Source: a virus. From it: 64,000 nt of DNA. Of this stretch, positions 1-64,000 are shown piece by piece. How positions within the stretch are numbered: the first letter of the stretch is position 1; each line of letters starts with the position of its first letter. Below the pieces are notes generated by a model. The model saw only the letters and a list, made by a program, of their open reading frames with translations. It was not told the origin of the DNA and ran no database searches. The DNA lies in IMG/VR virus record IMGVR_UViG_3300045996_002640, positions 1-64,000 of that record. One strand, written 5' to 3'. The translations under genes were made by a program, and so were the position numbers.

Positions 1-257
1 GCCCATCCTCCGGCGCCGAGCACCTGACGAAGCTTTGAGACCGCGCCGCGCGGGAGCGTCATCAGGCCACGGTCGACCTTCCAGAGCACGTACTCAGGTG
101 GCTCCTTACTCGCCCAGGCACGCGACATCTGCGCGAGCCGCTTGTGCTTCGGGTTCTTGTGCGTGAACGCCGCCTTGAGGTCGTCGATCAGCTGCGCGGG
201 GAGCTGCTTAGCGTCGAGCCTTAGACGTTCGTCGACCGTAACCTGGATTCGTTTCAT
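1..257 (-). CDS. Probable N-terminus of a phage SF2 helicase (partial)
   Basis: The reading frame starts at ATG 257 and runs off the left edge, giving 85 residues. A short beta-rich start is followed by an Asn-Pro segment and a LTLPRG-like stretch, a layout known from the N-terminal extension of phage DEAD/DEAH helicases. The helicase motifs themselves would lie outside the window, so this is an inference. Its ATG overlaps the TGA of the upstream gene (ATGA), and the upstream MELP codons supply GGAG as ribosome-binding site. Confidence 0.5.
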   Translation of the reverse strand, partial: MKRIQVTVDERLRLDAKQLPAQLIDDLKAAFTHKNPKHKRLAQMSRAWASKEPPEYVLWKVDRGLMTLPRGAVSKLRQVLGAGGW

Positions 258-769
258 GGGAGCTCCATCTTCTCGAGCGCCTCGCCGAGCGCGCGTACCT
301 CTGTGAGCCGCAACCGCTGGCGATTCCTCGCGCTCGCAGCAAACCCGACGAGCTCGCGCACGTTGTGGACCATCCGCTCGGGCAGCGCCGGCTCGATGTG
401 CAATTGCGCGAGCGTCAGATCGATCCAGAATTCGATCCGCCACGTGTCCTTGAACTCGAACCCACGACGCAGCGCGAACTTCTTACGCTCAGCACCAGCG
501 CGCAGCCGGTGCCGGAGGACCATGATCGCGTACCGCGCGATGACCTTGTCGACGACGAGCTCGATCACGAACTGCATCCGAACGACCAGATCTCTCTCGA
601 AGTCGTGAAAGCGAATTCGAAAGACCTGGATATCCGCCTCGTCGTACCCCCGCTCGGTGTAGCCCGGCGCTTGCTTGACGCTGAACACCTTAGAGCTCCG
701 GCCGGGGCTTGCGTTCCACGCCTTGTGCGCGCGAAAGCGCTTTGCGATCCGTTCGAACGCCTCGTTCAC
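254..769 (-). CDS. Hypothetical protein with the shared C-terminal tag
   Basis: 171 residues from a GTG start that overlaps the upstream stop (GTGA). The protein is rich in Arg and aromatic residues with alternating hydrophobics in the middle, and has no domain I recognise. It ends in LGEALEKMELP, one of the clearest copies of a C-terminal peptide found on many unrelated small proteins of this window. The GAG of that tail doubles as Shine-Dalgarno for the helicase-like gene, so the two are translationally coupled. Confidence 0.75.
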   Translation of the reverse strand: MNEAFERIAKRFRAHKAWNASPGRSSKVFSVKQAPGYTERGYDEADIQVFRIRFHDFERDLVVRMQFVIELVVDKVIARYAIMVLRHRLRAGAERKKFALRRGFEFKDTWRIEFWIDLTLAQLHIEPALPERMVHNVRELVGFAASARNRQRLRLTEVRALGEALEKMELP

Positions 770-1005
770 GCACCGATAATGCCGCGCCGCGCACGGAGCT
801 CGGCGAGCGCTTCGGACACGAGCATCGCGTCCATGGACGCGTCGTGCCCCCCGACCGCCTCAGCCGAAGCGACCTCGAGCGAGCTACCTCGAGCGCGCAC
901 GCGGAGGTGTGCCTGCCCCCGTCCGGGGGCGCTCAGCACGATCGAGACGAACCCGTCGTGCGACCTGGTCCTCGAAATGACCTGCATCGCTGCACCGCCT
1001 CCCAT
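766..1005 (-). CDS. Hypothetical protein, 79 residues
   Basis: The frame lies between two coupled neighbours and overlaps the next gene by four bases (GTGA). An in-frame ATG at 987 is an alternative start: a GGAGG lies 8 bases before 1005 and a GGAGGC about 10 before 987. The protein looks like a small alpha/beta protein with a C-terminal Ala/Glu/Arg helix. No family recognised. Confidence 0.6.
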   Translation of the reverse strand: MGGGAAMQVISRTRSHDGFVSIVLSAPGRGQAHLRVRARGSSLEVASAEAVGGHDASMDAMLVSEALAELRARRGIIGA

Positions 1006-1008
1006 GTA

Positions 1009-1416
1009 TCACGCCTCCATGTGGGCGTCGATTGCACCAAGGATCTCGTCCAGCTTCTCGAGCCCGTCCAGCGCTTGAGCGGCCGCCCTGGCCTGCTCTT
1101 CCGCCTTGCGCGCCGCCGCACGCTCGGACATCTGACGCAACGCGACCTGGCTGGCGTGGTAGCGATCGACCGCGTGAGCATCGACCTCGATGTCTTCGTC
1201 CGGGTAGGGGATCCGCTTCACGTGGATCGCCCAGCCCGACGGACACTTGGCGAGCGCGCGCGACCTGATCCCGTTCTGGGTGTACGCGCTGATCGCGACC
1301 GGTGGCCAGTAGATGAGGGTGTTCCCGCCCTTGCGTGCGATCTGGAGCAAGCCCTCACCGAGCTCGTGCTCCCGCTCGATCTCCGCGAAGATGGCGCCCG
1401 CCTCGTCGTTCGTCAT
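1009..1416 (-). CDS. Hypothetical protein, 135 residues, weak C-terminal tag
   Basis: The ATG at 1416 overlaps the TGA of the upstream gene (ATGA), which decides this start over longer upstream frames. The first two thirds are mixed alpha/beta; residues about 85-118 form an Ala/Glu/Arg-rich helix likely to be a coiled coil. The end (LGAIDAHMEA) is a degenerate version of the C-terminal tag found on its neighbours. Function unknown. Confidence 0.7.
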   Translation of the reverse strand: MTNDEAGAIFAEIEREHELGEGLLQIARKGGNTLIYWPPVAISAYTQNGIRSRALAKCPSGWAIHVKRIPYPDEDIEVDAHAVDRYHASQVALRQMSERAAARKAEEQARAAAQALDGLEKLDEILGAIDAHMEA

Positions 1417-2021
1417 GGCAGCTCCATGCGGTCCAGTTGGGCGCCCAACGCATCGAGGTCGGCCGGCGTTCCGTCTTGCGGGAAGCTCGGGCCGAATCCT
1501 TCCAAAATGCCGTACCGAGACGCCTCGCGAAGTCCACGCACCGCGAGCACGCCCGCACGCTCCAGCGTCGTCATCCCGTCGAGCAGCTCGTAAAGCTTCT
1601 CGAGCCGGGTCATCCCAACCGTGTGCTTGTCGAGCCTGAGCATGCCAATCATCGAGAGGACCCCGACGTCCCACGACTGCTTGACGAGATTGACCGTGAC
1701 GATCTGAGAAACTTGCCGTAGCCGAGCATGCCGCGCCTCGATCACCGGCATGGCGAGCGCGCCCTGCACCTTGAACGAGACTTCGACCGGTTCGTCCGTC
1801 AAGAGCTGGAGCATCTGCCACACCGCGAAGGCCTGAGCTTCCTGCTGGGCGTAGGTGTGAAAGCCGTAGTTCGCGATAACCGCGATGGCCTGGCCGCAAT
1901 GGTGCTGCACCAAACCCTTGTGCAAGCCAAACTCAATTTCGAGAGCGCCCGAGACCTCGGTGAAATCGGTCAGCGCGAGGAGCTCCTCCACGCGCTCTCG
2001 GCTCGGCACCGGTTCGTTCAT
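1413..2021 (-). CDS. Hypothetical protein with the shared C-terminal tag
   Basis: 202 residues beginning MNEPVPSRER. I start it at ATG 2021 because sequence upstream of that point loses the local codon bias. It is mostly helical with long hydrophobic runs but no clear membrane segment. It ends in LGAQLDRMELP, coded by a stretch containing the palindrome TTGGGCGCCCAA (1437-1448). It follows a long non-coding structured region, so this may be the first gene of a new transcript; no consensus promoter is seen directly upstream. Confidence 0.75.
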   Translation of the reverse strand: MNEPVPSRERVEELLALTDFTEVSGALEIEFGLHKGLVQHHCGQAIAVIANYGFHTYAQQEAQAFAVWQMLQLLTDEPVEVSFKVQGALAMPVIEARHARLRQVSQIVTVNLVKQSWDVGVLSMIGMLRLDKHTVGMTRLEKLYELLDGMTTLERAGVLAVRGLREASRYGILEGFGPSFPQDGTPADLDALGAQLDRMELP

Positions 2022-2677
2022 GACCGGATGATGCCCCCGAAATAGGCTAGGCCCGGATCGCACCTTGCTGCTTTGATCATTCCGTCCACCCGAGCGCAAG
2101 AGGGCGGTCCTCTTGGGTCTTGGCCTCGAAACTCAAGGTGCGATCCGGGCCTGGCGCCGAGAGTAACTGCCGCGCGCCCAACATGCAATGGGTTGCAAAC
2201 GCCACGCCTAGCACGGCATTCTCCGACCGCTTTGATCAGGTACCGTCCCGCCGCGGACCGCGCGGCACGATCAATCCCAAGCGTAAGCAGGGCCCTCGGC
2301 GGGCCCGGGTCTGCCGCGCGCGAGCGCGACCGCAGCTCCCTGAGGACGGCAGGGATGAAGGGAACCGAGCTCGAGACCATCGAGTTGGGCGCCCACGAGC
2401 CGAGCGTATCCGGGCACCGCGAAACCCCGGTCGTTCGAACCTTGTCCGCACGCTTCATAGGGCGGCCCGATCCCAGGACCCGGGTAGGCAAGGGGGCCAG
2501 CGCGGTGCAACGCGCCAGGCCCGGACGAACATAGGCCGTCAGAGGACCCGGCGATTCCGCCCAGGCCACCGGGTTTAGCAGCGACCGATTCCCCTCTCAC
2601 CCCGACGGGTTTCATCCTCGAACGGGTCTCCCCTCCAAAGCCGGGTAAGCGGCCATAGGAAGGGCCTTGGTCCTGGT
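2022..2677. other. Non-coding structured region of about 650 bases
   Basis: No frame here keeps the third-position GC bias of the neighbouring genes. A 114-codon frame (2271-2615) is open but uses many A/T-ending codons and is Gly/Pro rich, as chance frames are. The stretch contains a perfect 19-bp inverted repeat, a nested hairpin and several GC-rich dyads. I tried to fold tRNAs here on both strands and found no acceptable cloverleaf. It could be an untranslated RNA, an attenuating leader or a deletion scar. Confidence 0.5.
2046..2155. repeat. Long inverted repeat, 19-bp perfect arms
   Basis: Arm 2049-2067 is the exact reverse complement of arm 2134-2152. Pairing extends outward by one G-U and two further pairs. 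The 66-base loop holds its own hairpin (CAAGAGG...CCTCTTG near 2097-2115). In RNA this would be a stable two-level stem just upstream of the gene starting at 2021. There is no U-run after it, so a simple terminator is less likely than a regulatory or processing structure. Confidence 0.75.
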
Positions 2678-2746
2678 CTATCTGAAGAAGAACCGAAGAC
2701 CCAAGAGACCGAGGACGAGGAGGAGAAACCAGGTCACGATCGGCAC
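2678..2746 (-). CDS. Tiny hydrophobic ORF, 22 residues
   Basis: A GTG start with GAGGTG seven bases upstream opens a 22-codon frame that is almost entirely Leu, Phe, Val and Trp, ending Phe-Phe-Phe-Arg. It would make a single membrane segment. It lies directly after another tiny coupled ORF. The size makes it uncertain; phages do encode membrane peptides of this size. Confidence 0.35.
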   Translation of the reverse strand: MPIVTWFLLLVLGLLGLRFFFR

Positions 2747-2755
2747 GGTAGCACC

Positions 2756-2818
2756 TCAGCGAGCACGCTCGGCCCAGAGCTGCCGGAAGACGATCCAGGC
2801 GAAGCGAATCAGGGTCAT
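2756..2818 (-). CDS. Tiny ORF, 20 residues, coupled
   Basis: The ATG overlaps the stop of the 2815-2985 gene in the ATGA form used throughout this genome, and GAGCTCGACAAGCC before it supplies a GAG ribosome-binding site. The peptide is short and amphipathic (Trp, Phe, Arg). It may be a real peptide or only a relay that carries ribosomes to the next ORF. Confidence 0.35.
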   Translation of the reverse strand: MTLIRFAWIVFRQLWAERAR

Positions 2819-2985
2819 GGCTTGTCGAGCTCCATCAGCACTCTCGGCCAGGCGCGCTGCATGCCGTCGAGCAACGCGCGGTCCTCGGGGGTCTTGGCCC
2901 GCAAGCGAGCCTGCAGGAGCTCGGCTCGCGCTTGGGTCAGGAGGAGCTGCTTCTCGAGCGAGAGTCCGGGTGGCGTCCGCATCAT
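2815..2985 (-). CDS. Hypothetical protein, 56 residues
   Basis: The ATG at 2985 overlaps the TGA of the upstream gene. The protein is a single Leu/Ala/Arg-rich amphipathic helix through residues 8-40, likely a small coiled coil. It ends VLMELDKP, which resembles the MELP part of the tag without the LG-x-x-L part. Function unknown. Confidence 0.6.
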   Translation of the reverse strand: MMRTPPGLSLEKQLLLTQARAELLQARLRAKTPEDRALLDGMQRAWPRVLMELDKP

Positions 2986-3350
2986 AGGTGGGCCTCGGTG
3001 AAAATGAGCATGGCGCTCGGGGCGTGTTCGATCAGGAGGTCGACTACTTTCTTGCGATCGGTCTCGAGCCGCAGCACTTCCTCGATCTCGCGCGGCCAGG
3101 TCGTCCGGCATGAGATCGGACCCTTGAGCTCGGAGAGAATGATCCAGGCGTCGAGCCAGGCCTGCTCCTCCTCGCCGAGCGGGTGAGGGACCCGCTTTTG
3201 CCAATCATCGGGATCGGGCCGCCAGGCGACCCAGGTGCCCTCCGCAGCACCGCGGGTGAGAAGCGCGTCCATCGGCGGGTTCACCACCCGGGCGGTCAAG
3301 ACGTCGACTAGGTAAGGGTCTCGCCCCGGAGAACGACGCTTGGCGCTCAT
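2982..3350 (-). CDS. Hypothetical protein, 122 residues
   Basis: Start ATG 3350 overlaps the stop of the small membrane protein upstream (ATGA); a longer frame from 3395 is open but would overlap that gene. The protein is soluble, with a Trp-rich centre and an acidic helix around residues 70-105. No known motif seen. Confidence 0.65.
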   Translation of the reverse strand: MSAKRRSPGRDPYLVDVLTARVVNPPMDALLTRGAAEGTWVAWRPDPDDWQKRVPHPLGEEEQAWLDAWIILSELKGPISCRTTWPREIEEVLRLETDRKKVVDLLIEHAPSAMLIFTEAHL

Positions 3351-3490
3351 GGCGCGCACCTGGTCCCGAAGGGGTTCGCCTCGCCAGACGCGCATGGCGG
3401 GGCTCCACGCTCGCCCAGGGCGACCCAGGCGACCAGAGTCGCCCAGGCCAGCACCGCGAGCACCAGGCCCAACGTCGCGCGGCGATTCAT
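3347..3490 (-). CDS. Small membrane protein, 47 residues
   Basis: The ATG at 3490 overlaps the stop of the 3487-3819 gene. After MNRR come about 20 hydrophobic residues (Leu, Val, Ala, Trp), then a short polar tail with two cysteines. This is a single membrane segment or an uncleaved signal anchor with a positive-inside N-terminus. The frame fills an otherwise empty gap between two coupled genes, which supports it. Confidence 0.6.
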   Translation of the reverse strand: MNRRATLGLVLAVLAWATLVAWVALGERGAPPCASGEANPFGTRCAP

Positions 3491-3819
3491 CGGAGGACCT
3501 TGTTCAAGAATTCGATCGCGGCGTCGATCGAATTCCGGTCGTCCTTCACCAGCTCCAGGGTCACGTACGCGAGGTTCCCGCTCAGGACCTCAACCCCGAC
3601 CGCAAAGTTCGCCGAGGGCTGACCGGCCATCGCCATGTGGACCTGCGAGGCGACCGCGTACGCCGCCGCGGCCATCGGGTGGTAGCCATCCCGGCCCGCC
3701 TTGGGCGCCGAGATCTTGATCTGCGGGGTCGTCGTGCCGTAGCGGCTCGTGCCCTTGATCGCCTCGAATCGCATGCCGACCGTCATCACCTTCGCAACCT
3801 GCTCGATAATCGCGTTCAT
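3487..3819 (-). CDS. Hypothetical protein, 110 residues, operator-controlled
   Basis: This is the first gene after promoter module 3870-3898. Its leader carries GAGGAGCTCACG before ATG 3819. The protein is a mixed alpha/beta fold with amphipathic helices at both ends and no recognised motif. It heads a chain of coupled small genes running to 2678, so one regulated promoter probably drives the whole chain. Confidence 0.7.
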   Translation of the reverse strand: MNAIIEQVAKVMTVGMRFEAIKGTSRYGTTTPQIKISAPKAGRDGYHPMAAAAYAVASQVHMAMAGQPSANFAVGVEVLSGNLAYVTLELVKDDRNSIDAAIEFLNKVLR

Positions 3820-3869
3820 CGTGAGCTCCTCGCTCGCCGGCGGCCGCCTTGGCCGTCCTGACGTCCCTA

Positions 3870-3898
3870 CTCTTAGTGCCAGCGCGGCACTAAAGCAA
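3870..3898 (-). promoter_or_regulatory. Promoter-operator module 1 (class B)
   Basis: On the minus strand: -35 TTGCTT, a 17-bp spacer holding TAGTGCCGCGCTGGCAC, and -10 TAAGAG followed by TAGGGACGTCAG. The spacer dyad GTGCC...GGCAC is the shared operator half-site pair. It drives the gene ending at 3487. Confidence 0.8.
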
Positions 3899-3921
3899 CA
3901 CCTGTTTTCGAAGAATCGACC

Positions 3922-3941
3922 GGGGGGCCCCTCGGCCCCCC
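3922..3941 (-). terminator. GC hairpin after the 3954-4205 gene
   Basis: An 8-bp stem GGGGGGCC/GGCCCCCC with a four-base loop lies just past the stop at 3954 and just before promoter module 1. GAATCG...CGATTC extends the stem. There is no strong U-run, so termination efficiency is uncertain. Confidence 0.6.
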
Positions 3942-3953
3942 GATTCTGGGTCC

Positions 3954-4205
3954 TCAGGCCTTTTCGGCGAATAGGCGCTGCAACCGAGCCAGGGCCGGGA
4001 CCTTCTGCAGCGCTTCGGCCAGCGCCGCGCGAGCCGTGTCGCCTCCGCCGAGGTAGGACGCGTCGCCCGCCTTGAGGCGGGTCGCCAGGGTGACCCGGGC
4101 CGCGTAGCCGCAGCGCGGGTTCAGGGAATCGACCGGCGCGATTCGGACGTCGCCGCCGCTTGCGGTGATCGCCTCGATCGCATCGAGCAGCATCTCGTCG
4201 GTCAT
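3954..4205 (-). CDS. Hypothetical protein, 83 residues
   Basis: ATG 4205 overlaps the TGA of the upstream gene (ATGA). The protein is small and Ala/Leu rich, with a central beta-type segment and a C-terminal helix. It is the last gene before the hairpin at 3922-3941. No family recognised. Confidence 0.65.
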   Translation of the reverse strand: MTDEMLLDAIEAITASGGDVRIAPVDSLNPRCGYAARVTLATRLKAGDASYLGGGDTARAALAEALQKVPALARLQRLFAEKA

Positions 4206-4555
4206 CGTGCCCCCCGCGGCTTGATCTCGGCGCGCCAGGTCCAGGGCACCATCTGCTCGCGTGGCCCGTCCTGGCCGTCCAGCGCGAGCATCAAGGCGAC
4301 GTCGCCCAGGGCCTCGACCTCGGCTTCGGCCATCGCGTCCGCGTCCTCGACCAGGCCATCGGGCTCCAGGTAGACCGCGAGGCGGTAGCCCCACCGGTTC
4401 ATGCCGGAATTCTCGATCCGGGCGCTCAGGTTCATCTCCTGGGCCGCCGCGTGAGACTCGAGCATCCCGCCGATTGCCTCGGCGAGCTCAGGCCGGTTGC
4501 ACAGAATCCGGTTCTCGTCCTCGAACAGAATCGCTTCCAGTTTCAGTGTCGTCAT
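4202..4555 (-). CDS. Hypothetical acidic protein, 117 residues
   Basis: Start ATG 4555 has GAGGAAG nine bases upstream, just after the GGCC-TTCG hairpin. The sequence is acidic, with alternating strands and a helix rich in Ala, Glu and Asp around residues 65-90. There is no operator module in front of it, so it is probably read through from the 4855 promoter or has an unseen one. Function unknown. Confidence 0.65.
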   Translation of the reverse strand: MTTLKLEAILFEDENRILCNRPELAEAIGGMLESHAAAQEMNLSARIENSGMNRWGYRLAVYLEPDGLVEDADAMAEAEVEALGDVALMLALDGQDGPREQMVPWTWRAEIKPRGAR

Positions 4556-4578
4556 CTGGTTCTTCCTCGGTTGGGGTG

Positions 4579-4598
4579 GGGGGCCCGAAGGCCCCCCG
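4579..4598 (-). terminator. GC hairpin with tetraloop
   Basis: A perfect 8-bp stem GGGGGGCC/GGCCCCCC is closed by TTCG on the transcript strand, between the stop at 4605 and the start at 4555. It lacks a U-run and may attenuate or protect the transcript end. Confidence 0.6.
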
Positions 4599-4604
4599 GG
4601 CCGC

Positions 4605-4802
4605 TCAGCGCTTGCTGACCAAGACCTCGAATTCGGTCCCGTCCGCCAGGCGAAGGACGAAGCCTTCGGCGCGCTCATCGCCCTCATGAACGATGGTTCG
4701 GGTCCGGCATTGAACCAGCTCGTCCATCTCGGCGAGGTCGTCCGTCGTGATCGACCCGTCGAAGAGCGCCTTGATCGTCCGTGCCAATTTCGCGTTGTCC
4801 AT
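4605..4802 (-). CDS. Hypothetical protein, 65 residues, operator-controlled
   Basis: I start it at ATG 4802, preceded by AAGGAGCTCGAG; the longer frame upstream is only a read-through of the promoter. N-terminal helices are followed by a beta hairpin (FVLRLADGTEFEVLV). Small early phage proteins are often inhibitors of host enzymes, but nothing here identifies a target. Confidence 0.65.
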   Translation of the reverse strand: MDNAKLARTIKALFDGSITTDDLAEMDELVQCRTRTIVHEGDERAEGFVLRLADGTEFEVLVSKR

Positions 4803-4854
4803 CTCGAGCTCCTTGCTCTGCCGCGCGGCCGCCTTGGCCGTGCTGACAAGAGAC

Positions 4855-4883
4855 ACCTTAGTGCCAGGCTGGCACCATTGCAA
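4855..4883 (-). promoter_or_regulatory. Promoter-operator module 2 (class A)
   Basis: TTGCAA, 17-bp spacer containing the perfect dyad GTGCCAGCCTGGCAC, then TAAGGT and GTCTCTTGTCAG on the minus strand. Leader GGCCAAGGCGGCC and AAGGAG follow before ATG 4802. Confidence 0.85.
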
Positions 4884-4907
4884 CTCCTTCGTTTGAGAAT
4901 CGACCGA

Positions 4908-4923
4908 GCCCCCCGAAGGGGGC
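4908..4923 (-). terminator. GC hairpin after the 4934-5239 gene
   Basis: Stem GCCCCC/GGGGGC closed by a short loop between the stop at 4934 and promoter module 2. No U-run follows. Confidence 0.55.
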
Positions 4924-4933
4924 CCGCCCCGGC

Positions 4934-5239
4934 TCAGTAGTCCTCGCCCTGGATCTGAACCGAGCACCCCGGCGAGGCCTTGAGCTCCTCGACCGAGACC
5001 AGGCCGTTCAGGCCGGCGAGCGCGCGGCCGGCGTACTCGGGGTCCCAGAAAAAAGAGATCTCGTTCTCGCCCTCGTCGTCGCTCGCCACGACGCTCAGAC
5101 CGAACGCGTCAATGATCACCATCCCGCCGAGCTCGCCCACCTGGCACTCGCCGATCAGCGGGGCCGAGCCGTCGGGGAAAGACGTCGCACCCGCGAACCC
5201 ATACCAGTCGGTCTTTGAAAACGGCTTCATCTGGATCAT
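4934..5239 (-). CDS. Hypothetical protein, 101 residues, operator-controlled
   Basis: ATG 5239 is chosen because AAGGAGG lies six bases upstream; a second ATG nine bases later is possible. The protein is beta-rich with an acidic middle segment (EGENEISFFWDPEY) and reads like a small single-domain protein. It stands alone between its own promoter and a hairpin. Function unknown. Confidence 0.65.
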   Translation of the reverse strand: MIQMKPFSKTDWYGFAGATSFPDGSAPLIGECQVGELGGMVIIDAFGLSVVASDDEGENEISFFWDPEYAGRALAGLNGLVSVEELKASPGCSVQIQGEDY

Positions 5240-5289
5240 CGTGGCCTCCTTGGCCGCCGCGGGCCGCCTTGGCGCCGCTGACAAGAAAC

Positions 5290-5318
5290 ACCTTAGTGCC
5301 AGGCTGGCACCATTGCAA
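5290..5318 (-). promoter_or_regulatory. Promoter-operator module 3 (class A)
   Basis: TTGCAA, 17-bp spacer with GTGCCAGCCTGGCAC, TAAGGT, then GTTTCTTGTCAG on the minus strand. It drives the gene starting at 5239. Confidence 0.85.
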
Positions 5319-5341
5319 CTCCTTCGTTCGAGAATCGACCA

Positions 5342-5357
5342 GGCCCCCGAAGGGGCC
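5342..5357 (-). terminator. GC hairpin after the 5368-5559 gene
   Basis: Stem GGCCCC/GGGGCC around a four-base loop directly after the stop at 5368 and before promoter module 3. Confidence 0.55.
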
Positions 5358-5367
5358 CTCGGCCACC

Positions 5368-5559
5368 TCACCGCTGAGCCTGCCGCGCTGCTTGATACTC
5401 GACGTCGGTCAGCGCGCGAACCGGCGCGTAATTGGCGAACCGCTTCGAGTAACTACGCGCCCGATTCTCCGCCGAGGCGAGAGCACGTGCCCCGCCAAAG
5501 TATACCAACCGCCCGGTCTCGGGGTCGCTGCCTACGATGCGAAAGGGATAGTGCTTCAC
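5368..5559 (-). CDS. Hypothetical protein, 63 residues, operator-controlled
   Basis: A GTG start with AAGGAGCCCTCAC upstream. The protein is basic and aromatic, beginning MKHYPFRIVGSD, with a Tyr/Arg-rich helix in the second half. It is a one-gene cassette between promoter module 4 and a hairpin. No family recognised. Confidence 0.6.
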   Translation of the reverse strand: MKHYPFRIVGSDPETGRLVYFGGARALASAENRARSYSKRFANYAPVRALTDVEYQAARQAQR

Positions 5560-5610
5560 GTGAGGGCTCCTTGCCGGTCGCCGGCCGCCTTGGCCGTGCT
5601 GACAAGAAAC

Positions 5611-5639
5611 ACCTTAGTGCCAGGCCGGCACCATTGCAA
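5611..5639 (-). promoter_or_regulatory. Promoter-operator module 4 (class A)
   Basis: TTGCAA, 17-bp spacer with GTGCCGGCCTGGCAC (one change in the left arm), TAAGGT, then GTTTCTTGTCAG on the minus strand. It drives the gene starting at 5559. Confidence 0.85.
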
Positions 5640-5661
5640 CTCCTTCGTTTGAGAATCGACC

Positions 5662-5679
5662 GGGGGCCCCGAGGCCCCC
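5662..5679 (-). terminator. GC hairpin after the 5691-5930 gene
   Basis: Stem GGGGGCC/GGCCCCC with a four-base loop between the stop at 5691 and promoter module 4. Confidence 0.55.
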
Positions 5680-5690
5680 CGCGCCGGCGC

Positions 5691-5930
5691 TCAGCTCCAG
5701 AAAACCACCGCGCATCCGAGCCCGCGCGCGCCCTGGACTCCCCATGCGCGCATCTCGCCCGCAAGCTCCTCGGCCGCTTCCTCATCCTGGCAGAGGAGCT
5801 TGCCGTCCTCGGCGCCAACCACCCGAGCGTCCGTCGCCGGGCTGTAGGTCAGGTTCGCACCGTAAAGCACGATCTTCATCGTGCCGGTCTCGGAATCCGT
5901 CGTGATCTTCTGGGCGTTGATCTTGCTCAT
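5691..5930 (-). CDS. Hypothetical protein, 79 residues, operator-controlled
   Basis: ATG 5930 has AAGGAGCCACCCG upstream; the longer frame is a read-through of the promoter. Beta strands come first, then a Glu/Ala-rich helix and a hydrophobic C-terminus ending CAVVFWS. It is a single-gene cassette. Function unknown. Confidence 0.6.
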   Translation of the reverse strand: MSKINAQKITTDSETGTMKIVLYGANLTYSPATDARVVGAEDGKLLCQDEEAAEELAGEMRAWGVQGARGLGCAVVFWS

Positions 5931-5982
5931 CGGGTGGCTCCTTGCCTCGTCGGGGGCCGCCTTGGCCGCCCTGACAAGAGAC

Positions 5983-6011
5983 ACCTTAGTGCCAGGTAGG
6001 CACCAACGCAA
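5983..6011 (-). promoter_or_regulatory. Promoter-operator module 5 (class A)
   Basis: TTGCGT, 17-bp spacer with GTGCCTACCTGGCAC, TAAGGT, then GTCTCTTGTCAG on the minus strand. It drives the gene starting at 5930. Confidence 0.8.
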
Positions 6012-6031
6012 CTTCTTTTTCTGAGAAAGGT

Positions 6032-6056
6032 GGGGGACCCCCGAAGGGGCCCCCCG
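6032..6056 (-). terminator. GC hairpin after the 6064-6363 gene
   Basis: On the minus strand GGGGGGCCCC, TTCG, GGGGTCCCCC can form overlapping G/C stems, followed by ACCTTTCTC. It lies between the stop at 6064 and promoter module 5. Confidence 0.55.
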
Positions 6057-6063
6057 GTTGGGG

Positions 6064-6363
6064 TCAGCCGGCGTGCGGATCTTCCTCGACCTCGAAGCCG
6101 AAGATCTCCGCGATGTCGCCGAGCGTCTGGTCGATCACCTTGATGTGGTCTTGCGTGAAGACCGGTTCAAAGCTTGCGTCCTCGCGCTCGATCTCGACCC
6201 GGAATCTCCAGGGCGAGTCCTGGTCGTTCACCTTGGTGAGCTTGGGAACCAAGCCGTGATCCGAGACGCCCCGCACGAAGCAGATCATCCGGAACACAAC
6301 CTCGGCTTCCTCGAGTGCCTCGGTGTAGACCGCGAACTCACCCTTGGCCAACTTGCCTTTCAT
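6064..6363 (-). CDS. Hypothetical protein, 99 residues, operator-controlled
   Basis: MKGKLAKGEF opens the protein; a Glu-rich helix and beta strands follow, and the end is very acidic. GGAGG lies well upstream, with AGGCAGAAAAACAGAA before the ATG. It is a single-gene cassette between promoter module 6 and a hairpin. No motif recognised. Confidence 0.65.
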   Translation of the reverse strand: MKGKLAKGEFAVYTEALEEAEVVFRMICFVRGVSDHGLVPKLTKVNDQDSPWRFRVEIEREDASFEPVFTQDHIKVIDQTLGDIAEIFGFEVEEDPHAG

Positions 6364-6438
6364 TTCTGTTTTTCTGCCTTCCTCCGGGCGCCTTGCCCGG
6401 CGTCGCTCGCGGCCACCTTGGCCGCGCTGACGTCCCTA

Positions 6439-6467
6439 CTCTTAGTGCCAGCGGGGCACTAATGCAA
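6439..6467 (-). promoter_or_regulatory. Promoter-operator module 6 (class B)
   Basis: TTGCAT, 17-bp spacer with GTGCCCCGCTGGCAC, TAAGAG, then TAGGGACGTCAG on the minus strand. It drives the gene starting at 6363. Confidence 0.8.
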
Positions 6468-6494
6468 CTTCTTCGTTCGCGAGCCGGTCGATTC

Positions 6495-6686
6495 TCACCG
6501 AGGACTCGCCGTCTCGGCCAGGATCAGAACGACGCCCGCCGATGCCAGAGCCGCGCCGGCCGCCAGAGCGAGCCACCAAGCGCTCGAAGAGTCGGGCCGG
6601 CAGATCTCTCGGAAGGCCCAGGCGCCGCCCCACGAGCCCAGCAGGGCGGCCGCGCGCGCCGCATGGGCGCCCATCTCGAGCTTCAC
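6495..6686 (-). CDS. Small membrane protein, 63 residues
   Basis: A GTG start overlaps the stop of the upstream gene (TGTGA). The N-terminal third is a weakly hydrophobic Ala/Gly/Trp segment; residues about 37-57 are a clear Ala/Leu/Val membrane span. The end is short and polar. It lies last in a coupled run from 7266. A holin-type role is possible but not shown. Confidence 0.55.
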   Translation of the reverse strand: MKLEMGAHAARAAALLGSWGGAWAFREICRPDSSSAWWLALAAGAALASAGVVLILAETASPR

Positions 6687-6991
6687 AGGTCGACCCGTTC
6701 CAGCGCTTCGAACGCGAGGTCGAGCGGCTCGAATTCGGGGATGACCGGTTCCTTGCGAACCGCGCCGGTGAGCGCGTACTCGCCGAGCTCGTTCCGGACC
6801 AGCCGGCCCGCGTTCGTCCAGTACCGGGTCTCGCGCCAAATCCGGAACTCGCTCAGGCCGGTCGCCGCGGCGAGCTCGGGCTCCTTGAGGCCCTGTCCTG
6901 GCTTGCACTCGAAGCCGCGGATCGCCGCCTCGATCTTCTTGATCGCCATCTCGTGCGCGCGGATGGTCCGCTCCGCGATCTTCTTGGTCAT
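6683..6991 (-). CDS. Possible winged-helix protein, 102 residues
   Basis: ATG 6991 overlaps the stop of the upstream gene. A long charged helix (residues 1-35) precedes a segment reading ELAAATGLSEFRIWRE, which has the spacing of a helix-turn-helix, followed by a likely beta wing. The C-terminus is acidic. DNA binding is an inference from this short stretch only. Confidence 0.5.
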   Translation of the reverse strand: MTKKIAERTIRAHEMAIKKIEAAIRGFECKPGQGLKEPELAAATGLSEFRIWRETRYWTNAGRLVRNELGEYALTGAVRKEPVIPEFEPLDLAFEALERVDL

Positions 6992-7266
6992 CGACGTTCT
7001 CCTCGAAGGGCTCGTTCGCGGGCCGCCGCGCGCGCCTGGCGGCGGTCCTGGGCTCGCTTGTTCTCGACCTTGACGATCGCCCGGCAAGCGGCGAGCGCGC
7101 GGTCTCGGGGCATCCCAGCGGCTCGGCCGAGCGCGACCGCGTTCACGTCCTGCTCGCGCTGGAGCTCGGCCTCGATCTCAGCGCGGGTCGCCTCGCGCTT
7201 CTCTTCCTCGCGCGGGCAAACCAGGCGGTCGCAAATTCCCATGTAGTGCGTGCATTCGGCCTTCAT
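6988..7266 (-). CDS. Hypothetical charged protein, 92 residues
   Basis: MKAECTHYMGICDRLVCP gives three cysteines and a histidine near the N-terminus, a possible small zinc site. The rest is a long Arg/Ala/Glu helix ending in a very basic tail. The start is preceded by a GGAGC. It heads a three-gene coupled run and has a dyad element but no operator module upstream. Confidence 0.6.
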   Translation of the reverse strand: MKAECTHYMGICDRLVCPREEEKREATRAEIEAELQREQDVNAVALGRAAGMPRDRALAACRAIVKVENKRAQDRRQARAAARERALRGERR

Positions 7267-7331
7267 CGGGTAGCTCCTACGACCCGAAGCCCGGGGCTCT
7301 CGCCTCCGGGCCGTGCGGGCCGCTGTCGGCC
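7267..7331 (-). repeat. Intergenic hairpin element, copy 1
   Basis: A GC-rich dyad (GCCCGGAGG...CCCCGGGC) with a GAGAGC loop and a terminal CGTAGGAG lies between two genes. Related elements with the same GAGAGC loop and CGTAG/GTAGGA end lie at 8520-8575 and 9358-9421. It stands where other gene pairs have a promoter module. Confidence 0.5.
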
Positions 7332-7568
7332 TCAGCCGCGCAGCCTGCGCCGGCGAGGGATGTGGAGCTCGATTGAGTCGATCGCGCGAAAGAGCGGCGC
7401 CGGCGGGCCGAAGTGCGGGGCGAGCTCGACCACCAGGAGCTGGTAGCGACCGTGCTTGTAGACCCAAGCAGCGGTGCTCTCCTCGTCCGTTTCCGGAAGG
7501 CGGAGGTTCAGGGCCTCGATCTCGCGATTGATTTGGTCGGCTTCGGTCTGGGAAATGATGCGCGCCAT
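7332..7568 (-). CDS. Hypothetical protein, 78 residues, operator-controlled
   Basis: ATG 7568 with AAGGAGCTCAAG upstream. A short helix and a strand-rich centre are followed by a strongly basic C-terminus (IPRRRRLRG). It is the first gene after promoter module 7. The basic tail may bind nucleic acid; no family recognised. Confidence 0.65.
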   Translation of the reverse strand: MARIISQTEADQINREIEALNLRLPETDEESTAAWVYKHGRYQLLVVELAPHFGPPAPLFRAIDSIELHIPRRRRLRG

Positions 7569-7618
7569 CTTGAGCTCCTTGCTCGCCGCGGGCCGCCTTG
7601 GCCTCGCTGACAAGAAAC

Positions 7619-7647
7619 ACCTTAGTGCCAGGCTGGCACCATTGCAA
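7619..7647 (-). promoter_or_regulatory. Promoter-operator module 7 (class A)
   Basis: TTGCAA, 17-bp spacer with GTGCCAGCCTGGCAC, TAAGGT, then GTTTCTTGTCAG on the minus strand. It drives the gene starting at 7568. Confidence 0.85.
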
Positions 7648-7658
7648 CTCCTTCGTTC

Positions 7659-7688
7659 GAAAAAAGAAGGGGCCCATTTCGAGGCCCC
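7659..7688 (-). terminator. Rho-independent terminator
   Basis: Stem GGGGCC/GGCCCC followed by TTCTTTTTT on the minus strand, just after the stop at 7697 and before promoter module 7. It is the best canonical terminator in this region. Confidence 0.8.
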
Positions 7689-7696
7689 GATCCGGC

Positions 7697-7918
7697 TCAG
7701 CGCTTGCGGTTCCAGCGCCGCCGCGTGACCTCGCGCCATCGGTCGATCATACGATGAACGCTCCGGAGATGGATGCCCATCAGCGGCGCCGCATGGGTCC
7801 GGTTGTCGCCGCAAGCCTCGAGGGCCATCCGGACGTAGTTCCGGTCGACCTCCTCGAGGGTCGGGTCGATGAGCTCGACCCGGCGGCCCTTGATCTCGAT
7901 CGTGACCTTGATCTTCAT
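7697..7918 (-). CDS. Fis-type HTH protein, 73 residues
   Basis: After a beta-type N-terminus (MKIKVTIEIKG), residues about 28-65 read YVRMALEACGDNRTHAAPLM then a second helix, the layout of the Fis/NtrC C-terminal helix-turn-helix (HTH_8). Such domains bind DNA as dimers. It overlaps the upstream gene by ATGA and ends at a strong terminator. It is one candidate regulator for the operator modules, though Fis-type sites usually look different. Confidence 0.65.
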   Translation of the reverse strand: MKIKVTIEIKGRRVELIDPTLEEVDRNYVRMALEACGDNRTHAAPLMGIHLRSVHRMIDRWREVTRRRWNRKR

Positions 7919-8145
7919 CGGGCGGCCGTCTTGATGTAGAGAGGCGAGAGAATCCCCACGCTGTAAGCCAGCGATTTGAGAGCGCGCTCTCGAGCGTGAT
8001 ACCAATCCAGCCGGGCGAAACAGGCCTCCGCATCACGCGCGCAAAGCTGCGCACTGCTATGCATCGGGCGGTTCGCGAGCTCGGCGAGCTCGGCTTGAAT
8101 CCGAGCAACCCGCATCGTTTCGTAAGCTTGAGCTTCGGTCACCAT
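7915..8145 (-). CDS. Hypothetical helical protein, 76 residues, operator-controlled
   Basis: ATG 8145 with AAGGAGGCCTCCAAG upstream. Almost wholly helical and Ala-rich, with two cysteines in the middle (residues near 35-43). It is coupled to the Fis-like gene downstream, so both are under promoter module 8. Confidence 0.6.
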   Translation of the reverse strand: MVTEAQAYETMRVARIQAELAELANRPMHSSAQLCARDAEACFARLDWYHARERALKSLAYSVGILSPLYIKTAAR

Positions 8146-8198
8146 CTTGGAGGCCTCCTTGGCCGTCGGGCGCCGCCTTGGCGTCCCTGACAAGAATC

Positions 8199-8228
8199 AC
8201 CTTAGTGCCGGGCTTGGCACTAATGCAA
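8199..8228 (-). promoter_or_regulatory. Promoter-operator module 8 (class A, 18-bp spacer)
   Basis: TTGCAT, an 18-bp spacer with GTGCCAAGCCCGGCAC (two central bases instead of one), TAAGGT, then GATTCTTGTCAG on the minus strand. It drives 8145. Confidence 0.8.
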
Positions 8229-8237
8229 CTCCTTCGT

Positions 8238-8519
8238 TCAGAAAAACGACCGGATCGATTCCAGCGCCGCTTCGGCCTCAAACTGGTCGTCCCAGATGTA
8301 GCCGATCGAGTCCTTGGCCGGCGGGTTCTCGAGCCTGAGCGCAGCGCGCTCGGCGGTCCAGAGACGGTCGTCGCCGATCTGGTAGCCGCGGTAGCTCGGG
8401 CTCGGGCGCTTCGCCTGAGCAGCGAGATCGAGCCGGGAACCGAGGAGCTCGAAGCCCTCGTCGCATTCCCAGCCGATCCGCCAGGCGCCGAAGAAAGGGA
8501 CCAGGATCGGGGGGTTCAT
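8238..8519 (-). CDS. Hypothetical protein, 93 residues
   Basis: MNPPILVPFFGAWRIGW opens the protein, followed by a helix, a loop and a C-terminal amphipathic helix ending in Phe-Phe. It follows the hairpin element at 8520-8575, with CGTAGA before the ATG and a weak ribosome-binding site. Probably read from promoter module 9 together with the 8576-8773 gene. Function unknown. Confidence 0.6.
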   Translation of the reverse strand: MNPPILVPFFGAWRIGWECDEGFELLGSRLDLAAQAKRPSPSYRGYQIGDDRLWTAERAALRLENPPAKDSIGYIWDDQFEAEAALESIRSFF

Positions 8520-8575
8520 TCTACGACCCCAAGCCCGCCGAGCTCTCGCCGGGCGGGCCGTTGGGGGCAGGGCTC
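8520..8575 (-). repeat. Intergenic hairpin element, copy 2
   Basis: On the minus strand CCCCAA-CGG-CCCGCC pairs with GGCGGG-C-TTGGGG around a CGGCGAGAGCTC loop, ending in GTCGTAGA. It closely matches the copy at 9358-9421. Confidence 0.6.
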
Positions 8576-8773
8576 TCAGCGTAGGGCCTGCAGCCGAGCT
8601 TCGAGCTCGCGCACCAGGTTATCCCGGGTGCGTGCCAAGGCCGCCGTGCTTGGCCGTGCAGCCTTGTGGAAGGCAATCGCCATCTCGAGCCGCTCGATCC
8701 GCTGCTTGCGAGCAGCCTCACCGCCAGCCGCCAGCTCCGCCTTCTCGTTCGCGATCTTGTTCGAGTAGTCCAT
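8576..8773 (-). CDS. Hypothetical helical protein, 65 residues, operator-controlled
   Basis: ATG 8773 with AAGGAGCTCAAG upstream. It is highly charged and Ala/Glu/Arg rich throughout, most likely one or two long helices forming a coiled coil. It is the first gene after promoter module 9. Confidence 0.65.
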   Translation of the reverse strand: MDYSNKIANEKAELAAGGEAARKQRIERLEMAIAFHKAARPSTAALARTRDNLVRELEARLQALR

Positions 8774-8823
8774 CTTGAGCTCCTTGCTCGTCGCGGGCCG
8801 CCTTGGCGCCGCTGACGTCCCTA

Positions 8824-8852
8824 CTCTTAGTGCCTCCCTGGCACCATTGCAA
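8824..8852 (-). promoter_or_regulatory. Promoter-operator module 9 (class B)
   Basis: TTGCAA, 17-bp spacer with GTGCCAGGGAGGCAC (half-sites kept, centre changed), TAAGAG, then TAGGGACGTCAG on the minus strand. It drives 8773. Confidence 0.8.
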
Positions 8853-8853
8853 C

Positions 8854-9357
8854 CTATTCGACTGGGGGCTCGGTCGATTTTTGGACCTTGAAGAGCGGCG
8901 ACTTTCGCCAGGCCTCGCCCGCGTCGGGTTCTTCGCCGAGGGTCTCGTAGAGCGCGCGCGCCGCCTTGCCGACCGTCTCGAGGTCGAGCCCGCGAAGAAT
9001 GAGCTCGAAGCCTCCGTCCGCCTCGTCGTACCGGCAATAGGTGTGGCGGACGCCGCGGGTGATCTCGCTCGCCATGATCCGGTTGGCTTCGTGCGCTTGC
9101 TCGCGCGCCTGAGCCTCGTTCTTCTCGCGAGCTCGCTCGATCAAGAGCTCGGCCGCCTTGGCCGGCGTCGTGACCTTGCGACGAGCCTTGCCGGTGCCTG
9201 AGCGGAACACGCCATCTGCGAAATCGAAGTCGAGCCGGCGCACCAAGCGGCCGCTGATTCGAGCGTCCTCGGGGTACTTGCCCTCGACCACCGCGCCTAG
9301 GGTTGCCGCGCGCGTGAGCGCCTCGGTCATGAAATGAACTTCGTCCAGAATCCGCAT
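8854..9357 (-). CDS. Hypothetical protein, 167 residues
   Basis: The N-terminal half is mixed alpha/beta. Residues about 68-98 form a long Ala/Glu helix, and a beta-rich segment with Tyr and Cys follows. The stop lies next to promoter module 9 with no separate terminator. It is preceded by the hairpin element at 9358-9421 rather than a promoter. No family recognised. Confidence 0.65.
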   Translation of the reverse strand: MRILDEVHFMTEALTRAATLGAVVEGKYPEDARISGRLVRRLDFDFADGVFRSGTGKARRKVTTPAKAAELLIERAREKNEAQAREQAHEANRIMASEITRGVRHTYCRYDEADGGFELILRGLDLETVGKAARALYETLGEEPDAGEAWRKSPLFKVQKSTEPPVE

Positions 9358-9421
9358 CGGGTCCTCCTACGGCCCGAAGCCCGCCGAGCTCTCGCCGGGC
9401 GGGCCGTTGGGCTCGCGCGTC
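9358..9421 (-). repeat. Intergenic hairpin element, copy 3
   Basis: CCCAACGGCCCGCC pairs with GGCGGGCTTCGGG around a CGGCGAGAGCTC loop, ending in GTAGGAGG just before ATG 9357. The final GGAGG is the ribosome-binding site of that gene. Confidence 0.6.
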
Positions 9422-9619
9422 TCAATTGCTGAGGCCGGCGAGGTTCCGGTCGATGATGTGGGTCCCGTAGAGCGGGCTCCAGCTCGCGGCGAGCTCGCCA
9501 TTCGCGGTCTCGATCCGCGCTTCGTAGCCGCGCTTCTTGGCAGCCTTGATCGCGCTCGCGAACGTCTCGGCCTGGATCGGCTGGTGAAAGTCGAAGTTCT
9601 GGCTCTTCACTACGAACAT
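9422..9619 (-). CDS. Hypothetical protein, 65 residues
   Basis: MFVVKSQNFDFHQP starts the protein; strands alternate with one Ala/Lys helix. AAGGAGCCCAGC lies before the ATG. It is the first intact gene after promoter module 10, about 220 bases downstream, with a long structured leader between. Confidence 0.6.
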   Translation of the reverse strand: MFVVKSQNFDFHQPIQAETFASAIKAAKKRGYEARIETANGELAASWSPLYGTHIIDRNLAGLSN

Positions 9620-9837
9620 GCTGGGCTCCTTGCCTTTCGAACCGGGCCCGCCTTGGACCCCGGTACCGCCTAAGGCCCGGGTCCGCGCGTCCGCGGCCCG
9701 AGCCCTTGCCTCGGTTGTTCGCCCCTGCGCTGGCTTCCCCGAGGCTTCGGGGCCGGCGCTTACGTTGGCGATCTCAGTCTATCGTGGGTGAGCTCCTTGC
9801 TCGCCGGGCGGCCGCCTTGGCCGTCCTGACAAGTGAG
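9620..9837 (-). other. Long leader or gene-less cassette
   Basis: Immediately after promoter module 10 comes the usual leader (GGCCAAGGCGGCC, then GCAAGGAGCTC), but no ATG follows at the expected place; the reading is ACG ATA GAC TGA. Two GC hairpins follow (CCCCGAAGCCTCGGGG and a longer dyad), then a second AAGGAG before ATG 9619. It looks like a cassette that has lost its gene, or a leader that regulates the next one. Confidence 0.5.
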
Positions 9838-9866
9838 ACCTTAGTGCCAGGCTGGCACCATTGCAA
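9838..9866 (-). promoter_or_regulatory. Promoter-operator module 10 (class A)
   Basis: TTGCAA, 17-bp spacer with GTGCCAGCCTGGCAC, TAAGGT, then CTCACTTGTCAG on the minus strand. The stop codon of the upstream gene is the TAA inside the -10 box. Confidence 0.85.
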
Positions 9867-10434
9867 CTCCTTCGTTCGCTTTTTTCTCGAAGGCCTGGTT
9901 TCGCCGGATTACCGCGAGAACCCGCTCGTAGGTCCCGAGCCTCATCTCGGTCTGATCGAACTTGGCGTCGCATCGCCCGCGCGCGTACCCGATGATCGAG
10001 CCGCGAGCCGAGCCGCAGCGCCTGTGCGCCTCGCTGACGCGCTCCGCCGCGAGCAGGGCGGCGTTCGTGGTGGGCCCGAGCTCGAGCCCGGACAAGCCAG
10101 CCCAGGCCTCGGCGCTGAGCCTTCCCTGCTTGAGCTGCCAGACCGAGCGCGAGGTCCAGACGATCAAGCCACGCCGGCGCGAGGGATCACATTCGTCCTT
10201 TGCGCACTGGCCCGCATGGACGCGCCGGTTGAACCGGCTCTCCCACATCCCTTGCATCACCAGGAACGCGGCGAGCTCCTCAGGCGAGCGCTTCCAACTC
10301 GGGGTCTGGTGCGCCGCGGTCGTAATCGCGATTGCGATCGTGGTCATTCGCTCGTGCCGCCCGACCTCGGCCTTGTCTTGGTACCAGGGTTCGAGCGCGA
10401 GCAGCACAGTGAGAACGGCTTCGACGAAAGTCAT
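9841..10434 (-). CDS. Possible lysozyme-like / lytic transglycosylase protein
   Basis: 197 residues from ATG 10434, which overlaps the upstream stop. A hydrophobic N-terminal helix is followed by a segment containing MWESRFN, a Cys-containing loop and RSVWQLKQG, reminiscent of the goose-type/SLT fold with its catalytic Glu. The last ten codons run through the next operator and end in VAMVPAWH. The enzyme assignment rests on these short resemblances. Confidence 0.45.
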   Translation of the reverse strand: MTFVEAVLTVLLALEPWYQDKAEVGRHERMTTIAIAITTAAHQTPSWKRSPEELAAFLVMQGMWESRFNRRVHAGQCAKDECDPSRRRGLIVWTSRSVWQLKQGRLSAEAWAGLSGLELGPTTNAALLAAERVSEAHRRCGSARGSIIGYARGRCDAKFDQTEMRLGTYERVLAVIRRNQAFEKKANEGVAMVPAWH

Positions 10435-10811
10435 GGGCTCGAGCTCGTAGCATGCTGAGGCACCTCGGGTAGCGAGATCGCTTTCACGCACACCACTTCC
10501 CAGCCGAAACCAAGAACCGGAGTCCCTCCGTTCCGTCGACACGCGGGCATCAAGAATGCCTTTCGTCGCTCGATCTCGTCAGTCTCGGCTTTCGCTTTTG
10601 CCGAGCTCGCATTCAGCTTCTCGATCGACTGATCGAGCGAGTGGTTCGCCTTCTCGAGCTCAGCCTCCAGCGCGCGCCGCGAGCGCTGGTACTCGGCTTC
10701 CGAAGCCAGGTACTCGGGGCTCGGCTCGGTAAGCATCTCGCCCGCCATCCATCCGACGATCACCATCGCCGCCGCTGCGCCAATCCAGATCACCACGTTT
10801 TCGCCGTTCAT
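10431..10811 (-). CDS. Membrane-anchored coiled-coil protein, 126 residues
   Basis: One N-terminal membrane span (residues about 6-24) is followed by a long Glu/Ala/Ser/Lys heptad helix (residues 35-85) and a Cys-containing C-terminal domain. It is coupled on both sides by ATGA. The layout resembles an inner-membrane spanin such as Rz, and the neighbour at 9841-10434 may be a lysozyme, but the position inside the regulated region is unusual for lysis genes. Confidence 0.55.
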   Translation of the reverse strand: MNGENVVIWIGAAAAMVIVGWMAGEMLTEPSPEYLASEAEYQRSRRALEAELEKANHSLDQSIEKLNASSAKAKAETDEIERRKAFLMPACRRNGGTPVLGFGWEVVCVKAISLPEVPQHATSSSP

Positions 10812-11026
10812 TCTTCCGACCCTTCTCGTCTCGGTAGTTTCGCCACGTCGTTCACCGGCACGCCGCGTCGGCGCACCTCATCGGCTGCGTCATCGAGCCT
10901 CGGGTGCCAGCCGGTCTGCACCGCGTGGCCATCGACCACGATCCGGAACTCGGTCCGGTACCGATGGCCTGAGGACCAGGGGTCCGGGTGAGCTGTCGTC
11001 ACCCGGTATTCGACCACCGGATTCAT
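10808..11026 (-). CDS. Hypothetical protein, 72 residues
   Basis: ATG 11026 overlaps the TGA of the upstream gene. The protein starts MNPVVEYRVTT, has several strands and a short Asp/Glu/Arg helix, and a TGWHPRLDDA segment resembling small phage surface-exposed domains. No family recognised. Confidence 0.6.
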   Translation of the reverse strand: MNPVVEYRVTTAHPDPWSSGHRYRTEFRIVVDGHAVQTGWHPRLDDAADEVRRRGVPVNDVAKLPRREGSEE

Positions 11027-12186
11027 CGCGAGCGGGCCTCCCACATCTTGCGGGCCGCCGCGAGCCAGCGCGCGCGTTCGTCCTTGCCCTTGGGCATCGG
11101 CGAGATCTCGGCGACCTGGAGCAAGAACTCGGAGAAGCCGTCGAGCTCGCTCGCCTCAGGAGCAGGCGCTGGTGATGGCGCGGGGGTTGGCGCCGGCGGA
11201 GGCTCGGGCGCTGGCGGGGGGATCGGAGGCTGCGCCGGCGGAGGCTCGGGCGGAAGCATCGGCACGCGAGTCTCGGCGACCACCTCAGGCGCTGAGCGCG
11301 CGATCGGGACGCCGCCGGCGAGCGCGCTATCCCGGAACCGGATCAGCATCTCGAGCGGCGTCGCTGGCGAGAGCTTCGCGAATTCGATCAGCGTGCGGTC
11401 CGAGGGGAGCGAGAGGCCGAGCTCGATCAGGGAGACCGCCGATTGATTCGGCACGTCTGGACCGAGGAGCTCGGCGAACTCGTGTTGGTAGAACCCGCCG
11501 GTGATCCTGACCATTTTGAAGAGAGATCCGATCTGAGTCGGCACGCGCTGGTACCGCGTGCGCGTTGCGATCGGTGGGCTCTTGCGAGTTGGCTTCGAGG
11601 GCTCGGCTTTCTTGAAGAGCGCACCACCCGCGCGATCGTCAGCCTCGGTGTACTCGGGCTCGATCTCGGCGATGGCCTCGGCGAGGGTGAGCGTCGGAAC
11701 CGTGGACAGTTTCTGGACGACCGCGACCGGCGGGCTCGGCGCGGGCTCGATCACCGGCGCGCGCGGCGGCTTGGTTGGCTTCTGGAAGGGGTATGGCACA
11801 GGCGCCGGCGAGCGATCGGCCTGGACCGGCTCAGGCTTCGGCGCAGGCTTCTTGGGCAAGGGCGGGGCCTTTGCCGGCTCGGGTGCGATGGCGAGCGGCT
11901 CGACCACGCGGAGCTCGGCTTTCTTCTTCTCGAGCTCGGTCCCGATCGCATCGCCCAAGGTCGCGTTCGGCGAGCTCCGGCGCGGGATCCTGACCACATC
12001 GGTGATGTCGTTCCAGCGGTAGAAATCGACCTTGCCGTTGTCCGAGGTCCGGACCATCGCGCCTTTATGCCCGAGCACCGTCACGATCTCGCCATCGACC
12101 GATTTTGGCGTGGTCTGGTTCCGGAACTTGCGCCGGACCGAGACCTTGCGACCAGGCGAAGGGAGGTCGTTCAGTTTCGGTCTCAT
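11023..12186 (-). CDS. Pro-rich protein with a helix-turn-helix-like domain
   Basis: 387 residues. Residues 1-70 look like a small SH3/Tudor-type beta barrel; 80-215 and 325-355 are Pro/Ala/Lys-rich linkers. Residues about 235-300 read GFYQHEFAELLG then VSLIELGLSLPSDRTLIEFA, the pattern of a lambda/XRE-type HTH with recognition helix. The C-terminus is charged. A DNA-binding role is inferred, making it the most attractive candidate in the cluster for a regulator of the repeated operators. Confidence 0.55.
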   Translation of the reverse strand: MRPKLNDLPSPGRKVSVRRKFRNQTTPKSVDGEIVTVLGHKGAMVRTSDNGKVDFYRWNDITDVVRIPRRSSPNATLGDAIGTELEKKKAELRVVEPLAIAPEPAKAPPLPKKPAPKPEPVQADRSPAPVPYPFQKPTKPPRAPVIEPAPSPPVAVVQKLSTVPTLTLAEAIAEIEPEYTEADDRAGGALFKKAEPSKPTRKSPPIATRTRYQRVPTQIGSLFKMVRITGGFYQHEFAELLGPDVPNQSAVSLIELGLSLPSDRTLIEFAKLSPATPLEMLIRFRDSALAGGVPIARSAPEVVAETRVPMLPPEPPPAQPPIPPPAPEPPPAPTPAPSPAPAPEASELDGFSEFLLQVAEISPMPKGKDERARWLAAARKMWEARSR

Positions 12187-12677
12187 GACGCCTCCGCGCT
12201 GAGGAGCAAGTAGACCCGGTGCTTGGCGATCGGGTGCGCGAGGCGCACGACAACCGCGGTGAAATGGAAAGGGTCGCCGTCGGGGTCCCGCTGCGACGCG
12301 CGGACGATTCCCTCGATCTCGATCTCGGTGTTCGGGGGCCTGAGCGCGTTCGGTTCGAGCTCGTCAATCGCATGCGCTGCCGCGTCCTGAGTCAGGAACG
12401 CCGAGGCGTGCGGCGCCTTGCGCTTCTCGAGCTTGGTGTGAGCGTACTCGGCGTCGCCCTCTTGGAGGATCGAGAACGACTTTGCACCAGCGCGAAGCCC
12501 GCGCGCCGCATGGATGGACCGCCCAAGAAGCTCGGCGAGCTGGACGAGTAGATCGTCCGCGTACTCGTAGCCCTCGCGCGCCGCGCGCCGGATACCTTCC
12601 TCGTGCCACACGGTCTCGACCCAGCGATCGAGCGCGCGCGATTGAATGGTGGGGGTGTTCGTGGGTTGCGGGTTCAT
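12183..12677 (-). CDS. Hypothetical protein, 164 residues
   Basis: The ATG overlaps the upstream stop. An N-terminal Thr/Pro stretch leads into helices (residues 15-60), then a beta-rich half ending VYLLLSAEAS. The downstream gene is also coupled (ATGA), so 12856-9841 forms one run of overlapping genes read from promoter module 11. Function unknown. Confidence 0.65.
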   Translation of the reverse strand: MNPQPTNTPTIQSRALDRWVETVWHEEGIRRAAREGYEYADDLLVQLAELLGRSIHAARGLRAGAKSFSILQEGDAEYAHTKLEKRKAPHASAFLTQDAAAHAIDELEPNALRPPNTEIEIEGIVRASQRDPDGDPFHFTAVVVRLAHPIAKHRVYLLLSAEAS

Positions 12678-12856
12678 GATTCCTCGGTCTCCTCTTCGTA
12701 GCGGCCAGGGACAACGATCTCGACCAGCAAGCCGTCCGCGCGCTGGTGAAGCGCTCGGTGGTTGCCGAGCTTCGTGGGTTCGAGCACCGCAAGCTCGCGG
12801 CGCTGAGCGGTCTGCTTCGCCTTGCCGCGGTAAAGGGTGCGCTTGGTTTCGTTCAT
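12674..12856 (-). CDS. Hypothetical protein, 60 residues, operator-controlled
   Basis: ATG 12856 with AAGGAGCTCGCCG upstream. A basic N-terminal half (MNETKRTLYRGKAKQ) is followed by a hydrophobic strand and a Glu-rich tail. It is the first gene after promoter module 11 and leads a long coupled run. Confidence 0.65.
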   Translation of the reverse strand: MNETKRTLYRGKAKQTAQRRELAVLEPTKLGNHRALHQRADGLLVEIVVPGRYEEETEES

Positions 12857-12907
12857 CGGCGAGCTCCTTGCTCGTGGCGGGCCGCCTTGGCGCCGCTCAC
12901 ATCCCTA

Positions 12908-12936
12908 CTCTTAGTGCCAGGCTGGCATTAGAGCAA
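12908..12936 (-). promoter_or_regulatory. Promoter-operator module 11 (class B)
   Basis: TTGCTC, 17-bp spacer with ATGCCAGCCTGGCAC (first base of the left arm changed), TAAGAG, then TAGGGATGTGAG on the minus strand. It drives the run from 12856 downward. Confidence 0.8.
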
Positions 12937-12949
12937 CCGAAATCGGTTC

Positions 12950-12984
12950 AAAAAGAAGGGCCCCCGGGACCTGCCCGGAAGCCC
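12950..12984 (-). terminator. Second of two tandem terminators
   Basis: GGGC...GCCC with an inner CCGGG/CCCGG stem, followed by CTTCTTTTT on the minus strand, directly before promoter module 11. Confidence 0.7.
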
Positions 12985-13021
12985 TGAGAAAGGGGGCCGA
13001 GCCCAGCAGCGGCCGGCCCCC
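12985..13021 (-). terminator. First of two tandem terminators
   Basis: An 8-bp stem CGGCCCCC/GGGGGCCG followed by TTTCTC on the minus strand, just after the stop at 13033. Confidence 0.7.
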
Positions 13022-13032
13022 CTGGGTAGATT

Positions 13033-13461
13033 TCAGCCGCCGGCGACCGCGAGGATCTCGCCGAGCAGCTTGTAGACCAGGCGCTTGGCGTCGAGCTCGC
13101 AGAGATGCGCGAGGTTCGCGGCCATGCTGGTCGAGGTCTCGGACCAGGCGCCCTGCCCGAGGACGCGCTCCTCGATATTCCGGCGGTACTCCTTGGCGAC
13201 CTGGGTGGTGATGTCGAGGACCATCTCCTCGCTCAGCGCCTCGGCGTCGACCGTGCGCTCGGTGATGTCCTGGATATCGGCTCGGATGTTATGAATCAGC
13301 TCGAGAACCGATTCGGCCGCCAGCGCGTCCTTCAAGTACCATTCGACCGAGCGCTTGAGCATGCGAGCGTTTGCGGCGTTCGAGGTGAACTCCTGGATCT
13401 TGTTTCCCGCCTCGATCGCCTTGGTCGCGAACATGTGCTCAATCAATTCAGACTTCTTCAT
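13033..13461 (-). CDS. Hypothetical helical protein, 142 residues, operator-controlled
   Basis: MKKSELIEHM starts a nearly all-helical protein with many charged heptads. AAGGAGCCCCACC lies before ATG 13461. It is a single-gene cassette between promoter module 12 and two tandem terminators, and is the first operator-controlled gene after the endolysin. No family recognised. Confidence 0.65.
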   Translation of the reverse strand: MKKSELIEHMFATKAIEAGNKIQEFTSNAANARMLKRSVEWYLKDALAAESVLELIHNIRADIQDITERTVDAEALSEEMVLDITTQVAKEYRRNIEERVLGQGAWSETSTSMAANLAHLCELDAKRLVYKLLGEILAVAGG

Positions 13462-13512
13462 GGTGGGGCTCCTTGCCTGTCGGGGGCCGCCTTGGCCTCC
13501 CTGACAAGAAAC

Positions 13513-13541
13513 ACCTTAGTGCCTACCTGGCACCAATGCAA
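13513..13541 (-). promoter_or_regulatory. Promoter-operator module 12 (class A)
   Basis: TTGCAT, 17-bp spacer with GTGCCAGGTAGGCAC, TAAGGT, then GTTTCTTGTCAG on the minus strand. It drives 13461. Confidence 0.8.
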
Positions 13542-13564
13542 CCAATTCGTTCGCGAATCGACAG

Positions 13565-14479
13565 TCAGACGATCCGGCCGAGATCCTGCTCCAGCTCAGC
13601 GAACGCCGCCGCGCCGAGGGCCTCGCGCAGGTTCCCTTCCGAGCTCGCCGAGCGGGTGCGGGCCGCCGGCGTCCGGCCTTGCAGGGCCTGGGTCGCCACC
13701 GGAAGCATGGTTGCGAACAAGCGCTTAACGCCTCGGACGTACAAGTCCTTCGAGGCCGTGTAGTAACCCGCGCGGCCGAGCTCGAGAGCGAAGGCCTCGG
13801 CGTCACCGGCGACTGCGGCGCTCCAACTCGCCGCGTACCGATTGTGGCCGTCGCCATCCGAGTCGACCGCGAGGAATCGAACCACGTCGACAGCGCCATC
13901 CGCGGCGCTCGCGAACGCGCGAAAGTGAGTCTGGACGTGCGGGGGGTCGAACCACACCTCTTTGCCGCCGATGATCTCGGAGCAGCGGAACATGGTCTTG
14001 AGACCACGCCATCCCTTGCCGGCCTTCACGTTGCCGAAATTGAAGTTCCAGATCGCGGTCCAGTTACCCGTCTCGAGCGCGCTCTGCGCGAGCAAGCACG
14101 CGAGCATTGCCGGGCTCGGCGGGTCGCCGGTCACTCGCTCGACCGCCTCGATGAACGCGAGCGCCGCCTGCGCTTTGCTGAGCGGGGTCTTCGCCGCGGG
14201 TACGAAGCCGGTCGCCGGGAGCGCGATCGTCGCGACCGGGGTCTCGAACACCTTGCGCGTGATCGGACCGACGATCCCGTCTTGCTTGAGGCCGTGCGCG
14301 CGCTGCAGCTTCTTGACCGCGTACTCAGTCTCGGCGTCGAAGAGGCCGTCGATATTCCCGGGCGTGTACCCGCGCTCGATCAGCGCGTGTTCGAGCGCCG
14401 CGATATCGGGCCCGTTCATGAAGATTCGTAGGACAGAGCGCCAGGTCGAGGGATCGGCGTACGCGGCAGCGGTGGTCAC
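13565..14479 (-). CDS. Endolysin: peptidoglycan-binding plus glucosaminidase-like domain
   Basis: 304 residues from a GTG start. Residues about 22-80 match a PG_binding_1 domain (ALIERGYTPGNIDGLFDAET then VKKLQ..., DGIVGP). Residues 100-265 hold a lysozyme-superfamily domain: AQSALETGNW with a likely catalytic Glu, then NFNFGNVKA, as in phage glucosaminidase/muramidase endolysins. It would cut host peptidoglycan at lysis. No signal peptide is seen, so it probably needs a holin; candidates lie just upstream. The Arg/Ser-rich C-terminus is extra. Confidence 0.85.
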   Translation of the reverse strand: MTTAAAYADPSTWRSVLRIFMNGPDIAALEHALIERGYTPGNIDGLFDAETEYAVKKLQRAHGLKQDGIVGPITRKVFETPVATIALPATGFVPAAKTPLSKAQAALAFIEAVERVTGDPPSPAMLACLLAQSALETGNWTAIWNFNFGNVKAGKGWRGLKTMFRCSEIIGGKEVWFDPPHVQTHFRAFASAADGAVDVVRFLAVDSDGDGHNRYAASWSAAVAGDAEAFALELGRAGYYTASKDLYVRGVKRLFATMLPVATQALQGRTPAARTRSASSEGNLREALGAAAFAELEQDLGRIV

Positions 14480-14491
14480 GCGCCGAGCATG

Positions 14492-15070
14492 TCACTCGGG
14501 CGTACGCTTCGGCAAGTCTGGACACGCCTTTCGACTCTTCCAAGTCGGAGCGCTGACGCGAGACTTCGGCTTCGTTGGGTCCTCGAGCGAGCCCGCCTCC
14601 CACACGATCTGGATCTCGCGTGCCTCGGCGAAGTCGGCGTCCCAGCCTTGCCGCTTCGCCTGATCGGCGAGCACCAACACGCGGCACGCGAGCGCTGCAG
14701 TCCGCATCTCTTCACGCTCGAGCCGCTCGAGTAGCTTTGCCCGCGCGTCACTCTGCGCCTTGTCCTTGGCCTGAATGTCCGCGCGAATCCCGTCGAGTGA
14801 CGGAGCGAGGAGCCGCTCCATCCCGAGACTTCCGATTGCCGTGCCGGCGCCGCCGCTCAGGATGAACGGCAGCAGGAACTTCGCGAGCGCCGGTGCACGC
14901 GTTCGCACCACCTTGCCGAGCTCGCGGTCTGCCTCGGCGTGGATCGAGACCGGCGATTGCTCGACCTTGGGCGCCCGACGCTGCTGCTCCGCTGCGATGA
15001 TCTGGAGCTCGCGGTCTCGGCGAGCGTCGTCCTCGAGCACGAGCGGATCGTCGTTGCTCCTGGACGGCAT
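14492..15070 (-). CDS. Membrane protein, possible holin-region gene
   Basis: I use ATG 15070; a TTG at 15160 would add thirty low-complexity residues and overlaps a GAGATAGGG motif. The protein has a charged N-terminus, one membrane span near residues 62-82, then a long Arg/Glu/Ala coiled coil and a polar tail. It lies directly before the endolysin gene, so a role in lysis (holin or spanin-like) is plausible but unproven. Confidence 0.55.
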   Translation of the reverse strand: MPSRSNDDPLVLEDDARRDRELQIIAAEQQRRAPKVEQSPVSIHAEADRELGKVVRTRAPALAKFLLPFILSGGAGTAIGSLGMERLLAPSLDGIRADIQAKDKAQSDARAKLLERLEREEMRTAALACRVLVLADQAKRQGWDADFAEAREIQIVWEAGSLEDPTKPKSRVSAPTWKSRKACPDLPKRTPE

Positions 15071-15146
15071 GCGCCCCCGAGGAGGGGGCACCACCGGCGT
15101 GTTGCGTTCGCTCTTGGTGGGCAAGGTCGCAGGGCCAGACCCTATC

Positions 15147-15536
15147 TCAAGATCGCGCAAGCTGCGCGACGAAGCGCGCGAGGTGTTGCAAATCGGCGCT
15201 CTTCGAAAAGACCGGATAGTCCGCGTCGAAGATCATTCTGCCAGTGCGGTGAGCGGTCACAAGTACTCGCCGAATCGCTGGCCACCGAGTGCCAACCGCC
15301 GCGAGCATGCGCGAACCGGCGAGCCCAGGCATTCGCTCGTCCGCGACGATGACCGAAGTCTCGTCAGCGCAGCCCTCGAGGAACGTCAGCGCGACGAGCG
15401 CGTTCGGTACCGGTACGACCTCGAGGCCTTGCTGCTGGAGCAAGCGAGCGAAGAGCACGCGGAACGCTTCATCGTCATCAACGAGGAGCGCGAGCCGGCG
15501 CGGAGTCTGGCTCAGCTGCTGGGTGTTGGGGGGCAT
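15147..15536 (-). CDS. CheY-like response regulator receiver domain
   Basis: 129 residues, one receiver domain with no output domain. The acid pocket is VDDDE (D20-D22), the phosphoacceptor is D66 in ADERMPG, the switch Thr is T94 in LVTAH and the conserved Lys is K112 in FSKSAD. All catalytic positions are kept, so it should be able to take phosphate. It overlaps the upstream coiled-coil gene by 59 bases. A free-standing receiver among lysis and tail genes is unusual; it may interfere with host two-component or chemotaxis signalling. Confidence 0.85.
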   Translation of the reverse strand: MPPNTQQLSQTPRRLALLVDDDEAFRVLFARLLQQQGLEVVPVPNALVALTFLEGCADETSVIVADERMPGLAGSRMLAAVGTRWPAIRRVLVTAHRTGRMIFDADYPVFSKSADLQHLARFVAQLARS

Positions 15537-15951
15537 CGGGGTTCACCGCGTCGAAGGTTTCTTGGACGACCTTGGCGCTCTTGTTCACGATCTCATCGAT
15601 CCCGAACACCTTTTTGAAGGTCGACTCCGACTGAGACCGCAGGCCCGTGAGAACCTGGGTCATTGCCTCGAACTGCTCACCCAACTCTTCGAGACGCCGC
15701 AGGGCGTCAGAAAGCATCTCCCCCGAGATGGCGTTGTGCGCCTTCTGCTCGCCCTTGAACGAGACGAGCTCCCCGCGCAGCGTGATGATCTCGCCGCGAA
15801 CCGCCTCGATCTGCCCCTCGACCTTGGTGATCTGAGTCGCGACCTTCATCGCGACGTTCGCGCTCGAGCTCGCGATTGTGCGACCGAGATCGGTCTTCAG
15901 ATCGGAGAGGAGCGCGACGAGCTCCCCCTTCGTGATCGCCTCCCCACTCAT
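15478..15951 (-). CDS. Coiled-coil protein, 157 residues
   Basis: ATG 15951 overlaps the upstream stop (ATGA). Residues 10-110 are heptad-rich (repeats of Glu/Leu/Ile with Lys) and predict a long coiled coil; the C-terminus is Pro/Ala rich. Such proteins occur among phage tail and lysis genes, but there is no specific match. It overlaps the receiver-domain gene downstream. Confidence 0.65.
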   Translation of the reverse strand: MSGEAITKGELVALLSDLKTDLGRTIASSSANVAMKVATQITKVEGQIEAVRGEIITLRGELVSFKGEQKAHNAISGEMLSDALRRLEELGEQFEAMTQVLTGLRSQSESTFKKVFGIDEIVNKSAKVVQETFDAVNPDAPQHPAAEPDSAPARAPR

Positions 15952-16172
15952 CGCTTGGCTTTCGCGATCTTCGTAGCAGCCGCGCGGAATGCCCGCTTCG
16001 CACTGATCGAGACCAGCGCCTTTCGAGCAGCTTCCTCAGGGTCGTCCGACTCGACGATCGCATCCACGATCTGACCAACGAGTGACCCGATCGGCGCGAT
16101 GAGCGGAGTCGGGAGCTTCGCGAGCGAGCCCGCAATCCCGACGACCGTCTCGGCCGCCTTGCCCGGCTTCAC
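15948..16172 (-). CDS. Small protein with a hydrophobic core, 74 residues
   Basis: A GTG start overlaps the stop of the membrane protein upstream (GTGA). Residues 8-40 are hydrophobic with Gly, Pro and Ser, possibly membrane active. The C-terminal half is a basic helix rich in Ala, Lys and Arg. Size and location between a membrane protein and the endolysin would suit a holin or its regulator, but this is only an inference. Confidence 0.55.
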   Translation of the reverse strand: MKPGKAAETVVGIAGSLAKLPTPLIAPIGSLVGQIVDAIVESDDPEEAARKALVSISAKRAFRAAATKIAKAKR

Positions 16173-16726
16173 TGGCACCTCCCGTCGATGCGAGCGTCGC
16201 AATCCTCATCCACGCCAGGGCAGACGTCGTTCTCGGTTGCATCGGGGCAAGCTTCGGCGCGCCGCAGCGAGCACTCGGCGATGATCGCGTTCAGCACCGC
16301 ATCATCGGGGCCGCAGCGACCGCCCGAGCACCCGAGCATGAGCAGCGCGATCATCGAGAGTGGCGCGACCTTCGTCGACAAGCCCTTGCCGACCTCGCCC
16401 TTGTACCGCTTCGAAGCCTTGTGGATCAGCGGCGCGGCGAGCCCATAGAGCGTGCCCTTGAGCGCGAGCCTCCAGTCGCCACCGGAGAGCAGCACCGGAA
16501 GCACGCCTCCGATCACCGCGCTCGGTACCGCTTGCACGAGCTCCTGCAGCGACTTGGCGATCCACCCAGATTCGTCGTCGACCGGGATGATGCGCGAGTA
16601 CGCGACCCACGACTTGGGCGCCCATTTGCGCCAGGCGTAGACCAGGTAGAACGCAGCGATCGAGAGCAGCGCCCACGGTAGCTCCGGGTCGACTCCGACG
16701 AGGAAGTTCAGCGCGTCGCGTAGCAT
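16169..16726 (-). CDS. Membrane protein with Cys-rich C-terminus, 185 residues
   Basis: ATG 16726 follows a GAGTGATAGGG motif. Hydrophobic segments lie near residues 17-31, 65-80 and 118-132; the last contains LMLGCSGG. After this comes a Cys-rich polar tail with several Asp residues and a DEDCDARIDG loop that resembles a calcium-binding loop. It could be a holin-like or envelope protein. It ends the fibre block and starts the lysis block. Confidence 0.5.
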   Translation of the reverse strand: MLRDALNFLVGVDPELPWALLSIAAFYLVYAWRKWAPKSWVAYSRIIPVDDESGWIAKSLQELVQAVPSAVIGGVLPVLLSGGDWRLALKGTLYGLAAPLIHKASKRYKGEVGKGLSTKVAPLSMIALLMLGCSGGRCGPDDAVLNAIIAECSLRRAEACPDATENDVCPGVDEDCDARIDGRCQ

Positions 16727-16735
16727 GGGCCCAGG

Positions 16736-16746
16736 CCCTATCACTC
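16736..16746 (-). promoter_or_regulatory. Late-region motif GAGTGATAGGG
   Basis: One copy of a short element found between late genes, ten bases before ATG 16726. See the related copies at 19576, 21741, 27204, 30838 and 36066. Function unknown: promoter, processing or RNA-binding site. Confidence 0.4.
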
Positions 16747-16761
16747 GCGGCACAGATTCGT

Positions 16762-18453
16762 CTAGGGCCGCCAATTCCTCGGGCGCTTCGGAGCGCCCCT
16801 GTTCCTAAGTGAGACAGCAAGGTCGAATGCAGTCAGCGCACCGACATAGCGGAGCGTCGCCGCGCGACCGACGAGCACGTACACGCCTTGGTTCGCAAAG
16901 AGCGTCTTCGAGTGATCCCAGTCGAACGACACGTCGCGTCCTTGGAGCAGATAGGAACCGGTGTCGCAGAAGAGCGCTCGCCCTCGAGCGAAAAGCGCCG
17001 ATTGCCCGCTCACCACGAACGAGCCTGGGTCCGCGACGAGCCGATAGCCCTGGTTCAAGTTCGCGGCGTTCCCGGTGAGCGTGAAGGTTCCAGTGTTCGC
17101 CTGGAGCGCGCGCGCTGCGCGGAGCGTCGCCTGGTTCCCGGTAAGAACGAACGACCCGAGGTCCGCGGTCATCACCAGGTTCGCGCCGGTCAGGAGATTG
17201 GCCGGGTTCCCGGTGAGCGCGTACGTGCCGCTGTCTGCGCTCAGGCGCCAGGTACGGGGAAAGAGCGCGGGGTTCCCGGTGAACGCGTACGTGCCGCCAT
17301 TGGCGAGCAGCGTCCGGCCCTTAAGAAAGAACGCCGGATTGCCGGTCAAGGCGAACGAGCCGAGGTCCGCCGGCATGCGGTAGCCCTGGATCAGATTCGC
17401 CGCCGCGCCGCTGAGCGAGAACGAGCCGAGGTCCGCCGTCAGCCGGAAGCCTTGCAGCAAGCCAGCCGCCGCGCCGCTCAGGGCGAACGACCCGAGGTCG
17501 GCTGCGAGCCGGTAGCCCTGGAGCAGATTCGCCGCCGAACCGCTCAGGGCGAACGACCCGAGGTTGGCAGCCATCGAGTAGTTGGTCCCCTCGACCAGGT
17601 TCGCGGCGTTCCCGGTGAGCGCGAACGACCCGAGGTCCGAGACCAGTCGATAGCCCTGGAGCAAGTTCGCCGCCGCGCCAGTGAGCGTGAACGAACCAGA
17701 GTTGGCCGTCAGGGTGTAGGCGCCGCCCGTGTCGAACGGATCTTCGATGTCGTTGTCGGCCTCGATCTCGTCGTCGGCCGCGAGCAGAACCGTTTCATCG
17801 AAGGTGTCGTACGTCCAAAACCCGAGATAGTGCGAGTAGCCAGCATTCGCCACGGTGCCGGCACCGAACGGAGCGCCGCAGACGAGCTCGTCGGTTCCGG
17901 TCGTGATCGAGAGCGTCGTGTTCTGAGTGACCGTCGCGACTGTCGCGCTGACGGCGCTGCCCTGAAAGTACATCCGGAACCGCAAGTTCGCGGTCGCATT
18001 CGGCGTGTCGCAAACGATCCACAACCGATAGAGCGTGTTCGTCGAAAGCGTCGTCCCGGTCGTTGCCGTCAGCACTTCGCCGTTGTTGAAGACGAATCGG
18101 ATCTCGGAGCCATTGTAGTAGCAAGTCCACCGTCGGTTCCCGACCGCGTTCTCGTCCTCGCTGATGCCTACGAGTACTTCGCCGTTCTGCGGCGCAGTCG
18201 ATCCAGTCCGAAAAACGAAGCACATGATGAGCTTCGTCGCACCATGAACGCCGGTGATCAGATCCGATCCGGTCGCATTTGGCGCTGCGTTGTACTGGAC
18301 GCGGTATCCCTCACCGAGCCCGTCGCCGTTGCCATACCAGCCGCCTGACGATCCGAACGACTGGATCGATGGCCCGCCAACTGCTGCAGCGATCGTCGTA
18401 CCCGACCCGGCATCGAACGGCCAGATCGCGATCTGCGTTACGGCCATCGCCAT
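16762..18453 (-). CDS. Tail-associated protein with beta-type repeats
   Basis: 563 residues. Residues 1-235 look like a concanavalin/laminin-G-type beta sandwich. Residues about 240-540 are some thirteen copies of a 20-25 residue unit of the form ADLGSFALSGAAANLLQGYR, typical of repeat-bearing phage tail proteins. The repeat number may vary between relatives. The end is Arg/Pro rich. It is probably a fibre or adhesin acting at the cell surface. Confidence 0.7.
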   Translation of the reverse strand: MAMAVTQIAIWPFDAGSGTTIAAAVGGPSIQSFGSSGGWYGNGDGLGEGYRVQYNAAPNATGSDLITGVHGATKLIMCFVFRTGSTAPQNGEVLVGISEDENAVGNRRWTCYYNGSEIRFVFNNGEVLTATTGTTLSTNTLYRLWIVCDTPNATANLRFRMYFQGSAVSATVATVTQNTTLSITTGTDELVCGAPFGAGTVANAGYSHYLGFWTYDTFDETVLLAADDEIEADNDIEDPFDTGGAYTLTANSGSFTLTGAAANLLQGYRLVSDLGSFALTGNAANLVEGTNYSMAANLGSFALSGSAANLLQGYRLAADLGSFALSGAAAGLLQGFRLTADLGSFSLSGAAANLIQGYRMPADLGSFALTGNPAFFLKGRTLLANGGTYAFTGNPALFPRTWRLSADSGTYALTGNPANLLTGANLVMTADLGSFVLTGNQATLRAARALQANTGTFTLTGNAANLNQGYRLVADPGSFVVSGQSALFARGRALFCDTGSYLLQGRDVSFDWDHSKTLFANQGVYVLVGRAATLRYVGALTAFDLAVSLRNRGAPKRPRNWRP

Positions 18454-18456
18454 CGG

Positions 18457-18678
18457 TCACCTACTTCTCGCTTTTGCGACCGACTCGCTGCGGCACCAGA
18501 ACTCGTTCGCGCTCATTCTGCGACCGAGCTCGACGCTCGATCTCTGACCAAGCTCGGTCGCTTCGAGAACACCCAGCGACTCCCAACCGCGCTTGTCCTC
18601 GGTCCCGTTGACCTCGACGACCGTCCAAGTCGTGCCGCTTCGGACAACGACGTAGCTATCGCCGAGCTTGAGCTTCAT
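18457..18678 (-). CDS. Hypothetical protein, 73 residues
   Basis: ATG 18678 lies four bases after the upstream stop. MKLKLGDSYVVVRSG and a TWTVVEV strand suggest a small beta-barrel N-terminus, then a helix with Ser/Arg. No family recognised. Confidence 0.6.
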   Translation of the reverse strand: MKLKLGDSYVVVRSGTTWTVVEVNGTEDKRGWESLGVLEATELGQRSSVELGRRMSANEFWCRSESVAKARSR

Positions 18679-18682
18679 CGCG

Positions 18683-19141
18683 TCACGCGCTGCGGTTTTT
18701 CGGGTCCCTCGCGACGAACTTCGGGAGCGCCTCGGGCTCGAGCTCGAGCTTCGCGCAAAGCTTGCCGAGCGCAGAATCCGGATCGAAAAGCTTCGTCGGA
18801 ACCCATTCGATCGGGCCCGCGTTCCAGCCACGAACCGCTCCACGACGAGTCAGACCGCGAGCGCGGTGATCCCGGCAATTGAGGCAGCCCACCTCGAAAC
18901 CAGTCGGCTGGCGCATGCCGAACGCCGCGCCTCCGCAAGAGGGGCAAGGCTTCGCGCCGGTCGCGATGACCGTTCCAAGCTCGCTCTTGAAGAGCAGCAC
19001 GTCCTTATGCGCCGCGGTGAGCATGGCCTCGGTCACGCCCTCGGCGCCGGCGCGGTACCGCTCGAGCGTCGCGTTGTAGATGGTCTGCGCGAGCTCGATC
19101 TTTTCTTCGGCCGCTTCGATCGGGTCGATTGCTTCGGACAT
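18683..19141 (-). CDS. Lar-like zinc-ribbon protein, 152 residues
   Basis: An N-terminal helical region (residues 1-60) precedes PCPSCGG and, about 20 residues on, GCLNC, followed by AVRGWN. This order (CPxCGG, CxxC, xxWN) is that of the restriction alleviation protein Lar family. Lar dampens host type I restriction; whether this longer protein does so is an inference. It lies among fibre genes. Confidence 0.6.
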   Translation of the reverse strand: MSEAIDPIEAAEEKIELAQTIYNATLERYRAGAEGVTEAMLTAAHKDVLLFKSELGTVIATGAKPCPSCGGAAFGMRQPTGFEVGCLNCRDHRARGLTRRGAVRGWNAGPIEWVPTKLFDPDSALGKLCAKLELEPEALPKFVARDPKNRSA

Positions 19142-19148
19142 GGTTTCC

Positions 19149-19565
19149 TCAGGCGAGCGCGATAGCGCCGTTCGTGCCGTCGAAGTCGATGGTGAAAGTC
19201 TCGCCGGAGGCGAGCGTAACATCCGAGCCGTAGTCGAACCAGCCGATGAGCTCGTCGTTCGTCGCGGTGTCGTTGTAGATCACGACGTAGCGGAACGCGG
19301 CCACCGAACCGCCCGACGCGGTCAAGACGAGGTCGTTAAGGGTGAGCTTGTACGAGCCGCTGGCTTGCGCCGAGCTCGCGGTCGTGATCGCTCGAGAACT
19401 CAGATTCGTGTACGAAATCTGAGTCAGGTTCGAGAGCTGAGTGTTGCTCGCGACCGGCGCGTTCGCCGCCGCGCAGAGCGCCACTACGAGCGCGTCAGAA
19501 CCGAGGTTGTGGACCTTTTCGGCGAGCGCCTCGACGAAGCTGTTGAACTTGTTGTACGTCGCCAT
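19149..19565 (-). CDS. Phage structural protein, 138 residues
   Basis: Begins MATYNKFNSFVEALAEKVHN, a start common to a family of phage virion proteins near baseplate or fibre genes. The remainder is beta-rich with many Thr, Ser and Ala and ends in an acidic Gly/Asp stretch. Probably a minor tail or fibre-associated subunit; the exact role is not known. Confidence 0.6.
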   Translation of the reverse strand: MATYNKFNSFVEALAEKVHNLGSDALVVALCAAANAPVASNTQLSNLTQISYTNLSSRAITTASSAQASGSYKLTLNDLVLTASGGSVAAFRYVVIYNDTATNDELIGWFDYGSDVTLASGETFTIDFDGTNGAIALA

Positions 19566-19575
19566 CGAGGCAAAG

Positions 19576-19587
19576 CCCTAACACCTC
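19576..19587 (-). promoter_or_regulatory. Late-region motif GAGGTGTTAGGG
   Basis: The motif sits in the loop of a TCGAGG/CCTCGA hairpin before ATG 19565. A TTGACG lies 16 bases upstream of TGTTAG, so this copy could also act as a sigma70-type promoter. Confidence 0.45.
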
Positions 19588-19601
19588 GAGTGGCTCGCTC
19601 G

Positions 19602-20906
19602 TCAAGGGAGGCTTGCGTGGTACTGGTCCATCGACAGCCGTTGGTCTGAGGTCGCAGCTACGTTCGCGACGACCGCGTCCTTGACCGTGATGTCCGCGTT
19701 ATTGCCACCACCACCGGTGCCATCGCGCGCGCCGATGATGAACCCCGGGCTCGCGGCGATTGTGTAGGTGTAGGTCGCTGACGCGGTTTGATCGAGCGAG
19801 CCGTTCCTCCAGTGCTGCGAGGTCGTCCCGGAATGCACCTTGGCTCGCCGGTAGAACGTGTTCTGGACGATGACGTTCGTGCTCTGACCCGTGACGCTGC
19901 CGCCGCCGCCGAACCAGGGTACATTCAAATTGCACGCGCCGATCAGCGACGAGCTGCTGCTAACTTGGGAACGGCCGTAGCAGAGCCAGCCTTGAAAGTT
20001 GCCAATGCTCGCCGCGTGGCTCTTGGCCAGGATGAACAGCGAGTGGTCGAAATTGCCAGAAAGCCCGCTTGAAGTACGCTCGAGCGACTGGAACAACGCG
20101 GCCAAGAACGTGATCCCGCTGCCGTCAGGCTCGAGATAGGGCCGCCTCGAATCAGTGGCCTGGACCAGATGCACGCCGTTGCCGCTCGCGTCGTTCCACT
20201 GATTGACGCGGCGCTGGTAGAGGTCCGAAAGGTAAACGATCAGCCCGCTCGTGCCGTCGCCCGAGTAGCTCAGCGAGTTGTCCGCGTTGCCGATCCCGAT
20301 GTCCAGGTTGTTGCTCGTCGCGCGTACCGTGTACGAGCAGAGCCACCACCCGTTCCCGAGGCTCGTGATCGAGCTGTCCCGAACGTTCGCTCCCGGGGTC
20401 GAGCCGACCGCGCCGGTCGAAACGTTGAAGTAGATTCGGTCAGTCGAGTTGTCGCCGATCCAGAGCCAGCTCCGGCCGTTCGCCTTCGCCCGGATCTGGA
20501 CGCGCATGAGCGCGCCGCTCGCCTGGTTCGTGAAGGTATGCCGCAGGTTGTGAACCAGCGTGCCGCCGCTATTCTCGGCGAGTCGGGTCGCTGAGCTACC
20601 GCCGACCGGGTCCGCCTGCCCTGTCGTGATCGTGATGTTCGTCTTCGTCCAATTGGCGTGAGCGAAGTCGTTTTCGTTGCCGAGCGTCGTGTCGGTCGTC
20701 GTGATCCCGGTGCCGTACTGCCACCACGCTTGAAACCCCGACGGGAAAATGACCGACGGGATCTGGATCGGCGATGCAGAGAAAATCGAGTGACGCGTCG
20801 CGACGATCCCGAGCGCGTGCACGCGGTCTCTTGGGCGAATCACGCGCCGCCGGTGAGGCCGCTCGACCTCGCTCACCTCGGAACCAGAGGGGAAGTAGAG
20901 CGTCAT
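19602..20906 (-). CDS. Tail fibre protein with carbohydrate-binding-like modules
   Basis: 434 residues from ATG 20906 (ATGA overlap). Residues about 80-220 form a jelly-roll-like module with WLWIGDNS and an alternating Ser/Thr/Asn pattern, as in phage carbohydrate-binding modules. Residues 240-430 resemble a concanavalin-type lectin domain. Probably binds host surface glycans. Confidence 0.65.
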   Translation of the reverse strand: MTLYFPSGSEVSEVERPHRRRVIRPRDRVHALGIVATRHSIFSASPIQIPSVIFPSGFQAWWQYGTGITTTDTTLGNENDFAHANWTKTNITITTGQADPVGGSSATRLAENSGGTLVHNLRHTFTNQASGALMRVQIRAKANGRSWLWIGDNSTDRIYFNVSTGAVGSTPGANVRDSSITSLGNGWWLCSYTVRATSNNLDIGIGNADNSLSYSGDGTSGLIVYLSDLYQRRVNQWNDASGNGVHLVQATDSRRPYLEPDGSGITFLAALFQSLERTSSGLSGNFDHSLFILAKSHAASIGNFQGWLCYGRSQVSSSSSLIGACNLNVPWFGGGGSVTGQSTNVIVQNTFYRRAKVHSGTTSQHWRNGSLDQTASATYTYTIAASPGFIIGARDGTGGGGNNADITVKDAVVANVAATSDQRLSMDQYHASLP

Positions 20907-21736
20907 TTGCGGAGGATCGTGGCGTCCCAGTAGGAAACCCAGTTGATGTTTTGAGCAGCGACCCCGGTCACTCGCGGGTAGAGCTTGCCGCTCGAAGCCA
21001 CGATCTCCGGGGTACCGGCCGTGAACGCGCCGCCTGAAAGATCGCGAAGCACCGTGGCCGCCGATGCATACGCGGTCGTGATGGTGCCGCTCGTATCGAC
21101 GAAGAACGCCGCCTCGACAGACCAGCTCTTGAACGAGGTGTTCGTGCCGACGCGCTGCGCCGTCGTGACGCCCCTCAGGTAAACCGTCGCTCCCCACGTG
21201 GGCGAGAAGCCATTTCCAAGTAGCGTCGGAGTCGCGTCCGTCGTCTGAGCGCGCGCCTGGTAGTACGGCAGCGCGTCGGCGATGATCTGCGAATAGTCCT
21301 CCTGCCAGCCGCGGAGCCCACCCTGAGTCGTCTCGCCAGGGATCGACTTTGCCGGCTTGCCCATCGAGAGCACGAGCTTGCGTTCGAACTGCTGAGGCCC
21401 GAGGTCAGTCGCGGCTTCGGCGCGAACGATCCAGGAGTGGGTGTCGTACTCGGTCGAGTACATGTCGATCGAACCGATCCCGCTCGCCGGGCTGACGATA
21501 TACGACTGATTGCCGTTCACCGTGATGACCGGCGCCCCCTTGCTCGAGAGTGGGTAGTCACCAGGAACCAGGTCACCAGCCGTTGGGACCGAGTAGGTGA
21601 CCAACGTCACGCTGTTGGGGTCCTCGAGCTGCAGCGAAAGCGTTTCGCCGGGGAGCGCGTAGTGGGCGTACGCGGTTGAAAGCGAGAGGCCCGAGAGCGT
21701 CCCGGTGATCTTGAACCGCGCCTTGTTCGTCGCCAT
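20903..21736 (-). CDS. Tail/fibre protein, 277 residues
   Basis: Beta-rich from the start (MATNKARFKITGTLSG), with a Pro-containing Ig-like first domain, a helical link near residues 140-165 and a beta C-terminus. It is coupled to the fibre gene downstream. Likely a fibre or fibre-connector subunit, by location and composition. Confidence 0.6.
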   Translation of the reverse strand: MATNKARFKITGTLSGLSLSTAYAHYALPGETLSLQLEDPNSVTLVTYSVPTAGDLVPGDYPLSSKGAPVITVNGNQSYIVSPASGIGSIDMYSTEYDTHSWIVRAEAATDLGPQQFERKLVLSMGKPAKSIPGETTQGGLRGWQEDYSQIIADALPYYQARAQTTDATPTLLGNGFSPTWGATVYLRGVTTAQRVGTNTSFKSWSVEAAFFVDTSGTITTAYASAATVLRDLSGGAFTAGTPEIVASSGKLYPRVTGVAAQNINWVSYWDATILRK

Positions 21737-21740
21737 CGTT

Positions 21741-21763
21741 GCCCCGCCATAACACCGCGGAGC
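21741..21763 (-). promoter_or_regulatory. Hairpin with GGTGTTATG loop
   Basis: On the transcript GCUCCGC pairs with GCGGGGC (one G-U) around the loop GGUGUUAUG, just before ATG 21736. One of several hairpins in the late region that share this loop. Confidence 0.5.
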
Positions 21764-21772
21764 GCGAGCCGG

Positions 21773-22114
21773 CTACGCTTCGCGGAGATCGCCAACGATC
21801 GAGAACTGGAGCCGTCCGAACCAACGGTTGTGGCGCTGCTCGCGCAAGACCACGAGGTGCACGCCCGCCGCCTTCGGAACGAAGATGATTCGGTCGGGTC
21901 GCGTACGCCGGTAGACGTGCTCGAAGTAGCTCACGGCGGTCGGGCCCTGGACGATGAAATCGAGCGGCAGCGCGGTGCCCTCAGGATCGCAGCTTGAGTA
22001 GTCGACCAGGATGACCGTTGGGCGCCCAACGACGGCCGGGTCTGTCGCCGGGTCGAGCGAGAGCTTGATCCTGTCCTCGCCGATGTAAGCCGGGCTGAGC
22101 TCGTCCAGGTTCAC
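21773..22114 (-). CDS. Hypothetical tail-region protein, 113 residues
   Basis: A GTG start overlaps the upstream stop (GTGA). The protein is strand-rich with Arg/His/Trp near the C-terminus. The palindrome TTGGGCGCCCAA occurs inside it (22018-22029) in a different codon phase from the tagged genes. Probably a minor fibre or baseplate protein by position. Confidence 0.6.
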   Translation of the reverse strand: MNLDELSPAYIGEDRIKLSLDPATDPAVVGRPTVILVDYSSCDPEGTALPLDFIVQGPTAVSYFEHVYRRTRPDRIIFVPKAAGVHLVVLREQRHNRWFGRLQFSIVGDLREA

Positions 22115-22491
22115 GAAGCCTCCACGCAGATGTGGGTGATGAACGAGCCGCCGCGCGGCCGATAGCAGACGAGCTCGTAGTTGCCGACCGCGGGCGGCGT
22201 GAAGCGGCAGCGCGACGAGAACCCAGGATCGGAGATCGGCGTGTATGGCTCGACCGGCGCGCTCGCAAACCACCACGAGAACAGGAAGCCGCTCAGATTC
22301 GCGTCGATCTCGCCTTCGACGCCAGTCGATTCGGGAGTCGCCATCGCCTCGATCGGCGTGTTGACGACCGCCTTGAGGTAGCGGTGCGGCGAGCCCACCG
22401 GGTTCAGGCGCGAGGGGCGGTCCTCAGTCGGGTAGTCCGTCCAGTCGGCTACCTCAGCCCCGCTCGTGACTCGCATCTTGAAGTTGGCCAT
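22111..22491 (-). CDS. Hypothetical tail-region protein, 126 residues
   Basis: Starts MANFKMRVTSGAEVADWTDY and is mostly beta, with Trp-Trp and Arg-rich loops and two Cys near the end. It sits three bases after the fibre-like gene and overlaps the next. No family recognised. Confidence 0.6.
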   Translation of the reverse strand: MANFKMRVTSGAEVADWTDYPTEDRPSRLNPVGSPHRYLKAVVNTPIEAMATPESTGVEGEIDANLSGFLFSWWFASAPVEPYTPISDPGFSSRCRFTPPAVGNYELVCYRPRGGSFITHICVEAS

Positions 22492-22494
22492 CGC

Positions 22495-23598
22495 TCAGAG
22501 CCCATAGCGGTACGTCATGTGGTGAACGCCGCTCGAGCTGTTCGCAATCACCACTTGAGGGCCTGGGGACATCGCCTTGCAAAACGCACCGGCTGAGAGC
22601 TGCGCGGTGAGCTTCCAAGTCACGCCTGCATCGATCGAGCATGCGACCTCGCCATCGTCCGAGATCGCCACGAGCAGCCGGTTCCAATCGAAGAGCTGCC
22701 CGAGCGGGCCCAGGTTCGTCGAGATCAAGAACGGCAGCGTGCCGACCGCGGACCAAGAACCGGTGAGCCCGGTCGTGCTCTTGTAGACCGTGAGACCGTT
22801 CCTCAGCAGGGCATAGAACGCCTGCTGATAGTCGCTCCACCACACCGTCTCGAAATTGGCCGGGCTCGTCTGGTTCGTAAACGACCCCGCGGTGATCGTG
22901 CTCGAGCTCGTGTAGGTGTTCGTCGCCGTGCCTGAGCATGCGAGGTAGCGACCGAGCGTCGGCGAAAAGCACGCGCTCACTCGAGCAAGCGCGTCCGGTC
23001 CGACGAACGACGTCCAGGTGATTCCGTCCGCCGAAGTATCGAAATCGCCATCCGCGAATCCCGACACGAACTTGTTCACCGAGCCGGCGCAGTAGATGAG
23101 CGAGTTGGGGCCGAACGTGCTCGCCGCCTTTCCGGAAGTACGGCTCGTCCAGGTCGTTCCGTTCGTGCTCGTGCGGTACCTGAGGGTCGAGCTCGCGATC
23201 GGCGCGCCCGCGAACACCATCAAGTTCGAGCTTGGATGGATAGCCGCGTACATGCCGAGCGACCCGCCGCCACCACCGAGGCCGTTGCTCGCATCCGCGG
23301 GGATCGTGAGCGCGGTGCGTTGGGCGCCCGGCGCGATGAACGAGAAACCAGTCGGGGGGTTGCCGGCGCCGAACGAAAAGAATCGACCGAGCGACGGGCT
23401 ATAGACCAGCGCCTCGCCACCGGTGTTGTCCGTGAACGACGGCAGCCAATTCGAAAAGACCGCCATATCGGTGTAGACGCGCCCGTCCGCGCCGGCCGCC
23501 GCGTTCTCATCGATCTGAGTGATGTCCGCCGAGGGGAGCTCCTCGAAGAGTCCGTACCCGAGTGGGTTGGCGCGCTGAAAAGGATAGGTGACAGTCAT
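22495..23598 (-). CDS. Beta-propeller tail protein, 367 residues
   Basis: From residue 60 the protein repeats a pattern in which a Ser/Thr-rich loop precedes a Trp-Thr pair (GTTWTSRTS, ITWTSF, VTWKLT), like the Asp-box/BNR blades of sialidase-type propellers. About six blades fit. It could bind host surface sugars. It lies between the gp48-like gene and the fibres. Confidence 0.6.
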   Translation of the reverse strand: MTVTYPFQRANPLGYGLFEELPSADITQIDENAAAGADGRVYTDMAVFSNWLPSFTDNTGGEALVYSPSLGRFFSFGAGNPPTGFSFIAPGAQRTALTIPADASNGLGGGGGSLGMYAAIHPSSNLMVFAGAPIASSTLRYRTSTNGTTWTSRTSGKAASTFGPNSLIYCAGSVNKFVSGFADGDFDTSADGITWTSFVGPDALARVSACFSPTLGRYLACSGTATNTYTSSSTITAGSFTNQTSPANFETVWWSDYQQAFYALLRNGLTVYKSTTGLTGSWSAVGTLPFLISTNLGPLGQLFDWNRLLVAISDDGEVACSIDAGVTWKLTAQLSAGAFCKAMSPGPQVVIANSSSGVHHMTYRYGL

Positions 23599-23939
23599 AC
23601 GTTCTTCAGCTCCTGTACCGGCTTCACTTCTCGCGAGCCCGCGTGCTTGGCGATCCAGCCATCCCAGCCCCCGAACGCGACGTCATCGCTGGGTGCACGT
23701 CGCACGACGAGCCATCCGGGCGGCATGGTGCCGATCACCGAAAGCTCGTCGCCCTCGCCCTCGATCCGCACGAGCTCACGAAGCGCCGCATGCTCGGCCG
23801 CGTCCTTGAGCTCCTCGAGCGAATGGAGCCTGCCGTACGCCGCAGCGCGGTGCCTGAGCTCGGCGAGCGTGAGGGGCTGGCCGTGGTTCAGCGCGAGCAG
23901 ATTGACGATCGTGACCGCGATGGTGCTCGGGGCATTCAC
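23595..23939 (-). CDS. Hypothetical tail-region protein, 114 residues
   Basis: A GTG start overlaps the stop of the gp48-like gene (GTGA). The N-terminal part is helical and looks like a winged helix (TLAELRHRAAAYGRLHSLEE), and the rest is beta. Function unknown. Confidence 0.6.
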   Translation of the reverse strand: MNAPSTIAVTIVNLLALNHGQPLTLAELRHRAAAYGRLHSLEELKDAAEHAALRELVRIEGEGDELSVIGTMPPGWLVVRRAPSDDVAFGGWDGWIAKHAGSREVKPVQELKNV

Positions 23940-24673
23940 GTCGCGAAGCCTGTCACGTCGAGCAAGCTCTCGTCCAGGATGAAGCCGACCGCGAGCAGGA
24001 CTCCGAAATCGTTCCAAGCCGGCAGCGCCTCGTCCATCAGGTCAATCGCACGGTTCCTGATCCGCCCGATCTCTTCCGGGACCGCACCCGTAGGCGCGAC
24101 GTCGAGCACCGCGTACACCCGATGCTTGCTGCTGTGATTCGGGGCGAGCGCGTGGCTGCGCCTGAGCATCGGGCCCGCGGCGCTGAACGTGCCCTCGCCA
24201 TCAGGCGTTCCGATCGGGTCGTAGAACTTGCCCGGGATCGTTTCGTTCATGAAAGTCGCGAGCGGGTACACGAGCTCGAAATCGGGATGGAGCTCGAGCA
24301 GCTTGTCCTCGATCGGGCTCGCCACGCCCGCACTCCGATCAGTCCAGCGCGCGACGACAGCCGCTCGCCGAGTCTCGAAGTCAGCGCCCGGCGGGACCAC
24401 GATCTTCAAGATCTCTTCATAGGTCGGAAGCTCATCGGTACACGTGGTCGGCCAAGCCTGCCAGTGCGCCGCCTCCTCGACCGAGTTGAGCGCCGCGAGT
24501 CCGAACGCCTTGCTCGCGCGCCAGAGCCCGTCGATGGTCGTGAGCTCGAGATCGTCATCTGCGGGCACGCCTTGGCCAACCAGCTGCTCGCGCAGGGCCA
24601 GATACGTCGCCTCCTCAGAACTCGGCCCGCCGCCGAGCTCCATCGGGAGTCCACCAAATCCACCGAGCGGCAT
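23936..24673 (-). CDS. Mu gp48-like tail protein
   Basis: 245 residues. It follows the baseplate J-like gene with one gene between, and its central part has FETRRAAVVARW followed by LLELHPDFELV, as in the DUF2313/gp48 family that connects baseplate to fibre. The N-terminus is Gly rich. The family call rests mainly on order and this segment. Confidence 0.6.
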   Translation of the reverse strand: MPLGGFGGLPMELGGGPSSEEATYLALREQLVGQGVPADDDLELTTIDGLWRASKAFGLAALNSVEEAAHWQAWPTTCTDELPTYEEILKIVVPPGADFETRRAAVVARWTDRSAGVASPIEDKLLELHPDFELVYPLATFMNETIPGKFYDPIGTPDGEGTFSAAGPMLRRSHALAPNHSSKHRVYAVLDVAPTGAVPEEIGRIRNRAIDLMDEALPAWNDFGVLLAVGFILDESLLDVTGFAT

Positions 24674-24676
24674 TGG

Positions 24677-25159
24677 TCAGGGCCCGTACAGGAAGACGCC
24701 GATCCTTGAAGCGTCCGAAGCCGAACCGTCGACCTCGGAGCGTACCCGGATGTCGCCTTGGTAGCCGTTCACGTTCATCTGGACGACCGCCGCGAGCGTC
24801 AGCGAATTAACGATCGCTTGCCCGAGGTCGAGCCCGAGCGCGACCAACGACCCGTTCGCGTCGGCGTACTGGTTCGAGCCGAAAGCGAAAGTGTACTGAC
24901 CGACGCCTGGGTGCCCGATCGTGATCGCGCTGTTGGGCAGCAAACCATCCGGGTCCCAAGCGAGCCATTTGCGAGTGACCGTCGCGCCATCCGTCACGAA
25001 GAACGCCTTCGGGACCAGACCGTTCATCCCGGCGACTTGCCAGAAAAGCAGGTTGATCTGCTCGGCGCTGACCTCCTCATCGGGTTTCTTGATCTTGCTT
25101 CGATTCTTGCGGATGGGCCCGAACCCGAGTCGCCGCAGCACGCCAGGAAAACCAGCCAT
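24677..25159 (-). CDS. Hypothetical baseplate-region protein, 160 residues
   Basis: A basic N-terminus with KNRSKIKK, then a helix and a beta-rich C-terminal two thirds. It lies between the gp47-like and gp48-like genes, where Mu has no extra gene, so it is an accessory baseplate or fibre component by position. Confidence 0.6.
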   Translation of the reverse strand: MAGFPGVLRRLGFGPIRKNRSKIKKPDEEVSAEQINLLFWQVAGMNGLVPKAFFVTDGATVTRKWLAWDPDGLLPNSAITIGHPGVGQYTFAFGSNQYADANGSLVALGLDLGQAIVNSLTLAAVVQMNVNGYQGDIRVRSEVDGSASDASRIGVFLYGP

Positions 25160-25169
25160 TTTCGTCCTC

Positions 25170-26756
25170 TCAATCTTCGATGTCGTAGACCCCGAGCTGC
25201 CCGAGGACGAGCATCTCCGGGCCGCTCGTTACCGAGACCGGAACCGAGGGTGCGGCCACCGTCGCGTTCGCGAGATCCGCATCGCCAGCGGCGCCGCCGA
25301 GCGCCTCGAGCAACGAGCTGGTTAGCCGCGCATTCACGCGGTTCGGGTACTCTTCGGACGTCCGCGGGAACCGGTACGCGCGGTGCGCGAGCAAGCTCGT
25401 AGACGGGTCGATAATCTCGCCTGGCCCAAGCGTGTCGAAGTACTGCTCCACCGACCGAGCGATGCCTTCGTGCTGGTCGGTGTAAGGCGAGATGTAGGCG
25501 CCGATCGAAACGTAGGCGACGCCTGTCGCGAGCTGGATTCGGTACTCGTTCACGCCCGTGTTCGAAATCGTCGTGATCGGGAGCTCGTGAAACCGGCTGA
25601 ACGTGTTGTCCCAGATCATCAGGCGCGGCAAATTCACGCCTGTCGCCGGGAGCGCGAAGTTCGGAGCGACGTCCGTCGTGATCCGGAAGTCGGTGTTGTC
25701 GACCATCGAAGTGATCGCGGCGAACTTGAAGGCGCTGCTCGAGCGGGGCCACGGCGCAAAGTCGGCCCAGCCACCACCGCTGCCGCGCTGCAGGCCGAGC
25801 TTGACCGAAATGTCCGAGGCAACGCCGAGCGGCGAGACCACGAGCACGTGGACGTTCCCCGGCACCACCGGCGAGCCAGGCGGGGTCAGGTAGGCCGTCG
25901 CCTGGCTCATGGTGACGAAGTTCGGAAGCCGCGCGTAGGGGCCAAGCGCGCGGCCGCGCTTCTGAAGAATGCAGACCGTCACGTTGCCAGCGCTGAGCGC
26001 GCACGAGTAAACGAAACCCGCCTCTACCGAAACGCTCGCCTCGCGCGCCCAGGCTCGGAAGTGACCCCGGTTGCCCGATGCCGGGCGGTACCGCTGAGCG
26101 TCCTCGATGCGCGCGGCAAACTCGGCGTCCGTCTCGGCGTTCGCGCCGCCTGTGAAGTTCTCGATCACGATCGCTTCGGGCTCGGCGTTCGCCGGCGGGT
26201 TCACCCAGGTCAGGATCGTATCGATCGGCGGGTTCGTATCATCGCCACCGTCGATCCCCTGCAGCTTGAGCTCGACCGTTCCGTCGGCCCAAGTGACCGC
26301 CGTCTGCATGAGCTGGTAACGGTTCAAGCTCGCGTCGCGTGCAATGCGTGCCGCGGGGTCGCCGAGCGTGCTCGAGCCCACCCAGACCACACTTGCGTCC
26401 GCGCGCGCTCGCACGATGCCTGAGCCACCGACCGCCGCGAGCTTACCAGTCGGGATCCACATCGGCTGATGAACGCCGACGAGGTACGCCGAGCTCGAGC
26501 GCCGCGGGAAAGTCTGGTCGACGAACCACGCCGCGCGCGCCTGTTGGGCCTGGCCCATGACGTCGATCGCGTCGGCCTCGAGCCAGTAGCGCGAGCCCTC
26601 CTGCGTGATGATCGCGATCTCGTCCGGCGTGAAGAGCGCGCCGGTGTCCGGGTTCACCATCTCGGCGAGCCCGTTCCTCAGGGTGTCGAGGATGATCGAA
26701 TCCCGCACGTGGCCGCGCGGAAAGAGAATAAAGCGTCGCTCGTCCGGCCTCGTCAC
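25170..26756 (-). CDS. Baseplate assembly protein J (Mu gp47-like)
   Basis: 528 residues. Residues 180-240 carry NFTGGANAETDAEFAARIED then a RPASGNRGHF segment, matching the hallmark of baseplate J/gp47 proteins (E-T-D-x-x-L-R-x-R and the following G-x). The C-terminal domain with YISPYTDQH is also typical. Forms the wedge that surrounds the tail hub. Confidence 0.8.
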   Translation of the reverse strand: MTRPDERRFILFPRGHVRDSIILDTLRNGLAEMVNPDTGALFTPDEIAIITQEGSRYWLEADAIDVMGQAQQARAAWFVDQTFPRRSSSAYLVGVHQPMWIPTGKLAAVGGSGIVRARADASVVWVGSSTLGDPAARIARDASLNRYQLMQTAVTWADGTVELKLQGIDGGDDTNPPIDTILTWVNPPANAEPEAIVIENFTGGANAETDAEFAARIEDAQRYRPASGNRGHFRAWAREASVSVEAGFVYSCALSAGNVTVCILQKRGRALGPYARLPNFVTMSQATAYLTPPGSPVVPGNVHVLVVSPLGVASDISVKLGLQRGSGGGWADFAPWPRSSSAFKFAAITSMVDNTDFRITTDVAPNFALPATGVNLPRLMIWDNTFSRFHELPITTISNTGVNEYRIQLATGVAYVSIGAYISPYTDQHEGIARSVEQYFDTLGPGEIIDPSTSLLAHRAYRFPRTSEEYPNRVNARLTSSLLEALGGAAGDADLANATVAAPSVPVSVTSGPEMLVLGQLGVYDIED

Positions 26757-26758
26757 GT

Positions 26759-27202
26759 TCAGACCCTCGCGGTGTACGTCCGGCGCCGCTCAGAAGTGGG
26801 CGCCCGATTGTTGATGTAGACGATCGTGATCTCGGCCCAGTCGCTCTCCACGACAGCTGCGACCGAGAGCAGGGTGATGTCCTGGTTTTTGGTGAGCCGG
26901 GTGAGCGCTCGCCGCGCTTCGCCCTCGAGGAGCATCTTCGCGTTCTCGTCGTTTTTGCGGACGTCCGCGAAGCGCTGCCCGAGCTCGCGATTCAGAGCGC
27001 CCGATGCGCGAACCGCCGTGAGCGCGAGTTGAACCTGCGCGTCGATCGGGTCCGCGCTTGCGGTCAAACTCACAAGATCGCGCTTCCCGTCGATCGCGTA
27101 GTCCTCGGCAGCCAGCGCCGGCGGACCCGGGTACGGCCCGATTTCATCCGGCAGCCCGATGCCGATCGGGTGGAGGCCAGCGGGGAGGATGACGATCACC
27201 AC
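26759..27202 (-). CDS. Baseplate protein, Mu gp46 / gpW-like
   Basis: 147 residues from a GTG start. It directly precedes the J-like gene, as gp46 precedes gp47. A DLVSLTASADPIDAQVQLAL segment followed by a helix and a C-terminal strand with ITIVYINN matches the gp46/gpW fold (25-like lysozyme domain). Part of the baseplate wedge. Confidence 0.7.
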   Translation of the reverse strand: MVIVILPAGLHPIGIGLPDEIGPYPGPPALAAEDYAIDGKRDLVSLTASADPIDAQVQLALTAVRASGALNRELGQRFADVRKNDENAKMLLEGEARRALTRLTKNQDITLLSVAAVVESDWAEITIVYINNRAPTSERRRTYTARV

Positions 27203-27203
27203 C

Positions 27204-27218
27204 CGCCCATAACACCGT
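27204..27218 (-). promoter_or_regulatory. Late-region motif ACGGTGTTATGGGCG
   Basis: A copy of the GTGTTATG element immediately before GTG 27202, with the following GGGCGGG acting as ribosome-binding site. Confidence 0.4.
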
Positions 27219-27526
27219 CAGGGGTCGAGCGGACAGAAGAGCGAGGGTAGGCCGGGGAGGTCGAGCGAGGGCAGCGCGGGGAGCGGGATCGAGAACCCGG
27301 GGAGCGGAATCGTCGGGAGCCCTGGCAACGCCGGCAACGCGGGAATGCCAGGTAGGTCGAGCGAGGGCAACGCCGGCAAGGGAATCGAGAACCCGGGAAG
27401 CGCGATCGTCGGCAAGCCGGGCAAAGGCGGTAGCGCCGGCGGAACCGGTAGGTTCAGCGACGGTAGCGCCGGCAGCGGGATCGAGAACCCGGGGAGCGCG
27501 ATCGAGGGGAAGGCACAATTCGACAA
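27218..27526 (-). CDS. Pro/Leu repeat protein in the baseplate region
   Basis: 102 residues composed almost entirely of LPALPSLDLPG-type units. A repeat of about 33 residues beginning with IALPGFSIPLPALPSL occurs nearly three times. Short Leu-Pro repeat proteins starting MSNC are found near spike genes of other Mu-like phages; they may form a polyproline-type rod near the spike. No enzyme function expected. Confidence 0.65.
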   Translation of the reverse strand: MSNCAFPSIALPGFSIPLPALPSLNLPVPPALPPLPGLPTIALPGFSIPLPALPSLDLPGIPALPALPGLPTIPLPGFSIPLPALPSLDLPGLPSLFCPLDP

Positions 27527-27530
27527 GCGC

Positions 27531-28028
27531 TCAGGTCCACGACATCATCATCCACCGGGTCGTCGTGATCGCGACGAACATGTTTGCCGCCGATTGCCCG
27601 GCCATGTTCTGCGAAGCCGAGCCGTCGATCGTGTCCGAACCGTTCCCGTCGATGACCAGGACGTTCGCGCTGAGGACGCTCTTTTTGACGATCACCCACT
27701 TGCCGAGATCAACAGAAGTGATGTTCGGAAGCGTGACCGTGAAGCCAGCACTCGAGCAATCGCAGAGCACGATCTCTCCGAACTGAGCGGAGTAGGCACT
27801 CGTCTTTTCCGAAGTCAGGTCGAACCAGATCATCGGAAGTAGCGTCGCCGCGAGTACGTTCGCGAGGTCGGCGATCTGGGTCTTCGACGGAACGCCTGCG
27901 GCGCCTTCGGGGAGCGCGTCTACGTAGGTGGACGACGTGATAATCGCGTCGTAAATCGTCAACGCGAGCCCTGAGCCGCTCGCGCTGCCGTCGGGGTTGA
28001 TGGTGACGCTACCGACTGTTTTGGCCAT
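27531..28028 (-). CDS. Hypothetical spike-region protein, 165 residues
   Basis: A small beta N-terminus, a helix (residues 45-70) and then a strand-rich domain with GSDTIDGS and VTLPNITS, like short beta-helix fragments in spike or fibre tips. It lies directly downstream of the gp45-like spike gene. Role inferred from position. Confidence 0.55.
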   Translation of the reverse strand: MAKTVGSVTINPDGSASGSGLALTIYDAIITSSTYVDALPEGAAGVPSKTQIADLANVLAATLLPMIWFDLTSEKTSAYSAQFGEIVLCDCSSAGFTVTLPNITSVDLGKWVIVKKSVLSANVLVIDGNGSDTIDGSASQNMAGQSAANMFVAITTTRWMMMSWT

Positions 28029-28031
28029 GAT

Positions 28032-28793
28032 TCACACCGGGCTGAGGAAAAGGGAAGGGCAGGGCGGGCTCGCGAGACCAGGCAGGAGCGGCACACCAGC
28101 AATCGGGTTCGCGCCGATGGCGACGCTTCCCTTGAGGGTGATCTGCGTCGCCTGGACCGTGAACTGGCTCGGGGGGCCCGGCTTCATGTGGGCCCAGCAA
28201 TCGGCCGCCACGTTCAACAAGATCCCTTGCCCATCCATCATCGAGATTTGGTAACCGCTGCCGTGCGTAATCGAGATCGACTCGTTGCCCGAGGTCGGGT
28301 CGAGCACGATCGCGTGGGCCTTCTGCGGTACCCCATCCGAGTCGAATTGATAGGGGCAGTAGATCACGTGGATGTTGCCCCGCTGGCTGCCAACGTTGCC
28401 CGCTGTGAGGCTCAGCGAGTAGAAGCCGCCCCCGTAGCCAGCGACCGCCACCTGGCCCTCAGCGAGGCCCGAGGGGAAGGCGTTCCAGATCCGAGAGTCC
28501 TTCCAGGCCACCGGGACCAGGCCATCGGCCGTCTTGATGCACAGTACGTCGGCATGCGCCGTGTTCCCCTTGAGCTTGCCGGCGGGGAGCTGGCGCCAGA
28601 CCACCGGGAGCGGGCCATAGAGCGGCTCCTTCTCGGCTTGCTCGCCATCGGCCACGGCGCTCGCCTCGGTCGGGTCGAGGCTCGTGTTCAGCCCAGCGAT
28701 CCCCGCGATCTGGATCAGGGTCGCTTTCGTCTTCGGGTCCACCGAGCTCGCGAGCGCGCGCCCGAAAACCGCCACGTAGTCCAGCAGTGCCAT
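28032..28793 (-). CDS. Baseplate spike protein, Mu gp45 / gpV-like
   Basis: 253 residues from ATG 28793 (TGATG overlap). An N-terminal helical part is followed by an OB-like domain (PVVWRQLPAGKLKGNT, then GQVAVAGYGGGFYSLSLT) and an IHVIYC segment, and by a stalk region with SGNESISITHG. This is the arrangement of the central membrane-piercing spike. Next to gpP-like and gp46-like genes as in Mu. Confidence 0.7.
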   Translation of the reverse strand: MALLDYVAVFGRALASSVDPKTKATLIQIAGIAGLNTSLDPTEASAVADGEQAEKEPLYGPLPVVWRQLPAGKLKGNTAHADVLCIKTADGLVPVAWKDSRIWNAFPSGLAEGQVAVAGYGGGFYSLSLTAGNVGSQRGNIHVIYCPYQFDSDGVPQKAHAIVLDPTSGNESISITHGSGYQISMMDGQGILLNVAADCWAHMKPGPPSQFTVQATQITLKGSVAIGANPIAGVPLLPGLASPPCPSLFLSPV

Positions 28794-29911
28794 CAGAGCC
28801 TCCAGAGCCCGCGCGCGAGCGCAAAGAGCTGCGTCACGTCGCCGCGCTCGGCGTCCCTCGTGTGCGCCACGCGGTGAATCAGGTACGCGCCGTTCGGGCT
28901 CGCCGCCGAGGTCGTGGTGATCTCGCAGACCGTGTCGGTCCCGTACGAAATGATCTGGTTCTTGTCCCAGTACGAAAAGCCGTCCGTGGTGAGCACCCAC
29001 GTCTGGCGATTCTTGTTCCGCGCGGTCCGCTCCCGGAACGCAGCGCGCGCAGCGAGCGCCTCGCTCGTCACGCCCTCCTGAATCACGAGCACCGGTCGAT
29101 AGAACCCGGCGTCGATCACTTCCTGGTCAGAGATGACGTGGCGCACCGGGACCTGGCTCAGCCCGCCTTCACCGAGGCGACCGAAGACGCCGAGCACAGA
29201 GGGGAGCTCGGACCAGTCTCGAACGAATTGCGCCGAGAGCAGGTTGTTCGCGTAGCCACCCGGACCGTTCACCATGCGGAAGTGGTAGAGCGGCATCTGC
29301 TCGTCATCGGGCGCGCCCACCACAATCTTCCCGTCCGGTGAGTCCCAGTGCATGAGCCCGAAGCGCCTGAGGTGCTTGTCCGCGGCGGCATAGATCGCCT
29401 CCGGGGGTTGGACCTTGGCCTTGTTCTCGATCATCGACTCGAACTCGGGCGGAGGCTTCGCGCCGGTGCGCGAGACGCCGGTGAGGAGGTTCCTCGAGAC
29501 GTCCGCGTCGAAGACGAAGTCGCCCGGCCCGTACCCGAGCGGCGCGTACAGCGCGAGGACGAAATCCTTGACCGAGGTGCCCGAGACGCGCGTCTTCGGA
29601 TCGGCGCTCGCGTACATCGCATCGGCGAGCTTCGTCCGGACCGAGAAGCGCACGACGCTGCCGCGCTCATCGATCGGCACGTCGTTCAAGATCGCCTTCC
29701 CGGTGAGCTTGAGCGCGTTGTTGATGTAGACCCGGTACTTGGTACCTGGCTTGACGAACCGCTCGAGCTCCTTCCAAGAGCCGTCGTCGCCCACCTCGAA
29801 CGACGCTTCGCTCGGCGCCGTCAAGTCGTACGAAATCGCGAGGGAAGTGAATCGATCGAACGCACCGATCCCCTCGGCCTCGACTCGGACCGTGTCAGGG
29901 CGTCGCTTCAT
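28793..29911 (-). CDS. Tail hub protein, Mu gpP (gp44)-like
   Basis: 372 residues. It starts with the beta barrel MKRRPDTVRVEAEGIGAF and RFTSLAISYDL, then an SSLKLTG-like module, a helical middle and a C-terminal domain, the layout of gpP/gp44 tail hub proteins. It follows the gpN-like gene as in Mu and probably forms the hub ring of the baseplate. Confidence 0.75.
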   Translation of the reverse strand: MKRRPDTVRVEAEGIGAFDRFTSLAISYDLTAPSEASFEVGDDGSWKELERFVKPGTKYRVYINNALKLTGKAILNDVPIDERGSVVRFSVRTKLADAMYASADPKTRVSGTSVKDFVLALYAPLGYGPGDFVFDADVSRNLLTGVSRTGAKPPPEFESMIENKAKVQPPEAIYAAADKHLRRFGLMHWDSPDGKIVVGAPDDEQMPLYHFRMVNGPGGYANNLLSAQFVRDWSELPSVLGVFGRLGEGGLSQVPVRHVISDQEVIDAGFYRPVLVIQEGVTSEALAARAAFRERTARNKNRQTWVLTTDGFSYWDKNQIISYGTDTVCEITTTSAASPNGAYLIHRVAHTRDAERGDVTQLFALARGLWRL

Positions 29912-30833
29912 TGGGCACCGGTAGGGTGATGACTGAGCCCTTCTCGACGAAGAGCGGATTGACTCCGGGGTTCAGCCGGATCAGGTCCTCCACGTTCTTG
30001 TTCGTGTTCACGGCAATCGCGTAGAGGCTCGACGTGTCTTCGATCACGATGCGCGCGATCCCTTCCGGGCTGAGGTCTTTCTTCGCCTTGCGCGCAGTGC
30101 TCTTGAGCTGGATCAGCTTCCGCTGCGTCACGCTCGCATCGGGGTCCGTGAGCTGCCGCCGCGCGCGCTCGGTGGGCCGCTCGGTGGTGAACGCGCGGAG
30201 CACGCGGTTCGTCGCCGCGACTACGATCCCCGCCTGAGCGTCCAGGTCCTGCACCGTGTCGCCCGGGAAGTTCGCGATTGCCTCGAGCTTCGCCGCCGAC
30301 TCGTTCAGGTCCGCCAGCGTCGAGTCCCAGGTGGCGTCGCTCGCCGCGCTGAACGTCGTCTGCTGCGCGAGGATGAGAGCCGTCGCCTTGACCGTGGGCG
30401 GATTGAACGCGCGCGCGCCGACCGCGTCTTCGTTGTCCTCGACCCAGGTGAACGTGGCCTTCGCCTCGTCCCGAACGTCGTACGCCTCGACCCTCGAGTA
30501 GGTCAGCGCGCGCGCTCGGATCTTCCCGACCGTCGGTAGCGTCAGGTCACCGGTCTCGTGCAGATCAAACGATCGAATGAGGTCGTTCAGGATTGCCGGG
30601 TACAGGTCGGCCTTCATGCCGGGCTCGAGCACCGAGTTGTTGAAGATCACCTCGACACGCCAGCGCCGCGCCTTCGAGCCGGTGTCGTCGATCTTGGCGC
30701 CGTCGCGGTACGGCCGCTCGCGCTCGACCAGGCGGTTCGCGCCGTCCTCGCTGATCGAAGTGCAAGCGAAGAAGAGCTCCTTGCTGGAGCTCACCTTCCA
30801 GCTCGCGGGAGGCATCGACTCGAAGAGGGTCAT
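29895..30833 (-). CDS. DNA circularisation protein N-like / tail protein with LysM-like end
   Basis: 312 residues starting MTLFESMPPAS, with GGGAGGGC before ATG 30833. The N-terminal half has PYRDGAKIDDTGSKARRWRV and VIFNNSVLEPG, the pattern of the Mu gpN family (DNA_circ_N). The C-terminal 50 residues (SSLYAIAVNTNKNVEDLIRL) look like a LysM domain. In Mu gpN is a tail/baseplate component. It overlaps gpP by 17 bases. Confidence 0.75.
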   Translation of the reverse strand: MTLFESMPPASWKVSSSKELFFACTSISEDGANRLVERERPYRDGAKIDDTGSKARRWRVEVIFNNSVLEPGMKADLYPAILNDLIRSFDLHETGDLTLPTVGKIRARALTYSRVEAYDVRDEAKATFTWVEDNEDAVGARAFNPPTVKATALILAQQTTFSAASDATWDSTLADLNESAAKLEAIANFPGDTVQDLDAQAGIVVAATNRVLRAFTTERPTERARRQLTDPDASVTQRKLIQLKSTARKAKKDLSPEGIARIVIEDTSSLYAIAVNTNKNVEDLIRLNPGVNPLFVEKGSVITLPVPNEATP

Positions 30834-30837
30834 GCCC

Positions 30838-30851
30838 TCCCCCATAACACT
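30838..30851 (-). promoter_or_regulatory. Late-region motif GAGTGTTATGGGGG
   Basis: A copy of the GTGTTATG element between the tape-measure stop and ATG 30833; its GGGGGAGGGC end is the ribosome-binding site. Confidence 0.4.
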
Positions 30852-32842
30852 CAGCCGGGGGTCGGTGCGTGCCCTGGCGTGCCACCGCCGCGCGGAGTCG
30901 GGGGGCCCTTGCTCGTCCCCGTCGGGGTGCCCTGAGGCACCGAAATGTTGTCGAGCGACGCGCCCAGGCGAGCCACGGCCTTCGCCGCCTTGTCAGACGA
31001 CGCCGCCAGCTCGTCTTGCTTCTTGCGCGCGTTGTCGGCCTCGAGCGTCGCGAGCGAGGTCTTCAGCTTCGAAAGCTGTTCGTTGAACTCGGTAACCGGG
31101 TGCTTCACGTCGCCGAACTTGGTCGCCCACGAACCGAAGAGATCAGCAGCGACTCCCGGGCCGCCCTCTTTCTCCATCGTCTTGATCTTGCGCTTGAGCG
31201 CCTCGGCTGCCTCCTCGCGCTCTTTCATCGAACCGACTCCGTGCGACACCATCGAGTCCGCGGTTGCTGCGGCGTTCGAACGGTCGAGCTTCTTGTCGAA
31301 GTGCTCGTCGAGCTCGGCGTCGATCGCTTCCTGACCGATCTTGTACGCAGCGATTGCGGCGCCAGCGATCATCCCGAAGTTCATCGCGAGACGCTTCCAC
31401 CCACCGTTCTTCTCGACCGTGCCCATGAAGCCGTCGCCGGCTTTCTTGAGCCGCTCCTCCGTCCCGTCGGCAAGCTGGAGCTTCTCCATCATCTTCTCGC
31501 CGAAGCCCGACGCGAAGCCGCCAAGGGCGCCCATTCCGACCTTCGCGCCGATCGCCATACCGCCCGCCAGGAGCGGGTGCTTCGTGATGAAGTTCAGGAG
31601 CTTGATCAGGCCCTCGGCGAGCTGCGGGAGGTTGTCCGCAAGCTGGTCGATCGCGTCCATCATCTCGGGCTTTCGGAACGCCTGCTCGACCTTCTCAATC
31701 GCCATCTTGAGTCGGTTCGACGGGTCCTCGAGCTGCCCCGCCTTGCTCTCCTCGACCAGCTTCTCGTAGGTCAGGGTCGTCTTCGAAAGCTTGTGCATCG
31801 CCACGTCGAACGCCGCGAGGCCCTCGAGGGTCGCCTCCTTGGTCTTCATTCCCTGCTTTTTCGCGTCGTCGAACGCTTGCTGAAATGGCGCCGTGAGCTC
31901 GTCGAAGACCACGCGCTGCTCACCACCGAGCTTGCTCGTGATCGCCTTGCGACCCTTCTCGGTCTCGAGCAGCTTCCTGATCCGGTCCATGCCGGTCATC
32001 TGAGGATCGAACTTGATCCCCGCGTCCTTCTGGAGCGCCTTCAAGTCCTTCGACCCGGTCTTCAGAACCTGGAACAGCTTCTTGAGCGCGGGCTCCGCCT
32101 TCTCGCCCACGCGCGCGTTCAGCATCTCGAGCATCCCGAGCAGCGAGCTCAGGCCCTCGCTCCCCTCGAAGCCCGCGTCGACCGCCTCGCCGGCGAGCAG
32201 GCCGAACTTGGAGCCGAGCTCGTCCAGGCTGAGCCCGCCGGCGTCGCTCTTCTCGATGAACGCCGCGAGCATGTCGGGCAGCGCCGCTGCGTCCGCGCCA
32301 AACTTGCGCCGGAGCATCGAGGCGACGTCCGCCAGCTTCCCGACCTCCTTGCCGCTCGCGCTCGCCGCGTGGCCGATCTGCTCCATGGCGAACCGGGCGA
32401 AGTCCGCGTCGCCGGTCTCAGCGAAGATCCGCTCCATCGCATCGGCGAGGTCGCTCGAGCTCTGGCCCGTCGCGTTCGCCGCGTCCTCGGCGTCCTTCAT
32501 CAGGTCCGCCCAGCCCACGGTCACCTTGCCCGCCTTGTTCATGGCGAACTCGATGTCCCGGACCTTCTCTCGGAAGCTCACCGCGCGCGAGACCATCGAC
32601 CCAATCCCGACCGCGCCGCCGAGCGTGGCCGCCGTCGCAAGGTGACCCTTGAGCATCCCGCCCACGTCCGAGAGGCTCTGCTTCATCCCGTTGAGCGCGC
32701 CCATGCCGCCGCTCGCGAACGCCTCGCCGAAGTTCTTGCGGATCGCCGATCCGAACTCGGACGTCTTCCGCTTCATGGCGTCCATGGTCGCGACGAAGCT
32801 CCCGCCGTTCAGCGTGAGCTTGATCATGGCTTCCTTCGACAT
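30851..32842 (-). CDS. Tail tape measure protein
   Basis: 663 residues, long and helical, Ala/Lys/Glu/Met-rich, with hydrophobic stretches near residues 66-85, 415-450 and 495-515. It lies directly after the frameshifted chaperone gene, with GGAGGAGG six bases before ATG 32842, and before gpN. Order, size and composition fit a tape measure that sets the length of a medium contractile tail. The C-terminus is Gly/Pro/Thr rich. Confidence 0.85.
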   Translation of the reverse strand: MSKEAMIKLTLNGGSFVATMDAMKRKTSEFGSAIRKNFGEAFASGGMGALNGMKQSLSDVGGMLKGHLATAATLGGAVGIGSMVSRAVSFREKVRDIEFAMNKAGKVTVGWADLMKDAEDAANATGQSSSDLADAMERIFAETGDADFARFAMEQIGHAASASGKEVGKLADVASMLRRKFGADAAALPDMLAAFIEKSDAGGLSLDELGSKFGLLAGEAVDAGFEGSEGLSSLLGMLEMLNARVGEKAEPALKKLFQVLKTGSKDLKALQKDAGIKFDPQMTGMDRIRKLLETEKGRKAITSKLGGEQRVVFDELTAPFQQAFDDAKKQGMKTKEATLEGLAAFDVAMHKLSKTTLTYEKLVEESKAGQLEDPSNRLKMAIEKVEQAFRKPEMMDAIDQLADNLPQLAEGLIKLLNFITKHPLLAGGMAIGAKVGMGALGGFASGFGEKMMEKLQLADGTEERLKKAGDGFMGTVEKNGGWKRLAMNFGMIAGAAIAAYKIGQEAIDAELDEHFDKKLDRSNAAATADSMVSHGVGSMKEREEAAEALKRKIKTMEKEGGPGVAADLFGSWATKFGDVKHPVTEFNEQLSKLKTSLATLEADNARKKQDELAASSDKAAKAVARLGASLDNISVPQGTPTGTSKGPPTPRGGGTPGHAPTPG

Positions 32843-32845
32843 GGG

Positions 32846-33720
32846 CTACCTCCTCCTGCGTTTCTTTCGTTCGGCGAGCGCCGCCCGCTTGGCTTCGATC
32901 TCGGCTTCGGCTTTCTTCTTCATCTCTCGCCAAATTCCAGCGAGCTCTGCCGCCGGCGAGGGATCGATCTCGATCGTGTTCTTCAGGACGTCGTGTCGGG
33001 CGGGCCCTCCGCTGAGGAGCTCCCAGAGCTCTCGGGTGTTGAGGAGTCCGGCGTCGAGGTCTCGGACGATGGCGATGACGATGGTGCGGTCATCAAGCTC
33101 CGCAGCAGGAGCGCCGTAGTAACTATGAAGGCGTTCTGCGTTGCGCCATCGATACCGACTAAAGGGCTGACATCCCTCCGTTCAGAAATGCTCGAGAGCA
33201 GCGCCATGTAGTCGCTGCGCGTGAGCTTCTTGACGTGGGGATTCAGCTGCTCGCGGTAGAAGTTCATCCGTTTCGCTACGAGCGTCAGCGAGTCTTCTTC
33301 GTACGTCCGCTCGAGCTCGAGCTCGTCCATGGTGAGCGACTCGTAGGGCGGAGTCGGAGAGCGGACCGCGCGCCAGAGGTTGCAGATCGTTTCGAGCGAC
33401 GCGAACTCGAGCGGGTCGCGCTTCAAGTCGATCCCCTCCTGCGCCGCGAGCTCATGCGCGCGGATACGCGCCTTTCGGTTGTCGACCAGGCGAGGCACCC
33501 GCACCCGGATCGGGACCGACTCGAACTTGCCGTCCTTGCGCCGGCGGAGGATCTGATCCGGGAAGTAGAGGTAGCCCTGGTGCTCGACGATCTCGAGCTC
33601 GCTCCACGGCTTGGTCTCGATCGCCTTCGAGAAGATGTCCGAGCGCGCCGCGTCGATCTCGTCGTCGAGCGTCTCGTCCAGCACTTCCATCACTTCTTCG
33701 GGGGTCAATTCGCGGGGCAT
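32846..33720 (-). CDS. Tail assembly chaperone, -1 frameshift product
   Basis: The upstream frame (32983-33720, 245 codons) reads normally to CCCTTTA at 33166-33160, after which it turns Ser/Thr/Pro rich. The -1 frame from this point is clearly coding: it continues SRYRWRNAERLHSYYG and ends in a basic helical segment at TAG 32846. A slip on C CCT TTA would give a 291-residue fusion beside the zero-frame product, like lambda G/GT. These chaperones load the tape measure protein encoded next. Confidence 0.75.
32983..33720 (-). CDS. Tail assembly chaperone, zero-frame product
   Basis: 245 residues if no slip occurs. The first 185 residues are shared with the fusion; they hold a helical region, a domain with YLYFPDQILRRRKDGKFESV and a helix with Leu/Glu repeats. 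The last 59 residues are low complexity. It sits between the tube and tape measure genes, where chaperones of this type lie. Confidence 0.75.
   Translation of the reverse strand: MPRELTPEEVMEVLDETLDDEIDAARSDIFSKAIETKPWSELEIVEHQGYLYFPDQILRRRKDGKFESVPIRVRVPRLVDNRKARIRAHELAAQEGIDLKRDPLEFASLETICNLWRAVRSPTPPYESLTMDELELERTYEEDSLTLVAKRMNFYREQLNPHVKKLTRSDYMALLSSISERRDVSPLVGIDGATQNAFIVTTALLLRSLMTAPSSSPSSETSTPDSSTPESSGSSSAEGPPDTTS
33160..33166 (-). promoter_or_regulatory. Programmed -1 frameshift slippery heptamer
   Basis: On the minus strand the sequence is C CCT TTA in the zero frame, matching X XXY YYZ. After slipping, CCC and TTT are read and AGT follows. The coding frame changes exactly here. Confidence 0.75.
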
Positions 33721-33730
33721 CGGGGTCTCC

Positions 33731-33769
33731 TGAAAAGCGAAGGGCGGGCCGCTTTTGGCGACTCGCCCT
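33731..33769 (-). terminator. Terminator after the tube gene
   Basis: GGGCG/CGCCC outer stem with a GC-rich inner dyad, followed by TTCGCTTTTC on the minus strand, between the tube stop and the chaperone start. Partial termination here would explain more tube than chaperone. Confidence 0.6.
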
Positions 33770-33813
33770 CAGAACGCAGCTGCTTCGGGTGCTGAAGACG
33801 GCCGGCGTTCGTT

Positions 33814-34185
33814 TTAGTCCTCGAGGTGTCCGACCACGACGATGTTCTGTTTGATCGCGTCGTCGATCGGGAGCTCGGTGCCGACTTGCTTGATGGCACC
33901 GTTGATCGTGAACGTCTGGCCCGGGACCTTGATCCGGAGCTGGACGATCGCGCCTTGCTTCAGCTTCTTGAGCCAGTCGCGCTCCTGACCGTCTTCGCTC
34001 ACCACGAGGTCCATGGTGACCGTGGTCTCCTCGACGCCGAACGTGATCCCCGCACCCTTCTGCCGGATGGTGTGGACCTGCTTTGCGTTGTTGGTCGTGT
34101 CCATCTTGATGTTCACGGCCGTGACCAGGTCGCCCGTCTCCATGGCGACCTGACCGCGCGGAAAAACTTTTTGCTCTGCAGCCAT
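33814..34185 (-). CDS. Tail tube protein
   Basis: 123 residues, close to the size of Mu gpM. Beta-rich with QTFTINGAIKQVG and an acidic end. TAGGAGACC precedes ATG 34185. It follows the sheath gene, as in Mu and P2. It would form the inner tube that DNA passes through. Confidence 0.8.
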   Translation of the reverse strand: MAAEQKVFPRGQVAMETGDLVTAVNIKMDTTNNAKQVHTIRQKGAGITFGVEETTVTMDLVVSEDGQERDWLKKLKQGAIVQLRIKVPGQTFTINGAIKQVGTELPIDDAIKQNIVVVGHLED

Positions 34186-34199
34186 GGTCTCCTACTTCC

Positions 34200-35723
34200 T
34201 CAATTCGGGCGGCGCTGAACAACGACGCCGATCTTGGCGAGCGGCGCAATGATGGTGACCGGGACCACGATATCGACCTGAGTCGGGTCGCTCGCGTTCA
34301 CCTGGACGATGAGCTCGCCGTTCGCGATTGCGGTATCGAGCGCCGCGCGGAGCGCCACGCCCTGACGACACCAGAAGGCGATTCGCGAGATGACGAACGC
34401 CTTGATGTCGCGCTCCTCTACGACTCCCGGAGGCGGAGGCTCGGCGCCCGGCAGCGAATCCTTGGCGATCTTCGCGTTCGGGAACGCCGCGGGGAGCGCC
34501 GAGCGCAAGTCGCGAGCGATCACGTACGTCGAATCGACGTTCTGCACGTCGAGCAGCCGGCGGTCCGCTCCGCCCGCGCTGTCGATCGAGTAGTTCGTGA
34601 TCGGCCGCACGAGGTAGAGCTGCGACGAGGCGTTGAACGCGAGGATCGAAATCCCGTTGGTGAGCGCGTCCTCGAGCTCGGCCACCGTCGGGTTGTCCGC
34701 GATGGTGTCGGCCGAACCGTAGACGTTGTCCATGAGCTCGCCGATCCGGTTGCCAGCCGGATCGATCGAGACCATCGCGAGGCGCCCGCCGAGCTCGCGC
34801 GCTGCCAACTCACCGGGAAGCGAGCGAGCAGCGAACGCGAACACCCACTCGAGCACCTGACTGTTCCGCCCGATAGCGGCCGTCTTGGTGTTCGTCATGG
34901 TCGTCGAAGTCGTGGCGATCACCGCTTGCTGGAGCTTGGCGTTCAGGCCCGAGTTGAAGTTACCGATATGGGTCAGCAGGCGAGCCACGTTCGAACCCGA
35001 GCCGGTCGTCTCGGCGTCCGTGTTCGAAAGGCACGGCAGGATGTACGCGTACTCGCGGCCGCTCGCATTCGAGAGAACCGTGGTGATGTCCGCGTCGGTC
35101 GTACCGCCCGAGAGGTTCGTGTAGACCACCGCGCCGGTAACCGTCTCGGTCCCAGTCTGCACCAGCAGGGTGACCTTGACCCGGATGTCGTTCGAGATCC
35201 GCCCGGTGGTCTTGCCCGTGATCGTGATGATCCCGACGCCGCCCGAGCTCGCCGTGACCGGCAAGTCCTGAGTCTTGGCAACGATCGCGTTGACCGCTCG
35301 GGTCTTGAAAGTGTCGGTGCTCTCGCCGCTGTTCCATTCGACGTCGAACTCGCGCCCGGCGATGTCGAAGTGCACTGCCGTGTTCCCGGTCGGCACGTTC
35401 GTCGCGGTGATGTTCAGCGTCGCTGCCGTCGCACCAGGGGTCGGAGAAGCGAAGTCGATCTGCGCGTCCGGCGCCTTGAGGTAGATCTGCTTCGCGGCGA
35501 GGTGCCCGATCGTACCGACGCCGAATGCGGTACCGGCCGACTCGGGACCAGCGCCCGCGCGGATCTCGGTGTCGTTCGTCAGCGTGCCGGCCGAGCCCTT
35601 CGGGGCGATCAGCAAAACGCGGAGGATGCCAGTACTCGGCGCCGCCGCGCCGGCCAGCAGGTTAATCGAGAGGTAAAGACCCGGCGTGACCTTCGCCGGG
35701 CTGACCGCGACCGGAATGCTCAT
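34200..35723 (-). CDS. Contractile tail sheath protein
   Basis: 507 residues. The N-terminus (MSIPVAVSPAKVTPGLYLSI) and the C-terminal half with LVRPITNYSIDS, VQNVDSTYVIARDL and IAFWCRQGVALR follow the Mu gpL sheath family. A beta-rich inserted domain lies near residues 90-215. Overlaps the upstream gene by ATGA. Shows that the virion has a contractile tail. Confidence 0.85.
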   Translation of the reverse strand: MSIPVAVSPAKVTPGLYLSINLLAGAAAPSTGILRVLLIAPKGSAGTLTNDTEIRAGAGPESAGTAFGVGTIGHLAAKQIYLKAPDAQIDFASPTPGATAATLNITATNVPTGNTAVHFDIAGREFDVEWNSGESTDTFKTRAVNAIVAKTQDLPVTASSGGVGIITITGKTTGRISNDIRVKVTLLVQTGTETVTGAVVYTNLSGGTTDADITTVLSNASGREYAYILPCLSNTDAETTGSGSNVARLLTHIGNFNSGLNAKLQQAVIATTSTTMTNTKTAAIGRNSQVLEWVFAFAARSLPGELAARELGGRLAMVSIDPAGNRIGELMDNVYGSADTIADNPTVAELEDALTNGISILAFNASSQLYLVRPITNYSIDSAGGADRRLLDVQNVDSTYVIARDLRSALPAAFPNAKIAKDSLPGAEPPPPGVVEERDIKAFVISRIAFWCRQGVALRAALDTAIANGELIVQVNASDPTQVDIVVPVTIIAPLAKIGVVVQRRPN

Positions 35724-36058
35724 TTGCCCTTCTCCTTGGACTTCTCAGCCGCAGCCACGGCCGTCTCTTCCGCCGCTTTCGCAGCCTTTGCCTCAGCCTC
35801 GGAAGCCGCCGCTTGCGCCGCGAGCCACGCTTCGTACGCCGCCTCGGTGCGAACGATCAGAACGCCCGCGTTGACGCAGCGCGTGTACTCCTTGAGGTAG
35901 GAGCTCCACTCGCCGAGCGGGATCTTCACGACCTCGTCCGCGTTGAACGTGCTCTCGCCCGTCGCGAGGTTCACGGTCGCGCCGATGTGAGAGCGCGTTC
36001 CGTAGCGCGAGACGAGCGCGCCCGGCTTGCACGAAACGAACTTTGCTTCCTCGGGCAT
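35720..36058 (-). CDS. Hypothetical protein, 112 residues, neck-tail region
   Basis: The first 60 residues form a small beta domain (MPEEAKFVSCKPGALVSRYG), the rest an Ala/Glu/Lys helix. It lies before the sheath gene, in the place of Mu gp38, a small protein of unknown role. No further assignment. Confidence 0.6.
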   Translation of the reverse strand: MPEEAKFVSCKPGALVSRYGTRSHIGATVNLATGESTFNADEVVKIPLGEWSSYLKEYTRCVNAGVLIVRTEAAYEAWLAAQAAASEAEAKAAKAAEETAVAAAEKSKEKGK

Positions 36059-36065
36059 GGGGTAT

Positions 36066-36082
36066 CCCCGCCCCTATCACTC
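36066..36082 (-). promoter_or_regulatory. Late-region motif CGAGTGATAGGGGCGGG
   Basis: A copy of the GAGTGATAGGG element with a TTGACC nine bases upstream and a GGGGATACCCC dyad before ATG 36058. Confidence 0.4.
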
Positions 36083-36127
36083 GAGGTCAAGAGAACACAA
36101 GCGCGACCCGCGTTGGGCGCCCGACGC

Positions 36128-37222
36128 TCAGCGACGCGGACCGAGACCAGGCGCGAGGCGAAGCAGCGACATCCAATTGTGAGGGGTCGTGATCACCCGG
36201 CTCGGCACCTGAAGACCGCCCGAGCTCACCTGCGCGGCAGTGAAATACAGAAGCTTGCCGAAACGCGCGTCGGCCGTCGAGATCCAAGCCCCGCCGTCAC
36301 CATCGCAAACGACGCCCCACCCTTCGCCGTATGTGGCCGAGCTGTAGGTCATCGAGGCTTCGGGCGCTGGGTTCGAAGCGACGCTCGTAAGGGCCGCTAC
36401 AGTCGCCGCGCTCCAGCGCTTGAGCGTGTTCGAAATGTAGTCGAACGCGTGCAGGCGCCCGGCGTGAAATGCGATCCCGCCGATACCCGTGTCGCCATCG
36501 GTCGAAGCGCTGACATTCGACCCCTGCATCACCTTAACCGCCGGCTGGACGCCACCCTGCTTGAGCTGCGCCGGCGAGAGCGCCCACAGCTTGTTGGCGG
36601 CGCCCATCCAAACGTTGCCCGCCGCATCGAGGCACGTGTCCCAGGAGTTGCCGTTCGAATCGCTCGTCTCGATGACCCCCTGCATCGGCCACGCGTCGTT
36701 GGTCAGCAGCTGGTCGCGCTGGATCAAGCAGAGCGCTCCGCGCGTCAGAACGATCTCACCAGTCAGAAGTTCGACCACCGAGCGGGCGCCGCGCGGAGAG
36801 ATCATCCCGAGCTGCTCGGTCGAGATCCGCCGCACCAGCGGCGAGACCATCCCACCGTTCCGGGCCGCTTCCGGGTGCACCGTCCAGCGCTCGTAATCGT
36901 TGCTGACCGGGTCAAGGAGCCCCTCGCTCATCGCGACGATTGCCGTGCCGTCCTGAGTGATGCAAAGGCCGTGGCCGACGCCCGACCAAGGCACCGTTTC
37001 GAAATCGAGCGTGATCGCCGGCGGCCCGCTGTAGGCAGCCTGCGTCATCTGGTCGTGCGTGTACCCGATGAGCTGGAGCCACGTGTCGTTCGAATTGTCG
37101 AGCCCCCACAACGCGACCGGTACCGCCGGCGCCGCCGCGGGAACCTCGGGATAAGGCCCCTGCTCGAACGGGTTCGCGGGCTCGATGATCAGGTCTCGAA
37201 CCAGGCGGGTCTTCGTTTTCAT
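36128..37222 (-). CDS. Beta-propeller (NHL/SMP-30-like) protein in the tail region
   Basis: 364 residues from ATG 37222 (ATGA overlap). It contains about six repeats in which a Trp-Asp or Ala-Asn motif precedes a GxIW/VWMG strand (WDTCLDAAGNVWMG, GIAFHAGRLHAFD, WGVVCDGDGGAWIS), the signature of NHL/SMP-30 propellers. It stands between the tail terminator-like gene and the sheath, where Mu has no propeller. Possibly a virion surface decoration. Confidence 0.6.
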   Translation of the reverse strand: MKTKTRLVRDLIIEPANPFEQGPYPEVPAAAPAVPVALWGLDNSNDTWLQLIGYTHDQMTQAAYSGPPAITLDFETVPWSGVGHGLCITQDGTAIVAMSEGLLDPVSNDYERWTVHPEAARNGGMVSPLVRRISTEQLGMISPRGARSVVELLTGEIVLTRGALCLIQRDQLLTNDAWPMQGVIETSDSNGNSWDTCLDAAGNVWMGAANKLWALSPAQLKQGGVQPAVKVMQGSNVSASTDGDTGIGGIAFHAGRLHAFDYISNTLKRWSAATVAALTSVASNPAPEASMTYSSATYGEGWGVVCDGDGGAWISTADARFGKLLYFTAAQVSSGGLQVPSRVITTPHNWMSLLRLAPGLGPRR

Positions 37223-38154
37223 TCCTCGGCCTCGCCCTGCTCGAGATCGACCGTCGTGTTGAACCGCTTGAGCTCGGCGTACTCGCGTTCGTCGAGCCGC
37301 TCGATCGTCCGGGTGAGCGCGATCGTGATCCCGAAGAGCTGCATCTGCTGAGCGAGCTCGCGCGGCAGCGCGCCAGCCTTGCCCCGACTCCTGATCTGAA
37401 TGCCCGTCGGGTTCGAGATGATGACCGCTCCGTCCTCGATCGTCTGGCGGTCGGTGAGCCGCTCGGTCACCATGTCGACCAGGCGCACGCCCTCGTTCGC
37501 GCGCTCCTCGGCGCCGTCGTTCCGGTCGACCACGATGCAAACGACGAACGTCTCGGAGTAGATCTGAACGCCCTCACCAGCGCGCGAGCGAGCTCGAGCG
37601 AGAGTACTCGTCGCCAAACCGTCCGCCGGTTCCGAGCCCTGCCAGATCACGAAGATACCGGGCAGCGCGCCGAGGTAGGTGCGCCAGAGCTCGAGCGTGT
37701 TCAGCTGCGTCCCTGGCTCGCCGATCGCCGCGCCGCGGAGGAGCGGGCCGTCCTTCGGGTTTGCGTCGGTGCCCTGGGTGGTCGGGGCGACCACCCGGGC
37801 GATCGGTTTGAAGCCAGGGACGGGCGGGTCGATCCGCATCTTGGTCCCGGGCTCCAGCGCCGCGTTAAAGCGCTTGCCGCCGAACATGGCCTTGGCCTGG
37901 ACCGTCCCCCCGTTCGGGAATTGGTAGGCCCCGCCGCGCCCGGCGTTGCCCATCGCCTGGGCCATGAACGCAAGGTCGTGCCTCAAGCCCCCGTTGACGA
38001 CCGGAACGAAGAACGTCCCGGGGAGGAACTTCCTCGGGTTCGAGTCGACCGGCGTGACCTCGATCTGGCAAACCGCCTGCTCGCCGGCGAGCGGCGCAGC
38101 GGTCGAAATCAGGCAGCGAGCGATATCGACCAGGTTGTTCGCGACGAACGCCAT
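37219..38154 (-). CDS. Probable tail terminator protein (Mu gp37-like)
   Basis: 311 residues. It lies between the tail-completion gene and the sheath. The middle contains TLELWRTYLGALPGIFVIWQG and YSETFVVCIVVDRNDG, resembling the gp37/DUF1834 fold, and the first hundred residues look like an added domain. It would cap the tail tube. Assignment from order plus those segments. Confidence 0.55.
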   Translation of the reverse strand: MAFVANNLVDIARCLISTAAPLAGEQAVCQIEVTPVDSNPRKFLPGTFFVPVVNGGLRHDLAFMAQAMGNAGRGGAYQFPNGGTVQAKAMFGGKRFNAALEPGTKMRIDPPVPGFKPIARVVAPTTQGTDANPKDGPLLRGAAIGEPGTQLNTLELWRTYLGALPGIFVIWQGSEPADGLATSTLARARSRAGEGVQIYSETFVVCIVVDRNDGAEERANEGVRLVDMVTERLTDRQTIEDGAVIISNPTGIQIRSRGKAGALPRELAQQMQLFGITIALTRTIERLDEREYAELKRFNTTVDLEQGEAEE

Positions 38155-38161
38155 GTTGCGA

Positions 38162-38626
38162 TCATGCGCCTACCACCTGAGCAGCGATCAGGTCGACCGC
38201 GTCCTGTTGGATGAGCTCCATATCCACGTTGAAGAAATCGCGGAGCGGAATCACCTCGCGAGGCTCGGGGCTCACGTGGAAGACCGCGTACTCATTGTTC
38301 GTGAACGCCATCGCATAGTCGTCGCCGAAGTCGGGCATCACGCTTGCGGCCATCACGCCCGTGTCCTGGAGAATTTGGGCGCCCTTTCCTTCCTTGCGCC
38401 GGCGCTTGATCGTCTCGGGAGCGAGCTCCTTCCACTTCCCCGCCGGGCTCGCCGCGCCTTCGCTTTCGAAGTTCTCCTCTACCGCGCCGACCATGTCGCT
38501 CGCCACGATCTCGAGGACGTTCCGGAGGTTCTTGGCCTGACTCTGGATCTGCTTGAGGACCGCTTCTAGCGCCGAGGTGTCGGTGCCGACCGCAACCACG
38601 CCGTTCGCTTCGAAGACCATCGCCAT
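38162..38626 (-). CDS. Virion morphogenesis / tail completion protein (Mu gpG-like)
   Basis: 154 residues with a helical N-terminal half, then NFESEGAASPAGKWKELAPE followed by a basic stretch, GAQILQDTGVMAAS and a NEYAVFHVS segment. This order (F-x-x-E-G, W-x-x-L-x-x-x-T, I-L-x-D-T-G) is typical of the phage virion morphogenesis family. Joins head and tail. Confidence 0.8.
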   Translation of the reverse strand: MAMVFEANGVVAVGTDTSALEAVLKQIQSQAKNLRNVLEIVASDMVGAVEENFESEGAASPAGKWKELAPETIKRRRKEGKGAQILQDTGVMAASVMPDFGDDYAMAFTNNEYAVFHVSPEPREVIPLRDFFNVDMELIQQDAVDLIAAQVVGA

Positions 38627-38629
38627 GGC

Positions 38630-38815
38630 TCACTCCTCGAGGTCGGGTTCGGTCAGCGGGAGCGGATGCTTCGAAGCCATCGGCTCAGTCGGGATCTCGT
38701 CTTCGTCGGTGTAGACCAAAGTGATGTGGCAGCGCGGGCACTCGCGCGGGAGCGGGAGCAAGATCGACAGCTCGCACACGTGGCACCGCTGCCAGCGATC
38801 GTCAGAAGCCACCAT
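38630..38815 (-). CDS. Zinc-ribbon protein, 61 residues
   Basis: CHVC and, 12 residues on, CPRC form a four-cysteine knuckle; the rest is acidic. It overlaps the gp36-like gene by 14 bases and is three bases from the gpG-like gene. Small zinc-ribbon proteins occur between neck genes in some phages. Role unknown. Confidence 0.65.
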   Translation of the reverse strand: MVASDDRWQRCHVCELSILLPLPRECPRCHITLVYTDEDEIPTEPMASKHPLPLTEPDLEE

Positions 38816-39419
38816 GACCCGTCGGGTTCCTCTTGTCCGGAGCGAAGATGAAGCGCGGCTCGCAGGGCGAGCTCAGCTGCGGGTTCACCGCACCGCCTTC
38901 CTGGACGCCGACGCCGACCCGGGTCTGAGCGTTCGTATGAAGCGCCGAGCGTGCGAGCCTGTCGAAGTAGTCGTTCGCGCGCTCGTACTGGGCCCAGTAG
39001 CGGCCCTTACCGTCCGAGCCAAGGAGCTGGCCGCGCTGCTCGACCGCGAGCTCCATCGCCACCCAGGCCGCGTGCCGGCGCGCCAGACGGTCGGTCCTAC
39101 CGATCTCGTCGATCTGGTCCCGGACCGGCCAGGCCTTGAGCAGGTAGCTCGCCATGTGATCCTCCGCCGCGCAGAGGATCTCGATAAGTGGCATCGAGTC
39201 GCGGACCCCGTCGCCGTTGAAATCGAAGAGCTGGTCGATGACCGCCGCGCCGCCCGCAACGTTCTCGAGGTCCTTGGGCGTGAGGAACCGAGGAGTCGCG
39301 ACGAAGATCGGAGTCGGGTCGCCGAACGTCCGAACGCGAACGCGCGCGCGCCCGGTCGAGAAGAAGAAAGCCTTCCCCTTACCGAAGCCGCGAACGCCTA
39401 CTCGAGCGACGCCGCCCAT
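38802..39419 (-). CDS. Neck protein, Mu gp36 (DUF1320)-like
   Basis: 205 residues. The central part runs PRFLTPKDLENVAGGAAVID, a DFNGDGVRD loop, then a helical AAEDHMASYLLKAW segment, as in the DUF1320/gp36 family of connector proteins. It lies between head and tail genes. Basic N-terminus and a Gly-rich end are extra. Confidence 0.75.
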   Translation of the reverse strand: MGGVARVGVRGFGKGKAFFFSTGRARVRVRTFGDPTPIFVATPRFLTPKDLENVAGGAAVIDQLFDFNGDGVRDSMPLIEILCAAEDHMASYLLKAWPVRDQIDEIGRTDRLARRHAAWVAMELAVEQRGQLLGSDGKGRYWAQYERANDYFDRLARSALHTNAQTRVGVGVQEGGAVNPQLSSPCEPRFIFAPDKRNPTGHGGF

Positions 39420-39422
39420 GGC

Positions 39423-39878
39423 TCAGGCCGCCTCGTCTTCGACCTGCCACTCAGAGCCAAGCTCGCCCGCCTCAAACGCCGGCGTGGTGCCGTCGCTGAT
39501 GGGGATCGCCGGATCGAGTTGCCCGCGCACCAGGACCGTCCCAGCGCCAGTGCCGAGCGTTCCGAACGAGAACCAGAGGCCCACGCTCGAGCCGCCGGTG
39601 CAGGGCGGGAACACGATCGGCGCCGCGTTCGTCACCACGTTTCCGACGACCGAGAAGCCCGCCGCCGAGCGCACGACCCCTACTCGGGCGTAGCCGGTGT
39701 ACGCGACCTCGTTCGTGGCCTGGCTTCCGTTCGGACCCGGGTCCGCGCTGTGAAGCGCGACGTAGAACTGGCCCGCTGCAGCCGAGGGCTGGAGGCCGTC
39801 CGAATCCCCGATGTCATCGAACGGGATGTTCTGAAAGAGGAGCTTGAGGAGCGCGGTAGCGCTGAGGTTGCCGAGCAT
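39423..39878 (-). CDS. Structural protein, 151 residues, head-tail region
   Basis: The segment FYVALHSADPGPNGSQATNE followed by YTGYARVGV is the hallmark of a phage virion family common next to capsid genes. The rest is beta-rich. Probably a head decoration or fibre-like subunit. TTGGAGGCTCCCC lies before the ATG. Confidence 0.7.
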   Translation of the reverse strand: MLGNLSATALLKLLFQNIPFDDIGDSDGLQPSAAAGQFYVALHSADPGPNGSQATNEVAYTGYARVGVVRSAAGFSVVGNVVTNAAPIVFPPCTGGSSVGLWFSFGTLGTGAGTVLVRGQLDPAIPISDGTTPAFEAGELGSEWQVEDEAA

Positions 39879-39891
39879 GGTGGGGAGCCTC

Positions 39892-39928
39892 CAAACAGAA
39901 AGACCCGCTCAGGCATAACCCGAGCGGG
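39892..39928 (-). terminator. Rho-independent terminator with GGTTATG loop
   Basis: CCCGCTC/GAGCGGG with the loop GGGTTATGCCT followed by TCTTTCTGTTT on the minus strand. The loop shares GTTATG with other hairpins of the late region. Confidence 0.75.
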
Positions 39929-39955
39929 CCGATCTTGTCTCCTCCGCCTCGCGCT

Positions 39956-40366
39956 TTATTCGAGCTCGACCGCGTCGAGCTTGAGCAAGTGAGCGGCTTC
40001 CTCTTCCGAGCACTCGAACACGGTGCCGGCGGGAATGAAGCCGTCCTTGGCTGCCGGGTGAATCATGCGAATGTCGTTCTTCGCCTTCACCTTACCGGCG
40101 AACACCTTGGATTTCGCTTTCGTCTTCTTGGGCGAGACCTTGGTGCTGAACACGGGAGGAACGTCGTCCGCGCGCGAAGCGGGCGGTGCCGGCGGAGGCG
40201 AATCCTCCGATTCGGGAACCTCTTCCTCGGCCTCGGTCTCGAGCTCCTCGTCTTCCGTTTCAGCCTCGGGGGTCGCCGCTTGGGCGCCCTTTTCTTCGGG
40301 CTGGGTCTCGGGCTTGGTCTCGGCGCCGGCCTTCGGGGGCTGGGTCGCCGCTTTTCTCGTTGCCAT
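39956..40366 (-). CDS. Acidic head-region protein, 136 residues
   Basis: Residues 1-65 are Glu/Pro/Ala/Thr rich and disordered. Residues 70-95 are Lys rich. The C-terminal 35 residues (IHPAAKDGFIPAGTVFECSE followed by an EEAAHLL helix) are typical of a small phage protein encoded after capsid genes. It may bind capsid or DNA by its mixed charge. Terminator downstream, dyad upstream. Confidence 0.65.
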   Translation of the reverse strand: MATRKAATQPPKAGAETKPETQPEEKGAQAATPEAETEDEELETEAEEEVPESEDSPPPAPPASRADDVPPVFSTKVSPKKTKAKSKVFAGKVKAKNDIRMIHPAAKDGFIPAGTVFECSEEEAAHLLKLDAVELE

Positions 40367-40387
40367 CAGATCTCCGTCGGGGGGTGT

Positions 40388-40426
40388 TGATAGGGGTCCG
40401 AACCGCTCGGACTCAGACCCCTATCA
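40388..40426 (-). terminator. Long dyad after the major capsid gene
   Basis: Perfect 11-bp arms TGATAGGGGTC and GACCCCTATCA enclose a second TCCGA-type stem. It lies between the capsid stop and the next gene. No U-run follows, so it may stabilise the capsid mRNA rather than stop transcription. Confidence 0.6.
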
Positions 40427-40433
40427 TGCCGGG

Positions 40434-41480
40434 TCACTGAATGACGCCGGAGATCAGACCGCCGACGACCGTGCTGGTCATCTTGGCGATGTCCGCCATG
40501 CTGGTCACGATCATCGTGCCGCCGAGCGGGCCGCGGTCGTTCACGAAGAACTCGCGCGTCTCGAAGCCGGTACCGCTCGGGCCCTTGCGACGGAAGGTGA
40601 ACGTGCTCGCGATGTCCTCGCCCGAGGTCGGAACGCCGGGCGGGGAGTGGGTGGCGACCACGTAGCTGTCCCCGAGGAAGGGAACGATCGAGCCCGCGGC
40701 GTTCCGGTACTTGGCGCCGCAGACGTGCACCACACCGACCGCCGGGATCACGAAGTCGATCATCCGATTGACCGCGCTCGCCTCGTTCAGGCTCTGGATC
40801 GTCGATGCCATCGCGGCGTCGCCGTTCATGAACCGGAAGTGATCGCGCACCTTGTCGTGGCGAATGAAGTAGTTCGCGACCTTCTGGTTCATCCAGAATT
40901 CGACCGGGCTCATGACCGAGCGATCAGCGATCGTCATCAGATCGAAAATCGGGTCGGAGCTCGCCCCGCCGTTCCACTGGAATCCGGCCGCCAGGGTGAC
41001 CACGTTGTTCGCGTTCCACGAACCGGACGTGGTGAGCAGCGTCCAGACGTCGAGCTCGCGGTCGATCTGGAGCGCGCGCTTGCAGCGCTGCATCGCGGCT
41101 TGGCGCGGCTTGAACGCCTTCACCGCGTTGAGCTCGGTCACGGTCGGAACGAACGCGCCGACGAGGCGGTCGACCACCTTGTAGCTCAAGAGCTCGGTCT
41201 TCGCGTCGACCTCGGGCACGCGCTGCTGGTGCGACGCCTTCACGTGCACCGGCTTGAACGCGTCGTCCGAGCTCATGCTCCGGTACTTGTCCTCGTCCAC
41301 ATCGACGAGGATGATCTTGCTGGCTTCGTCCGCGCGGTAGTTCGGGACGTTGTAGCCGGCGAGATAGGTGGACATCTCCTCGGCCACGTGGACGTCGGAC
41401 GGGCTGAGCGCCAGCGTGACCTTCTGGCCTGCCTTGCCGATCGGGCTGTCCTCGGCGAGGACGATCTCCATGCGTTCCAT
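40434..41480 (-). CDS. Major capsid protein
   Basis: 348 residues, the usual length for an HK97-fold capsid subunit. A CAGGAG precedes ATG 41480. The sequence has an N-arm, a long helix near residues 110-145 (VTELNAVKAFKPRQAAMQRC), a YFIRHDKVRDHFRF segment and a beta-rich C-terminal half with TFRRKGPSGTGFETREFFV, as in the Mu-T-like capsid family. It follows the decoration and protease genes. No cleavage site could be assigned by eye. Confidence 0.85.
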   Translation of the reverse strand: MERMEIVLAEDSPIGKAGQKVTLALSPSDVHVAEEMSTYLAGYNVPNYRADEASKIILVDVDEDKYRSMSSDDAFKPVHVKASHQQRVPEVDAKTELLSYKVVDRLVGAFVPTVTELNAVKAFKPRQAAMQRCKRALQIDRELDVWTLLTTSGSWNANNVVTLAAGFQWNGGASSDPIFDLMTIADRSVMSPVEFWMNQKVANYFIRHDKVRDHFRFMNGDAAMASTIQSLNEASAVNRMIDFVIPAVGVVHVCGAKYRNAAGSIVPFLGDSYVVATHSPPGVPTSGEDIASTFTFRRKGPSGTGFETREFFVNDRGPLGGTMIVTSMADIAKMTSTVVGGLISGVIQ

Positions 41481-41543
41481 TTTCTTTGCTCCTGAGAGGT
41501 TCGTTTTTTCCCGGCGCTCTGCCGGCCGATTTCTTTGGATAGA

Positions 41544-41565
41544 GCTCGGGTGTTGAGGCCCGAGC
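41544..41565 (-). terminator. Hairpin after the decoration gene
   Basis: A 7-bp stem GCTCGGG/CCCGAGC with loop CCTCAACA lies between the DUF2190-like stop and the capsid start; a second GC hairpin follows and ends in GGGAAAAAACG. Confidence 0.55.
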
Positions 41566-41573
41566 CCTGTTGG

Positions 41574-41966
41574 TTAGTTCGCCTCGCCGCCCGGACCGGT
41601 GAGCTCGACTTCGAAGTACTCGGTGTTGGCGCCAGCGGTGAGCGCGGTGCCGATCGTGCTGTTGCCCGAGGCAGCGGCCACGCCGTCGCCATCTGCGTCG
41701 CTCGTGACCTGAGCGCCCTGCGCCACCACGCCGCCGCCGAGGACGATCGCGACTCCGCCGATCTGCACGTCGCCGTACTCACCGTTCGGGATGTCGGCCA
41801 TCGCCACGCCGTAGAGCGGGTCGGTCGCCGCCGCGCCCACGCGGATGGTGCCAGGCACGCCCGCGGAGTGGAGCTTGACGATCTTACCCTTGACGATCGT
41901 CGAACCCGAGTCGTTGTAACCCGCCCGGATTTCCGGGGCGATCACGCGTTCCTGATTGAGTCCCAT
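41574..41966 (-). CDS. Capsid decoration protein (DUF2190-like)
   Basis: 130 residues, Gly/Ala/Val rich and beta-type. The pattern STIVKGKIVKLHSAGVPGT, then DPLYGVAMADIPNGEYGDVQ, and IGTALTAGANTEYFEVEL is that of DUF2190 head decoration proteins. It lies between protease/scaffold and capsid genes, as in Mu-like and lambdoid phages. Stabilises the shell. Confidence 0.8.
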   Translation of the reverse strand: MGLNQERVIAPEIRAGYNDSGSTIVKGKIVKLHSAGVPGTIRVGAAATDPLYGVAMADIPNGEYGDVQIGGVAIVLGGGVVAQGAQVTSDADGDGVAAASGNSTIGTALTAGANTEYFEVELTGPGGEAN

Positions 41967-42018
41967 TTTCTAAATCCTCGTTCTGGAGAGCTGTAGTTTC
42001 GGTCGCCCAGGGTGACGC

Positions 42019-43809
42019 TCAGTCGGTGAACTGGACGCCGCTCGCACGGAGGCCGTGCGCCTCGGCGGTGACCGCATCCCAGTCGAGCTTCGGGTTCTGG
42101 GCCTTGACCCAGTTGCAAACGCGGTCGAAGGAGTTGAGCCCGGAGATCCCGGCGAGGCTCACGCTCTTCACGCCCTCGCCTGCATTGGCGCGACCGACCT
42201 GCTCGAGCCGCACGCCGCCGGCGCCGTCACTCACGAGCCGCGTCTCACCACCGAGCTTGCTCTTCGAAATGCTCTGCAGCAGGTGCGGAGCCTGGCCAGG
42301 GGTGATCGCGCCCGGTGCGGGCAACGGGTACTTCTCGAGGAACTTCGGCTTACCGAGCGTCTTGCGCTCGAGCTTGATCCCAGCGACGACCGACTTGCGG
42401 AACGTCTCGGGCAAAGCGTCGAAGCCCGGCTGCGAAGCGGCCGCCTTCTCGGCGTCCTCTTCGATCTCCTTATCCTCGGCAGCCGCCTTGGCTTCGCGCA
42501 GCTCCTTGAGCTCGGGCATGAGCGCCTCGAGCTCCTTCACCTGCGTGAACATGTTCGCGATCTTGTCGGTCGCGCCCGCACTGTCCTCGATCCCGAGGGC
42601 CTTGCAGATGGCGCCGAGCTTCTCGACCGCCGACATGGCCTTCGAGGATTCCTCGAGGATCACGGCGTCGATCACGTTCGGCGAGAGGTGTAGGTTCTTC
42701 GCGAGCGCGATACGGAACGACAGAGTCGCATCCGCCGCTTCGAGAACGGCTGCTTCGGTGTCGATGACGCGGAAACGGGTGGCGAGAGCCTTGATGATCG
42801 TCATGTTCTTCTTCTCCAGTACGGCCGGCGCTGGTTCGGCCGGGGAGGGTGCGGGAGCCGGAGCCGGCTCGGGGTTCTTGAGTGCTTCCTCTTCGAGGAG
42901 TCGCTGCAGCAGGTTCGCGCCCGCCGCGAAGACCTCCTCGTTCAAGGAGAGAGCGGGCAGATTGAAGATCTTGCGCATGGCGCCGACGAGCTCGTCGAGC
43001 TCCACGCCGAGGGGCGCCATCCCGGTCCCGACCCATTCCTGGACCAGACCGATCTGCTTGAGGACGTCGCCGATGCCCGCGGTGTTCGCGAGGCCGAACA
43101 GGTTCCGGAGCTTCTCGAGCGCGTCCTTCGGTGAGCTCGCGGCGTCGTAGTAGTAGTACCCGAGACGCGCTTCCGCGGGCTCGCGACGCTCAGCAGCGAG
43201 CGGCGTCATTCCCTCGATAAACGGCTTGTTCGTGAGCGCGATCGACGTCAGGTTCGCGCCGATGTCCGCGCCCGTGACCGGGTCGATCGAGTGGAACAGA
43301 ACTGTGACCGAACTCCACTGGTACCGGCCCTCTTTGACGTACGAGCGCGCCGGCTCGAGCCAAAGCGTGTACGCCCAGAGCTGCACCTTGCCGTCCGCGC
43401 CGACGCGAGTGTTGAGGTCGTAGACCCAGCCTTGCGCGGGGGCTCCGTTCACCGGGATCGAACCGCTCGTCGGGTTCATCTCGGAGGCGTGGTGGAAGTC
43501 CCAGGGAACGACCTTGCTCGCGCCGACGCCCAGTGCATCCGCCTTGTAGGCGGGGTGCGCTCGGAAGTTCTTGATGATCTGGTCGAAGACGCCCTGATCG
43601 AACTTGAAGGCACCCGCTGAGTACCCGGCGTAGGTTCCCTCTTGCGCGACCTGGACCCACACCGGCTTGTTCTCGTCCGCCGCCGGGAGCGCCGTGGCGT
43701 CGAGCAAGATGGACGCGACCGCCGACATAGAGCCGGGCTTCGCCTTGAGCACCACCGGTTTCGGTTGGGCGCCCAACGCAATCGCGTGAGGGTTTCGGAA
43801 TCGGGGCAT
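42019..43809 (-). CDS. Prohead protease with scaffold domain (Mu gpI/gpZ-like)
   Basis: 596 residues. The protease part (residues 40-230) has PWDFHHASE, LWAYTLWLEPA, YQWSSVTVLF and TSIALTNKPF, the order of motifs in Mu protease I. Residues 335-600 are helical and charged, like a scaffold. An in-frame ATG at 42804 has GGAGAAG upstream and may give a separate scaffold of 261 residues, as with Mu gpZ. It would assemble and mature the prohead. Confidence 0.8.
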   Translation of the reverse strand: MPRFRNPHAIALGAQPKPVVLKAKPGSMSAVASILLDATALPAADENKPVWVQVAQEGTYAGYSAGAFKFDQGVFDQIIKNFRAHPAYKADALGVGASKVVPWDFHHASEMNPTSGSIPVNGAPAQGWVYDLNTRVGADGKVQLWAYTLWLEPARSYVKEGRYQWSSVTVLFHSIDPVTGADIGANLTSIALTNKPFIEGMTPLAAERREPAEARLGYYYYDAASSPKDALEKLRNLFGLANTAGIGDVLKQIGLVQEWVGTGMAPLGVELDELVGAMRKIFNLPALSLNEEVFAAGANLLQRLLEEEALKNPEPAPAPAPSPAEPAPAVLEKKNMTIIKALATRFRVIDTEAAVLEAADATLSFRIALAKNLHLSPNVIDAVILEESSKAMSAVEKLGAICKALGIEDSAGATDKIANMFTQVKELEALMPELKELREAKAAAEDKEIEEDAEKAAASQPGFDALPETFRKSVVAGIKLERKTLGKPKFLEKYPLPAPGAITPGQAPHLLQSISKSKLGGETRLVSDGAGGVRLEQVGRANAGEGVKSVSLAGISGLNSFDRVCNWVKAQNPKLDWDAVTAEAHGLRASGVQFTD

Positions 43810-44252
43810 CAGGAAGCCTGGTCAGCAGCAGCGAAGAAGACTTCGATCACGACCTCGCCGGCGGTGAGGCCGAGCAGCGTGTGGGCACCGTCCGGAGTGA
43901 ACGTCGCCTGGAGCAAGCGACCGCCCTGATCGCCGATTGCCACACCGGCAGTACCAGCGACCGGGTTCGCGCCGCCGGCGGTGCCGCCGAAGACGTCGAA
44001 CGTAGTGACCACTCGGTCCGGGTCCGCGGCGTCGCCGAGGATGAGGCCGACGGCCGAAGCCGCGCCGCCCGTGAACTGAGTCTTCAGGTCGATCGAGCGA
44101 CCGAGGATGACCGCGCCGGAAGGGAAGCGACCGAGGTCGAGCGCCTGAGCGGCACCGTTCGCCGCGGCAGTGAGGTCCGCGTGAGTGATCGTTCGCTTGA
44201 ACTTTCGGACGCGAGCGCCGTACGCCTGGTTGAGCCGTGCGAAGATGTTCAT
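43809..44252 (-). CDS. Head protein, 147 residues
   Basis: KRTITHADLTAAANGAAQ, then LGRFPSGAVILGRSI and a Gly-rich beta domain are typical of a small head protein found near Mu-like protease genes; some form head fibres or decorations. Ends one base into the protease gene. Preceded by a short gap. Confidence 0.65.
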   Translation of the reverse strand: MNIFARLNQAYGARVRKFKRTITHADLTAAANGAAQALDLGRFPSGAVILGRSIDLKTQFTGGAASAVGLILGDAADPDRVVTTFDVFGGTAGGANPVAGTAGVAIGDQGGRLLQATFTPDGAHTLLGLTAGEVVIEVFFAAADQAS

Positions 44253-44304
44253 CAGGGTTTCTCCGGGCGTTCTCTAAAAACCGCCTCGAACTTCGCGAAC
44301 CCAA

Positions 44305-44910
44305 TCACGCGCGAAGACTGCGTGTCAAGCGCGCTTGATCGACCGAGCGCGCGATCTCGATCAGCCACTCGGCGAACGCGGGAGGTGATTTGCGTCGCTG
44401 CTCGGCGCTGCAGACCTTGATTCCGTCGGGTACTGGACCGCGCGGAGCGTTGCGCGAGCCGCTCGCCCAGTGCGTCGGCACGCCTCCAGTGCGCACGCCT
44501 TGCTCCACGAAATCGCGTGGAGCTCCTACGATGTAGAGCCAGGTCTTTTTGCGAGCGACGTGCCCCCACGCGCATTGCTCGACCTGGATCGTGAAGCCGC
44601 CGTACGTGTCCATGAGCTCGCCGGGGCGAGGGAGCTCGACCAGCTTCCAGAGCGTCGAGTGAGCAGGGTGCTCGAGCACGCCTCCGAACACCCGCACCTG
44701 AGCCACAGCGATCAGCGCGCAATCGTTCTCAGCGCCTTGGTACAGCTGCTTGAGCTTCGAGTAGGGGCCGCACGGAGGATGCGCGACGACCGGCCAGGGC
44801 CCGGCGTACCCGCGCGCGTCGCGCTTCGCATCCCAGCAAAACGACGACCCGAGCAGCTCCGGGTAGGGGCCGTTCGGGTCGATGTAGAGCGCTGCAACTC
44901 GAGCGGTCAT
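44305..44910 (-). CDS. Methyltransferase-like protein with VAHPPC motif
   Basis: 201 residues from ATG 44910 (ATGA overlap with the portal stop). Residues about 1-55 read YIDPNGPYPELLG and then VVAHPPCGPYSKL; the PPC resembles the catalytic Pro-Cys of cytosine DNA methyltransferases, and GGVLEHPAHSTLW follows. Such proteins occur in many phages and are usually of unknown specificity. Placed between portal and head genes, which is unusual for a modification enzyme. Confidence 0.5.
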   Translation of the reverse strand: MTARVAALYIDPNGPYPELLGSSFCWDAKRDARGYAGPWPVVAHPPCGPYSKLKQLYQGAENDCALIAVAQVRVFGGVLEHPAHSTLWKLVELPRPGELMDTYGGFTIQVEQCAWGHVARKKTWLYIVGAPRDFVEQGVRTGGVPTHWASGSRNAPRGPVPDGIKVCSAEQRRKSPPAFAEWLIEIARSVDQARLTRSLRA

Positions 44911-47579
44911 TCCGGCGGGAACAAGACCGTCGCGTCGAACCCGTCGTCCGGCAGATCCTGAATCTCGGAGCCGGTCCGGATCGTCATTCCCTTGGCGCGC
45001 CTCGGGCTCATCGAGGCGACGCGGCACCGGCAATTGAAGCCCCACGGAGGCCCGCCCTTGGTTCGCCAGAACGAGTCGTCCGCTCTCAAGACCCAGCCGT
45101 GCACCGCGCCGTGCGTCTCGCGCTGCCGAGCGTCGCGCACGGTGTAAATCCGCCAGTAGGGCCGAGCCTCGATGCGCGCCGGCTGGCTCATCTCGGTGCG
45201 GCGTCCGACGTTGTAGGCGTCGACCACGTTCGTCCGGTAGACAGTCTCGAGGTGGCTCGGGTTGAGCGAGCTCATCCCCGCCGACTGGAACCTGTCCTTG
45301 AGGTCCTTGGCAAACGAGTCGAGCGACCGCCCCTCGCTGATGGCGCGGGTGAGCTCGGCCTGCGCGACCGCGAGCGCCTTGTCCGAGGCGAGCCCGGCGA
45401 CCGTGAACGCGCGCTGCTTCGCCGCCGACTGGAGCCGGTCGAAGACCGAGCGCGTAACCGGCTGCTTGCTCTTGAAGTAGCGAACCGCGTCGGCGTACGG
45501 CATCCGGGTGAAGGTCGGCTTCTTCTGAGTGTTCGGGTCCGGCGCCGCGGGTTGGGCACCCGAGCCGTCGTCGTCCTCGTCATCGTCGCCGCCGCTCGCG
45601 AGCATCACGCGGAGCTCTTCGCGCCGCTCAGCCTCTGCCTTCTCGGTCTCGGGAGTCGGGAACTCCTCCGGCTCGACCACGATTTCGTTATCGGCTTCGT
45701 ACTGGCTATCCAGCATGCCGGTCATCGAGCCCTTATTCACAGCGCTGTTCACCAGGCGCGAGAACGGGAGGAGGTCCAGACGGGCGTGCGCTTTCTTGAG
45801 CGCTCGGTTGATGTCGCTCGCCTTGGTCTTTCCCTCGACTGCTTCGGCCAGCGCCGAAGCCCACCGATCGGTGACCAGGGAGGCCGAACGCACCGACCGC
45901 GTGATGATGTCCTCGAGCGAGCCGTGGATCGTCTCGGGCTGCTTGAGCGCGGGGCCCTTGGCGAGATGGACGTGGCCAGCGTGCGGGTCGCCCTCGAGGT
46001 TCGCGCCGAGACCGGCCATGCGAGCGACCAGCTGGTCGATCATTTCGGAGCTCAGGGCGACCGCTGCAGCGATCGAGATCGGGCCCACGTTGGGCAGCGT
46101 CTTGCTCGGGTCCTCCTCGGTGGGCTTGGCCTCGGTCGGAGCCGGCGAGGGCTCAGGCTCGGGCGTGGACGCCGGCGTGGGGGTCGGCTCCGGCTCGGGG
46201 TCCTCGCCCGGGAACACGACGGTCGGCTGGCGATTGCCGAGCCCGGTCGCGTCGACCATGACCAGCTTCGGTTCGTTCGCGGTCGGGCGCCGGAAGCCGG
46301 CGATCTCGTAAGCCTCGTCCAGCGAGATCTCGAGGCCAGCATTCAGGGCCGCCTGCAGGCGCTCGGTCTCGGCCTTCTGGTCCGTGGGGATCTCGGCCCG
46401 GATGACGAACTTGGGCGCGTGGGTGAGCGCCGCCGCGCCGAAGTTCAGGGCGATGATCGGGTCGGTGAGCGTGTCCTCGACCGCGCTCGCGACCAGGTCG
46501 CAATCCCCGGTGAAGATCAGCAGCTGGTCGTCCTGCATGATCGAGCTCTGCATCCCAGCGCCGAGGCCGTTCGAGACCGCGTCGGTGGTGCCAGTCTGCC
46601 CGAGCACGAGCTTCGAGATCTGGCGGTCGCTCTCGGCGATGACGTCGCTATGCACCGCGCCGGCGGTCGTCCCCGGCTGCACCGTCTCGAGCTTGGTCCC
46701 GCGCGGCATGCGGACCGAGGTGTTCCCGCCCAGAGCGTCCGCCGCGCGCTCGGCGTCGATCAGGTCCTGCGGCCCCGCTTGACTCTCCTCGTCCACGGTC
46801 ACGATACGCCACGGCTTGCCGAAGAGCTCGAGCAGGATCATTCGGTCGCGCGCGCCGAAGCGCTTGAAGAACGACCAGTACATGCAGCGCGGCGCGAGGC
46901 CCTCGCGCTCCGGGTACTCACCGAAGAGCTGCGGCTTGAACTGGACGAACTTGGGCCAGAGCGCGTCGAGCTCGAGCCCGAGCGGGACGAAGCCACCGCC
47001 GAGGTAGTTGTCGTCCGAAAGCCTGAGCTCACGGCGCGGGCCGAAGTGCAGCCGGCGAGGGTGAATCCAGGAGAGCTCCGCGGCGTACCAGGTGACGCCG
47101 CGCTTGTCCGGCTCGCGCAACACCCACTGGGTCTCGAGCGCCGCGCGCGCGTCGAAGAGCCCCCATGCGAGCTGCCGAATCCCTTGGGCGAACTTCTCGA
47201 TCTTGAGGATCTGCTCCCTGACGATCTCGGCGTAGAGCTTGGCGGTACCGGGGTCGACGCCCGGTCCCTCGGCGGGGATCACGTCCCAGGGCGCCGCCGC
47301 GATAGCGTTGAACCGCTTGTTGAGCACCGCGGTCAAGTGCGGGTCGAGCGCGCAAGTCTCACGGCTCAGGTCCGTGAGGTCCTTCATGTAGCCGGCCTGC
47401 GCGTTCCGGATGGCGATCTCGATCCGGTCGAGGTTCAGCGACCGGCCGTAGTAGGTGCGCCACTCCTCGGAGCGCGGGGGCTGCTGGTAGATCAGTCGCT
47501 TGAGCTCGTCGGGCGTCGCCGTCGAACGGATCTGACGAGTCTCGGGATAGGCAGTCGCGCGGATAGGATGGCGAGGCAT
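44907..47579 (-). CDS. Portal protein fused to a MuF head morphogenesis domain
   Basis: About 890 residues, twice the usual portal length. Residues 40-470 follow the DUF935 (Mu gp29) portal: IAIRNAQAGYMKDLTDLSR, FFKRFGARDRMILLELFGKP, VLGQTGTTDA. A Pro/Glu-rich linker follows (about 475-510). The C-terminal third has SSLNPSHLETVYRTNVVDAY and WGFNCRCRV, the MuF (gp30) domain. Start ATG 47579 follows a hairpin; ATG 47609 is possible. Portal and MuF are separate genes in Mu. Confidence 0.85.
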   Translation of the reverse strand: MPRHPIRATAYPETRQIRSTATPDELKRLIYQQPPRSEEWRTYYGRSLNLDRIEIAIRNAQAGYMKDLTDLSRETCALDPHLTAVLNKRFNAIAAAPWDVIPAEGPGVDPGTAKLYAEIVREQILKIEKFAQGIRQLAWGLFDARAALETQWVLREPDKRGVTWYAAELSWIHPRRLHFGPRRELRLSDDNYLGGGFVPLGLELDALWPKFVQFKPQLFGEYPEREGLAPRCMYWSFFKRFGARDRMILLELFGKPWRIVTVDEESQAGPQDLIDAERAADALGGNTSVRMPRGTKLETVQPGTTAGAVHSDVIAESDRQISKLVLGQTGTTDAVSNGLGAGMQSSIMQDDQLLIFTGDCDLVASAVEDTLTDPIIALNFGAAALTHAPKFVIRAEIPTDQKAETERLQAALNAGLEISLDEAYEIAGFRRPTANEPKLVMVDATGLGNRQPTVVFPGEDPEPEPTPTPASTPEPEPSPAPTEAKPTEEDPSKTLPNVGPISIAAAVALSSEMIDQLVARMAGLGANLEGDPHAGHVHLAKGPALKQPETIHGSLEDIITRSVRSASLVTDRWASALAEAVEGKTKASDINRALKKAHARLDLLPFSRLVNSAVNKGSMTGMLDSQYEADNEIVVEPEEFPTPETEKAEAERREELRVMLASGGDDDEDDDGSGAQPAAPDPNTQKKPTFTRMPYADAVRYFKSKQPVTRSVFDRLQSAAKQRAFTVAGLASDKALAVAQAELTRAISEGRSLDSFAKDLKDRFQSAGMSSLNPSHLETVYRTNVVDAYNVGRRTEMSQPARIEARPYWRIYTVRDARQRETHGAVHGWVLRADDSFWRTKGGPPWGFNCRCRVASMSPRRAKGMTIRTGSEIQDLPDDGFDATVLFPPE

Positions 47580-47581
47580 CG

Positions 47582-47606
47582 CGCCCGGGACGGTAACACC
47601 CGGGCG
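47582..47606 (-). promoter_or_regulatory. Hairpin with TGTTACCGT loop before the portal
   Basis: Perfect 8-bp stem CGCCCGGG/CCCGGGCG with loop TGTTACCGT, two bases before ATG 47579. It would hide or present the start and carries the TGTTA loop seen elsewhere. Confidence 0.55.
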
Positions 47607-47622
47607 CACGCTCGAACAGGCA

Positions 47623-48060
47623 TCAACTCGCGACCTTGATCAACTCGACGAGCTGTCCAATCAACCCGCGCAGCTCCGCAACACCGCCATTCCGAGCGCG
47701 ACGCTTCGCTTTCGTGACCGGCTTTGCTTTCAACTTCGGTGCAGGCGCGGCGAGAATCGCCGCCTCTTCTTCTCGTTCGTCGCGCATGCGCTTCGCCGCC
47801 GGAAACAGTGCAAAGCCGAAATGCTCCCAGAGCTCGAGCGCCGTTCGAACCCTCGGCTGCACCGTCCAGCGCGGGTTGGTCGCGCTCTCGATCGCTTTCC
47901 AAAGATTCCCCGGATCGACAGGCCGCCCGACTAGGAACTCCAAGTTCACCGCGAGCTCTTTCTTCGTCAGCCGATATTCCAAACGCTTTGCCTCGAACAT
48001 CTCAGCCGAGCTCTTAGCAAGTCGAATCCGACGGCCACCGTCAACGCTGATCAAGTTCAT
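47623..48060 (-). CDS. Basic, possibly DNA-binding protein, 145 residues
   Basis: Start ATG 48060 with AGGAC upstream, matching the coding bias. Residues 15-85 are helical with MFEAKRLEYRLTKKELAVNL and a later KAIESAT segment, spaced like an XRE-type HTH. Residues 100-125 are Lys/Arg/Ala rich. An operator half-site TTGGCACTAAGG (48134-48123) lies 63 bases upstream. It may be a regulator; not certain. Confidence 0.5.
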   Translation of the reverse strand: MNLISVDGGRRIRLAKSSAEMFEAKRLEYRLTKKELAVNLEFLVGRPVDPGNLWKAIESATNPRWTVQPRVRTALELWEHFGFALFPAAKRMRDEREEEAAILAAPAPKLKAKPVTKAKRRARNGGVAELRGLIGQLVELIKVAS

Positions 48061-48104
48061 GTCCTGGTCCTTCTGGGCGTGCACCGCCCAACACCAGGTT
48101 GCCT

Positions 48105-48449
48105 CTACGCCGCGCGAGGTGGCCTTAGTGCCAACGGAAGGGACGAGAGACACCGAGCCGCCGGCGAGGCGTCGTCCGCCAGGAAGGCGAAAGCGGTGAA
48201 CGCCCCGCCGAGGTCGGGCTCGTGGAACAGGACGGGCCGGGCGCCCATCGCTCGGACCCGGGCGTGGGTAGCGCTGAGCCCGGCTTCCCCTCCCCGCTCG
48301 CCCAGGATGGCCACGTTCTGGCTTTCCCGGCGCCAGGCTAGCGCGTCCTCGGGCCTCAGGATGGCGAGCTCCACGGCCGCGTGTAACGCCTGGGCGAGCT
48401 CGAGCCCAGGGGCCAGGTCCTCGCGCACCACCACGTACAACTTCATCAT
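48105..48449 (-). CDS. Peptidyl-tRNA hydrolase, PTH2 type
   Basis: 114 residues. MMKLYVVVREDLAPGLELAQ followed by ALHAAVE matches the start of PTH2 enzymes (VVRxDLxxGxxxAQxxHA). ARPVLFHEPDLGGAFTAFAF corresponds to the PG-x-T-x-A C-terminal motif. It would release tRNA from stalled peptidyl-tRNA. It lies just downstream of two tRNA genes. The C-terminus is longer than usual and Pro/Arg rich. Confidence 0.75.
   Translation of the reverse strand: MMKLYVVVREDLAPGLELAQALHAAVELAILRPEDALAWRRESQNVAILGERGGEAGLSATHARVRAMGARPVLFHEPDLGGAFTAFAFLADDASPAARCLSSLPLALRPPRAA
48123..48134 (-). promoter_or_regulatory. Operator half-site TTGGCACTAAGG
   Basis: The right half-site and -10 box of the operator modules (TTGGCAC TAAGG) occur inside the 3-prime end of the PTH2 gene, 63 bases before the DNA-binding-like gene at 48060. 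No good -35 box precedes it. Confidence 0.35.
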
Positions 48450-48501
48450 GGTCGGTTCCTTTCCGTGAAGGTCGGCTCGAGCCCGAGGCTCGGCTTCACG
48501 T

Positions 48502-48579
48502 TGGAGGGCTGAGAGGGATTCGAACCCTCGACCTCCGGGTTCATTACGCCCGGCGCTCTACCACTGAGACTACCAGCCC
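48502..48579 (-). tRNA. tRNA with enlarged anticodon loop, CCA encoded
   Basis: Acceptor GGGCTGG/TCAGCCC, T-arm GAGGG TTCGAAT CCCTC and a D-arm are clear, and T-CCA ends the gene. If the anticodon stem is CCGGG/CCCGG, the loop is nine bases (CGTAATGAA) and the variable loop has the normal five. A seven-base loop needs a C-A mismatch and would give anticodon AAT (Ile). The D-arm carries one extra base. Amino-acid identity is uncertain. Confidence 0.8.
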
Positions 48580-48590
48580 GAAGAAATGGG

Positions 48591-48672
48591 CGCCCGATTG
48601 AGGACTCGAACCTCCGGCCTACGGTTGCGCGATTACGGCGCTCCCGTCGCTCTGCCGCTGAGCTACTCGGGC
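48591..48672 (-). tRNA. tRNA-like gene with unusual anticodon region
   Basis: Acceptor GCCCGAG/ATCGGGC (last pair mismatched), D-arm GCTC AGCGGCA GAGC and T-arm GGAGG TTCGAGT CCTCA are recognisable. Between D- and T-arms lie 33 bases instead of about 23; the best hairpin is GCGC/GCGC around CGTAATC, giving TAA (Leu) without U33. CCA is not encoded. It lies 11 bases upstream of the other tRNA and ends in a GGGCGCCC palindrome. Could be a pseudo-tRNA. Confidence 0.65.
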
Positions 48673-48765
48673 GAAGCGTTGCGGTCGCCACGACCAGGGC
48701 GACGAGCGCCGCTGCTCGTCGGATTCTCCTGGGCTCAATGACTACCGCAATGCACGAACCAGACC

Positions 48766-49452
48766 CTAACGATTCCGATCGTGCTGGTCAAGCGCGGCGA
48801 GCTCGCGATCCAAATCGGTGAGCTCCTCGGCGAGCGAGCGAGGTACCGCCGGCGGCAGCCAGCGCTCAGGCCAGAGCGTGATCGCGCCCATGAACTGTGC
48901 CGGCGAGACCATGGTGTAGACGCCGGTGTAAGGCGGGGGCCAGTGCGTATTCAGATCGAGCCCGAGAAACTCGTCGCGGCGAGTCGCCCAGACGTTGAGC
49001 GCGCTCGCGAAGAACCGGAGCTCCTCGCGCGCCATCGCGCAAACCTCGGGCGAGTAGTCGCGCGAGATATCGAACACCATCCCCTGAGCGACCTCGACGT
49101 ACTCCTCGGTTTGCGTCCGGAGGAGCCGCTGCCGATGCGCGTCCGGGAACCAAACGCCGAGGAGCGCCGAGCGGATGAGCAACTCCGCAGCGCGCGTCGC
49201 AACCGGGTCGGCCGCATTCTCCAGCTCGGGCGCGGTGAACAGCGACTCCTCTTTCAGCATGTCGTGCGCGTAGCGAACCGCGAGCTCGATCGTGCGTTCG
49301 TTCGATTCATCTTTGCCGGCCACGTTGAAAGTATAGCCCCCGGCTTGGACGCCACCTTGAGGGTTCCCCATCCTGCCGTACATCGAGTTGGTCACGATCT
49401 TGAGGACCGAACCATTGTAGTGCACGCCGAGGCGCTGGCCGTCGTCGCTCAA
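48766..49452 (-). CDS. Hypothetical protein, 228 residues, tag-like C-terminus
   Basis: A TTG start overlaps the stop of the upstream gene (TTGA). Mixed alpha/beta at first, then helical with Arg/Glu, and a WPPPYTGVYTM segment. The end LDRELAALDQHDRNR resembles the shared tag with four extra residues. Last of the coupled block before the tRNAs. Function unknown. Confidence 0.65.
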   Translation of the reverse strand: MSDDGQRLGVHYNGSVLKIVTNSMYGRMGNPQGGVQAGGYTFNVAGKDESNERTIELAVRYAHDMLKEESLFTAPELENAADPVATRAAELLIRSALLGVWFPDAHRQRLLRTQTEEYVEVAQGMVFDISRDYSPEVCAMAREELRFFASALNVWATRRDEFLGLDLNTHWPPPYTGVYTMVSPAQFMGAITLWPERWLPPAVPRSLAEELTDLDRELAALDQHDRNR

Positions 49453-49949
49453 TTGGGGAGCTCCATCTTCTCGAGCTCGGCGTCGAGCTCATCGATCGCC
49501 TTCGGGTCGCCCTTGCCACGTGGCAACACCGGCTGAGCCTTGAACCCGCGCGGGGGCTTGGTCTCGGTGAACGTGACGCTCTCGGAATAATAGCCGTTCG
49601 AGCTCCCGAACCAGCGAATCGAGACCGTGCCTTTGACGGTACCGAACCGGTAGTAGGTCCAGGTGAACGACTCGTATCCATCGGCGGGCGGGAAATCGAC
49701 GCCGCTTGTGACCTCCTCGGCGAGCACGAGCGGGTGCCCAATGAGGTCGTCCAGGTCGCCGGCGATGTCCTCGACCGAGCACGTGGCGCAGCAATCGGCC
49801 TCGTAGTGAAAGCGGAACTTCCACCCGTCCTGGGTCTCGATCGTCATGTCCTCGCTGCCGACTGCTCCGCCGTCAATTGAGGTGACGACCTTGCCGATCA
49901 TGTTCTCGAAGGTGGTGGCGTCGATTTTGGTCATTCCGATTTGGGTCAT
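49449..49949 (-). CDS. DUF7448-like protein with C-terminal tag
   Basis: 166 residues. YEADCCATCSVEDIAGDLDD followed by LIGHPLVLAEE and, later, FTWTYYRFGTVKGTVSIRWF then SSNGYYS match a family of small phage proteins (DUF7448) of unknown function. After that domain come about 25 residues ending LDAELEKMELPN, the shared tag. The tag is thus an addition to a known compact domain. Confidence 0.75.
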   Translation of the reverse strand: MTQIGMTKIDATTFENMIGKVVTSIDGGAVGSEDMTIETQDGWKFRFHYEADCCATCSVEDIAGDLDDLIGHPLVLAEEVTSGVDFPPADGYESFTWTYYRFGTVKGTVSIRWFGSSNGYYSESVTFTETKPPRGFKAQPVLPRGKGDPKAIDELDAELEKMELPN

Positions 49950-50461
49950 GGGAGCTCCAGGCGCTCAAGCTCGCGGCCGAGTGCCTCGTAGTCTTCAGGC
50001 GTGTCGGGATTGAGAATGCCCGCCGGCGTCCGCCGCTGAGCGTCGAGCTCCAGGTACTCACCCCACCGGTCGACAACGCTATGCACCTCGTCGACCTGGA
50101 GATCGTGGCGCCAGCCAGAGAGATCGATACGAGCAAAGTCCTCGTTCGCAATCGCCACGCCGTGGATTGCAAATTGTTGGGCCGCCCAGAGCGTGCGCCG
50201 CACCTCGATACCCGCGCCCTGTTGCAAGAACTCGTCGAGCCGATTGAGGACGAAGATCGCTTTTGCAGCGAAGTCGCCAAGGAGTCCGCTCAGGGCCAGC
50301 CGCACGTGCTCGTCCTCGACATCGGCATGGGCGTGCACCAGCATCCCAGCGACGAAGCCTTCTGCACCGCGGTAAGACGGGGGGAGATCTGGCTCCGCTT
50401 CCATTCGCCGGCGCGCCTCGAAGAGCGCGTGCATCCGGTCGCCGATCGTGTCCAAGCTCAT
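49946..50461 (-). CDS. Hypothetical helical protein with C-terminal tag (paralogue group)
   Basis: 171 residues. Helical, with two His-containing segments and FVLNRLDEFLQQG. The end GILNPDTPEDYEALGRELER then LELP closely parallels the ends of the two upstream proteins (50458-51000, 50997-51527), and the three share overall layout, so they are likely paralogues. ATGA overlaps both sides. Confidence 0.7.
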   Translation of the reverse strand: MSLDTIGDRMHALFEARRRMEAEPDLPPSYRGAEGFVAGMLVHAHADVEDEHVRLALSGLLGDFAAKAIFVLNRLDEFLQQGAGIEVRRTLWAAQQFAIHGVAIANEDFARIDLSGWRHDLQVDEVHSVVDRWGEYLELDAQRRTPAGILNPDTPEDYEALGRELERLELP

Positions 50462-51000
50462 GAGGGGAGGGTCAGCCGATCGAGCTCGCGGCCCAGCGCC
50501 ACGTAGTCCTCGGCCGTATCTGGTTCCAGAATGCCTTCGAGGAACGCGACCCGATTCAGGAAAGCGTCAGGCGAGCACGACTGCCAAGCGGCGCCCCACG
50601 CGAAATGGCGAGCGACGTAGAGCTCGTCGTGGCGGCGGTCCCAAAAGAACGAGCACACGGTACCAGTCGCGAGATCGTGATTTGCCGCCTGGACGATCGT
50701 CTGGAAAATGAAGAACGGCATCGGGCGATCCAAGTTCATGGCGAGCTGATTCAGCGCCCACTCCTTATCGCCCGCGATCCGTCCAGGCAGCGCGAACGCG
50801 TCGTCTGGGTCCTTGATCACGTACCCGCTCATAAGCGCGTAGGTCTCAGCGACCAGGCGCTCCGCGCTCAGGTGGAAACGAGCCTTCGCGATCTTGAGGT
50901 ACAGGCCGACCTGCTCGGCCGCCCAAGAGACCTTGATGTCCGTCACGGGCCCGCCGGCGAGCGCGGTTCGGTCGGGGTAGTCGTCGCTTAGCAAGCTCAC
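50458..51000 (-). CDS. Hypothetical protein with C-terminal tag (paralogue group)
   Basis: 180 residues from a GTG start that overlaps the upstream stop. N-terminal helices carry VAETYALMSG, and the middle has MPFFIFQTIVQAANHDL then a FFWDRRHDELYVARHF segment. The tail GILEPDTAEDYVALGRELDR then LTLPS repeats the tag of its neighbour. Function unknown. Confidence 0.7.
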   Translation of the reverse strand: MSLLSDDYPDRTALAGGPVTDIKVSWAAEQVGLYLKIAKARFHLSAERLVAETYALMSGYVIKDPDDAFALPGRIAGDKEWALNQLAMNLDRPMPFFIFQTIVQAANHDLATGTVCSFFWDRRHDELYVARHFAWGAAWQSCSPDAFLNRVAFLEGILEPDTAEDYVALGRELDRLTLPS

Positions 51001-51527
51001 GACGGCATCATGCCGTCGAGTTGGGCGCCCAATTGTTCGAGGTAGGCGGTGCCCTCCTCGGCCGTCAGGACGACTCTGCTCTTGGCGACTTGCTGGCCCC
51101 ACCGATAGAGCTCCTCGAGGAACTCGGAAGCGTTCAAGAACGCCTGATAGGCGACGATCGTCGCCATCGGAAAGTCTGAATTGAACCCGGGGTCCCTGGC
51201 CCAAAAGTGAACCGCCGCGAGCGAGCGCGCCAACACGCGCGGTTCGATCCCGAGGTCATCGAAAACCGTCAGCGCGATCTTGTCATACGAGTGGCCCGGG
51301 TTCTCGTTCTCGAGGTGTCGGACCATCTTGAAGACCGACTCGCGCGGGCAACGGCTATTCGCCTGAACGATGACCGCCGCGGCGACCGCAACCGGCGTAA
51401 TCTCGGCGAGGAAGCGGTCGCCTTTCTTCTTCAGATCTCGCACCCGCTGCGTCACCTCGGCGAGCTCGACCAGCATTGCGGCGAGCTGCTGTTCCGCGGT
51501 CTGCATCGGGTACCGCAGAACTGTCAC
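50997..51527 (-). CDS. Hypothetical protein with C-terminal tag (paralogue group)
   Basis: 176 residues from a GTG start (GTGA overlap). MQTAEQQLAAMLVELAEVTQ opens a helical protein with a VHFWARDPGFNSDFPMATIV region; the end is LEQLGAQLDGMMPS. The palindrome TTGGGCGCCCAA lies in the tag codons (51021-51032). Similar in layout to the next two genes. Confidence 0.7.
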   Translation of the reverse strand: MTVLRYPMQTAEQQLAAMLVELAEVTQRVRDLKKKGDRFLAEITPVAVAAAVIVQANSRCPRESVFKMVRHLENENPGHSYDKIALTVFDDLGIEPRVLARSLAAVHFWARDPGFNSDFPMATIVAYQAFLNASEFLEELYRWGQQVAKSRVVLTAEEGTAYLEQLGAQLDGMMPS

Positions 51528-51889
51528 CTCGGGAGCTCCATCTCGTCGAGCGCCGCCTGCAGTTTCGGGAACGGGTCCTCGAACTCGACCGGGTCCGCAC
51601 GCCGCGCGAAGAGCTGCACCGGCGCGCGCGAGAACCCGACCATGTAGGCGCGGCAGTGATCTCGGCCTTGCAGGATGAACGTGTTCACGCGCTCCTTGAA
51701 GACCAGATCCAACCACTGGGCCTGGCTCGCGACCAGGACCGCCGTCAGGTTGCGGTCCTGGGTCAGCTGCCACCCGGCGATCTGGAGTCCAAGCGTCGTG
51801 GCGAGCTCGATCAGGTACTGAGGATCGAACGGCTCGCCGCGCGCGTTGAAAGCCAGGAGCCCGGGGATCACGCTCGGCCCTCGCGCCAT
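51524..51889 (-). CDS. Hypothetical protein with C-terminal tag
   Basis: 121 residues. MARGPSVIPGLLAFNARGE starts a mixed alpha/beta protein with Gln/Leu helices. It ends LQAALDEMELPR. ATG 51889 lies 22 bases inside the upstream gene. No family recognised. Confidence 0.65.
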   Translation of the reverse strand: MARGPSVIPGLLAFNARGEPFDPQYLIELATTLGLQIAGWQLTQDRNLTAVLVASQAQWLDLVFKERVNTFILQGRDHCRAYMVGFSRAPVQLFARRADPVEFEDPFPKLQAALDEMELPR

Positions 51890-52206
51890 CGAGAGAGCCC
51901 GACGCGCGTCGGCACGTAGCGGTAAGGCGGGGAGCCATCGCGCACGATCAGGCGCTGCCGCTCGAGCTCAAGCAGCGACGTGTGGATGTTCGCCTTCCAG
52001 GGCTCGGCGTCGAACACCTCGGTCAGCACGCGCGCGCCCGCCTCGTGGAGCTCCTTGGCCGTGACCCCGAAGCCTTCCTCCTGGGCGTGCGCGATGATCC
52101 CGCCGAGCGCGATCCACTCGTGCCAGCAGATCCCGTAGTCGTGCCGGATACGTTCGTCCCGCGCGCGCTTGCGAGCGCCGGCGGCCCTCAGATCAAGAGC
52201 CCCCAT
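51868..52206 (-). CDS. Possible winged-helix protein, 112 residues
   Basis: ATG 52206 overlaps the upstream gene by 14 bases. The first half is helical with HDYGICWHEWIALGG; the second has ELHEAGARVLTEVF and IHTSLLELERQRLIVRDG, which has the look of a winged-helix domain with its wing. Ends without a tag. Confidence 0.55.
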   Translation of the reverse strand: MGALDLRAAGARKRARDERIRHDYGICWHEWIALGGIIAHAQEEGFGVTAKELHEAGARVLTEVFDAEPWKANIHTSLLELERQRLIVRDGSPPYRYVPTRVGLSRWREGRA

Positions 52207-52438
52207 TGACCCGCTTCTCCCAGGCTAGGTAGTCCCGGCTCGCGCGCTTCCGCTCTTCGAGCTTGGTGAGCGCCAGGCCGAGCCGCTCGATCCGGTCGCG
52301 GAGGAAGCGGTATCGGGACGGGCGGTTCATCACCATGGTCGGGTTCTGACGGAGCTCCTCCTCGTGAGCCGCCTTCTCAAGGCGGGTAGATTGGATATCG
52401 GCTTCAAGCTCGCCGAGAGTCGTGTCGGTGCTGCTCAT
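52193..52438 (-). CDS. Hypothetical coiled-coil protein, 81 residues
   Basis: A nearly continuous charged helix (Glu/Leu/Arg/Lys) with one short loop around MVMNRPSRYRF. Overlaps the upstream gene by 35 bases and the downstream one by 14. Probably an oligomerising helical protein; no family recognised. Confidence 0.65.
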   Translation of the reverse strand: MSSTDTTLGELEADIQSTRLEKAAHEEELRQNPTMVMNRPSRYRFLRDRIERLGLALTKLEERKRASRDYLAWEKRVNGGS

Positions 52439-52775
52439 GTAGGGTCCTCGGGCTGGTCAAGATGACGGTTGGAATTGGGCGACCAGGTCGCCAAGTCGTG
52501 GCGACGAATCTTGCCCGGTCGAACCAGGCGGTGCACTCGGGCGTGACGATGCGAGTGGCGAACTCCATACCGGGCGCATCCGAGCACCGGTAGTTGCTTG
52601 TCGCTGGCAGGTCGGGCAACGCAGGAAAGTTGCCGATGTGCTCGAGCTCTAGAATCCTCCCGCTTTCAAGCTCGATGAACGCCGCAGGGAGCGCCCAGCC
52701 TCCGGCGAACGAGTAGGCCTTCCGCGGCATGAGCGCCAGCGCGAGTGCGCCGGTTAGGAGCGAGCGGCGGTTCAT
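52404..52775 (-). CDS. Exported protein with Tat-type signal, 123 residues
   Basis: MNRRSLLTGALALALMPRKA has twin arginines followed by a hydrophobic core and Ala/Ser near 20-24, fitting a Tat (or Sec) signal peptide. The mature part has two Cys and a beta-rich sequence. Start ATG 52775 overlaps the upstream stop. An exported phage protein may act in the periplasm, for example in superinfection exclusion; this is an inference. Confidence 0.65.
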   Translation of the reverse strand: MNRRSLLTGALALALMPRKAYSFAGGWALPAAFIELESGRILELEHIGNFPALPDLPATSNYRCSDAPGMEFATRIVTPECTAWFDRARFVATTWRPGRPIPTVILTSPRTLHEQHRHDSRRA

Positions 52776-53047
52776 GTGGCGGGCCTCGAGAACTTCGGAC
52801 GTGGCTCCTCGCGGCGAGCGTCGATGATCTCGACAGGGACGAGCTCGCGGTCGATCCCGAGCTGCTCGAGCCAGGCCTCCGCGTGGCCGGCGCTGACGTC
52901 GCACTCGACCTCGGCCACCGCATTCGGGTAGCCCTCGGGGAACTGCGGGGGCCCCTCGATCCGGAAGCTCACCCGGTCCTTGCCGCCGTTCGGCATGCGC
53001 ACGATCTGGATCGAGAGCACGCAAAGAAAGTGCACCACGCGGCTCAT
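52772..53047 (-). CDS. Hypothetical protein, 91 residues
   Basis: MSRVVHFLCVLSIQIVRMP is hydrophobic and may be a short signal anchor or part of the core. A beta-rich acidic segment and a basic Pro-rich tail follow. Coupled on both sides by ATGA. Function unknown. Confidence 0.6.
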   Translation of the reverse strand: MSRVVHFLCVLSIQIVRMPNGGKDRVSFRIEGPPQFPEGYPNAVAEVECDVSAGHAEAWLEQLGIDRELVPVEIIDARREEPRPKFSRPAT

Positions 53048-53220
53048 TTCGTCACCGCCGGGTCGAGCTCGCCCCGATCGATCATCTCCTCGATCTCGCG
53101 CTTGGTGTGCTCGGTCTCGACCAGCACCTTCCGAACCGCGGCGAGCGCCGACGAGTAGCTATTCCAGGTCCCTCGCTTCTGGAGCCGGCGAGCCAGACTC
53201 GTGTCGATATCCCGGCTCAC
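53044..53220 (-). CDS. Hypothetical protein, 58 residues
   Basis: A GTG start at 53220 overlaps the stop of the upstream gene. It is one helical domain with Arg/Lys/Glu, ending in an acidic EEMIDRGELDPAVTK. Too short to assign. Confidence 0.6.
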   Translation of the reverse strand: MSRDIDTSLARRLQKRGTWNSYSSALAAVRKVLVETEHTKREIEEMIDRGELDPAVTK

Positions 53221-53426
53221 GAGGTCCTCGCTTTCCGAGTCTTCGCCATCGAGTCGAGGATCGCCTTCACCTCGTCCTTGCGCTCCGCGCGGTACGCCTC
53301 GCTCGCGAAGAACAGGAAAAGCAGGCACAGGACGATCCCGCCAATCCCGCGCTCTGACCAGGCGCTCCAAAACGACGCGCCCGCAGCGAACAGCCAGAAC
53401 GAGCTCCAGCGCACCAGCTGCGTCAC
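53217..53426 (-). CDS. Small membrane protein, 69 residues
   Basis: A GTG start overlaps the upstream stop. Two hydrophobic stretches (residues 7-22 and 27-43, with LCLLFLFF) flank a short Trp/Ser loop, then a basic cytoplasmic tail. Probably two membrane spans. Function unknown. Confidence 0.6.
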   Translation of the reverse strand: MTQLVRWSSFWLFAAGASFWSAWSERGIGGIVLCLLFLFFASEAYRAERKDEVKAILDSMAKTRKARTS

Positions 53427-53701
53427 TTGCCCCTCCGCGCCCGGCTAGCTTTCTTGCGCGCGCGCCGCGCCGCCTTGTTCTTGTTCTTGAGCTTCCGGTA
53501 CGCCTCTTTCACGATCTCGTCCTCTCGGTTCTTGGCCATGTGGTTCTTCAGCCAGGCGCGCCGCTCATCGGGCGTCATCTGGGAGACGGCCTCGGCTTCA
53601 TCAGGCGGGACCGGGACCAGGCCCTTGCTCTTCGCCTGAGCCTTCTGCTCCTCCGCCGTCCCTTCGAGAATGTGCAGGTTCGCTTTTCGAGTCGTGTCCA
53701 T
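53423..53701 (-). CDS. Basic hypothetical protein, 92 residues
   Basis: I start it at ATG 53701; ATG 53725 is possible. A region rich in Glu/Ala/Pro is followed by DERRAWLKNHMAKNRED and a strongly basic tail (KNKNKAARRARKKASRARRG), likely binding nucleic acid or membrane. It overlaps the end of the upstream frame by 101 bases or more, so one of the two boundaries may be wrong. Confidence 0.55.
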   Translation of the reverse strand: MDTTRKANLHILEGTAEEQKAQAKSKGLVPVPPDEAEAVSQMTPDERRAWLKNHMAKNREDEIVKEAYRKLKNKNKAARRARKKASRARRGK

Positions 53702-54050
53702 CGACCGGAGAATGCCGCGCGACATCGATCGACTGCACCTGAAAACCCCACTGCTCGAAGCGCGTCTGCAGCGCGCGCTCCAAGAAACGGTTCTTCTTCT
53801 GGGCCTCGATCATGCGCGCGTTCATTCGCCCGAGCTCGACCCAGAGCCCGACCAAACCCATCGGCCACGCGAACACCGCGAAGACCATCATCAGGCTTTC
53901 GGCAAGCGCCTCGTTCCAGCCCCTCGGGTAACCCATCTCGCCCGGCCGATTCTCGATCGCAGCGCTCGCTGCGTACATGGCGGTAACGACGCCGGCGCCG
54001 AAGAGCAGGTAGCCCCCGGCGATTGCCGTCAGGATCTCGCGGTCTGTCAT
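53601..54050 (-). CDS. Membrane protein, 149 residues
   Basis: Two hydrophobic spans near residues 8-30 and 55-72, an aromatic/Arg middle and then FERALQTRFEQWGFQVQSID-like sequence. The last 40 residues are Gly/Glu/His rich and coincide with the next gene, so the true C-terminus could be earlier through an unseen frameshift. Start ATG 54050 lies four bases from the HNH gene. Confidence 0.5.
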   Translation of the reverse strand: MTDREILTAIAGGYLLFGAGVVTAMYAASAAIENRPGEMGYPRGWNEALAESLMMVFAVFAWPMGLVGLWVELGRMNARMIEAQKKNRFLERALQTRFEQWGFQVQSIDVARHSPVDGHDSKSEPAHSRRDGGGAEGSGEEQGPGPGPA

Positions 54051-54054
54051 GCGG

Positions 54055-54444
54055 CTATGATGCCGCGCCGAAGTACCGATCGATCAGGTCATCTTCAGGA
54101 AGCCGGCGCGCAGCGCGAGACCGAGCCTTGCGGTTCTGCTTCCAGCGCTTTCGCTTCCTGGCTTTCTTGGACCGCCTCGCGACCGCCGCGAGCGATCGCT
54201 GCTCCATCGGTCGGAACCACGAGAACACGAGCAGCGCGCCCTTGATGCGATTGCACTCGGCGCACGCTGGAACGAGGTTGTAGGCGTCGCCGCCTCCGCC
54301 CCCTCGGCTCCTCGGAATCACGTGGTCACGAGTCGTCGCTTCAGCCCTCAGGCAATACGAGCAGCGCGCGCCGTTCAGGCGCACGTCTCGGTTGGCAACG
54401 TCGACCGAGCGCCACCGAAACTCGCTCAGCCCGAGCGGTCTCAC
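54055..54444 (-). CDS. HNH endonuclease, 129 residues
   Basis: A GTG start at 54444 overlaps the stop of the upstream gene. Residues 28-31 CSYC, 40-41 DH followed by VIPRSRGG, N56 and CAEC (61-64) with a following N form a classic HNH with zinc knuckles. The C-terminus is Lys/Arg rich and may bind DNA. Often located near terminase genes, where HNH proteins assist packaging; here it is 6 kb away, so a homing role is also possible. Confidence 0.85.
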   Translation of the reverse strand: MRPLGLSEFRWRSVDVANRDVRLNGARCSYCLRAEATTRDHVIPRSRGGGGGDAYNLVPACAECNRIKGALLVFSWFRPMEQRSLAAVARRSKKARKRKRWKQNRKARSRAARRLPEDDLIDRYFGAAS

Positions 54445-54926
54445 GGCAGGTCCATGCGGTCCAGTTGGGCGCCCAACTCGTCGAGCAAGCCGTCCGGGAT
54501 CGGCTCGGGCGGCGCCTTCCGCGGGATCGACAACTCGGCGATGATGATCCGCTCCAGCACGACCGGCTCGCCGGTGATGACCGCGGCTGCCGTCTGGCGC
54601 GTGAACTTGATCGAGTCGCCGAGGTCGATCCCGAGCCCGGGGATTCCGCACCGGCTAAGCTCGTCAATGATCCGGCTCCGCATCTGAGGCGTCAGGTTCG
54701 GAAGCAAGACCTCGGGGTAGCACGGCTCGTTCGACCGCCAGGTGAGCGTCCAGCCCGGGTAGCCCGTGCGCTGCATCGCCTTGGTGACCGCCTGAGTGAT
54801 CTCGTACTGGGTGTCCCCATCGGAGCGCTGCGGCCCGAGCCCGAGCGCGCGCCGAATGTCGTCGAGCGGGTTCCCTGGTTTCGTATTCCAGCCGATCACC
54901 TCTTCCGCGAACCTCGGCAACGTCAT
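54441..54926 (-). CDS. Hypothetical protein with C-terminal tag
   Basis: 161 residues starting MTLPRFAEEVIGW. Mixed alpha/beta, with RSNEPCYPEVLLPN and a hydrophobic Ile-rich segment. It ends LLDELGAQLDRMDLP with the palindrome TTGGGCGCCCAA in the tag codons (54465-54476). Overlaps both neighbours. Function unknown. Confidence 0.7.
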   Translation of the reverse strand: MTLPRFAEEVIGWNTKPGNPLDDIRRALGLGPQRSDGDTQYEITQAVTKAMQRTGYPGWTLTWRSNEPCYPEVLLPNLTPQMRSRIIDELSRCGIPGLGIDLGDSIKFTRQTAAAVITGEPVVLERIIIAELSIPRKAPPEPIPDGLLDELGAQLDRMDLP

Positions 54927-55498
54927 CGCTTCGCGAGCTCCTCGAGGAACAACCGAGCGACCGCGCCGAGCAGCGAAGGCTTGGCCTTGACCTGCTGAGC
55001 AGTGAGCCCGCTCACTTCGGCAAGCTTCGCAGCGAACACGTGGTCACCCTGCACCGCTTGCTGCAGCAGCGCGCGCGACGCGTTCTCGAGAACCTCGGCC
55101 GCTTGCTTCGGGAACGCGAGCGGGTGATCTTTCACCTGGACGAGCGCGTTCGCCATGTCCGCCCACGAGAGCACCAACTTCGGTTCGACCGGGGGCTCGT
55201 CTTTCTCGCTCGCAAGCGTCGCCATCAACGCCGCCTTGGTCTGCTCGGCGTTCGACGCCGCCTTGCTCGCCGCCTGGTCAAGAAGCGCCGCGAGCTGCGG
55301 TGCCGACTGGTCCGCCTTCATCTGACCGGCGAGGTCGGTCATCACCTGGGCCGCTTGGCGCTGAGCCTTGGCGATCCCGAGCGCCTCACCAGCGCGGTAG
55401 AGCGCGAGCTCGCGCGGGCTCATGACCAGGGTCTCGGCTCCCTCAGGGATCTGGAATTGGGCGGCGTTCGGCTTCGGGGTCGTCATGCCCCCCATCAT
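54923..55498 (-). CDS. Hypothetical helical protein, 191 residues
   Basis: ATG 55498 overlaps the upstream stop; an ATG at 55486 with GGGGGG before it may be used. Mostly Ala/Gln/Lys/Glu helices, with a Pro-rich break at residues 105-115. It ends FLEELAKR. The frame extends further upstream but only as a shadow of the C2H2-like gene. Function unknown. Confidence 0.65.
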   Translation of the reverse strand: MMGGMTTPKPNAAQFQIPEGAETLVMSPRELALYRAGEALGIAKAQRQAAQVMTDLAGQMKADQSAPQLAALLDQAASKAASNAEQTKAALMATLASEKDEPPVEPKLVLSWADMANALVQVKDHPLAFPKQAAEVLENASRALLQQAVQGDHVFAAKLAEVSGLTAQQVKAKPSLLGAVARLFLEELAKR

Positions 55499-55989
55499 GC
55501 CAGACGGAAGACCCGCCCTTCGAGCATCCCGAGCCCCCGAGCGACCAGGCCCTTGGCGTACTCGAGCTCGAACCGCTCGATCGGGGTTGCCCCGCCGTGG
55601 GCCCTGGCTCGCCCTACAATCGCTTTCTGCTTTTGGGATAGCCAGCGCTCCGCCGGAGGCCTCGCCGGCGCGGGGCGCCTCGGCCTGGTCGGTCTGGGAG
55701 CGGGTTGCGCCGGTACCGCCCGAAGGCCGTGCGCGTTCCACCGATGGGCGCCCAACGCGCTCTTCGTCGCGAAGCTCGAGCCGCACGCGCAACGGTAATC
55801 GGTGGGGAGCGGGGCCGGCTGGTTCCCCTTCCAATCGCTAGCAGCGACCTCGGGCTCGAGATGAACCGTCGCCCCGCCAGGCGCACGCGTCAGCGTCAGC
55901 ACCTCAGTCCATCCGCGTCGGGCGTCGCCCTTGGTCTGCGCCTCAGCAAAGAGCTCCAGGATGTCGAGCCTGAGCGCAGGGTAGTTCAT
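55495..55989 (-). CDS. C2H2-like zinc-finger protein, 164 residues
   Basis: After an N-terminal beta/alpha region (residues 1-60), CACGSSFATKSALGAHRWNA then H form a C-x-C-x12-H-x4-H knuckle resembling a C2H2 finger. A Pro/Ala/Arg-rich linker follows, then a WLSQKQKAIVGRARAHGG helical segment. DNA or RNA binding is likely. The start is ATG 55989 after a GTTATGG motif. Confidence 0.65.
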   Translation of the reverse strand: MNYPALRLDILELFAEAQTKGDARRGWTEVLTLTRAPGGATVHLEPEVAASDWKGNQPAPLPTDYRCACGSSFATKSALGAHRWNAHGLRAVPAQPAPRPTRPRRPAPARPPAERWLSQKQKAIVGRARAHGGATPIERFELEYAKGLVARGLGMLEGRVFRLA

Positions 55990-56009
55990 CGGCGAGCGGT
56001 CACCATAAC

Positions 56010-56423
56010 TCAGGGCTGGTCGAGCTTGGCGAGCTCTTCGTCGAGCCGCTCGTAATCCTCGAGGGTGTCCGCTGGTGGGGCTGGGCGAACCGACGCAATC
56101 CCGAACGCCTCGGCAAGCACGCGCATGTGCAGCGGGAGACCAACGACCCCACCCGACACGCGCCAGATCATGTCGCGCACCGCTTCATCGACCGTTTCGA
56201 TCAGCAGGTCGTCCTCGTCCTGCCTGAGCGCATACACGTCCTCGGGCGTGAACGTCGCGAGGTGCTGGTCATCGACCAAGATTCTGACCTTGGTGATCGT
56301 GCCACTCGCGCGCGCCGCACCGTAGAACCCGCCACGCGACTCGTCCCAACGAAGCACCGCAAGCGTCGTCTTGTCGCTCTGGTCCCGAGCCAGCAGGGTG
56401 ACTCGCTCCTTACCCTGAGCCAT
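56010..56423 (-). CDS. Hypothetical protein with C-terminal tag
   Basis: 137 residues from ATG 56423 (TGATG). Beta-rich at first (KERVTLLARDQSDKTTLAVL), then helical. The end reads ADTLEDYERLDEELAKLDQP, which parallels the DT-x-EDY part of the tags at 49946 and 50458 although those proteins differ elsewhere. Function unknown. Confidence 0.7.
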   Translation of the reverse strand: MAQGKERVTLLARDQSDKTTLAVLRWDESRGGFYGAARASGTITKVRILVDDQHLATFTPEDVYALRQDEDDLLIETVDEAVRDMIWRVSGGVVGLPLHMRVLAEAFGIASVRPAPPADTLEDYERLDEELAKLDQP

Positions 56424-57001
56424 CAGGGAAGCTCCATCCGGTCGAGCTCGGCGCCAAGCTCGGCGCACCGGCGCTCGCCTTCGACACGCTGCACCTCGCG
56501 CATGCTCGCTCGATCCGCTTCGCTCACCGGAGGCTCGTCCACCAACTTGCTCGCCTCTGAAAACTTCCGTAAGTACTTGGCGAATGGCGAGTCGCCGATC
56601 TCTCGCGGCGGTGTTGGCGTCCCTCGGTACTGAGTGGTGAAGCCCTGACCAGTGCTCGGCGGGTTGAAGCTCGGACGATGCATCGAGTGCATCGAGACGT
56701 ACCGTTCGTAGGCCTCGCAGATATCGGCATCCGACACGCCCGCTTCCTTGAGGCGCTGGACCGCTTCGTTCGCACTCAATCGCTCGAACGCCATCGAGAT
56801 GTCCCGGCGGGAGACAATTGCATCGCGAGTCGCTGTCTCACGCACCCGGCGCTCGAGCTCGGCAAGCTTCGCCATTGCAGCCTGCGTGTCGTCCGAGGAG
56901 CCGAACGCCGCGAGCGCGCGCTTCATGTGCGAGCCCACGGCGTCCAGCTTGCTCGAGTCGATCCCGATACTGAACCGCGGCTTGCCGTCGTCTTTCGCCA
57001 T
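56423..57001 (-). CDS. Hypothetical protein with C-terminal tag, 192 residues
   Basis: MAKDDGKPRFSIGIDSSKLD opens the protein; a long helix covers residues 20-95, a Pro/Thr-rich middle follows, then another helix and the end ELGAELDRMELP. The tag codons are CTT GGC GCC GAG CTC, different from those of neighbours, showing conservation at protein level. The next gene starts in TGATG. Confidence 0.7.
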   Translation of the reverse strand: MAKDDGKPRFSIGIDSSKLDAVGSHMKRALAAFGSSDDTQAAMAKLAELERRVRETATRDAIVSRRDISMAFERLSANEAVQRLKEAGVSDADICEAYERYVSMHSMHRPSFNPPSTGQGFTTQYRGTPTPPREIGDSPFAKYLRKFSEASKLVDEPPVSEADRASMREVQRVEGERRCAELGAELDRMELP

Positions 57002-57016
57002 CGCTTCGAGAATGCC

Positions 57017-57475
57017 CTACTCGGTTGGGTTCATCTTCTCGAGCTCGGCGCCGAGCCGGTCGATCTGGTCCGGGTCGGGAACCAGCTTCTTGGCGCGCGC
57101 CGCGAGGATTGCGTTCGACACCAGCATGTTCGCCATCCGGAGCCGCTTGCCGGCGAGCTGCTCGGGCTGAGGCTTGAGCGTGATCACCGCGATGAGCGGG
57201 CCGAGCCCGAAGCCGATGTGGACCATGGTCGGGTCGTTCTTGTCGATATCGACGACGATGTTCTCGCGCACCGACGGGAGCGTCTCGTGCACCGCAAGGA
57301 ACGTCGGCACCCCGGTCTCAATGATCGTACCCTCGATCGCCGCCATCCGCGGCACGTACTCGTCCGCGCCAAACTCGAAGTCGGCAAGCGCGATCGTATT
57401 GCCGAGCGCGCCAGCAGCCTTGTACTCCGCCGGCGTGGGGACCGGACCGCTCTTCACCAGAACCAGGTACTTCAT
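57017..57475 (-). CDS. Hypothetical protein with C-terminal tag
   Basis: 152 residues from ATG 57475 (ATGA). Starts MKYLVLVKSGPVPTP, with an Ala/Gly helix and a beta-rich middle (TIIETGVPTFLAVHE), and ends RLGAELEKMNPTE. The fold looks like a small alpha/beta protein. No family recognised. Confidence 0.7.
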   Translation of the reverse strand: MKYLVLVKSGPVPTPAEYKAAGALGNTIALADFEFGADEYVPRMAAIEGTIIETGVPTFLAVHETLPSVRENIVVDIDKNDPTMVHIGFGLGPLIAVITLKPQPEQLAGKRLRMANMLVSNAILAARAKKLVPDPDQIDRLGAELEKMNPTE

Positions 57476-57822
57476 TTCGTCGTCTCCTCGAGGGCCGCGA
57501 ACGCGGCGTTCAATCCAGTCATCGCTTCCAGCACTGGGTCGTCCGACTCGCGATAGACCGAGATCTTGATCAGGTGGGACACCAAGACCGGCATCTTGCC
57601 GCGCACGTCCGAGACCAGCGCATGGCAAAGGACCGTGTCCGCGTCATCGGTCACGATGATCTGGAGCTCAGCGAATGCGTCCGGTGCCTGCAGCGCGCGC
57701 GCCGCGACGACCTTGAGCCCGAGCAGCTGAGCGCTCAGCCCAGCCTGCGTGCAGACCGCCTGGCACGCAGCTCGCGCGGCGATGACGTCGGTTGGCGAAA
57801 CGGACACGTCGTTCAATCCCAT
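57472..57822 (-). CDS. Hypothetical protein, 116 residues
   Basis: ATG 57822 lies inside the end of the upstream gene (10-base overlap). Ala/Val-rich helices with two cysteines, then strands with VLVSHLIKISVYRESD. No tag at the C-terminus. It is coupled to the tagged gene downstream. Confidence 0.65.
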   Translation of the reverse strand: MGLNDVSVSPTDVIAARAACQAVCTQAGLSAQLLGLKVVAARALQAPDAFAELQIIVTDDADTVLCHALVSDVRGKMPVLVSHLIKISVYRESDDPVLEAMTGLNAAFAALEETTK

Positions 57823-58535
57823 GGGCGGTCCATCTTCTCGAGTTGGGCGCCCAACTCGTCCAACAAATGAGGGTCGAGGCGCACTCGCTTACTCGGTACC
57901 GGCTTGCTCACCATGCCCTGCAGCGCGCGCGCGACCAGCGCGAACGGGACCTCAACGTTCCCCTCGCCATCGTCGGCCAGGCTGTCTTCGAGGGGCACCG
58001 TACGCGTCGTGCTGCCGAAGCCGCCAGGCGCGCCGCTCTGAATCATCAGGTGCGTCGGGGCAATCGCCGAGATGATGCGCCCTCGCCAGACCGGAAAGTC
58101 CCGGTCGGGACCGGCGCAATAGAAGTTGAACGGCACCGTGATCGGGCGAGGCTTCTCCGTCATGACGCCAGGCGCGGCGAGCTCGACCGTAGTCTTTTCG
58201 ATCGCGACGCCATTGATGGCGCCGGCCGCACGCACGGCCCCGAGCTTTGCAAGCACCCAGTGCAGGTAGACCCGGTGCGTTCCGAAATTCTCGACGTGCG
58301 CACCCGGGTCAAGAGGCGTCGAAAAGAGCACGTCCTTGGCGAGCACCGCGGGCTCGTTCTGTCTCGTCAGGCTGAGCTTACCGAACGTCGCCGAGACTGG
58401 TATTCCCTGTCGCTCTCCGGCGCCGATGTAGTTGCCGGTGCTATCCAGCACCGTGAGCGAGATCGTGCGATTCGCGGAGTCGGTCAAGAAGACGCCGAGC
58501 CCGTCCAGCTCGACCAGGTTCTTAGTCCTGGTCAA
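57813..58535 (-). CDS. Hypothetical protein with C-terminal tag, 240 residues
   Basis: A TTG start overlaps the upstream stop (TTGA). The largest tagged protein: mostly beta, with FYCAGPDRDFPVWRGRIIS and a VENFGTHRVYLHWV segment. It ends LLDELGAQLEKMDRPWD; TTGGGCGCCCAA lies in the tag codons (57843-57854). Composition resembles a virion or envelope beta protein; function unknown. Confidence 0.7.
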   Translation of the reverse strand: MTRTKNLVELDGLGVFLTDSANRTISLTVLDSTGNYIGAGERQGIPVSATFGKLSLTRQNEPAVLAKDVLFSTPLDPGAHVENFGTHRVYLHWVLAKLGAVRAAGAINGVAIEKTTVELAAPGVMTEKPRPITVPFNFYCAGPDRDFPVWRGRIISAIAPTHLMIQSGAPGGFGSTTRTVPLEDSLADDGEGNVEVPFALVARALQGMVSKPVPSKRVRLDPHLLDELGAQLEKMDRPWD

Positions 58536-59023
58536 AGCAAGACCCCGGTGTCCTTGATCGGGCCGACGACCGTGCCCTCGGCGCGCAAGCGGTAAGCTTG
58601 GCCGAGCTGGTAGTACTCGCGCGGGAAGCCCTCACGCGGCTCGCCATCAAAGCCCTTCTCGAACGCGTTGGTCTGGTCGATCCAGTCGACGATCGAACCG
58701 CCGAGGAGCCGAGTGAACGCGCGCGCCGATTCGTCCGACATCGGGTAGGCGTCGAAAAACATCTTCAGCACCGCCACGTTCGACCGGATCGCCGCCATCC
58801 GGTTCGCCGCCGTCCAGCCCGCGCGCCTGGCCTTCGCCTCGGTGCTGGCCAGGTTCGCCATAAGCGTGACCGCTCCCATCGGGCAGCAGCGGCCGTAGGT
58901 GACCGGCGCGTCCCGCCCGAGATGGGCGCCCATCGCGCCGGCGAGCAAGCAAGCGTCCGCGACCTTGGCGGCGAACCGCCGGAACTTCTCATCGTTGGGC
59001 CAGGCCCGAGCTCGTCGTCCCAT
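58532..59023 (-). CDS. Hypothetical protein, 163 residues
   Basis: First gene after the terminator at 59041-59079. Helical and Ala/Arg rich, with VTYGRCCPMGAV and DGEPREGFPREYYQLGQAYR. It has no tag but leads the coupled block. A GTGTTAG hairpin upstream (59107-59129) belongs to the preceding gene end. Function unknown. Confidence 0.65.
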   Translation of the reverse strand: MGRRARAWPNDEKFRRFAAKVADACLLAGAMGAHLGRDAPVTYGRCCPMGAVTLMANLASTEAKARRAGWTAANRMAAIRSNVAVLKMFFDAYPMSDESARAFTRLLGGSIVDWIDQTNAFEKGFDGEPREGFPREYYQLGQAYRLRAEGTVVGPIKDTGVLL

Positions 59024-59040
59024 GGCTCGAGAATGCCCCG

Positions 59041-59079
59041 AACGAAAGAAAGCCCCCGAGGACCATCAACCTCGGGGGC
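59041..59079 (-). terminator. Rho-independent terminator after the lipoprotein gene
   Basis: A 10-bp stem GCCCCCGAGG/CCTCGGGGGC with a short loop is followed by TTTCTTTCG on the minus strand. Confidence 0.85.
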
Positions 59080-59106
59080 CTTCCGCGCCTGGCCCGCAAA
59101 CTGTCT

Positions 59107-59129
59107 CCTGGTTCCTAACACGAACCAGG
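59107..59129 (-). promoter_or_regulatory. Hairpin with GTGTTAG loop
   Basis: Perfect 8-bp stem CCTGGTTC/GAACCAGG with the loop GTGTTAG lies between the lipoprotein stop and its terminator. It carries the same loop motif as hairpins in the late region. Confidence 0.5.
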
Positions 59130-59140
59130 CGCTGCGGACA

Positions 59141-59599
59141 TCACTCGATCGTCTCGGCCGCGAGCCAGTCGCCCGAGCTCGCGCCGAACGCGACCACCGT
59201 CACCATCTGGCCGGTGCGGTTCTCGTACTCGAGATCGGGCGAGACCATGTCCGAGCTCCCGTCGAGCACCCGGAACGCGAGCTGCTCGCCGCTGGTGAAG
59301 AACCGCGCGCGGCGATTCGGCGGGACGACGAACTTGAAGAACGTCCCGTCTGCGTCGCAAGGCTCAGCGACCGTGACCGCCGTGCTCCAGTTCTGGCCGA
59401 CCACAATCTCGGCCTCGCAGGAGAAGCAGCTGTCGGGAACGTACTCGGGAGCGTCCGAGCATGCACCCGAGCAATCGATCTGAGCGAAGCCGTCCGGGGT
59501 CGCGCAGGCGAGCGGCTCGCCAATCGACCCAGCGAGCTCGCCCGCGACCGAGCACCCAACCAATCCAAGAACCATCGAAACCAGGAGGAGCGTTTTCAT
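59141..59599 (-). CDS. Lipoprotein, 152 residues
   Basis: I start it at ATG 59599, as MKTLLLVSMVLGLVGCSVAG is a clear lipoprotein signal with lipobox LVGC (Cys16). The mature protein has six further Cys (CATP, DCSGACSD, CFSCEAE) and a beta-rich domain. It has its own operator-like dyad upstream and a terminator downstream, so it is expressed alone. Phage lipoproteins often block superinfection; this is an inference. Confidence 0.7.
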   Translation of the reverse strand: MKTLLLVSMVLGLVGCSVAGELAGSIGEPLACATPDGFAQIDCSGACSDAPEYVPDSCFSCEAEIVVGQNWSTAVTVAEPCDADGTFFKFVVPPNRRARFFTSGEQLAFRVLDGSSDMVSPDLEYENRTGQMVTVVAFGASSGDWLAAETIE

Positions 59600-59618
59600 G
59601 TGGTCCAGGATGCCCATC

Positions 59619-59651
59619 TTAGTGCCAAGTGCAACACCTTTTTGGCACTAA
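59619..59651 (-). promoter_or_regulatory. Operator-like inverted repeat upstream of the lipoprotein gene
   Basis: Perfect 10-bp arms TTAGTGCCAA and TTGGCACTAA lie 13 bases apart, with TTGCAC between them. The arms are the half-sites of the operator modules, but the spacing differs. It lies 20 bases before ATG 59599. Confidence 0.55.
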
Positions 59652-60445
59652 GCGCCGCCCGGCCCGGCAAGCTCGAGAGAAACGGCATGCGAGGCACAGG
59701 CCCAGATGTAGGCACCGCGCGAGCCGCGCCCGGGGAGCCGAGCTCGGGCGACCCCTGGGCACTTCGGCTTCGTGCAGTAAAAAATCTCGATCCTGCCCTT
59801 ACTGCCGCCGTAGCCGCCGCGCCCGCGCGTCCGGCGGTACCCGATGACCAGGCACTTCGCGCATTGGAAGACGCGGCCCTTGGGCTCGGCGGGGAGCGGG
59901 TAATCGCGCCAGGCGTGGTCGCAATGAGTGTGGTCGGGCTGGGCTGATTCCTCGAGCGCCTCGAGCGCCGGCGAGCCTTTCGATTCTGAAACCTCGGGGC
60001 CGACCTCGGGCGCGTCCTCGAGCGCAACGTGGGCGACCGCCTGAGGCTCGGCTTCACGTTCTTCGGGGGAGACCCCGGAAACCCCGGAGTTGCCCTCGAG
60101 CGGTCCTCGAGCGAGGTCGGCCGACCTTTCTGGGTAATCCACAGCGGACCCCCCGGTATCCAGGCCAGGGCCCTCGAGCGCCCTCGAGCGGTCCTCGTTT
60201 GGGTTGGCCGACCGCAAACGTACGCCCGACGTCGGTTCGCTCCTGAGCTCGTAGTGCACCGGCTCGCGCGGGGTCGCCCGGATGTCCTCGCTCGGGTTCA
60301 CGTTGATGACCGCGCCTTGGATGACCTGGACCTCGGTGGTGCCGTCCTTGCGCCGGCGGACGACCCTGAGCGGGGGGATCAACCCGAGCCCCCGGAGCAA
60401 CGTCGTCTGCTCGCCCTCGTTCAACCGACCAAACGGGATACGCAT
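59648..60445 (-). CDS. Zinc-ribbon protein, 265 residues
   Basis: ATG 60445 lies one base after the terminase stop, with GGAGGGTT as ribosome-binding site. Residues 1-55 are a basic beta-rich domain; 60-155 are acidic and disordered. The C-terminal hundred residues have CDHAW...FQCAKC and YCTKPKC...CASH, two potential zinc sites around a Gly/Arg-rich GYRRTRGRGGYGG stretch. Its place next to terminase suggests a packaging or nucleic-acid role. Confidence 0.65.
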   Translation of the reverse strand: MRIPFGRLNEGEQTTLLRGLGLIPPLRVVRRRKDGTTEVQVIQGAVINVNPSEDIRATPREPVHYELRSEPTSGVRLRSANPNEDRSRALEGPGLDTGGSAVDYPERSADLARGPLEGNSGVSGVSPEEREAEPQAVAHVALEDAPEVGPEVSESKGSPALEALEESAQPDHTHCDHAWRDYPLPAEPKGRVFQCAKCLVIGYRRTRGRGGYGGSKGRIEIFYCTKPKCPGVARARLPGRGSRGAYIWACASHAVSLELAGPGGA

Positions 60446-60446
60446 C

Positions 60447-62105
60447 TTAGAACCCTCCGCCTTGTGACTTGGTCGGGCTGCCTGCATGGGCGCCCGAAGT
60501 TTGCTCTGCTGGGTTGGCGAGCCCTTGCCTCGCGAGCCAGAGCGACGCGAGATGGTCGCCCATGTGGGTGCGCGAGCTGTAGCCCATGCACTCGTCGCCC
60601 AGCTGCTTCATCACCTGAGCGGGCTCGCCCTCGCTCGGGCACGGCCACTCCCAGAGCCCCTGCATGAGCTCGAAGAACACGCGCTCCACGCCGTTCTGGT
60701 GATCGCTCTTGGAGCCGTGGGTCGTGTAGAAATAGACGACCGGAATCCGCTTGTCGCTCGCCTTGAGGTGGTCGGCCACGAAGCGCTGCGCGGCGTTCGA
60801 CTCGACGAAGACCTTGGAGTCGTAGCGCAAGGCCTCCTCCTTGATTCGGCGCACGAGCTCGGGCCCGTTCCAGCGTCCGCTCTGGAGGTTCACGATCCGG
60901 CGCTGCTGGTTCTCCTGGACCTCGACCGTGCAGATTGAGCTGAGGTCGCTCTTATCGCCGCCGAGCCCGCCAACGTCCACGCCCGTGTAGTGGCGCAGGC
61001 CGTTCGGCTCGAGCTTGCGTCCGAGCTCGAGCCCGCGTCCCTGCTCGTAAGCCTCCAAGATCCAAGCGCGCTCGCAGCGCGAGGCCTCGTCCGCGAACGG
61101 GTCGCAGAGGTACATGCGGGCCCAGACCGCCGGGAGGAACTCGTTCTTCAGCGCCTCGATCGCCGCCTTGCTCCCGTACCTCGAGTGGCCGGGCCAGAGG
61201 ACGGACAGGACTTTCTTCGTAGGGGCCGCCGGCGAGCGCAGGCGCCAGAGCTCGGGGTGCTTCGGCACCTGAACGATCAGGTCCCCGTACGCCTCCTTGA
61301 TCTGGTCGACGCTCAGGCCCTCGACGACGATCTGGCCGTTCACGTCCATGGTGAGCGTCGGCCAGACTCGGGCGTAGCGATAGGTCAGGTCGTCCGGGTT
61401 CCAGGGCGTGTTGGTGATCGCGATCCGCTGCGGCCCTTGGTCAACGCGCGTGACGAAGTCGTTCTGGAACTTCCGCGCGAGCTCGTCGCGCTGCTCGAGC
61501 GTGGTGGTGTTCTCCTCGTTCAGAACATCGTCCGCGTAGAGGTGCGTGAGCCGGGCGCCCAAGACGCGCGTGCCGAGACCGAACGCCCTGAGGCTCGGGT
61601 CCTTGGCGACGCGCCTGCGCTCGACCTCGAGCACCGTGTCAGACCACTTCGCGTTCGGGTCGGGATGCTTCCGGAGCTTCGGGAAGACGAGCCGCAGTGA
61701 AAGGCCCTCCTCGACGTAGCTCTTGAAGATCTTCACCGGCATCGAGGCCTGCGCCTCGCTCGCGCTCACGATACCGACACGGGCTTGTGGGTCCCGACCG
61801 AGCTGGTGCGTGAGGTGCGACGAAAGCAGGAACGTCTTCGAGGCGCCCGTCGGCATCCTGATCACGCTCCGGCGATTGTCGTCCATGAACCTGAGGACCA
61901 GGTGCTGGTGCGGGACGAGCCGAACGGGATCGCCGCTCTCGGTGTTCATGGCGAACTCGGCCATGACCGCAGGGTCTTCTCGGGCCTCGCCCGCGTAGGT
62001 GGCGACGGCCGTTAGCAACTTCGCTTGCTCCTCAGGCGTCAACGCCAGGAGCGGGTTGGGAGCGCTCACTCTCGGAATAGAAGCAGAGCGGGTGTCAGCG
62101 CACAA
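60447..62105 (-). CDS. Terminase large subunit
   Basis: 552 residues. The ATPase part has a Walker A-like MPTGASKT (residues 84-91) and a Walker B with LTHLYADDVLNEE near 190; an ITNTPWNPDD motif follows. The C-terminal nuclease domain begins VDVGGLGGDKSDLS and ends with a GDHLASLW segment. It pumps DNA into the prohead. The start lies inside the 50-bp-phased array: its first codons overlap one element. I see no obvious small terminase next to it. Confidence 0.9.
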   Translation of the reverse strand: MCADTRSASIPRVSAPNPLLALTPEEQAKLLTAVATYAGEAREDPAVMAEFAMNTESGDPVRLVPHQHLVLRFMDDNRRSVIRMPTGASKTFLLSSHLTHQLGRDPQARVGIVSASEAQASMPVKIFKSYVEEGLSLRLVFPKLRKHPDPNAKWSDTVLEVERRRVAKDPSLRAFGLGTRVLGARLTHLYADDVLNEENTTTLEQRDELARKFQNDFVTRVDQGPQRIAITNTPWNPDDLTYRYARVWPTLTMDVNGQIVVEGLSVDQIKEAYGDLIVQVPKHPELWRLRSPAAPTKKVLSVLWPGHSRYGSKAAIEALKNEFLPAVWARMYLCDPFADEASRCERAWILEAYEQGRGLELGRKLEPNGLRHYTGVDVGGLGGDKSDLSSICTVEVQENQQRRIVNLQSGRWNGPELVRRIKEEALRYDSKVFVESNAAQRFVADHLKASDKRIPVVYFYTTHGSKSDHQNGVERVFFELMQGLWEWPCPSEGEPAQVMKQLGDECMGYSSRTHMGDHLASLWLARQGLANPAEQTSGAHAGSPTKSQGGGF

Positions 62106-62627
62106 GCCCGGCGAGTGAATTCCAGAATTGACCGGAACGCCGCGCGAGGCGACGCGAGCTCGAGCTCACTTCCGAAATGGGCGCCCGTCGCACCGATGCT
62201 GCGCGCGCTCCGAGCTCACTTCCGGAATGCTCCGCTTACTTCGCGGGAGTCTCGGAAGCATTCGATCACTTCCGAAAGTCGCTCCGAAGTATCGGCAGTG
62301 GCGAGCAGGTTCCGGCGACTTTCGGAATTGGCGAACGGCGCTCGTGACCTCACGCAAAAACGGAGGCACTTCCGGAATGCCCTCCAGTTTTTCGCAGCGG
62401 TACCGTGCTCGCCATCGGCTTTCAGAATTCGGGCCCGAGGCGCGCGGGTCGGGCCCGAGCCCGGCTCACTTCCGAAAGCTCCGCTTACTTCGAGCCACTC
62501 CGAGCGCAGGTTCAGCGACTTTCGGAATCGGTCGGTTTGCTGCGCGGAGTGCCGAGCAGGTTCCGCGACTTTCGGAATTGGCGAGTACTCGTCGCCGCGC
62601 CTGGTGATGGCGAGGGCAATTCCGAAA
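62070..62627. repeat. Array of palindromic elements at exact 50-bp spacing
   Basis: An 8-bp palindrome-like core TTYCGRAA starts at 62120, 62170, 62220, 62270, 62320, 62370, 62420, 62470, 62520, 62570 and 62620, with a degenerate copy at 62070 (TCTCGGAA) and one-base variants at 62120 and 62420. Flanks show two types: CTCAC-TTCCGAAA and GCAGGTTC-CGCGAC-TTTCGGAA. A 30-base stretch at 62301 recurs at 62551 (five periods). It fills the non-coding gap before the terminase gene. The role may be packaging site, origin or partition site. Confidence 0.85.
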
Positions 62628-62724
62628 TGAGGTCGGCCCCCGGCGAGCGGCGCTAATAGGGCGGGCTCATTCGGGGGCCGGTGCTGGGCAAAAGTCGAGT
62701 TGCCCACTGCGATGTGTCTTTCCG
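62106..62724. other. Non-coding region with the phased array
   Basis: Open frames here have no consistent codon bias on either strand. Besides the phased elements there is an inverted repeat CGGCCCCC...GGGGGCCG at about 62633-62680. No operator module or GTGTTATG element is seen. Confidence 0.6.
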
Positions 62725-62988
62725 TTATTCGAGCTTCGGCTTCGTCAGGTGTAGCCAGACCTCGACCTGATTCAGAAGTCGGTCGAGTCTTGCGTGCTCG
62801 GCTTCGAGGAACGAGCGCATTCTATCTTTCGAGACTGGTGAGCATGCGATGAGCAACCCGCCTGTTGGCGTTACGGAAACCTGGGTGGTTCCGATGCGGG
62901 CGTGCTGGTTCATGCCGGTCTCTTTTGCTCGGTCTCGGAGGTCGAGGGCGGCGAGGATCTGGACGTCCTCTTCCGAGAAGTTGGGCAT
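62725..62988 (-). CDS. Hypothetical protein, 87 residues
   Basis: MPNFSEEDVQILAALDLRDR leads into a helical segment, then a beta hairpin (QVSVTPTGGLLIACS) and a C-terminal helix with Leu/Trp. A phased TTCCG element coincides with its stop region and another (ATTCAGAA at 62770) lies inside. It lies three bases after the upstream gene. Function unknown. Confidence 0.65.
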   Translation of the reverse strand: MPNFSEEDVQILAALDLRDRAKETGMNQHARIGTTQVSVTPTGGLLIACSPVSKDRMRSFLEAEHARLDRLLNQVEVWLHLTKPKLE

Positions 62989-62991
62989 CTT

Positions 62992-63411
62992 TCAGCGCCT
63001 CCGCTTCGGGCGCTTCGCGCGTTTCGTTTTCACCTTGGTTTTCTTCCGCGCCGGCCCGAGCACTTTGGCTTTTCGTTTTGCGGCCAGCGTTTTGCGGCGC
63101 GAGACCGGGACGAGGGGGTTGACGAGAATCGGCTCCTGGGCGAGCTGCCAGAGCCGGTCGATCTTCGCATTCAGAGAAGCGGCCGCTTCTCGCGCCATCT
63201 GACGCGCTCGCTCCTTGGCTTCCGAAAGTAGCTCGTGAGCATCGCGGCCCATCAAGTGAGAGCCGGTCACTTTCCGAATGCCCTCGCCGATCACGCGCCG
63301 AGGCTGGACGTACGCGCGATTCGGAAAGACGCCCTGCTCGAACTCGACCATGATGATCCCGCGGGTCAATGCGTACTTGGTCGAGTAGCCGATGAAGAAG
63401 TGCGTGCTCAT
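62992..63411 (-). CDS. Very basic protein, 139 residues, possible DNA-binding
   Basis: ATG 63411 overlaps the upstream stop. The first 60 residues are mixed alpha/beta; a helix (LSEAKERARQMAREAAASL) follows, and the last 40 residues are almost all Lys, Arg, Ala and Pro. The gene itself contains array elements in phase (63220, 63320). A protein with such a tail could bind this DNA, for instance as a small terminase analogue. Untested. Confidence 0.6.
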   Translation of the reverse strand: MSTHFFIGYSTKYALTRGIIMVEFEQGVFPNRAYVQPRRVIGEGIRKVTGSHLMGRDAHELLSEAKERARQMAREAAASLNAKIDRLWQLAQEPILVNPLVPVSRRKTLAAKRKAKVLGPARKKTKVKTKRAKRPKRRR

Positions 63412-63866
63412 GGCTCGGCTTTCGGAAGCTCGGGCGCCGGCGCGAGGCGCTGAGCCTCGAGGATCGGGAGGTTCGCTTCCGTCGGCACGTAGATCGTGTC
63501 GTTCTTGCCGCTCTCGAGCGTCTGAATCCAGAGGTACCGGAGGTAGGCGTCGTTGCCCTTGAGGCTCTCGCCGATGATCTGGTTCGCCTGAGCGACGCCG
63601 CGAGCCCGCACGACCTCGGCCTCGGCGAGCTTGGACGCGCTGTCGAGCTTCGCCTGAGCCTCGAGCACCGAAACCCGGCGAGTACTCTCGGCCTCGGCGA
63701 GCGCCGCTTCACCCGAGGAGCGGGCTGCGTAGATCCGGTAGTGCTGGCAGCCGGTGAAGGCGCCGACGACCAGCAGGCAAAAGATGACGAGCGCGCCGAG
63801 CAGCGTGAGGCCTGAGGGGCCGTCGCCGTTCGATTGGTTGGAGTCGGGTCGGGGGATGGTTTTCAT
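63408..63866 (-). CDS. SPFH/stomatin-related membrane protein, 152 residues
   Basis: A membrane span at residues 20-42 (LTLLGALVIFCLLVVGAFTG) is followed by an Ala/Glu coiled-coil helix and NQIIGESLKGNDAYLRYLWI, a segment common in phage proteins related to the C-terminal half of stomatin/prohibitin (SPFH). The Cys after the span could be lipidated. It may shape or protect the host membrane. Contains a phased element at its end (63420). Confidence 0.7.
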   Translation of the reverse strand: MKTIPRPDSNQSNGDGPSGLTLLGALVIFCLLVVGAFTGCQHYRIYAARSSGEAALAEAESTRRVSVLEAQAKLDSASKLAEAEVVRARGVAQANQIIGESLKGNDAYLRYLWIQTLESGKNDTIYVPTEANLPILEAQRLAPAPELPKAEP

Positions 63867-64000
63867 TTCGCGGGGTTCCTTTCACCGAACGCGCTGCGCA
63901 GCGCTCGGTACAAGAGATCGACAGCGTAGAGGCGCAGCCTCGGGAATTCTTTCACCTCACCTCGGCGAACGACGTTCTTCACTTCGACGGCTGCAATCTG
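63863..64000 (-). CDS. C-terminal end of an unknown protein (partial)
   Basis: The frame enters from the right edge and ends at TGA 63865-63863, overlapping the next ATG (ATGA). The 45 visible residues are basic and Arg/Leu/Val rich and show the codon bias of the region. No motif recognised. Confidence 0.5.
   Translation of the reverse strand, partial: QIAAVEVKNVVRRGEVKEFPRLRLYAVDLLYRALRSAFGERNPAK

Follow-up and report, generated by a model that had tools for sequence, protein, structure and literature searches.

Twelve modules ahead of small genes

The window analysed here comprises 64,000 nt of a 93.8 kb record from an uncultured tailed phage. On its minus strand, between positions 3820 and 13541, lie twelve modules that share the same layout throughout: TTGC, a 17-18 bp spacer containing an inverted repeat (dyad), TAAG and a common leader. 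A preliminary description had proposed twelve copies, all of which were recovered where it had placed them, and its count of eight TAAGGT and four TAAGAG elements (here classes 1 and 2) was correct, as was the spacer length, which is 17 bp throughout and 18 bp in C8205 only. Of the TTGCAN element it had given, TTGC is present in all twelve copies, but TTGCA in just nine. Scored with a position weight matrix of promoter and dyad, the modules reached 23-57 bits, while the rest of the 93.8 kb record never exceeded 18 bits.

Class 1 consists of C13519 (13462..13541; TTGC, dyad, TAAG and two-hairpin leader), C9844 (9784..9866), C8205 (8146..8228), C7625 (7569..7647), C5989 (5931..6011), C5617 (5560..5639), C5296 (5240..5318) and C4861 (4803..4883), and class 2 of C12914 (12857..12936), C8830 (8774..8852), C6445 (6364..6467) and C3876 (3820..3898).

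The genes behind the modules are mutually unrelated and nearly all of unassigned function. Examples on the same strand are the first genes of C13519 (13033..13461, 142 aa, for which no relatives were found) and C3876 (3487..3819, 110 aa) and the single genes of C5296 (4934..5239, 101 aa) and C6445 (6064..6363, 99 aa). C9844 overlaps the 3' end of its upstream gene and has no ORF directly 3' of its leader. Several modules are preceded by hairpins, two terminator-like ones with T-runs (12957..12985, minus strand, just upstream of C12914, and 7669..7688, minus strand, a canonical terminator just upstream of C7625) and four GC stems without; no obvious upstream terminator was found for C13519, C9844, C8830, C8205 and C6445. 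The arrangement of one gene plus a hairpin, previously attributed to most cassettes, applies strictly to five, and about nine have a single gene before the first hairpin.

The dyad and the putative promoter

The dyad had been described as GTGCCAG-N-CTGGCAC in all modules. This perfect form occurs in four copies only, and the element common to the modules is the shorter T[A/G]GTGCC-N5-GGCACTA, with an ATGCC left arm in C12914 and N6 in C8205 as exceptions. The arms are fixed, whereas the centre varies freely (AGCCT, GCGCT, CCGCT, TACCT, AGGGA, AGGTA and others). Together with the distance of ten bp between the half-site centres, this fits a dimer bound on one helical face. The geometry is fixed over the twelve copies, and the dyad lies 57-60 nt from the start codon in ten of them; the distance is longer in C6445, and the leader of C9844 lacks an adjoining ORF. 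The dyad does lie within the spacer, as had been claimed for an operator between -35 and -10, but its right arm enters the supposed -10 element (TAA).

A scan permitting up to three mismatches yielded 17 dyad matches against 3.2 expected, the highest shuffle giving 8. Beyond the twelve module dyads, a 13th lies outside the window at 88648 of the 93.8 kb record; it adjoins two helix-turn-helix (HTH) genes and has neither the leader nor a -35/-10 pair at the module spacing. Apart from this 13th copy, the same dyad is found in twelve putative promoters where it would block RNA polymerase. The best reading of the modules is a multi-copy promoter that probably bears an operator and stands ahead of small uncharacterised genes. 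The claim of a phage-wide regulon stands to this extent, but "phage-wide" is too strong, as 12 of the 13 sites lie in one 10 kb block.

Promoter activity of TTGCNN-17/18-TAAG[GT/AG] is presumed. The hexamers are poor sigma-70 matches (TTGCAA/TAAGGT agrees with the consensus at only about 7 of 12 bases), and none was recovered in a strict scan for the sigma-70 consensus, so that a phage sigma factor or an activator is possible. The dyad might be bound by an activator, or TTGC-N17-TAAG might constitute a phage-specific promoter class that needs a phage sigma factor and is expressed in the middle or late phase, once a phage factor has been made. Indeed, the record encodes a protein (83325-83915) with a weak match to ECF-sigma region 2 (PF04542, E 9e-5; CnrH, E 0.003), and the coding strand contains no dyad-free TTGC-N-TAAG promoter, which suggests that the two elements act as one unit. 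However, the ECF-sigma match falls under the curated cut-offs, the 17-18 bp spacer is already optimal whereas MerR-type activated promoters have 19-20 bp, and the 13th dyad lacks a -35/-10 pair in the same spacing. We regard this alternative, whether by an activator or by a phage sigma factor, as rather unlikely. A sigma-54 promoter on the plus strand (TGGCAC...TTGCA) was rejected, as the GG-to-GC spacing is 7 instead of 10 and the direction leads away from the genes.

Action of the dyad as RNA, be it as a hairpin, a weak terminator or a mini-ORF (M-V-P-x-x-H-stop), was also considered. The stem of seven bp can pair, class 1 copies were flagged as terminator-like, and several copies carry AAGGAG followed by an ATG, from which a frame of six codons runs to the TAA. 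A covariation test, however, revealed no compensatory changes among the dyad copies, as expected of an operator read as DNA. The terminator was rejected because class 2 lacks a T-run, and the leader peptide MVPAWH because neither the Shine-Dalgarno (SD) sequence nor the start codon is conserved: both are missing in several copies, the amino acids vary and the frame is broken in C8205. TTGC and the dyad, by contrast, are constant. A role as RNA is accordingly very improbable. Still more so is the use of the dyads as partition (parS-like) sites, for which a ParB-like domain protein encoded in the record (72560-72904) could speak; scans reported no ParA family, the ParB-like gene adjoins a D12 methylase gene, and the dyads lie exactly within promoter-like spacers with a ribosome binding site at a fixed distance.

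If the dyad is an operator, several proteins are candidates, and candidates only, for its regulator: the HTH proteins encoded at 88693-88980 and 88901-89206 (record coordinates), at 7697-7918 and at 11023-12186. The third, in the C8205 operon (7697..7918, minus strand), is a 73 aa Fis-type HTH protein whose HTH_8 match (29.2 bits) exceeds the cut-off of 22. The fourth, a 387 aa protein of the C12914 operon (11023..12186, minus strand), shows a weak Xre-type HTH at 11374-11508 (HTH_3, E 0.003, below cut-off), and its predicted structure model is poor. Structure prediction and fold search on two candidate regulators gave poor models and no matches. The C7625 operon additionally encodes a 102 aa HTH-like protein (6683..6991, minus strand) that matches the transcriptional regulator family phrog_1368 at E 0.006. 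No integrase-family protein was found, and a lysogeny repressor is therefore not assured.

A structured leader

Conservation stops between TAAG and GTCAG, where the two classes differ, and returns at GTCAG in every copy. In the preliminary description, the leader figured as a conserved string, and GCCAAGGCGGCC is indeed exact in ten of the twelve copies, as is AAGGAG; it is, however, more than that. Judged by its compensatory changes, the leader is a structured RNA, which is the main new result of this analysis, overlooked at first reading, and the best-supported part of the module. Its 5' stem-loop contains a bulged A and has the apical loop AAGGC; 0-2 nt downstream follows a second hairpin with the SD sequence (AAGGA) in its loop. 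This AAGGA loop over the SD is present in ten of the twelve copies.

Both hairpins are supported by covariation, with 15 two-sided compensatory cells in 5 pairs. Examples are the pair GTGAG/CCAC in C12914 and the stems CGCC/GGCG and GGCC/GGCC in C8205. The covariation score of 0.280, compared with 0.111 for shuffled alignments, was reached in none of 500 shuffles, a test weakened by the fact that copies in one genome may stem from recent duplication. Slid controls fell to at most 60% paired. In minimum free energy folds, 11 of 12 copies form the stem with the bulged A, C6445 being a variant, and all form the second hairpin except C8205, whose fold keeps the first hairpin and swaps the second. 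The SD hairpin reads GGCC-AAGGA-GGCC in C5296, while the longer leader of C6445 places its second hairpin (GGGC-AAGGC-GCCC) upstream of the actual SD. A degenerate copy of the leader (9623..9664, minus strand; 19 bits, E 0.04-0.15) carries no promoter or dyad and is located exactly before the start codon of the ORF at 9422-9619.

These observations also bear on the idea that the modules are mainly recombination seams, in which a promoter-leader unit spreads and allows gain and loss of small genes, as with the indel repeats of cluster O mycobacteriophages. Such repeats flank insertions or deletions (PMC4351075), and the unrelated genes behind the modules, like the missing gene behind C9844 and the degenerate second leader that follows it, would agree with this. 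The compensatory changes, on the other hand, show that the leader is kept for its own structure and not for homology alone. As the principal role of the modules this is improbable, and a seam function could coexist with another main one.

No described family matched the leader in an Rfam cmscan of positions 3400-14000 with E up to 1, the sole match being a weak isrB at 4903-4981, under the gathering score. CsrA-type translational control would call for GGA in the hairpin loops, one of them over the SD, and for a CsrA protein. The AAGGA loop over the SD fits this in ten of twelve copies, but the upstream loop reads AAGGC, and a search of the phage record for a CsrA protein found none. The leader-core pattern was found in 110 viral stretches, with single matches among those listed, and the RNA model run on 100 of them gave at best 29 bits, compared with 50-69 for true copies. 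The leader was likewise absent from 12 viral stretches matching the dyad plus TAAG and from 69 matching the longer dyad. Three relatives identified by their tail sheath (51-57% identity) contain no such dyad, nor did they show any conspicuous repeated module of this kind. No module-bearing relative was found in the collections searched, which may leave out near relatives.

Known systems and a proposed mode of control

The earlier comparison with phage regulons that use a different site was right, but the SAS/ESAS elements of cluster K mycobacteriophages serve better than stoperators. The L5 stoperators of cluster A mycobacteriophages, asymmetric 13-bp repressor sites (GGTGGMTGTCAAG), resemble the modules in that one phage holds many copies of a repressor site. 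They are regarded as acting on elongation, not inside promoters. With up to two mismatches, the stoperator gave no match against 2.0 expected.

The nearest known design is SAS/ESAS, from which the modules differ in sequence and layout. In TM4, Pixie and Adephagia, repeated units likewise stand ahead of many small non-structural genes (PMC3203893; PMC11373665). The SAS is a 13-bp element, 5'-GGGATAGGAGCCC, located 3-9 bp before start codons (PMC3203893; PMC11373665); it had no match with up to two mismatches in the whole window. In Adephagia, the ESAS joins an inverted repeat to a SigA-like promoter spaced 17-18 bp, and the authors suggest a repressor on the repeat (PMC11373665). ESAS plus SAS shares with the modules an inverted repeat, the -35/-10 spacing of 17-18 bp and a strongly conserved SD element immediately ahead of the start codon. 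Compared with the ESAS, the modules have the spacing and an inverted repeat, but their hexamers are weak and their repeat is placed inside the spacer: ESAS arms are imperfect, 17 bp long, 4-14 bp apart and hold the -35 element, whereas the module arms span 7 bp, separated by N5/N6, inside the spacer. The leader with its two covarying hairpins differs as well. The flanks of SAS in Pixie, Adephagia and TM4 vary mostly without compensation, and an SD hairpin in cluster K is not supported, since a single compensatory case (Pixie CGGATAGGAGCCG) contrasts with several uncompensated ones.

Similar regulatory logic is known from the SPbeta repeated element (SPBRE), which recurs phage-wide at about ten promoters, most of them serving uncharacterised genes, and is bound by one master repressor, MrpR; it differs in being a 15-bp element of a Bacillus prophage bound by a protein of tyrosine-recombinase fold, and the consulted part of the source notes no shared structured leader (PMC10516654). 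Cluster O mycobacteriophages and cluster EG Microbacterium phages carry multi-copy inverted repeats of 17-18 bp in short intergenic regions ahead of small genes, which are thought to bind a dimeric protein. These palindromes differ in sequence, most of those in cluster O lie away from promoters, and the portions of both sources consulted note no common leader (PMC4351075; PMC7302621). The string TTGCCA-AG-GTGCC-N5-GGCAC-TAAGGT in the Pseudomonas gntR-gntK intergenic region (two loci) has the layout of the modules and is a lead only. The P. plecoglossicida GntR footprint begins at TAAGGT and includes the downstream AGCGCT (PMC12195362), indicating that GntR uses a site other than the dyad in this region. 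Neither this region nor a prophage repressor region with TTGACG-dyad-TAAGGT was accepted as evidence of relation.

Taken from sequence, the modules are reasonably probably repeated expression cassettes, each combining an operator-controlled promoter with a translation-tuning 5' UTR and run by a putative phage DNA-binding protein. Each copy would be a self-contained expression unit. A dimeric phage protein probably occupies the spacer dyad and excludes RNA polymerase, and one regulator on every dyad could switch all units together. Transcription probably starts just before GTCAG, in which case the mRNA would open with the bulged-A stem-loop, followed by the SD hairpin, and the leader would set mRNA stability and translation of the unrelated small genes. 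A more speculative, rather unlikely extension is a two-layer regulon, in which the DNA-binding protein silences all units via the dyad and a second factor, an RNA-binding protein of the phage or its host, recognises the tandem AAGGC/AAGGA hairpins and thereby sets, for a dozen mutually unrelated small proteins together, the level of translation.

No part of phage genomes is understood less well than the small accessory genes. In this phage, about a dozen transcription units appear to carry the same switch and structured leader, which makes it possible to test jointly when they are expressed and whether they depend on one regulator. The SD hairpin with its covariation, in turn, offers a testable form of the idea that repeated start-associated elements of phages may do more than bind the ribosome.

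Organization and genomic setting of the modules

The twelve modules claimed in the preliminary description proved to be real, and all are situated on the minus strand (window 3820-13541). In 5' to 3' order, each comprises TTGC, 2-3 nt, a dyad T[A/G]GTGCC-N5-GGCACTA, TAAG, 9 nt, GTCAG and a leader ending in a ribosome binding site. TTGC and TAAG are each kept in 12 of 12 modules, and the 9 nt following TAAG form two classes (GTGTTTCTT-like in eight copies, AGTAGGGAC/T in four). Module C12914 (single modules are named by coordinate) carries GTGAG instead of GTCAG. The originally described dyad, GTGCCAG-N-CTGGCAC, is the commonest form, but only its outer arms are common to all twelve copies. Dyad and start codon are 57-60 nt apart in ten modules, and no other site in the record scores comparably. 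The repeated expression module itself is considered genuine.

The window, the first 64 kb of the 93.8 kb record, has a G+C content of 65.7% and its predicted genes are all located on the minus strand, with the cassette block at the downstream end of this leftward array. Genes for tail sheath, tape measure, major head protein, head protease, portal, terminase, DNA polymerase and a DnaB-like helicase indicate a contractile-tailed phage. RecA, a DNA methylase and a MoxR-type AAA ATPase with an adjoining VWA protein (record 84560-87089, in the replication-gene half) are also encoded, while a search for a tyrosine integrase found none. Among named phages, terminase similarity is only distant and no sheath similarity was found. 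A ParB-like domain protein (record 72356-72970) overlaps the start of a D12 DNA methylase gene. The window also carries a tRNA-Ile (48502-48579) with anticodon AAT, which is unusual in bacteria.

The proposal that most cassettes hold one gene plus a hairpin holds in part: five cassettes contain a single gene and hairpins precede several modules, but C12914 is followed by about six genes. Canonical terminators are found upstream of two modules and GC-rich stems lacking T-runs ahead of four further ones; no obvious upstream hairpin exists for C13519, C9844, C8830, C8205 and C6445. Comparison of the proteins encoded behind the modules gave no significant similarity among them, and Pfam and PHROGs yielded almost no matches, the exceptions being HTH proteins (window 7697-7918, 6683-6991 and, weakly, 11374-11508). 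About 170 nt without an ORF (window 9620-9787) extend from the C9844 leader to the next gene and end in a degenerate leader copy; this stretch may be the remnant of a gene or encode a small RNA.

Other repeats were also observed. An element made up of a long GC hairpin, a GTAG(GAG) stretch and a gene start, in this order, occurs three times inside cassette operons, without the dyad (around 9358-9419, 8520-8570 and 7267-7330). The palindrome TGGGCGCCCA is present in 17 copies versus 0.13 expected (window 1438, 2386, 6664, 16615, 22019, 43766, 51022, 54466, 55745, 57844 and 58923; record 64512-79892). Several of these apparently encode LGAQLD, a C-terminal motif that recurs among small genes; the others lie in unrelated contexts.

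Structure of the leader RNA

RNAalifold analysis of the whole module predicted two elements after GTCAG: a bulged-A stem closed by an AAGGC loop and then a second hairpin whose loop carries the SD (AAGGA). When the leaders were folded singly (MFE), the former was found in eleven leaders (with a variant in C6445) and the latter in every leader except C8205. Overall, 94.9% of cells are paired, and two-sided changes affect five pairs (15 cells). The stems of the SD loop vary with compensation (GAGC/GCTC, GGCC/GGCC, GGGC/GCCC), GTC/GGC or GAC contrasts with GTG/CAC in C12914, and an inner pair is C-G or G-C (five copies). Covariation reached 0.280 versus 0.111 in shuffles, with 0 of 500 shuffles as high, a significance that is overstated because the copies are paralogous and may stem from duplication. 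Sliding the partner by 1-3 columns, a control which preserves this relatedness, reduced pairing to 60% or less. The same pair test revealed no two-sided change in the dyad. Conservation of the leader as an RNA structure is considered highly probable. C6445 retains the second hairpin even though its start codon lies farther on and is served by another SD, a hint that the hairpin does more than serve ribosome binding.

Probable promoter and operator functions

Several features favor the module as a promoter: a hexamer-like pair 17-18 bp apart, a fixed start-codon distance, the terminators that precede some modules, and the beginning of the conserved RNA at the expected transcription start. As the hexamers are weak, a phage factor may be required. 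A possible phage sigma factor is a 196 aa protein with weak similarity to ECF-sigma region 2 (record 83325-83915; minus strand, 19325-19915 of L021, a later stretch of the record). The location of the dyad inside a spacer of already optimal length favors a putative repressor site over an activator site. A thirteenth dyad, TTAGTGCCTCAGTGGCACTAG at record 88648, lacks the leader. It is flanked by a small gene and by the gene of a 95 aa HTH protein (88693-88980), and a Fis-type HTH gene (88901-89206) lies upstream of it. This site uncouples the dyad from the remaining module, which is consistent with a DNA operator.

Relatives and comparable systems

The dyad is absent from loci sharing structural genes (sheath identity 51-57%). 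Scans of viral contigs for dyad or leader yielded isolated, unrelated matches only, and a genome-contig scan four single matches. Since near relatives may be missing from the collections, this lack is no evidence against conservation. In a prophage repressor region of another contig (L017, 8500-8700), TTGACG, a GTGCC-N5-GGCAC dyad and TAAGGT occur at module-like spacing next to an Xre-like repressor gene.

The nearest known design is the SAS/ESAS pair of repeated elements in cluster K mycobacteriophages. The SAS is an SD-containing 13-mer ahead of the start (PMC3203893), and each ESAS combines a SigA-like promoter of 17-18 bp spacing with an inverted repeat, for which a repressor of unknown identity was proposed (PMC11373665). 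The sequences differ from those of the module, the inverted repeat is placed differently, and the window has no match to the SAS consensus. An SD hairpin was also considered for the SAS but not supported, as its flanks in Pixie, Adephagia and TM4 vary mostly without compensation; the structured leader thus sets the present phage apart from the others in this comparison. As the SPbeta repeated element SPBRE and its master repressor MrpR show, repeated phage elements can form a master-repressor regulon (PMC10516654). Taken together, we consider it fairly probable that the repeated expression module combines an operator-bearing promoter with a two-hairpin 5' UTR.
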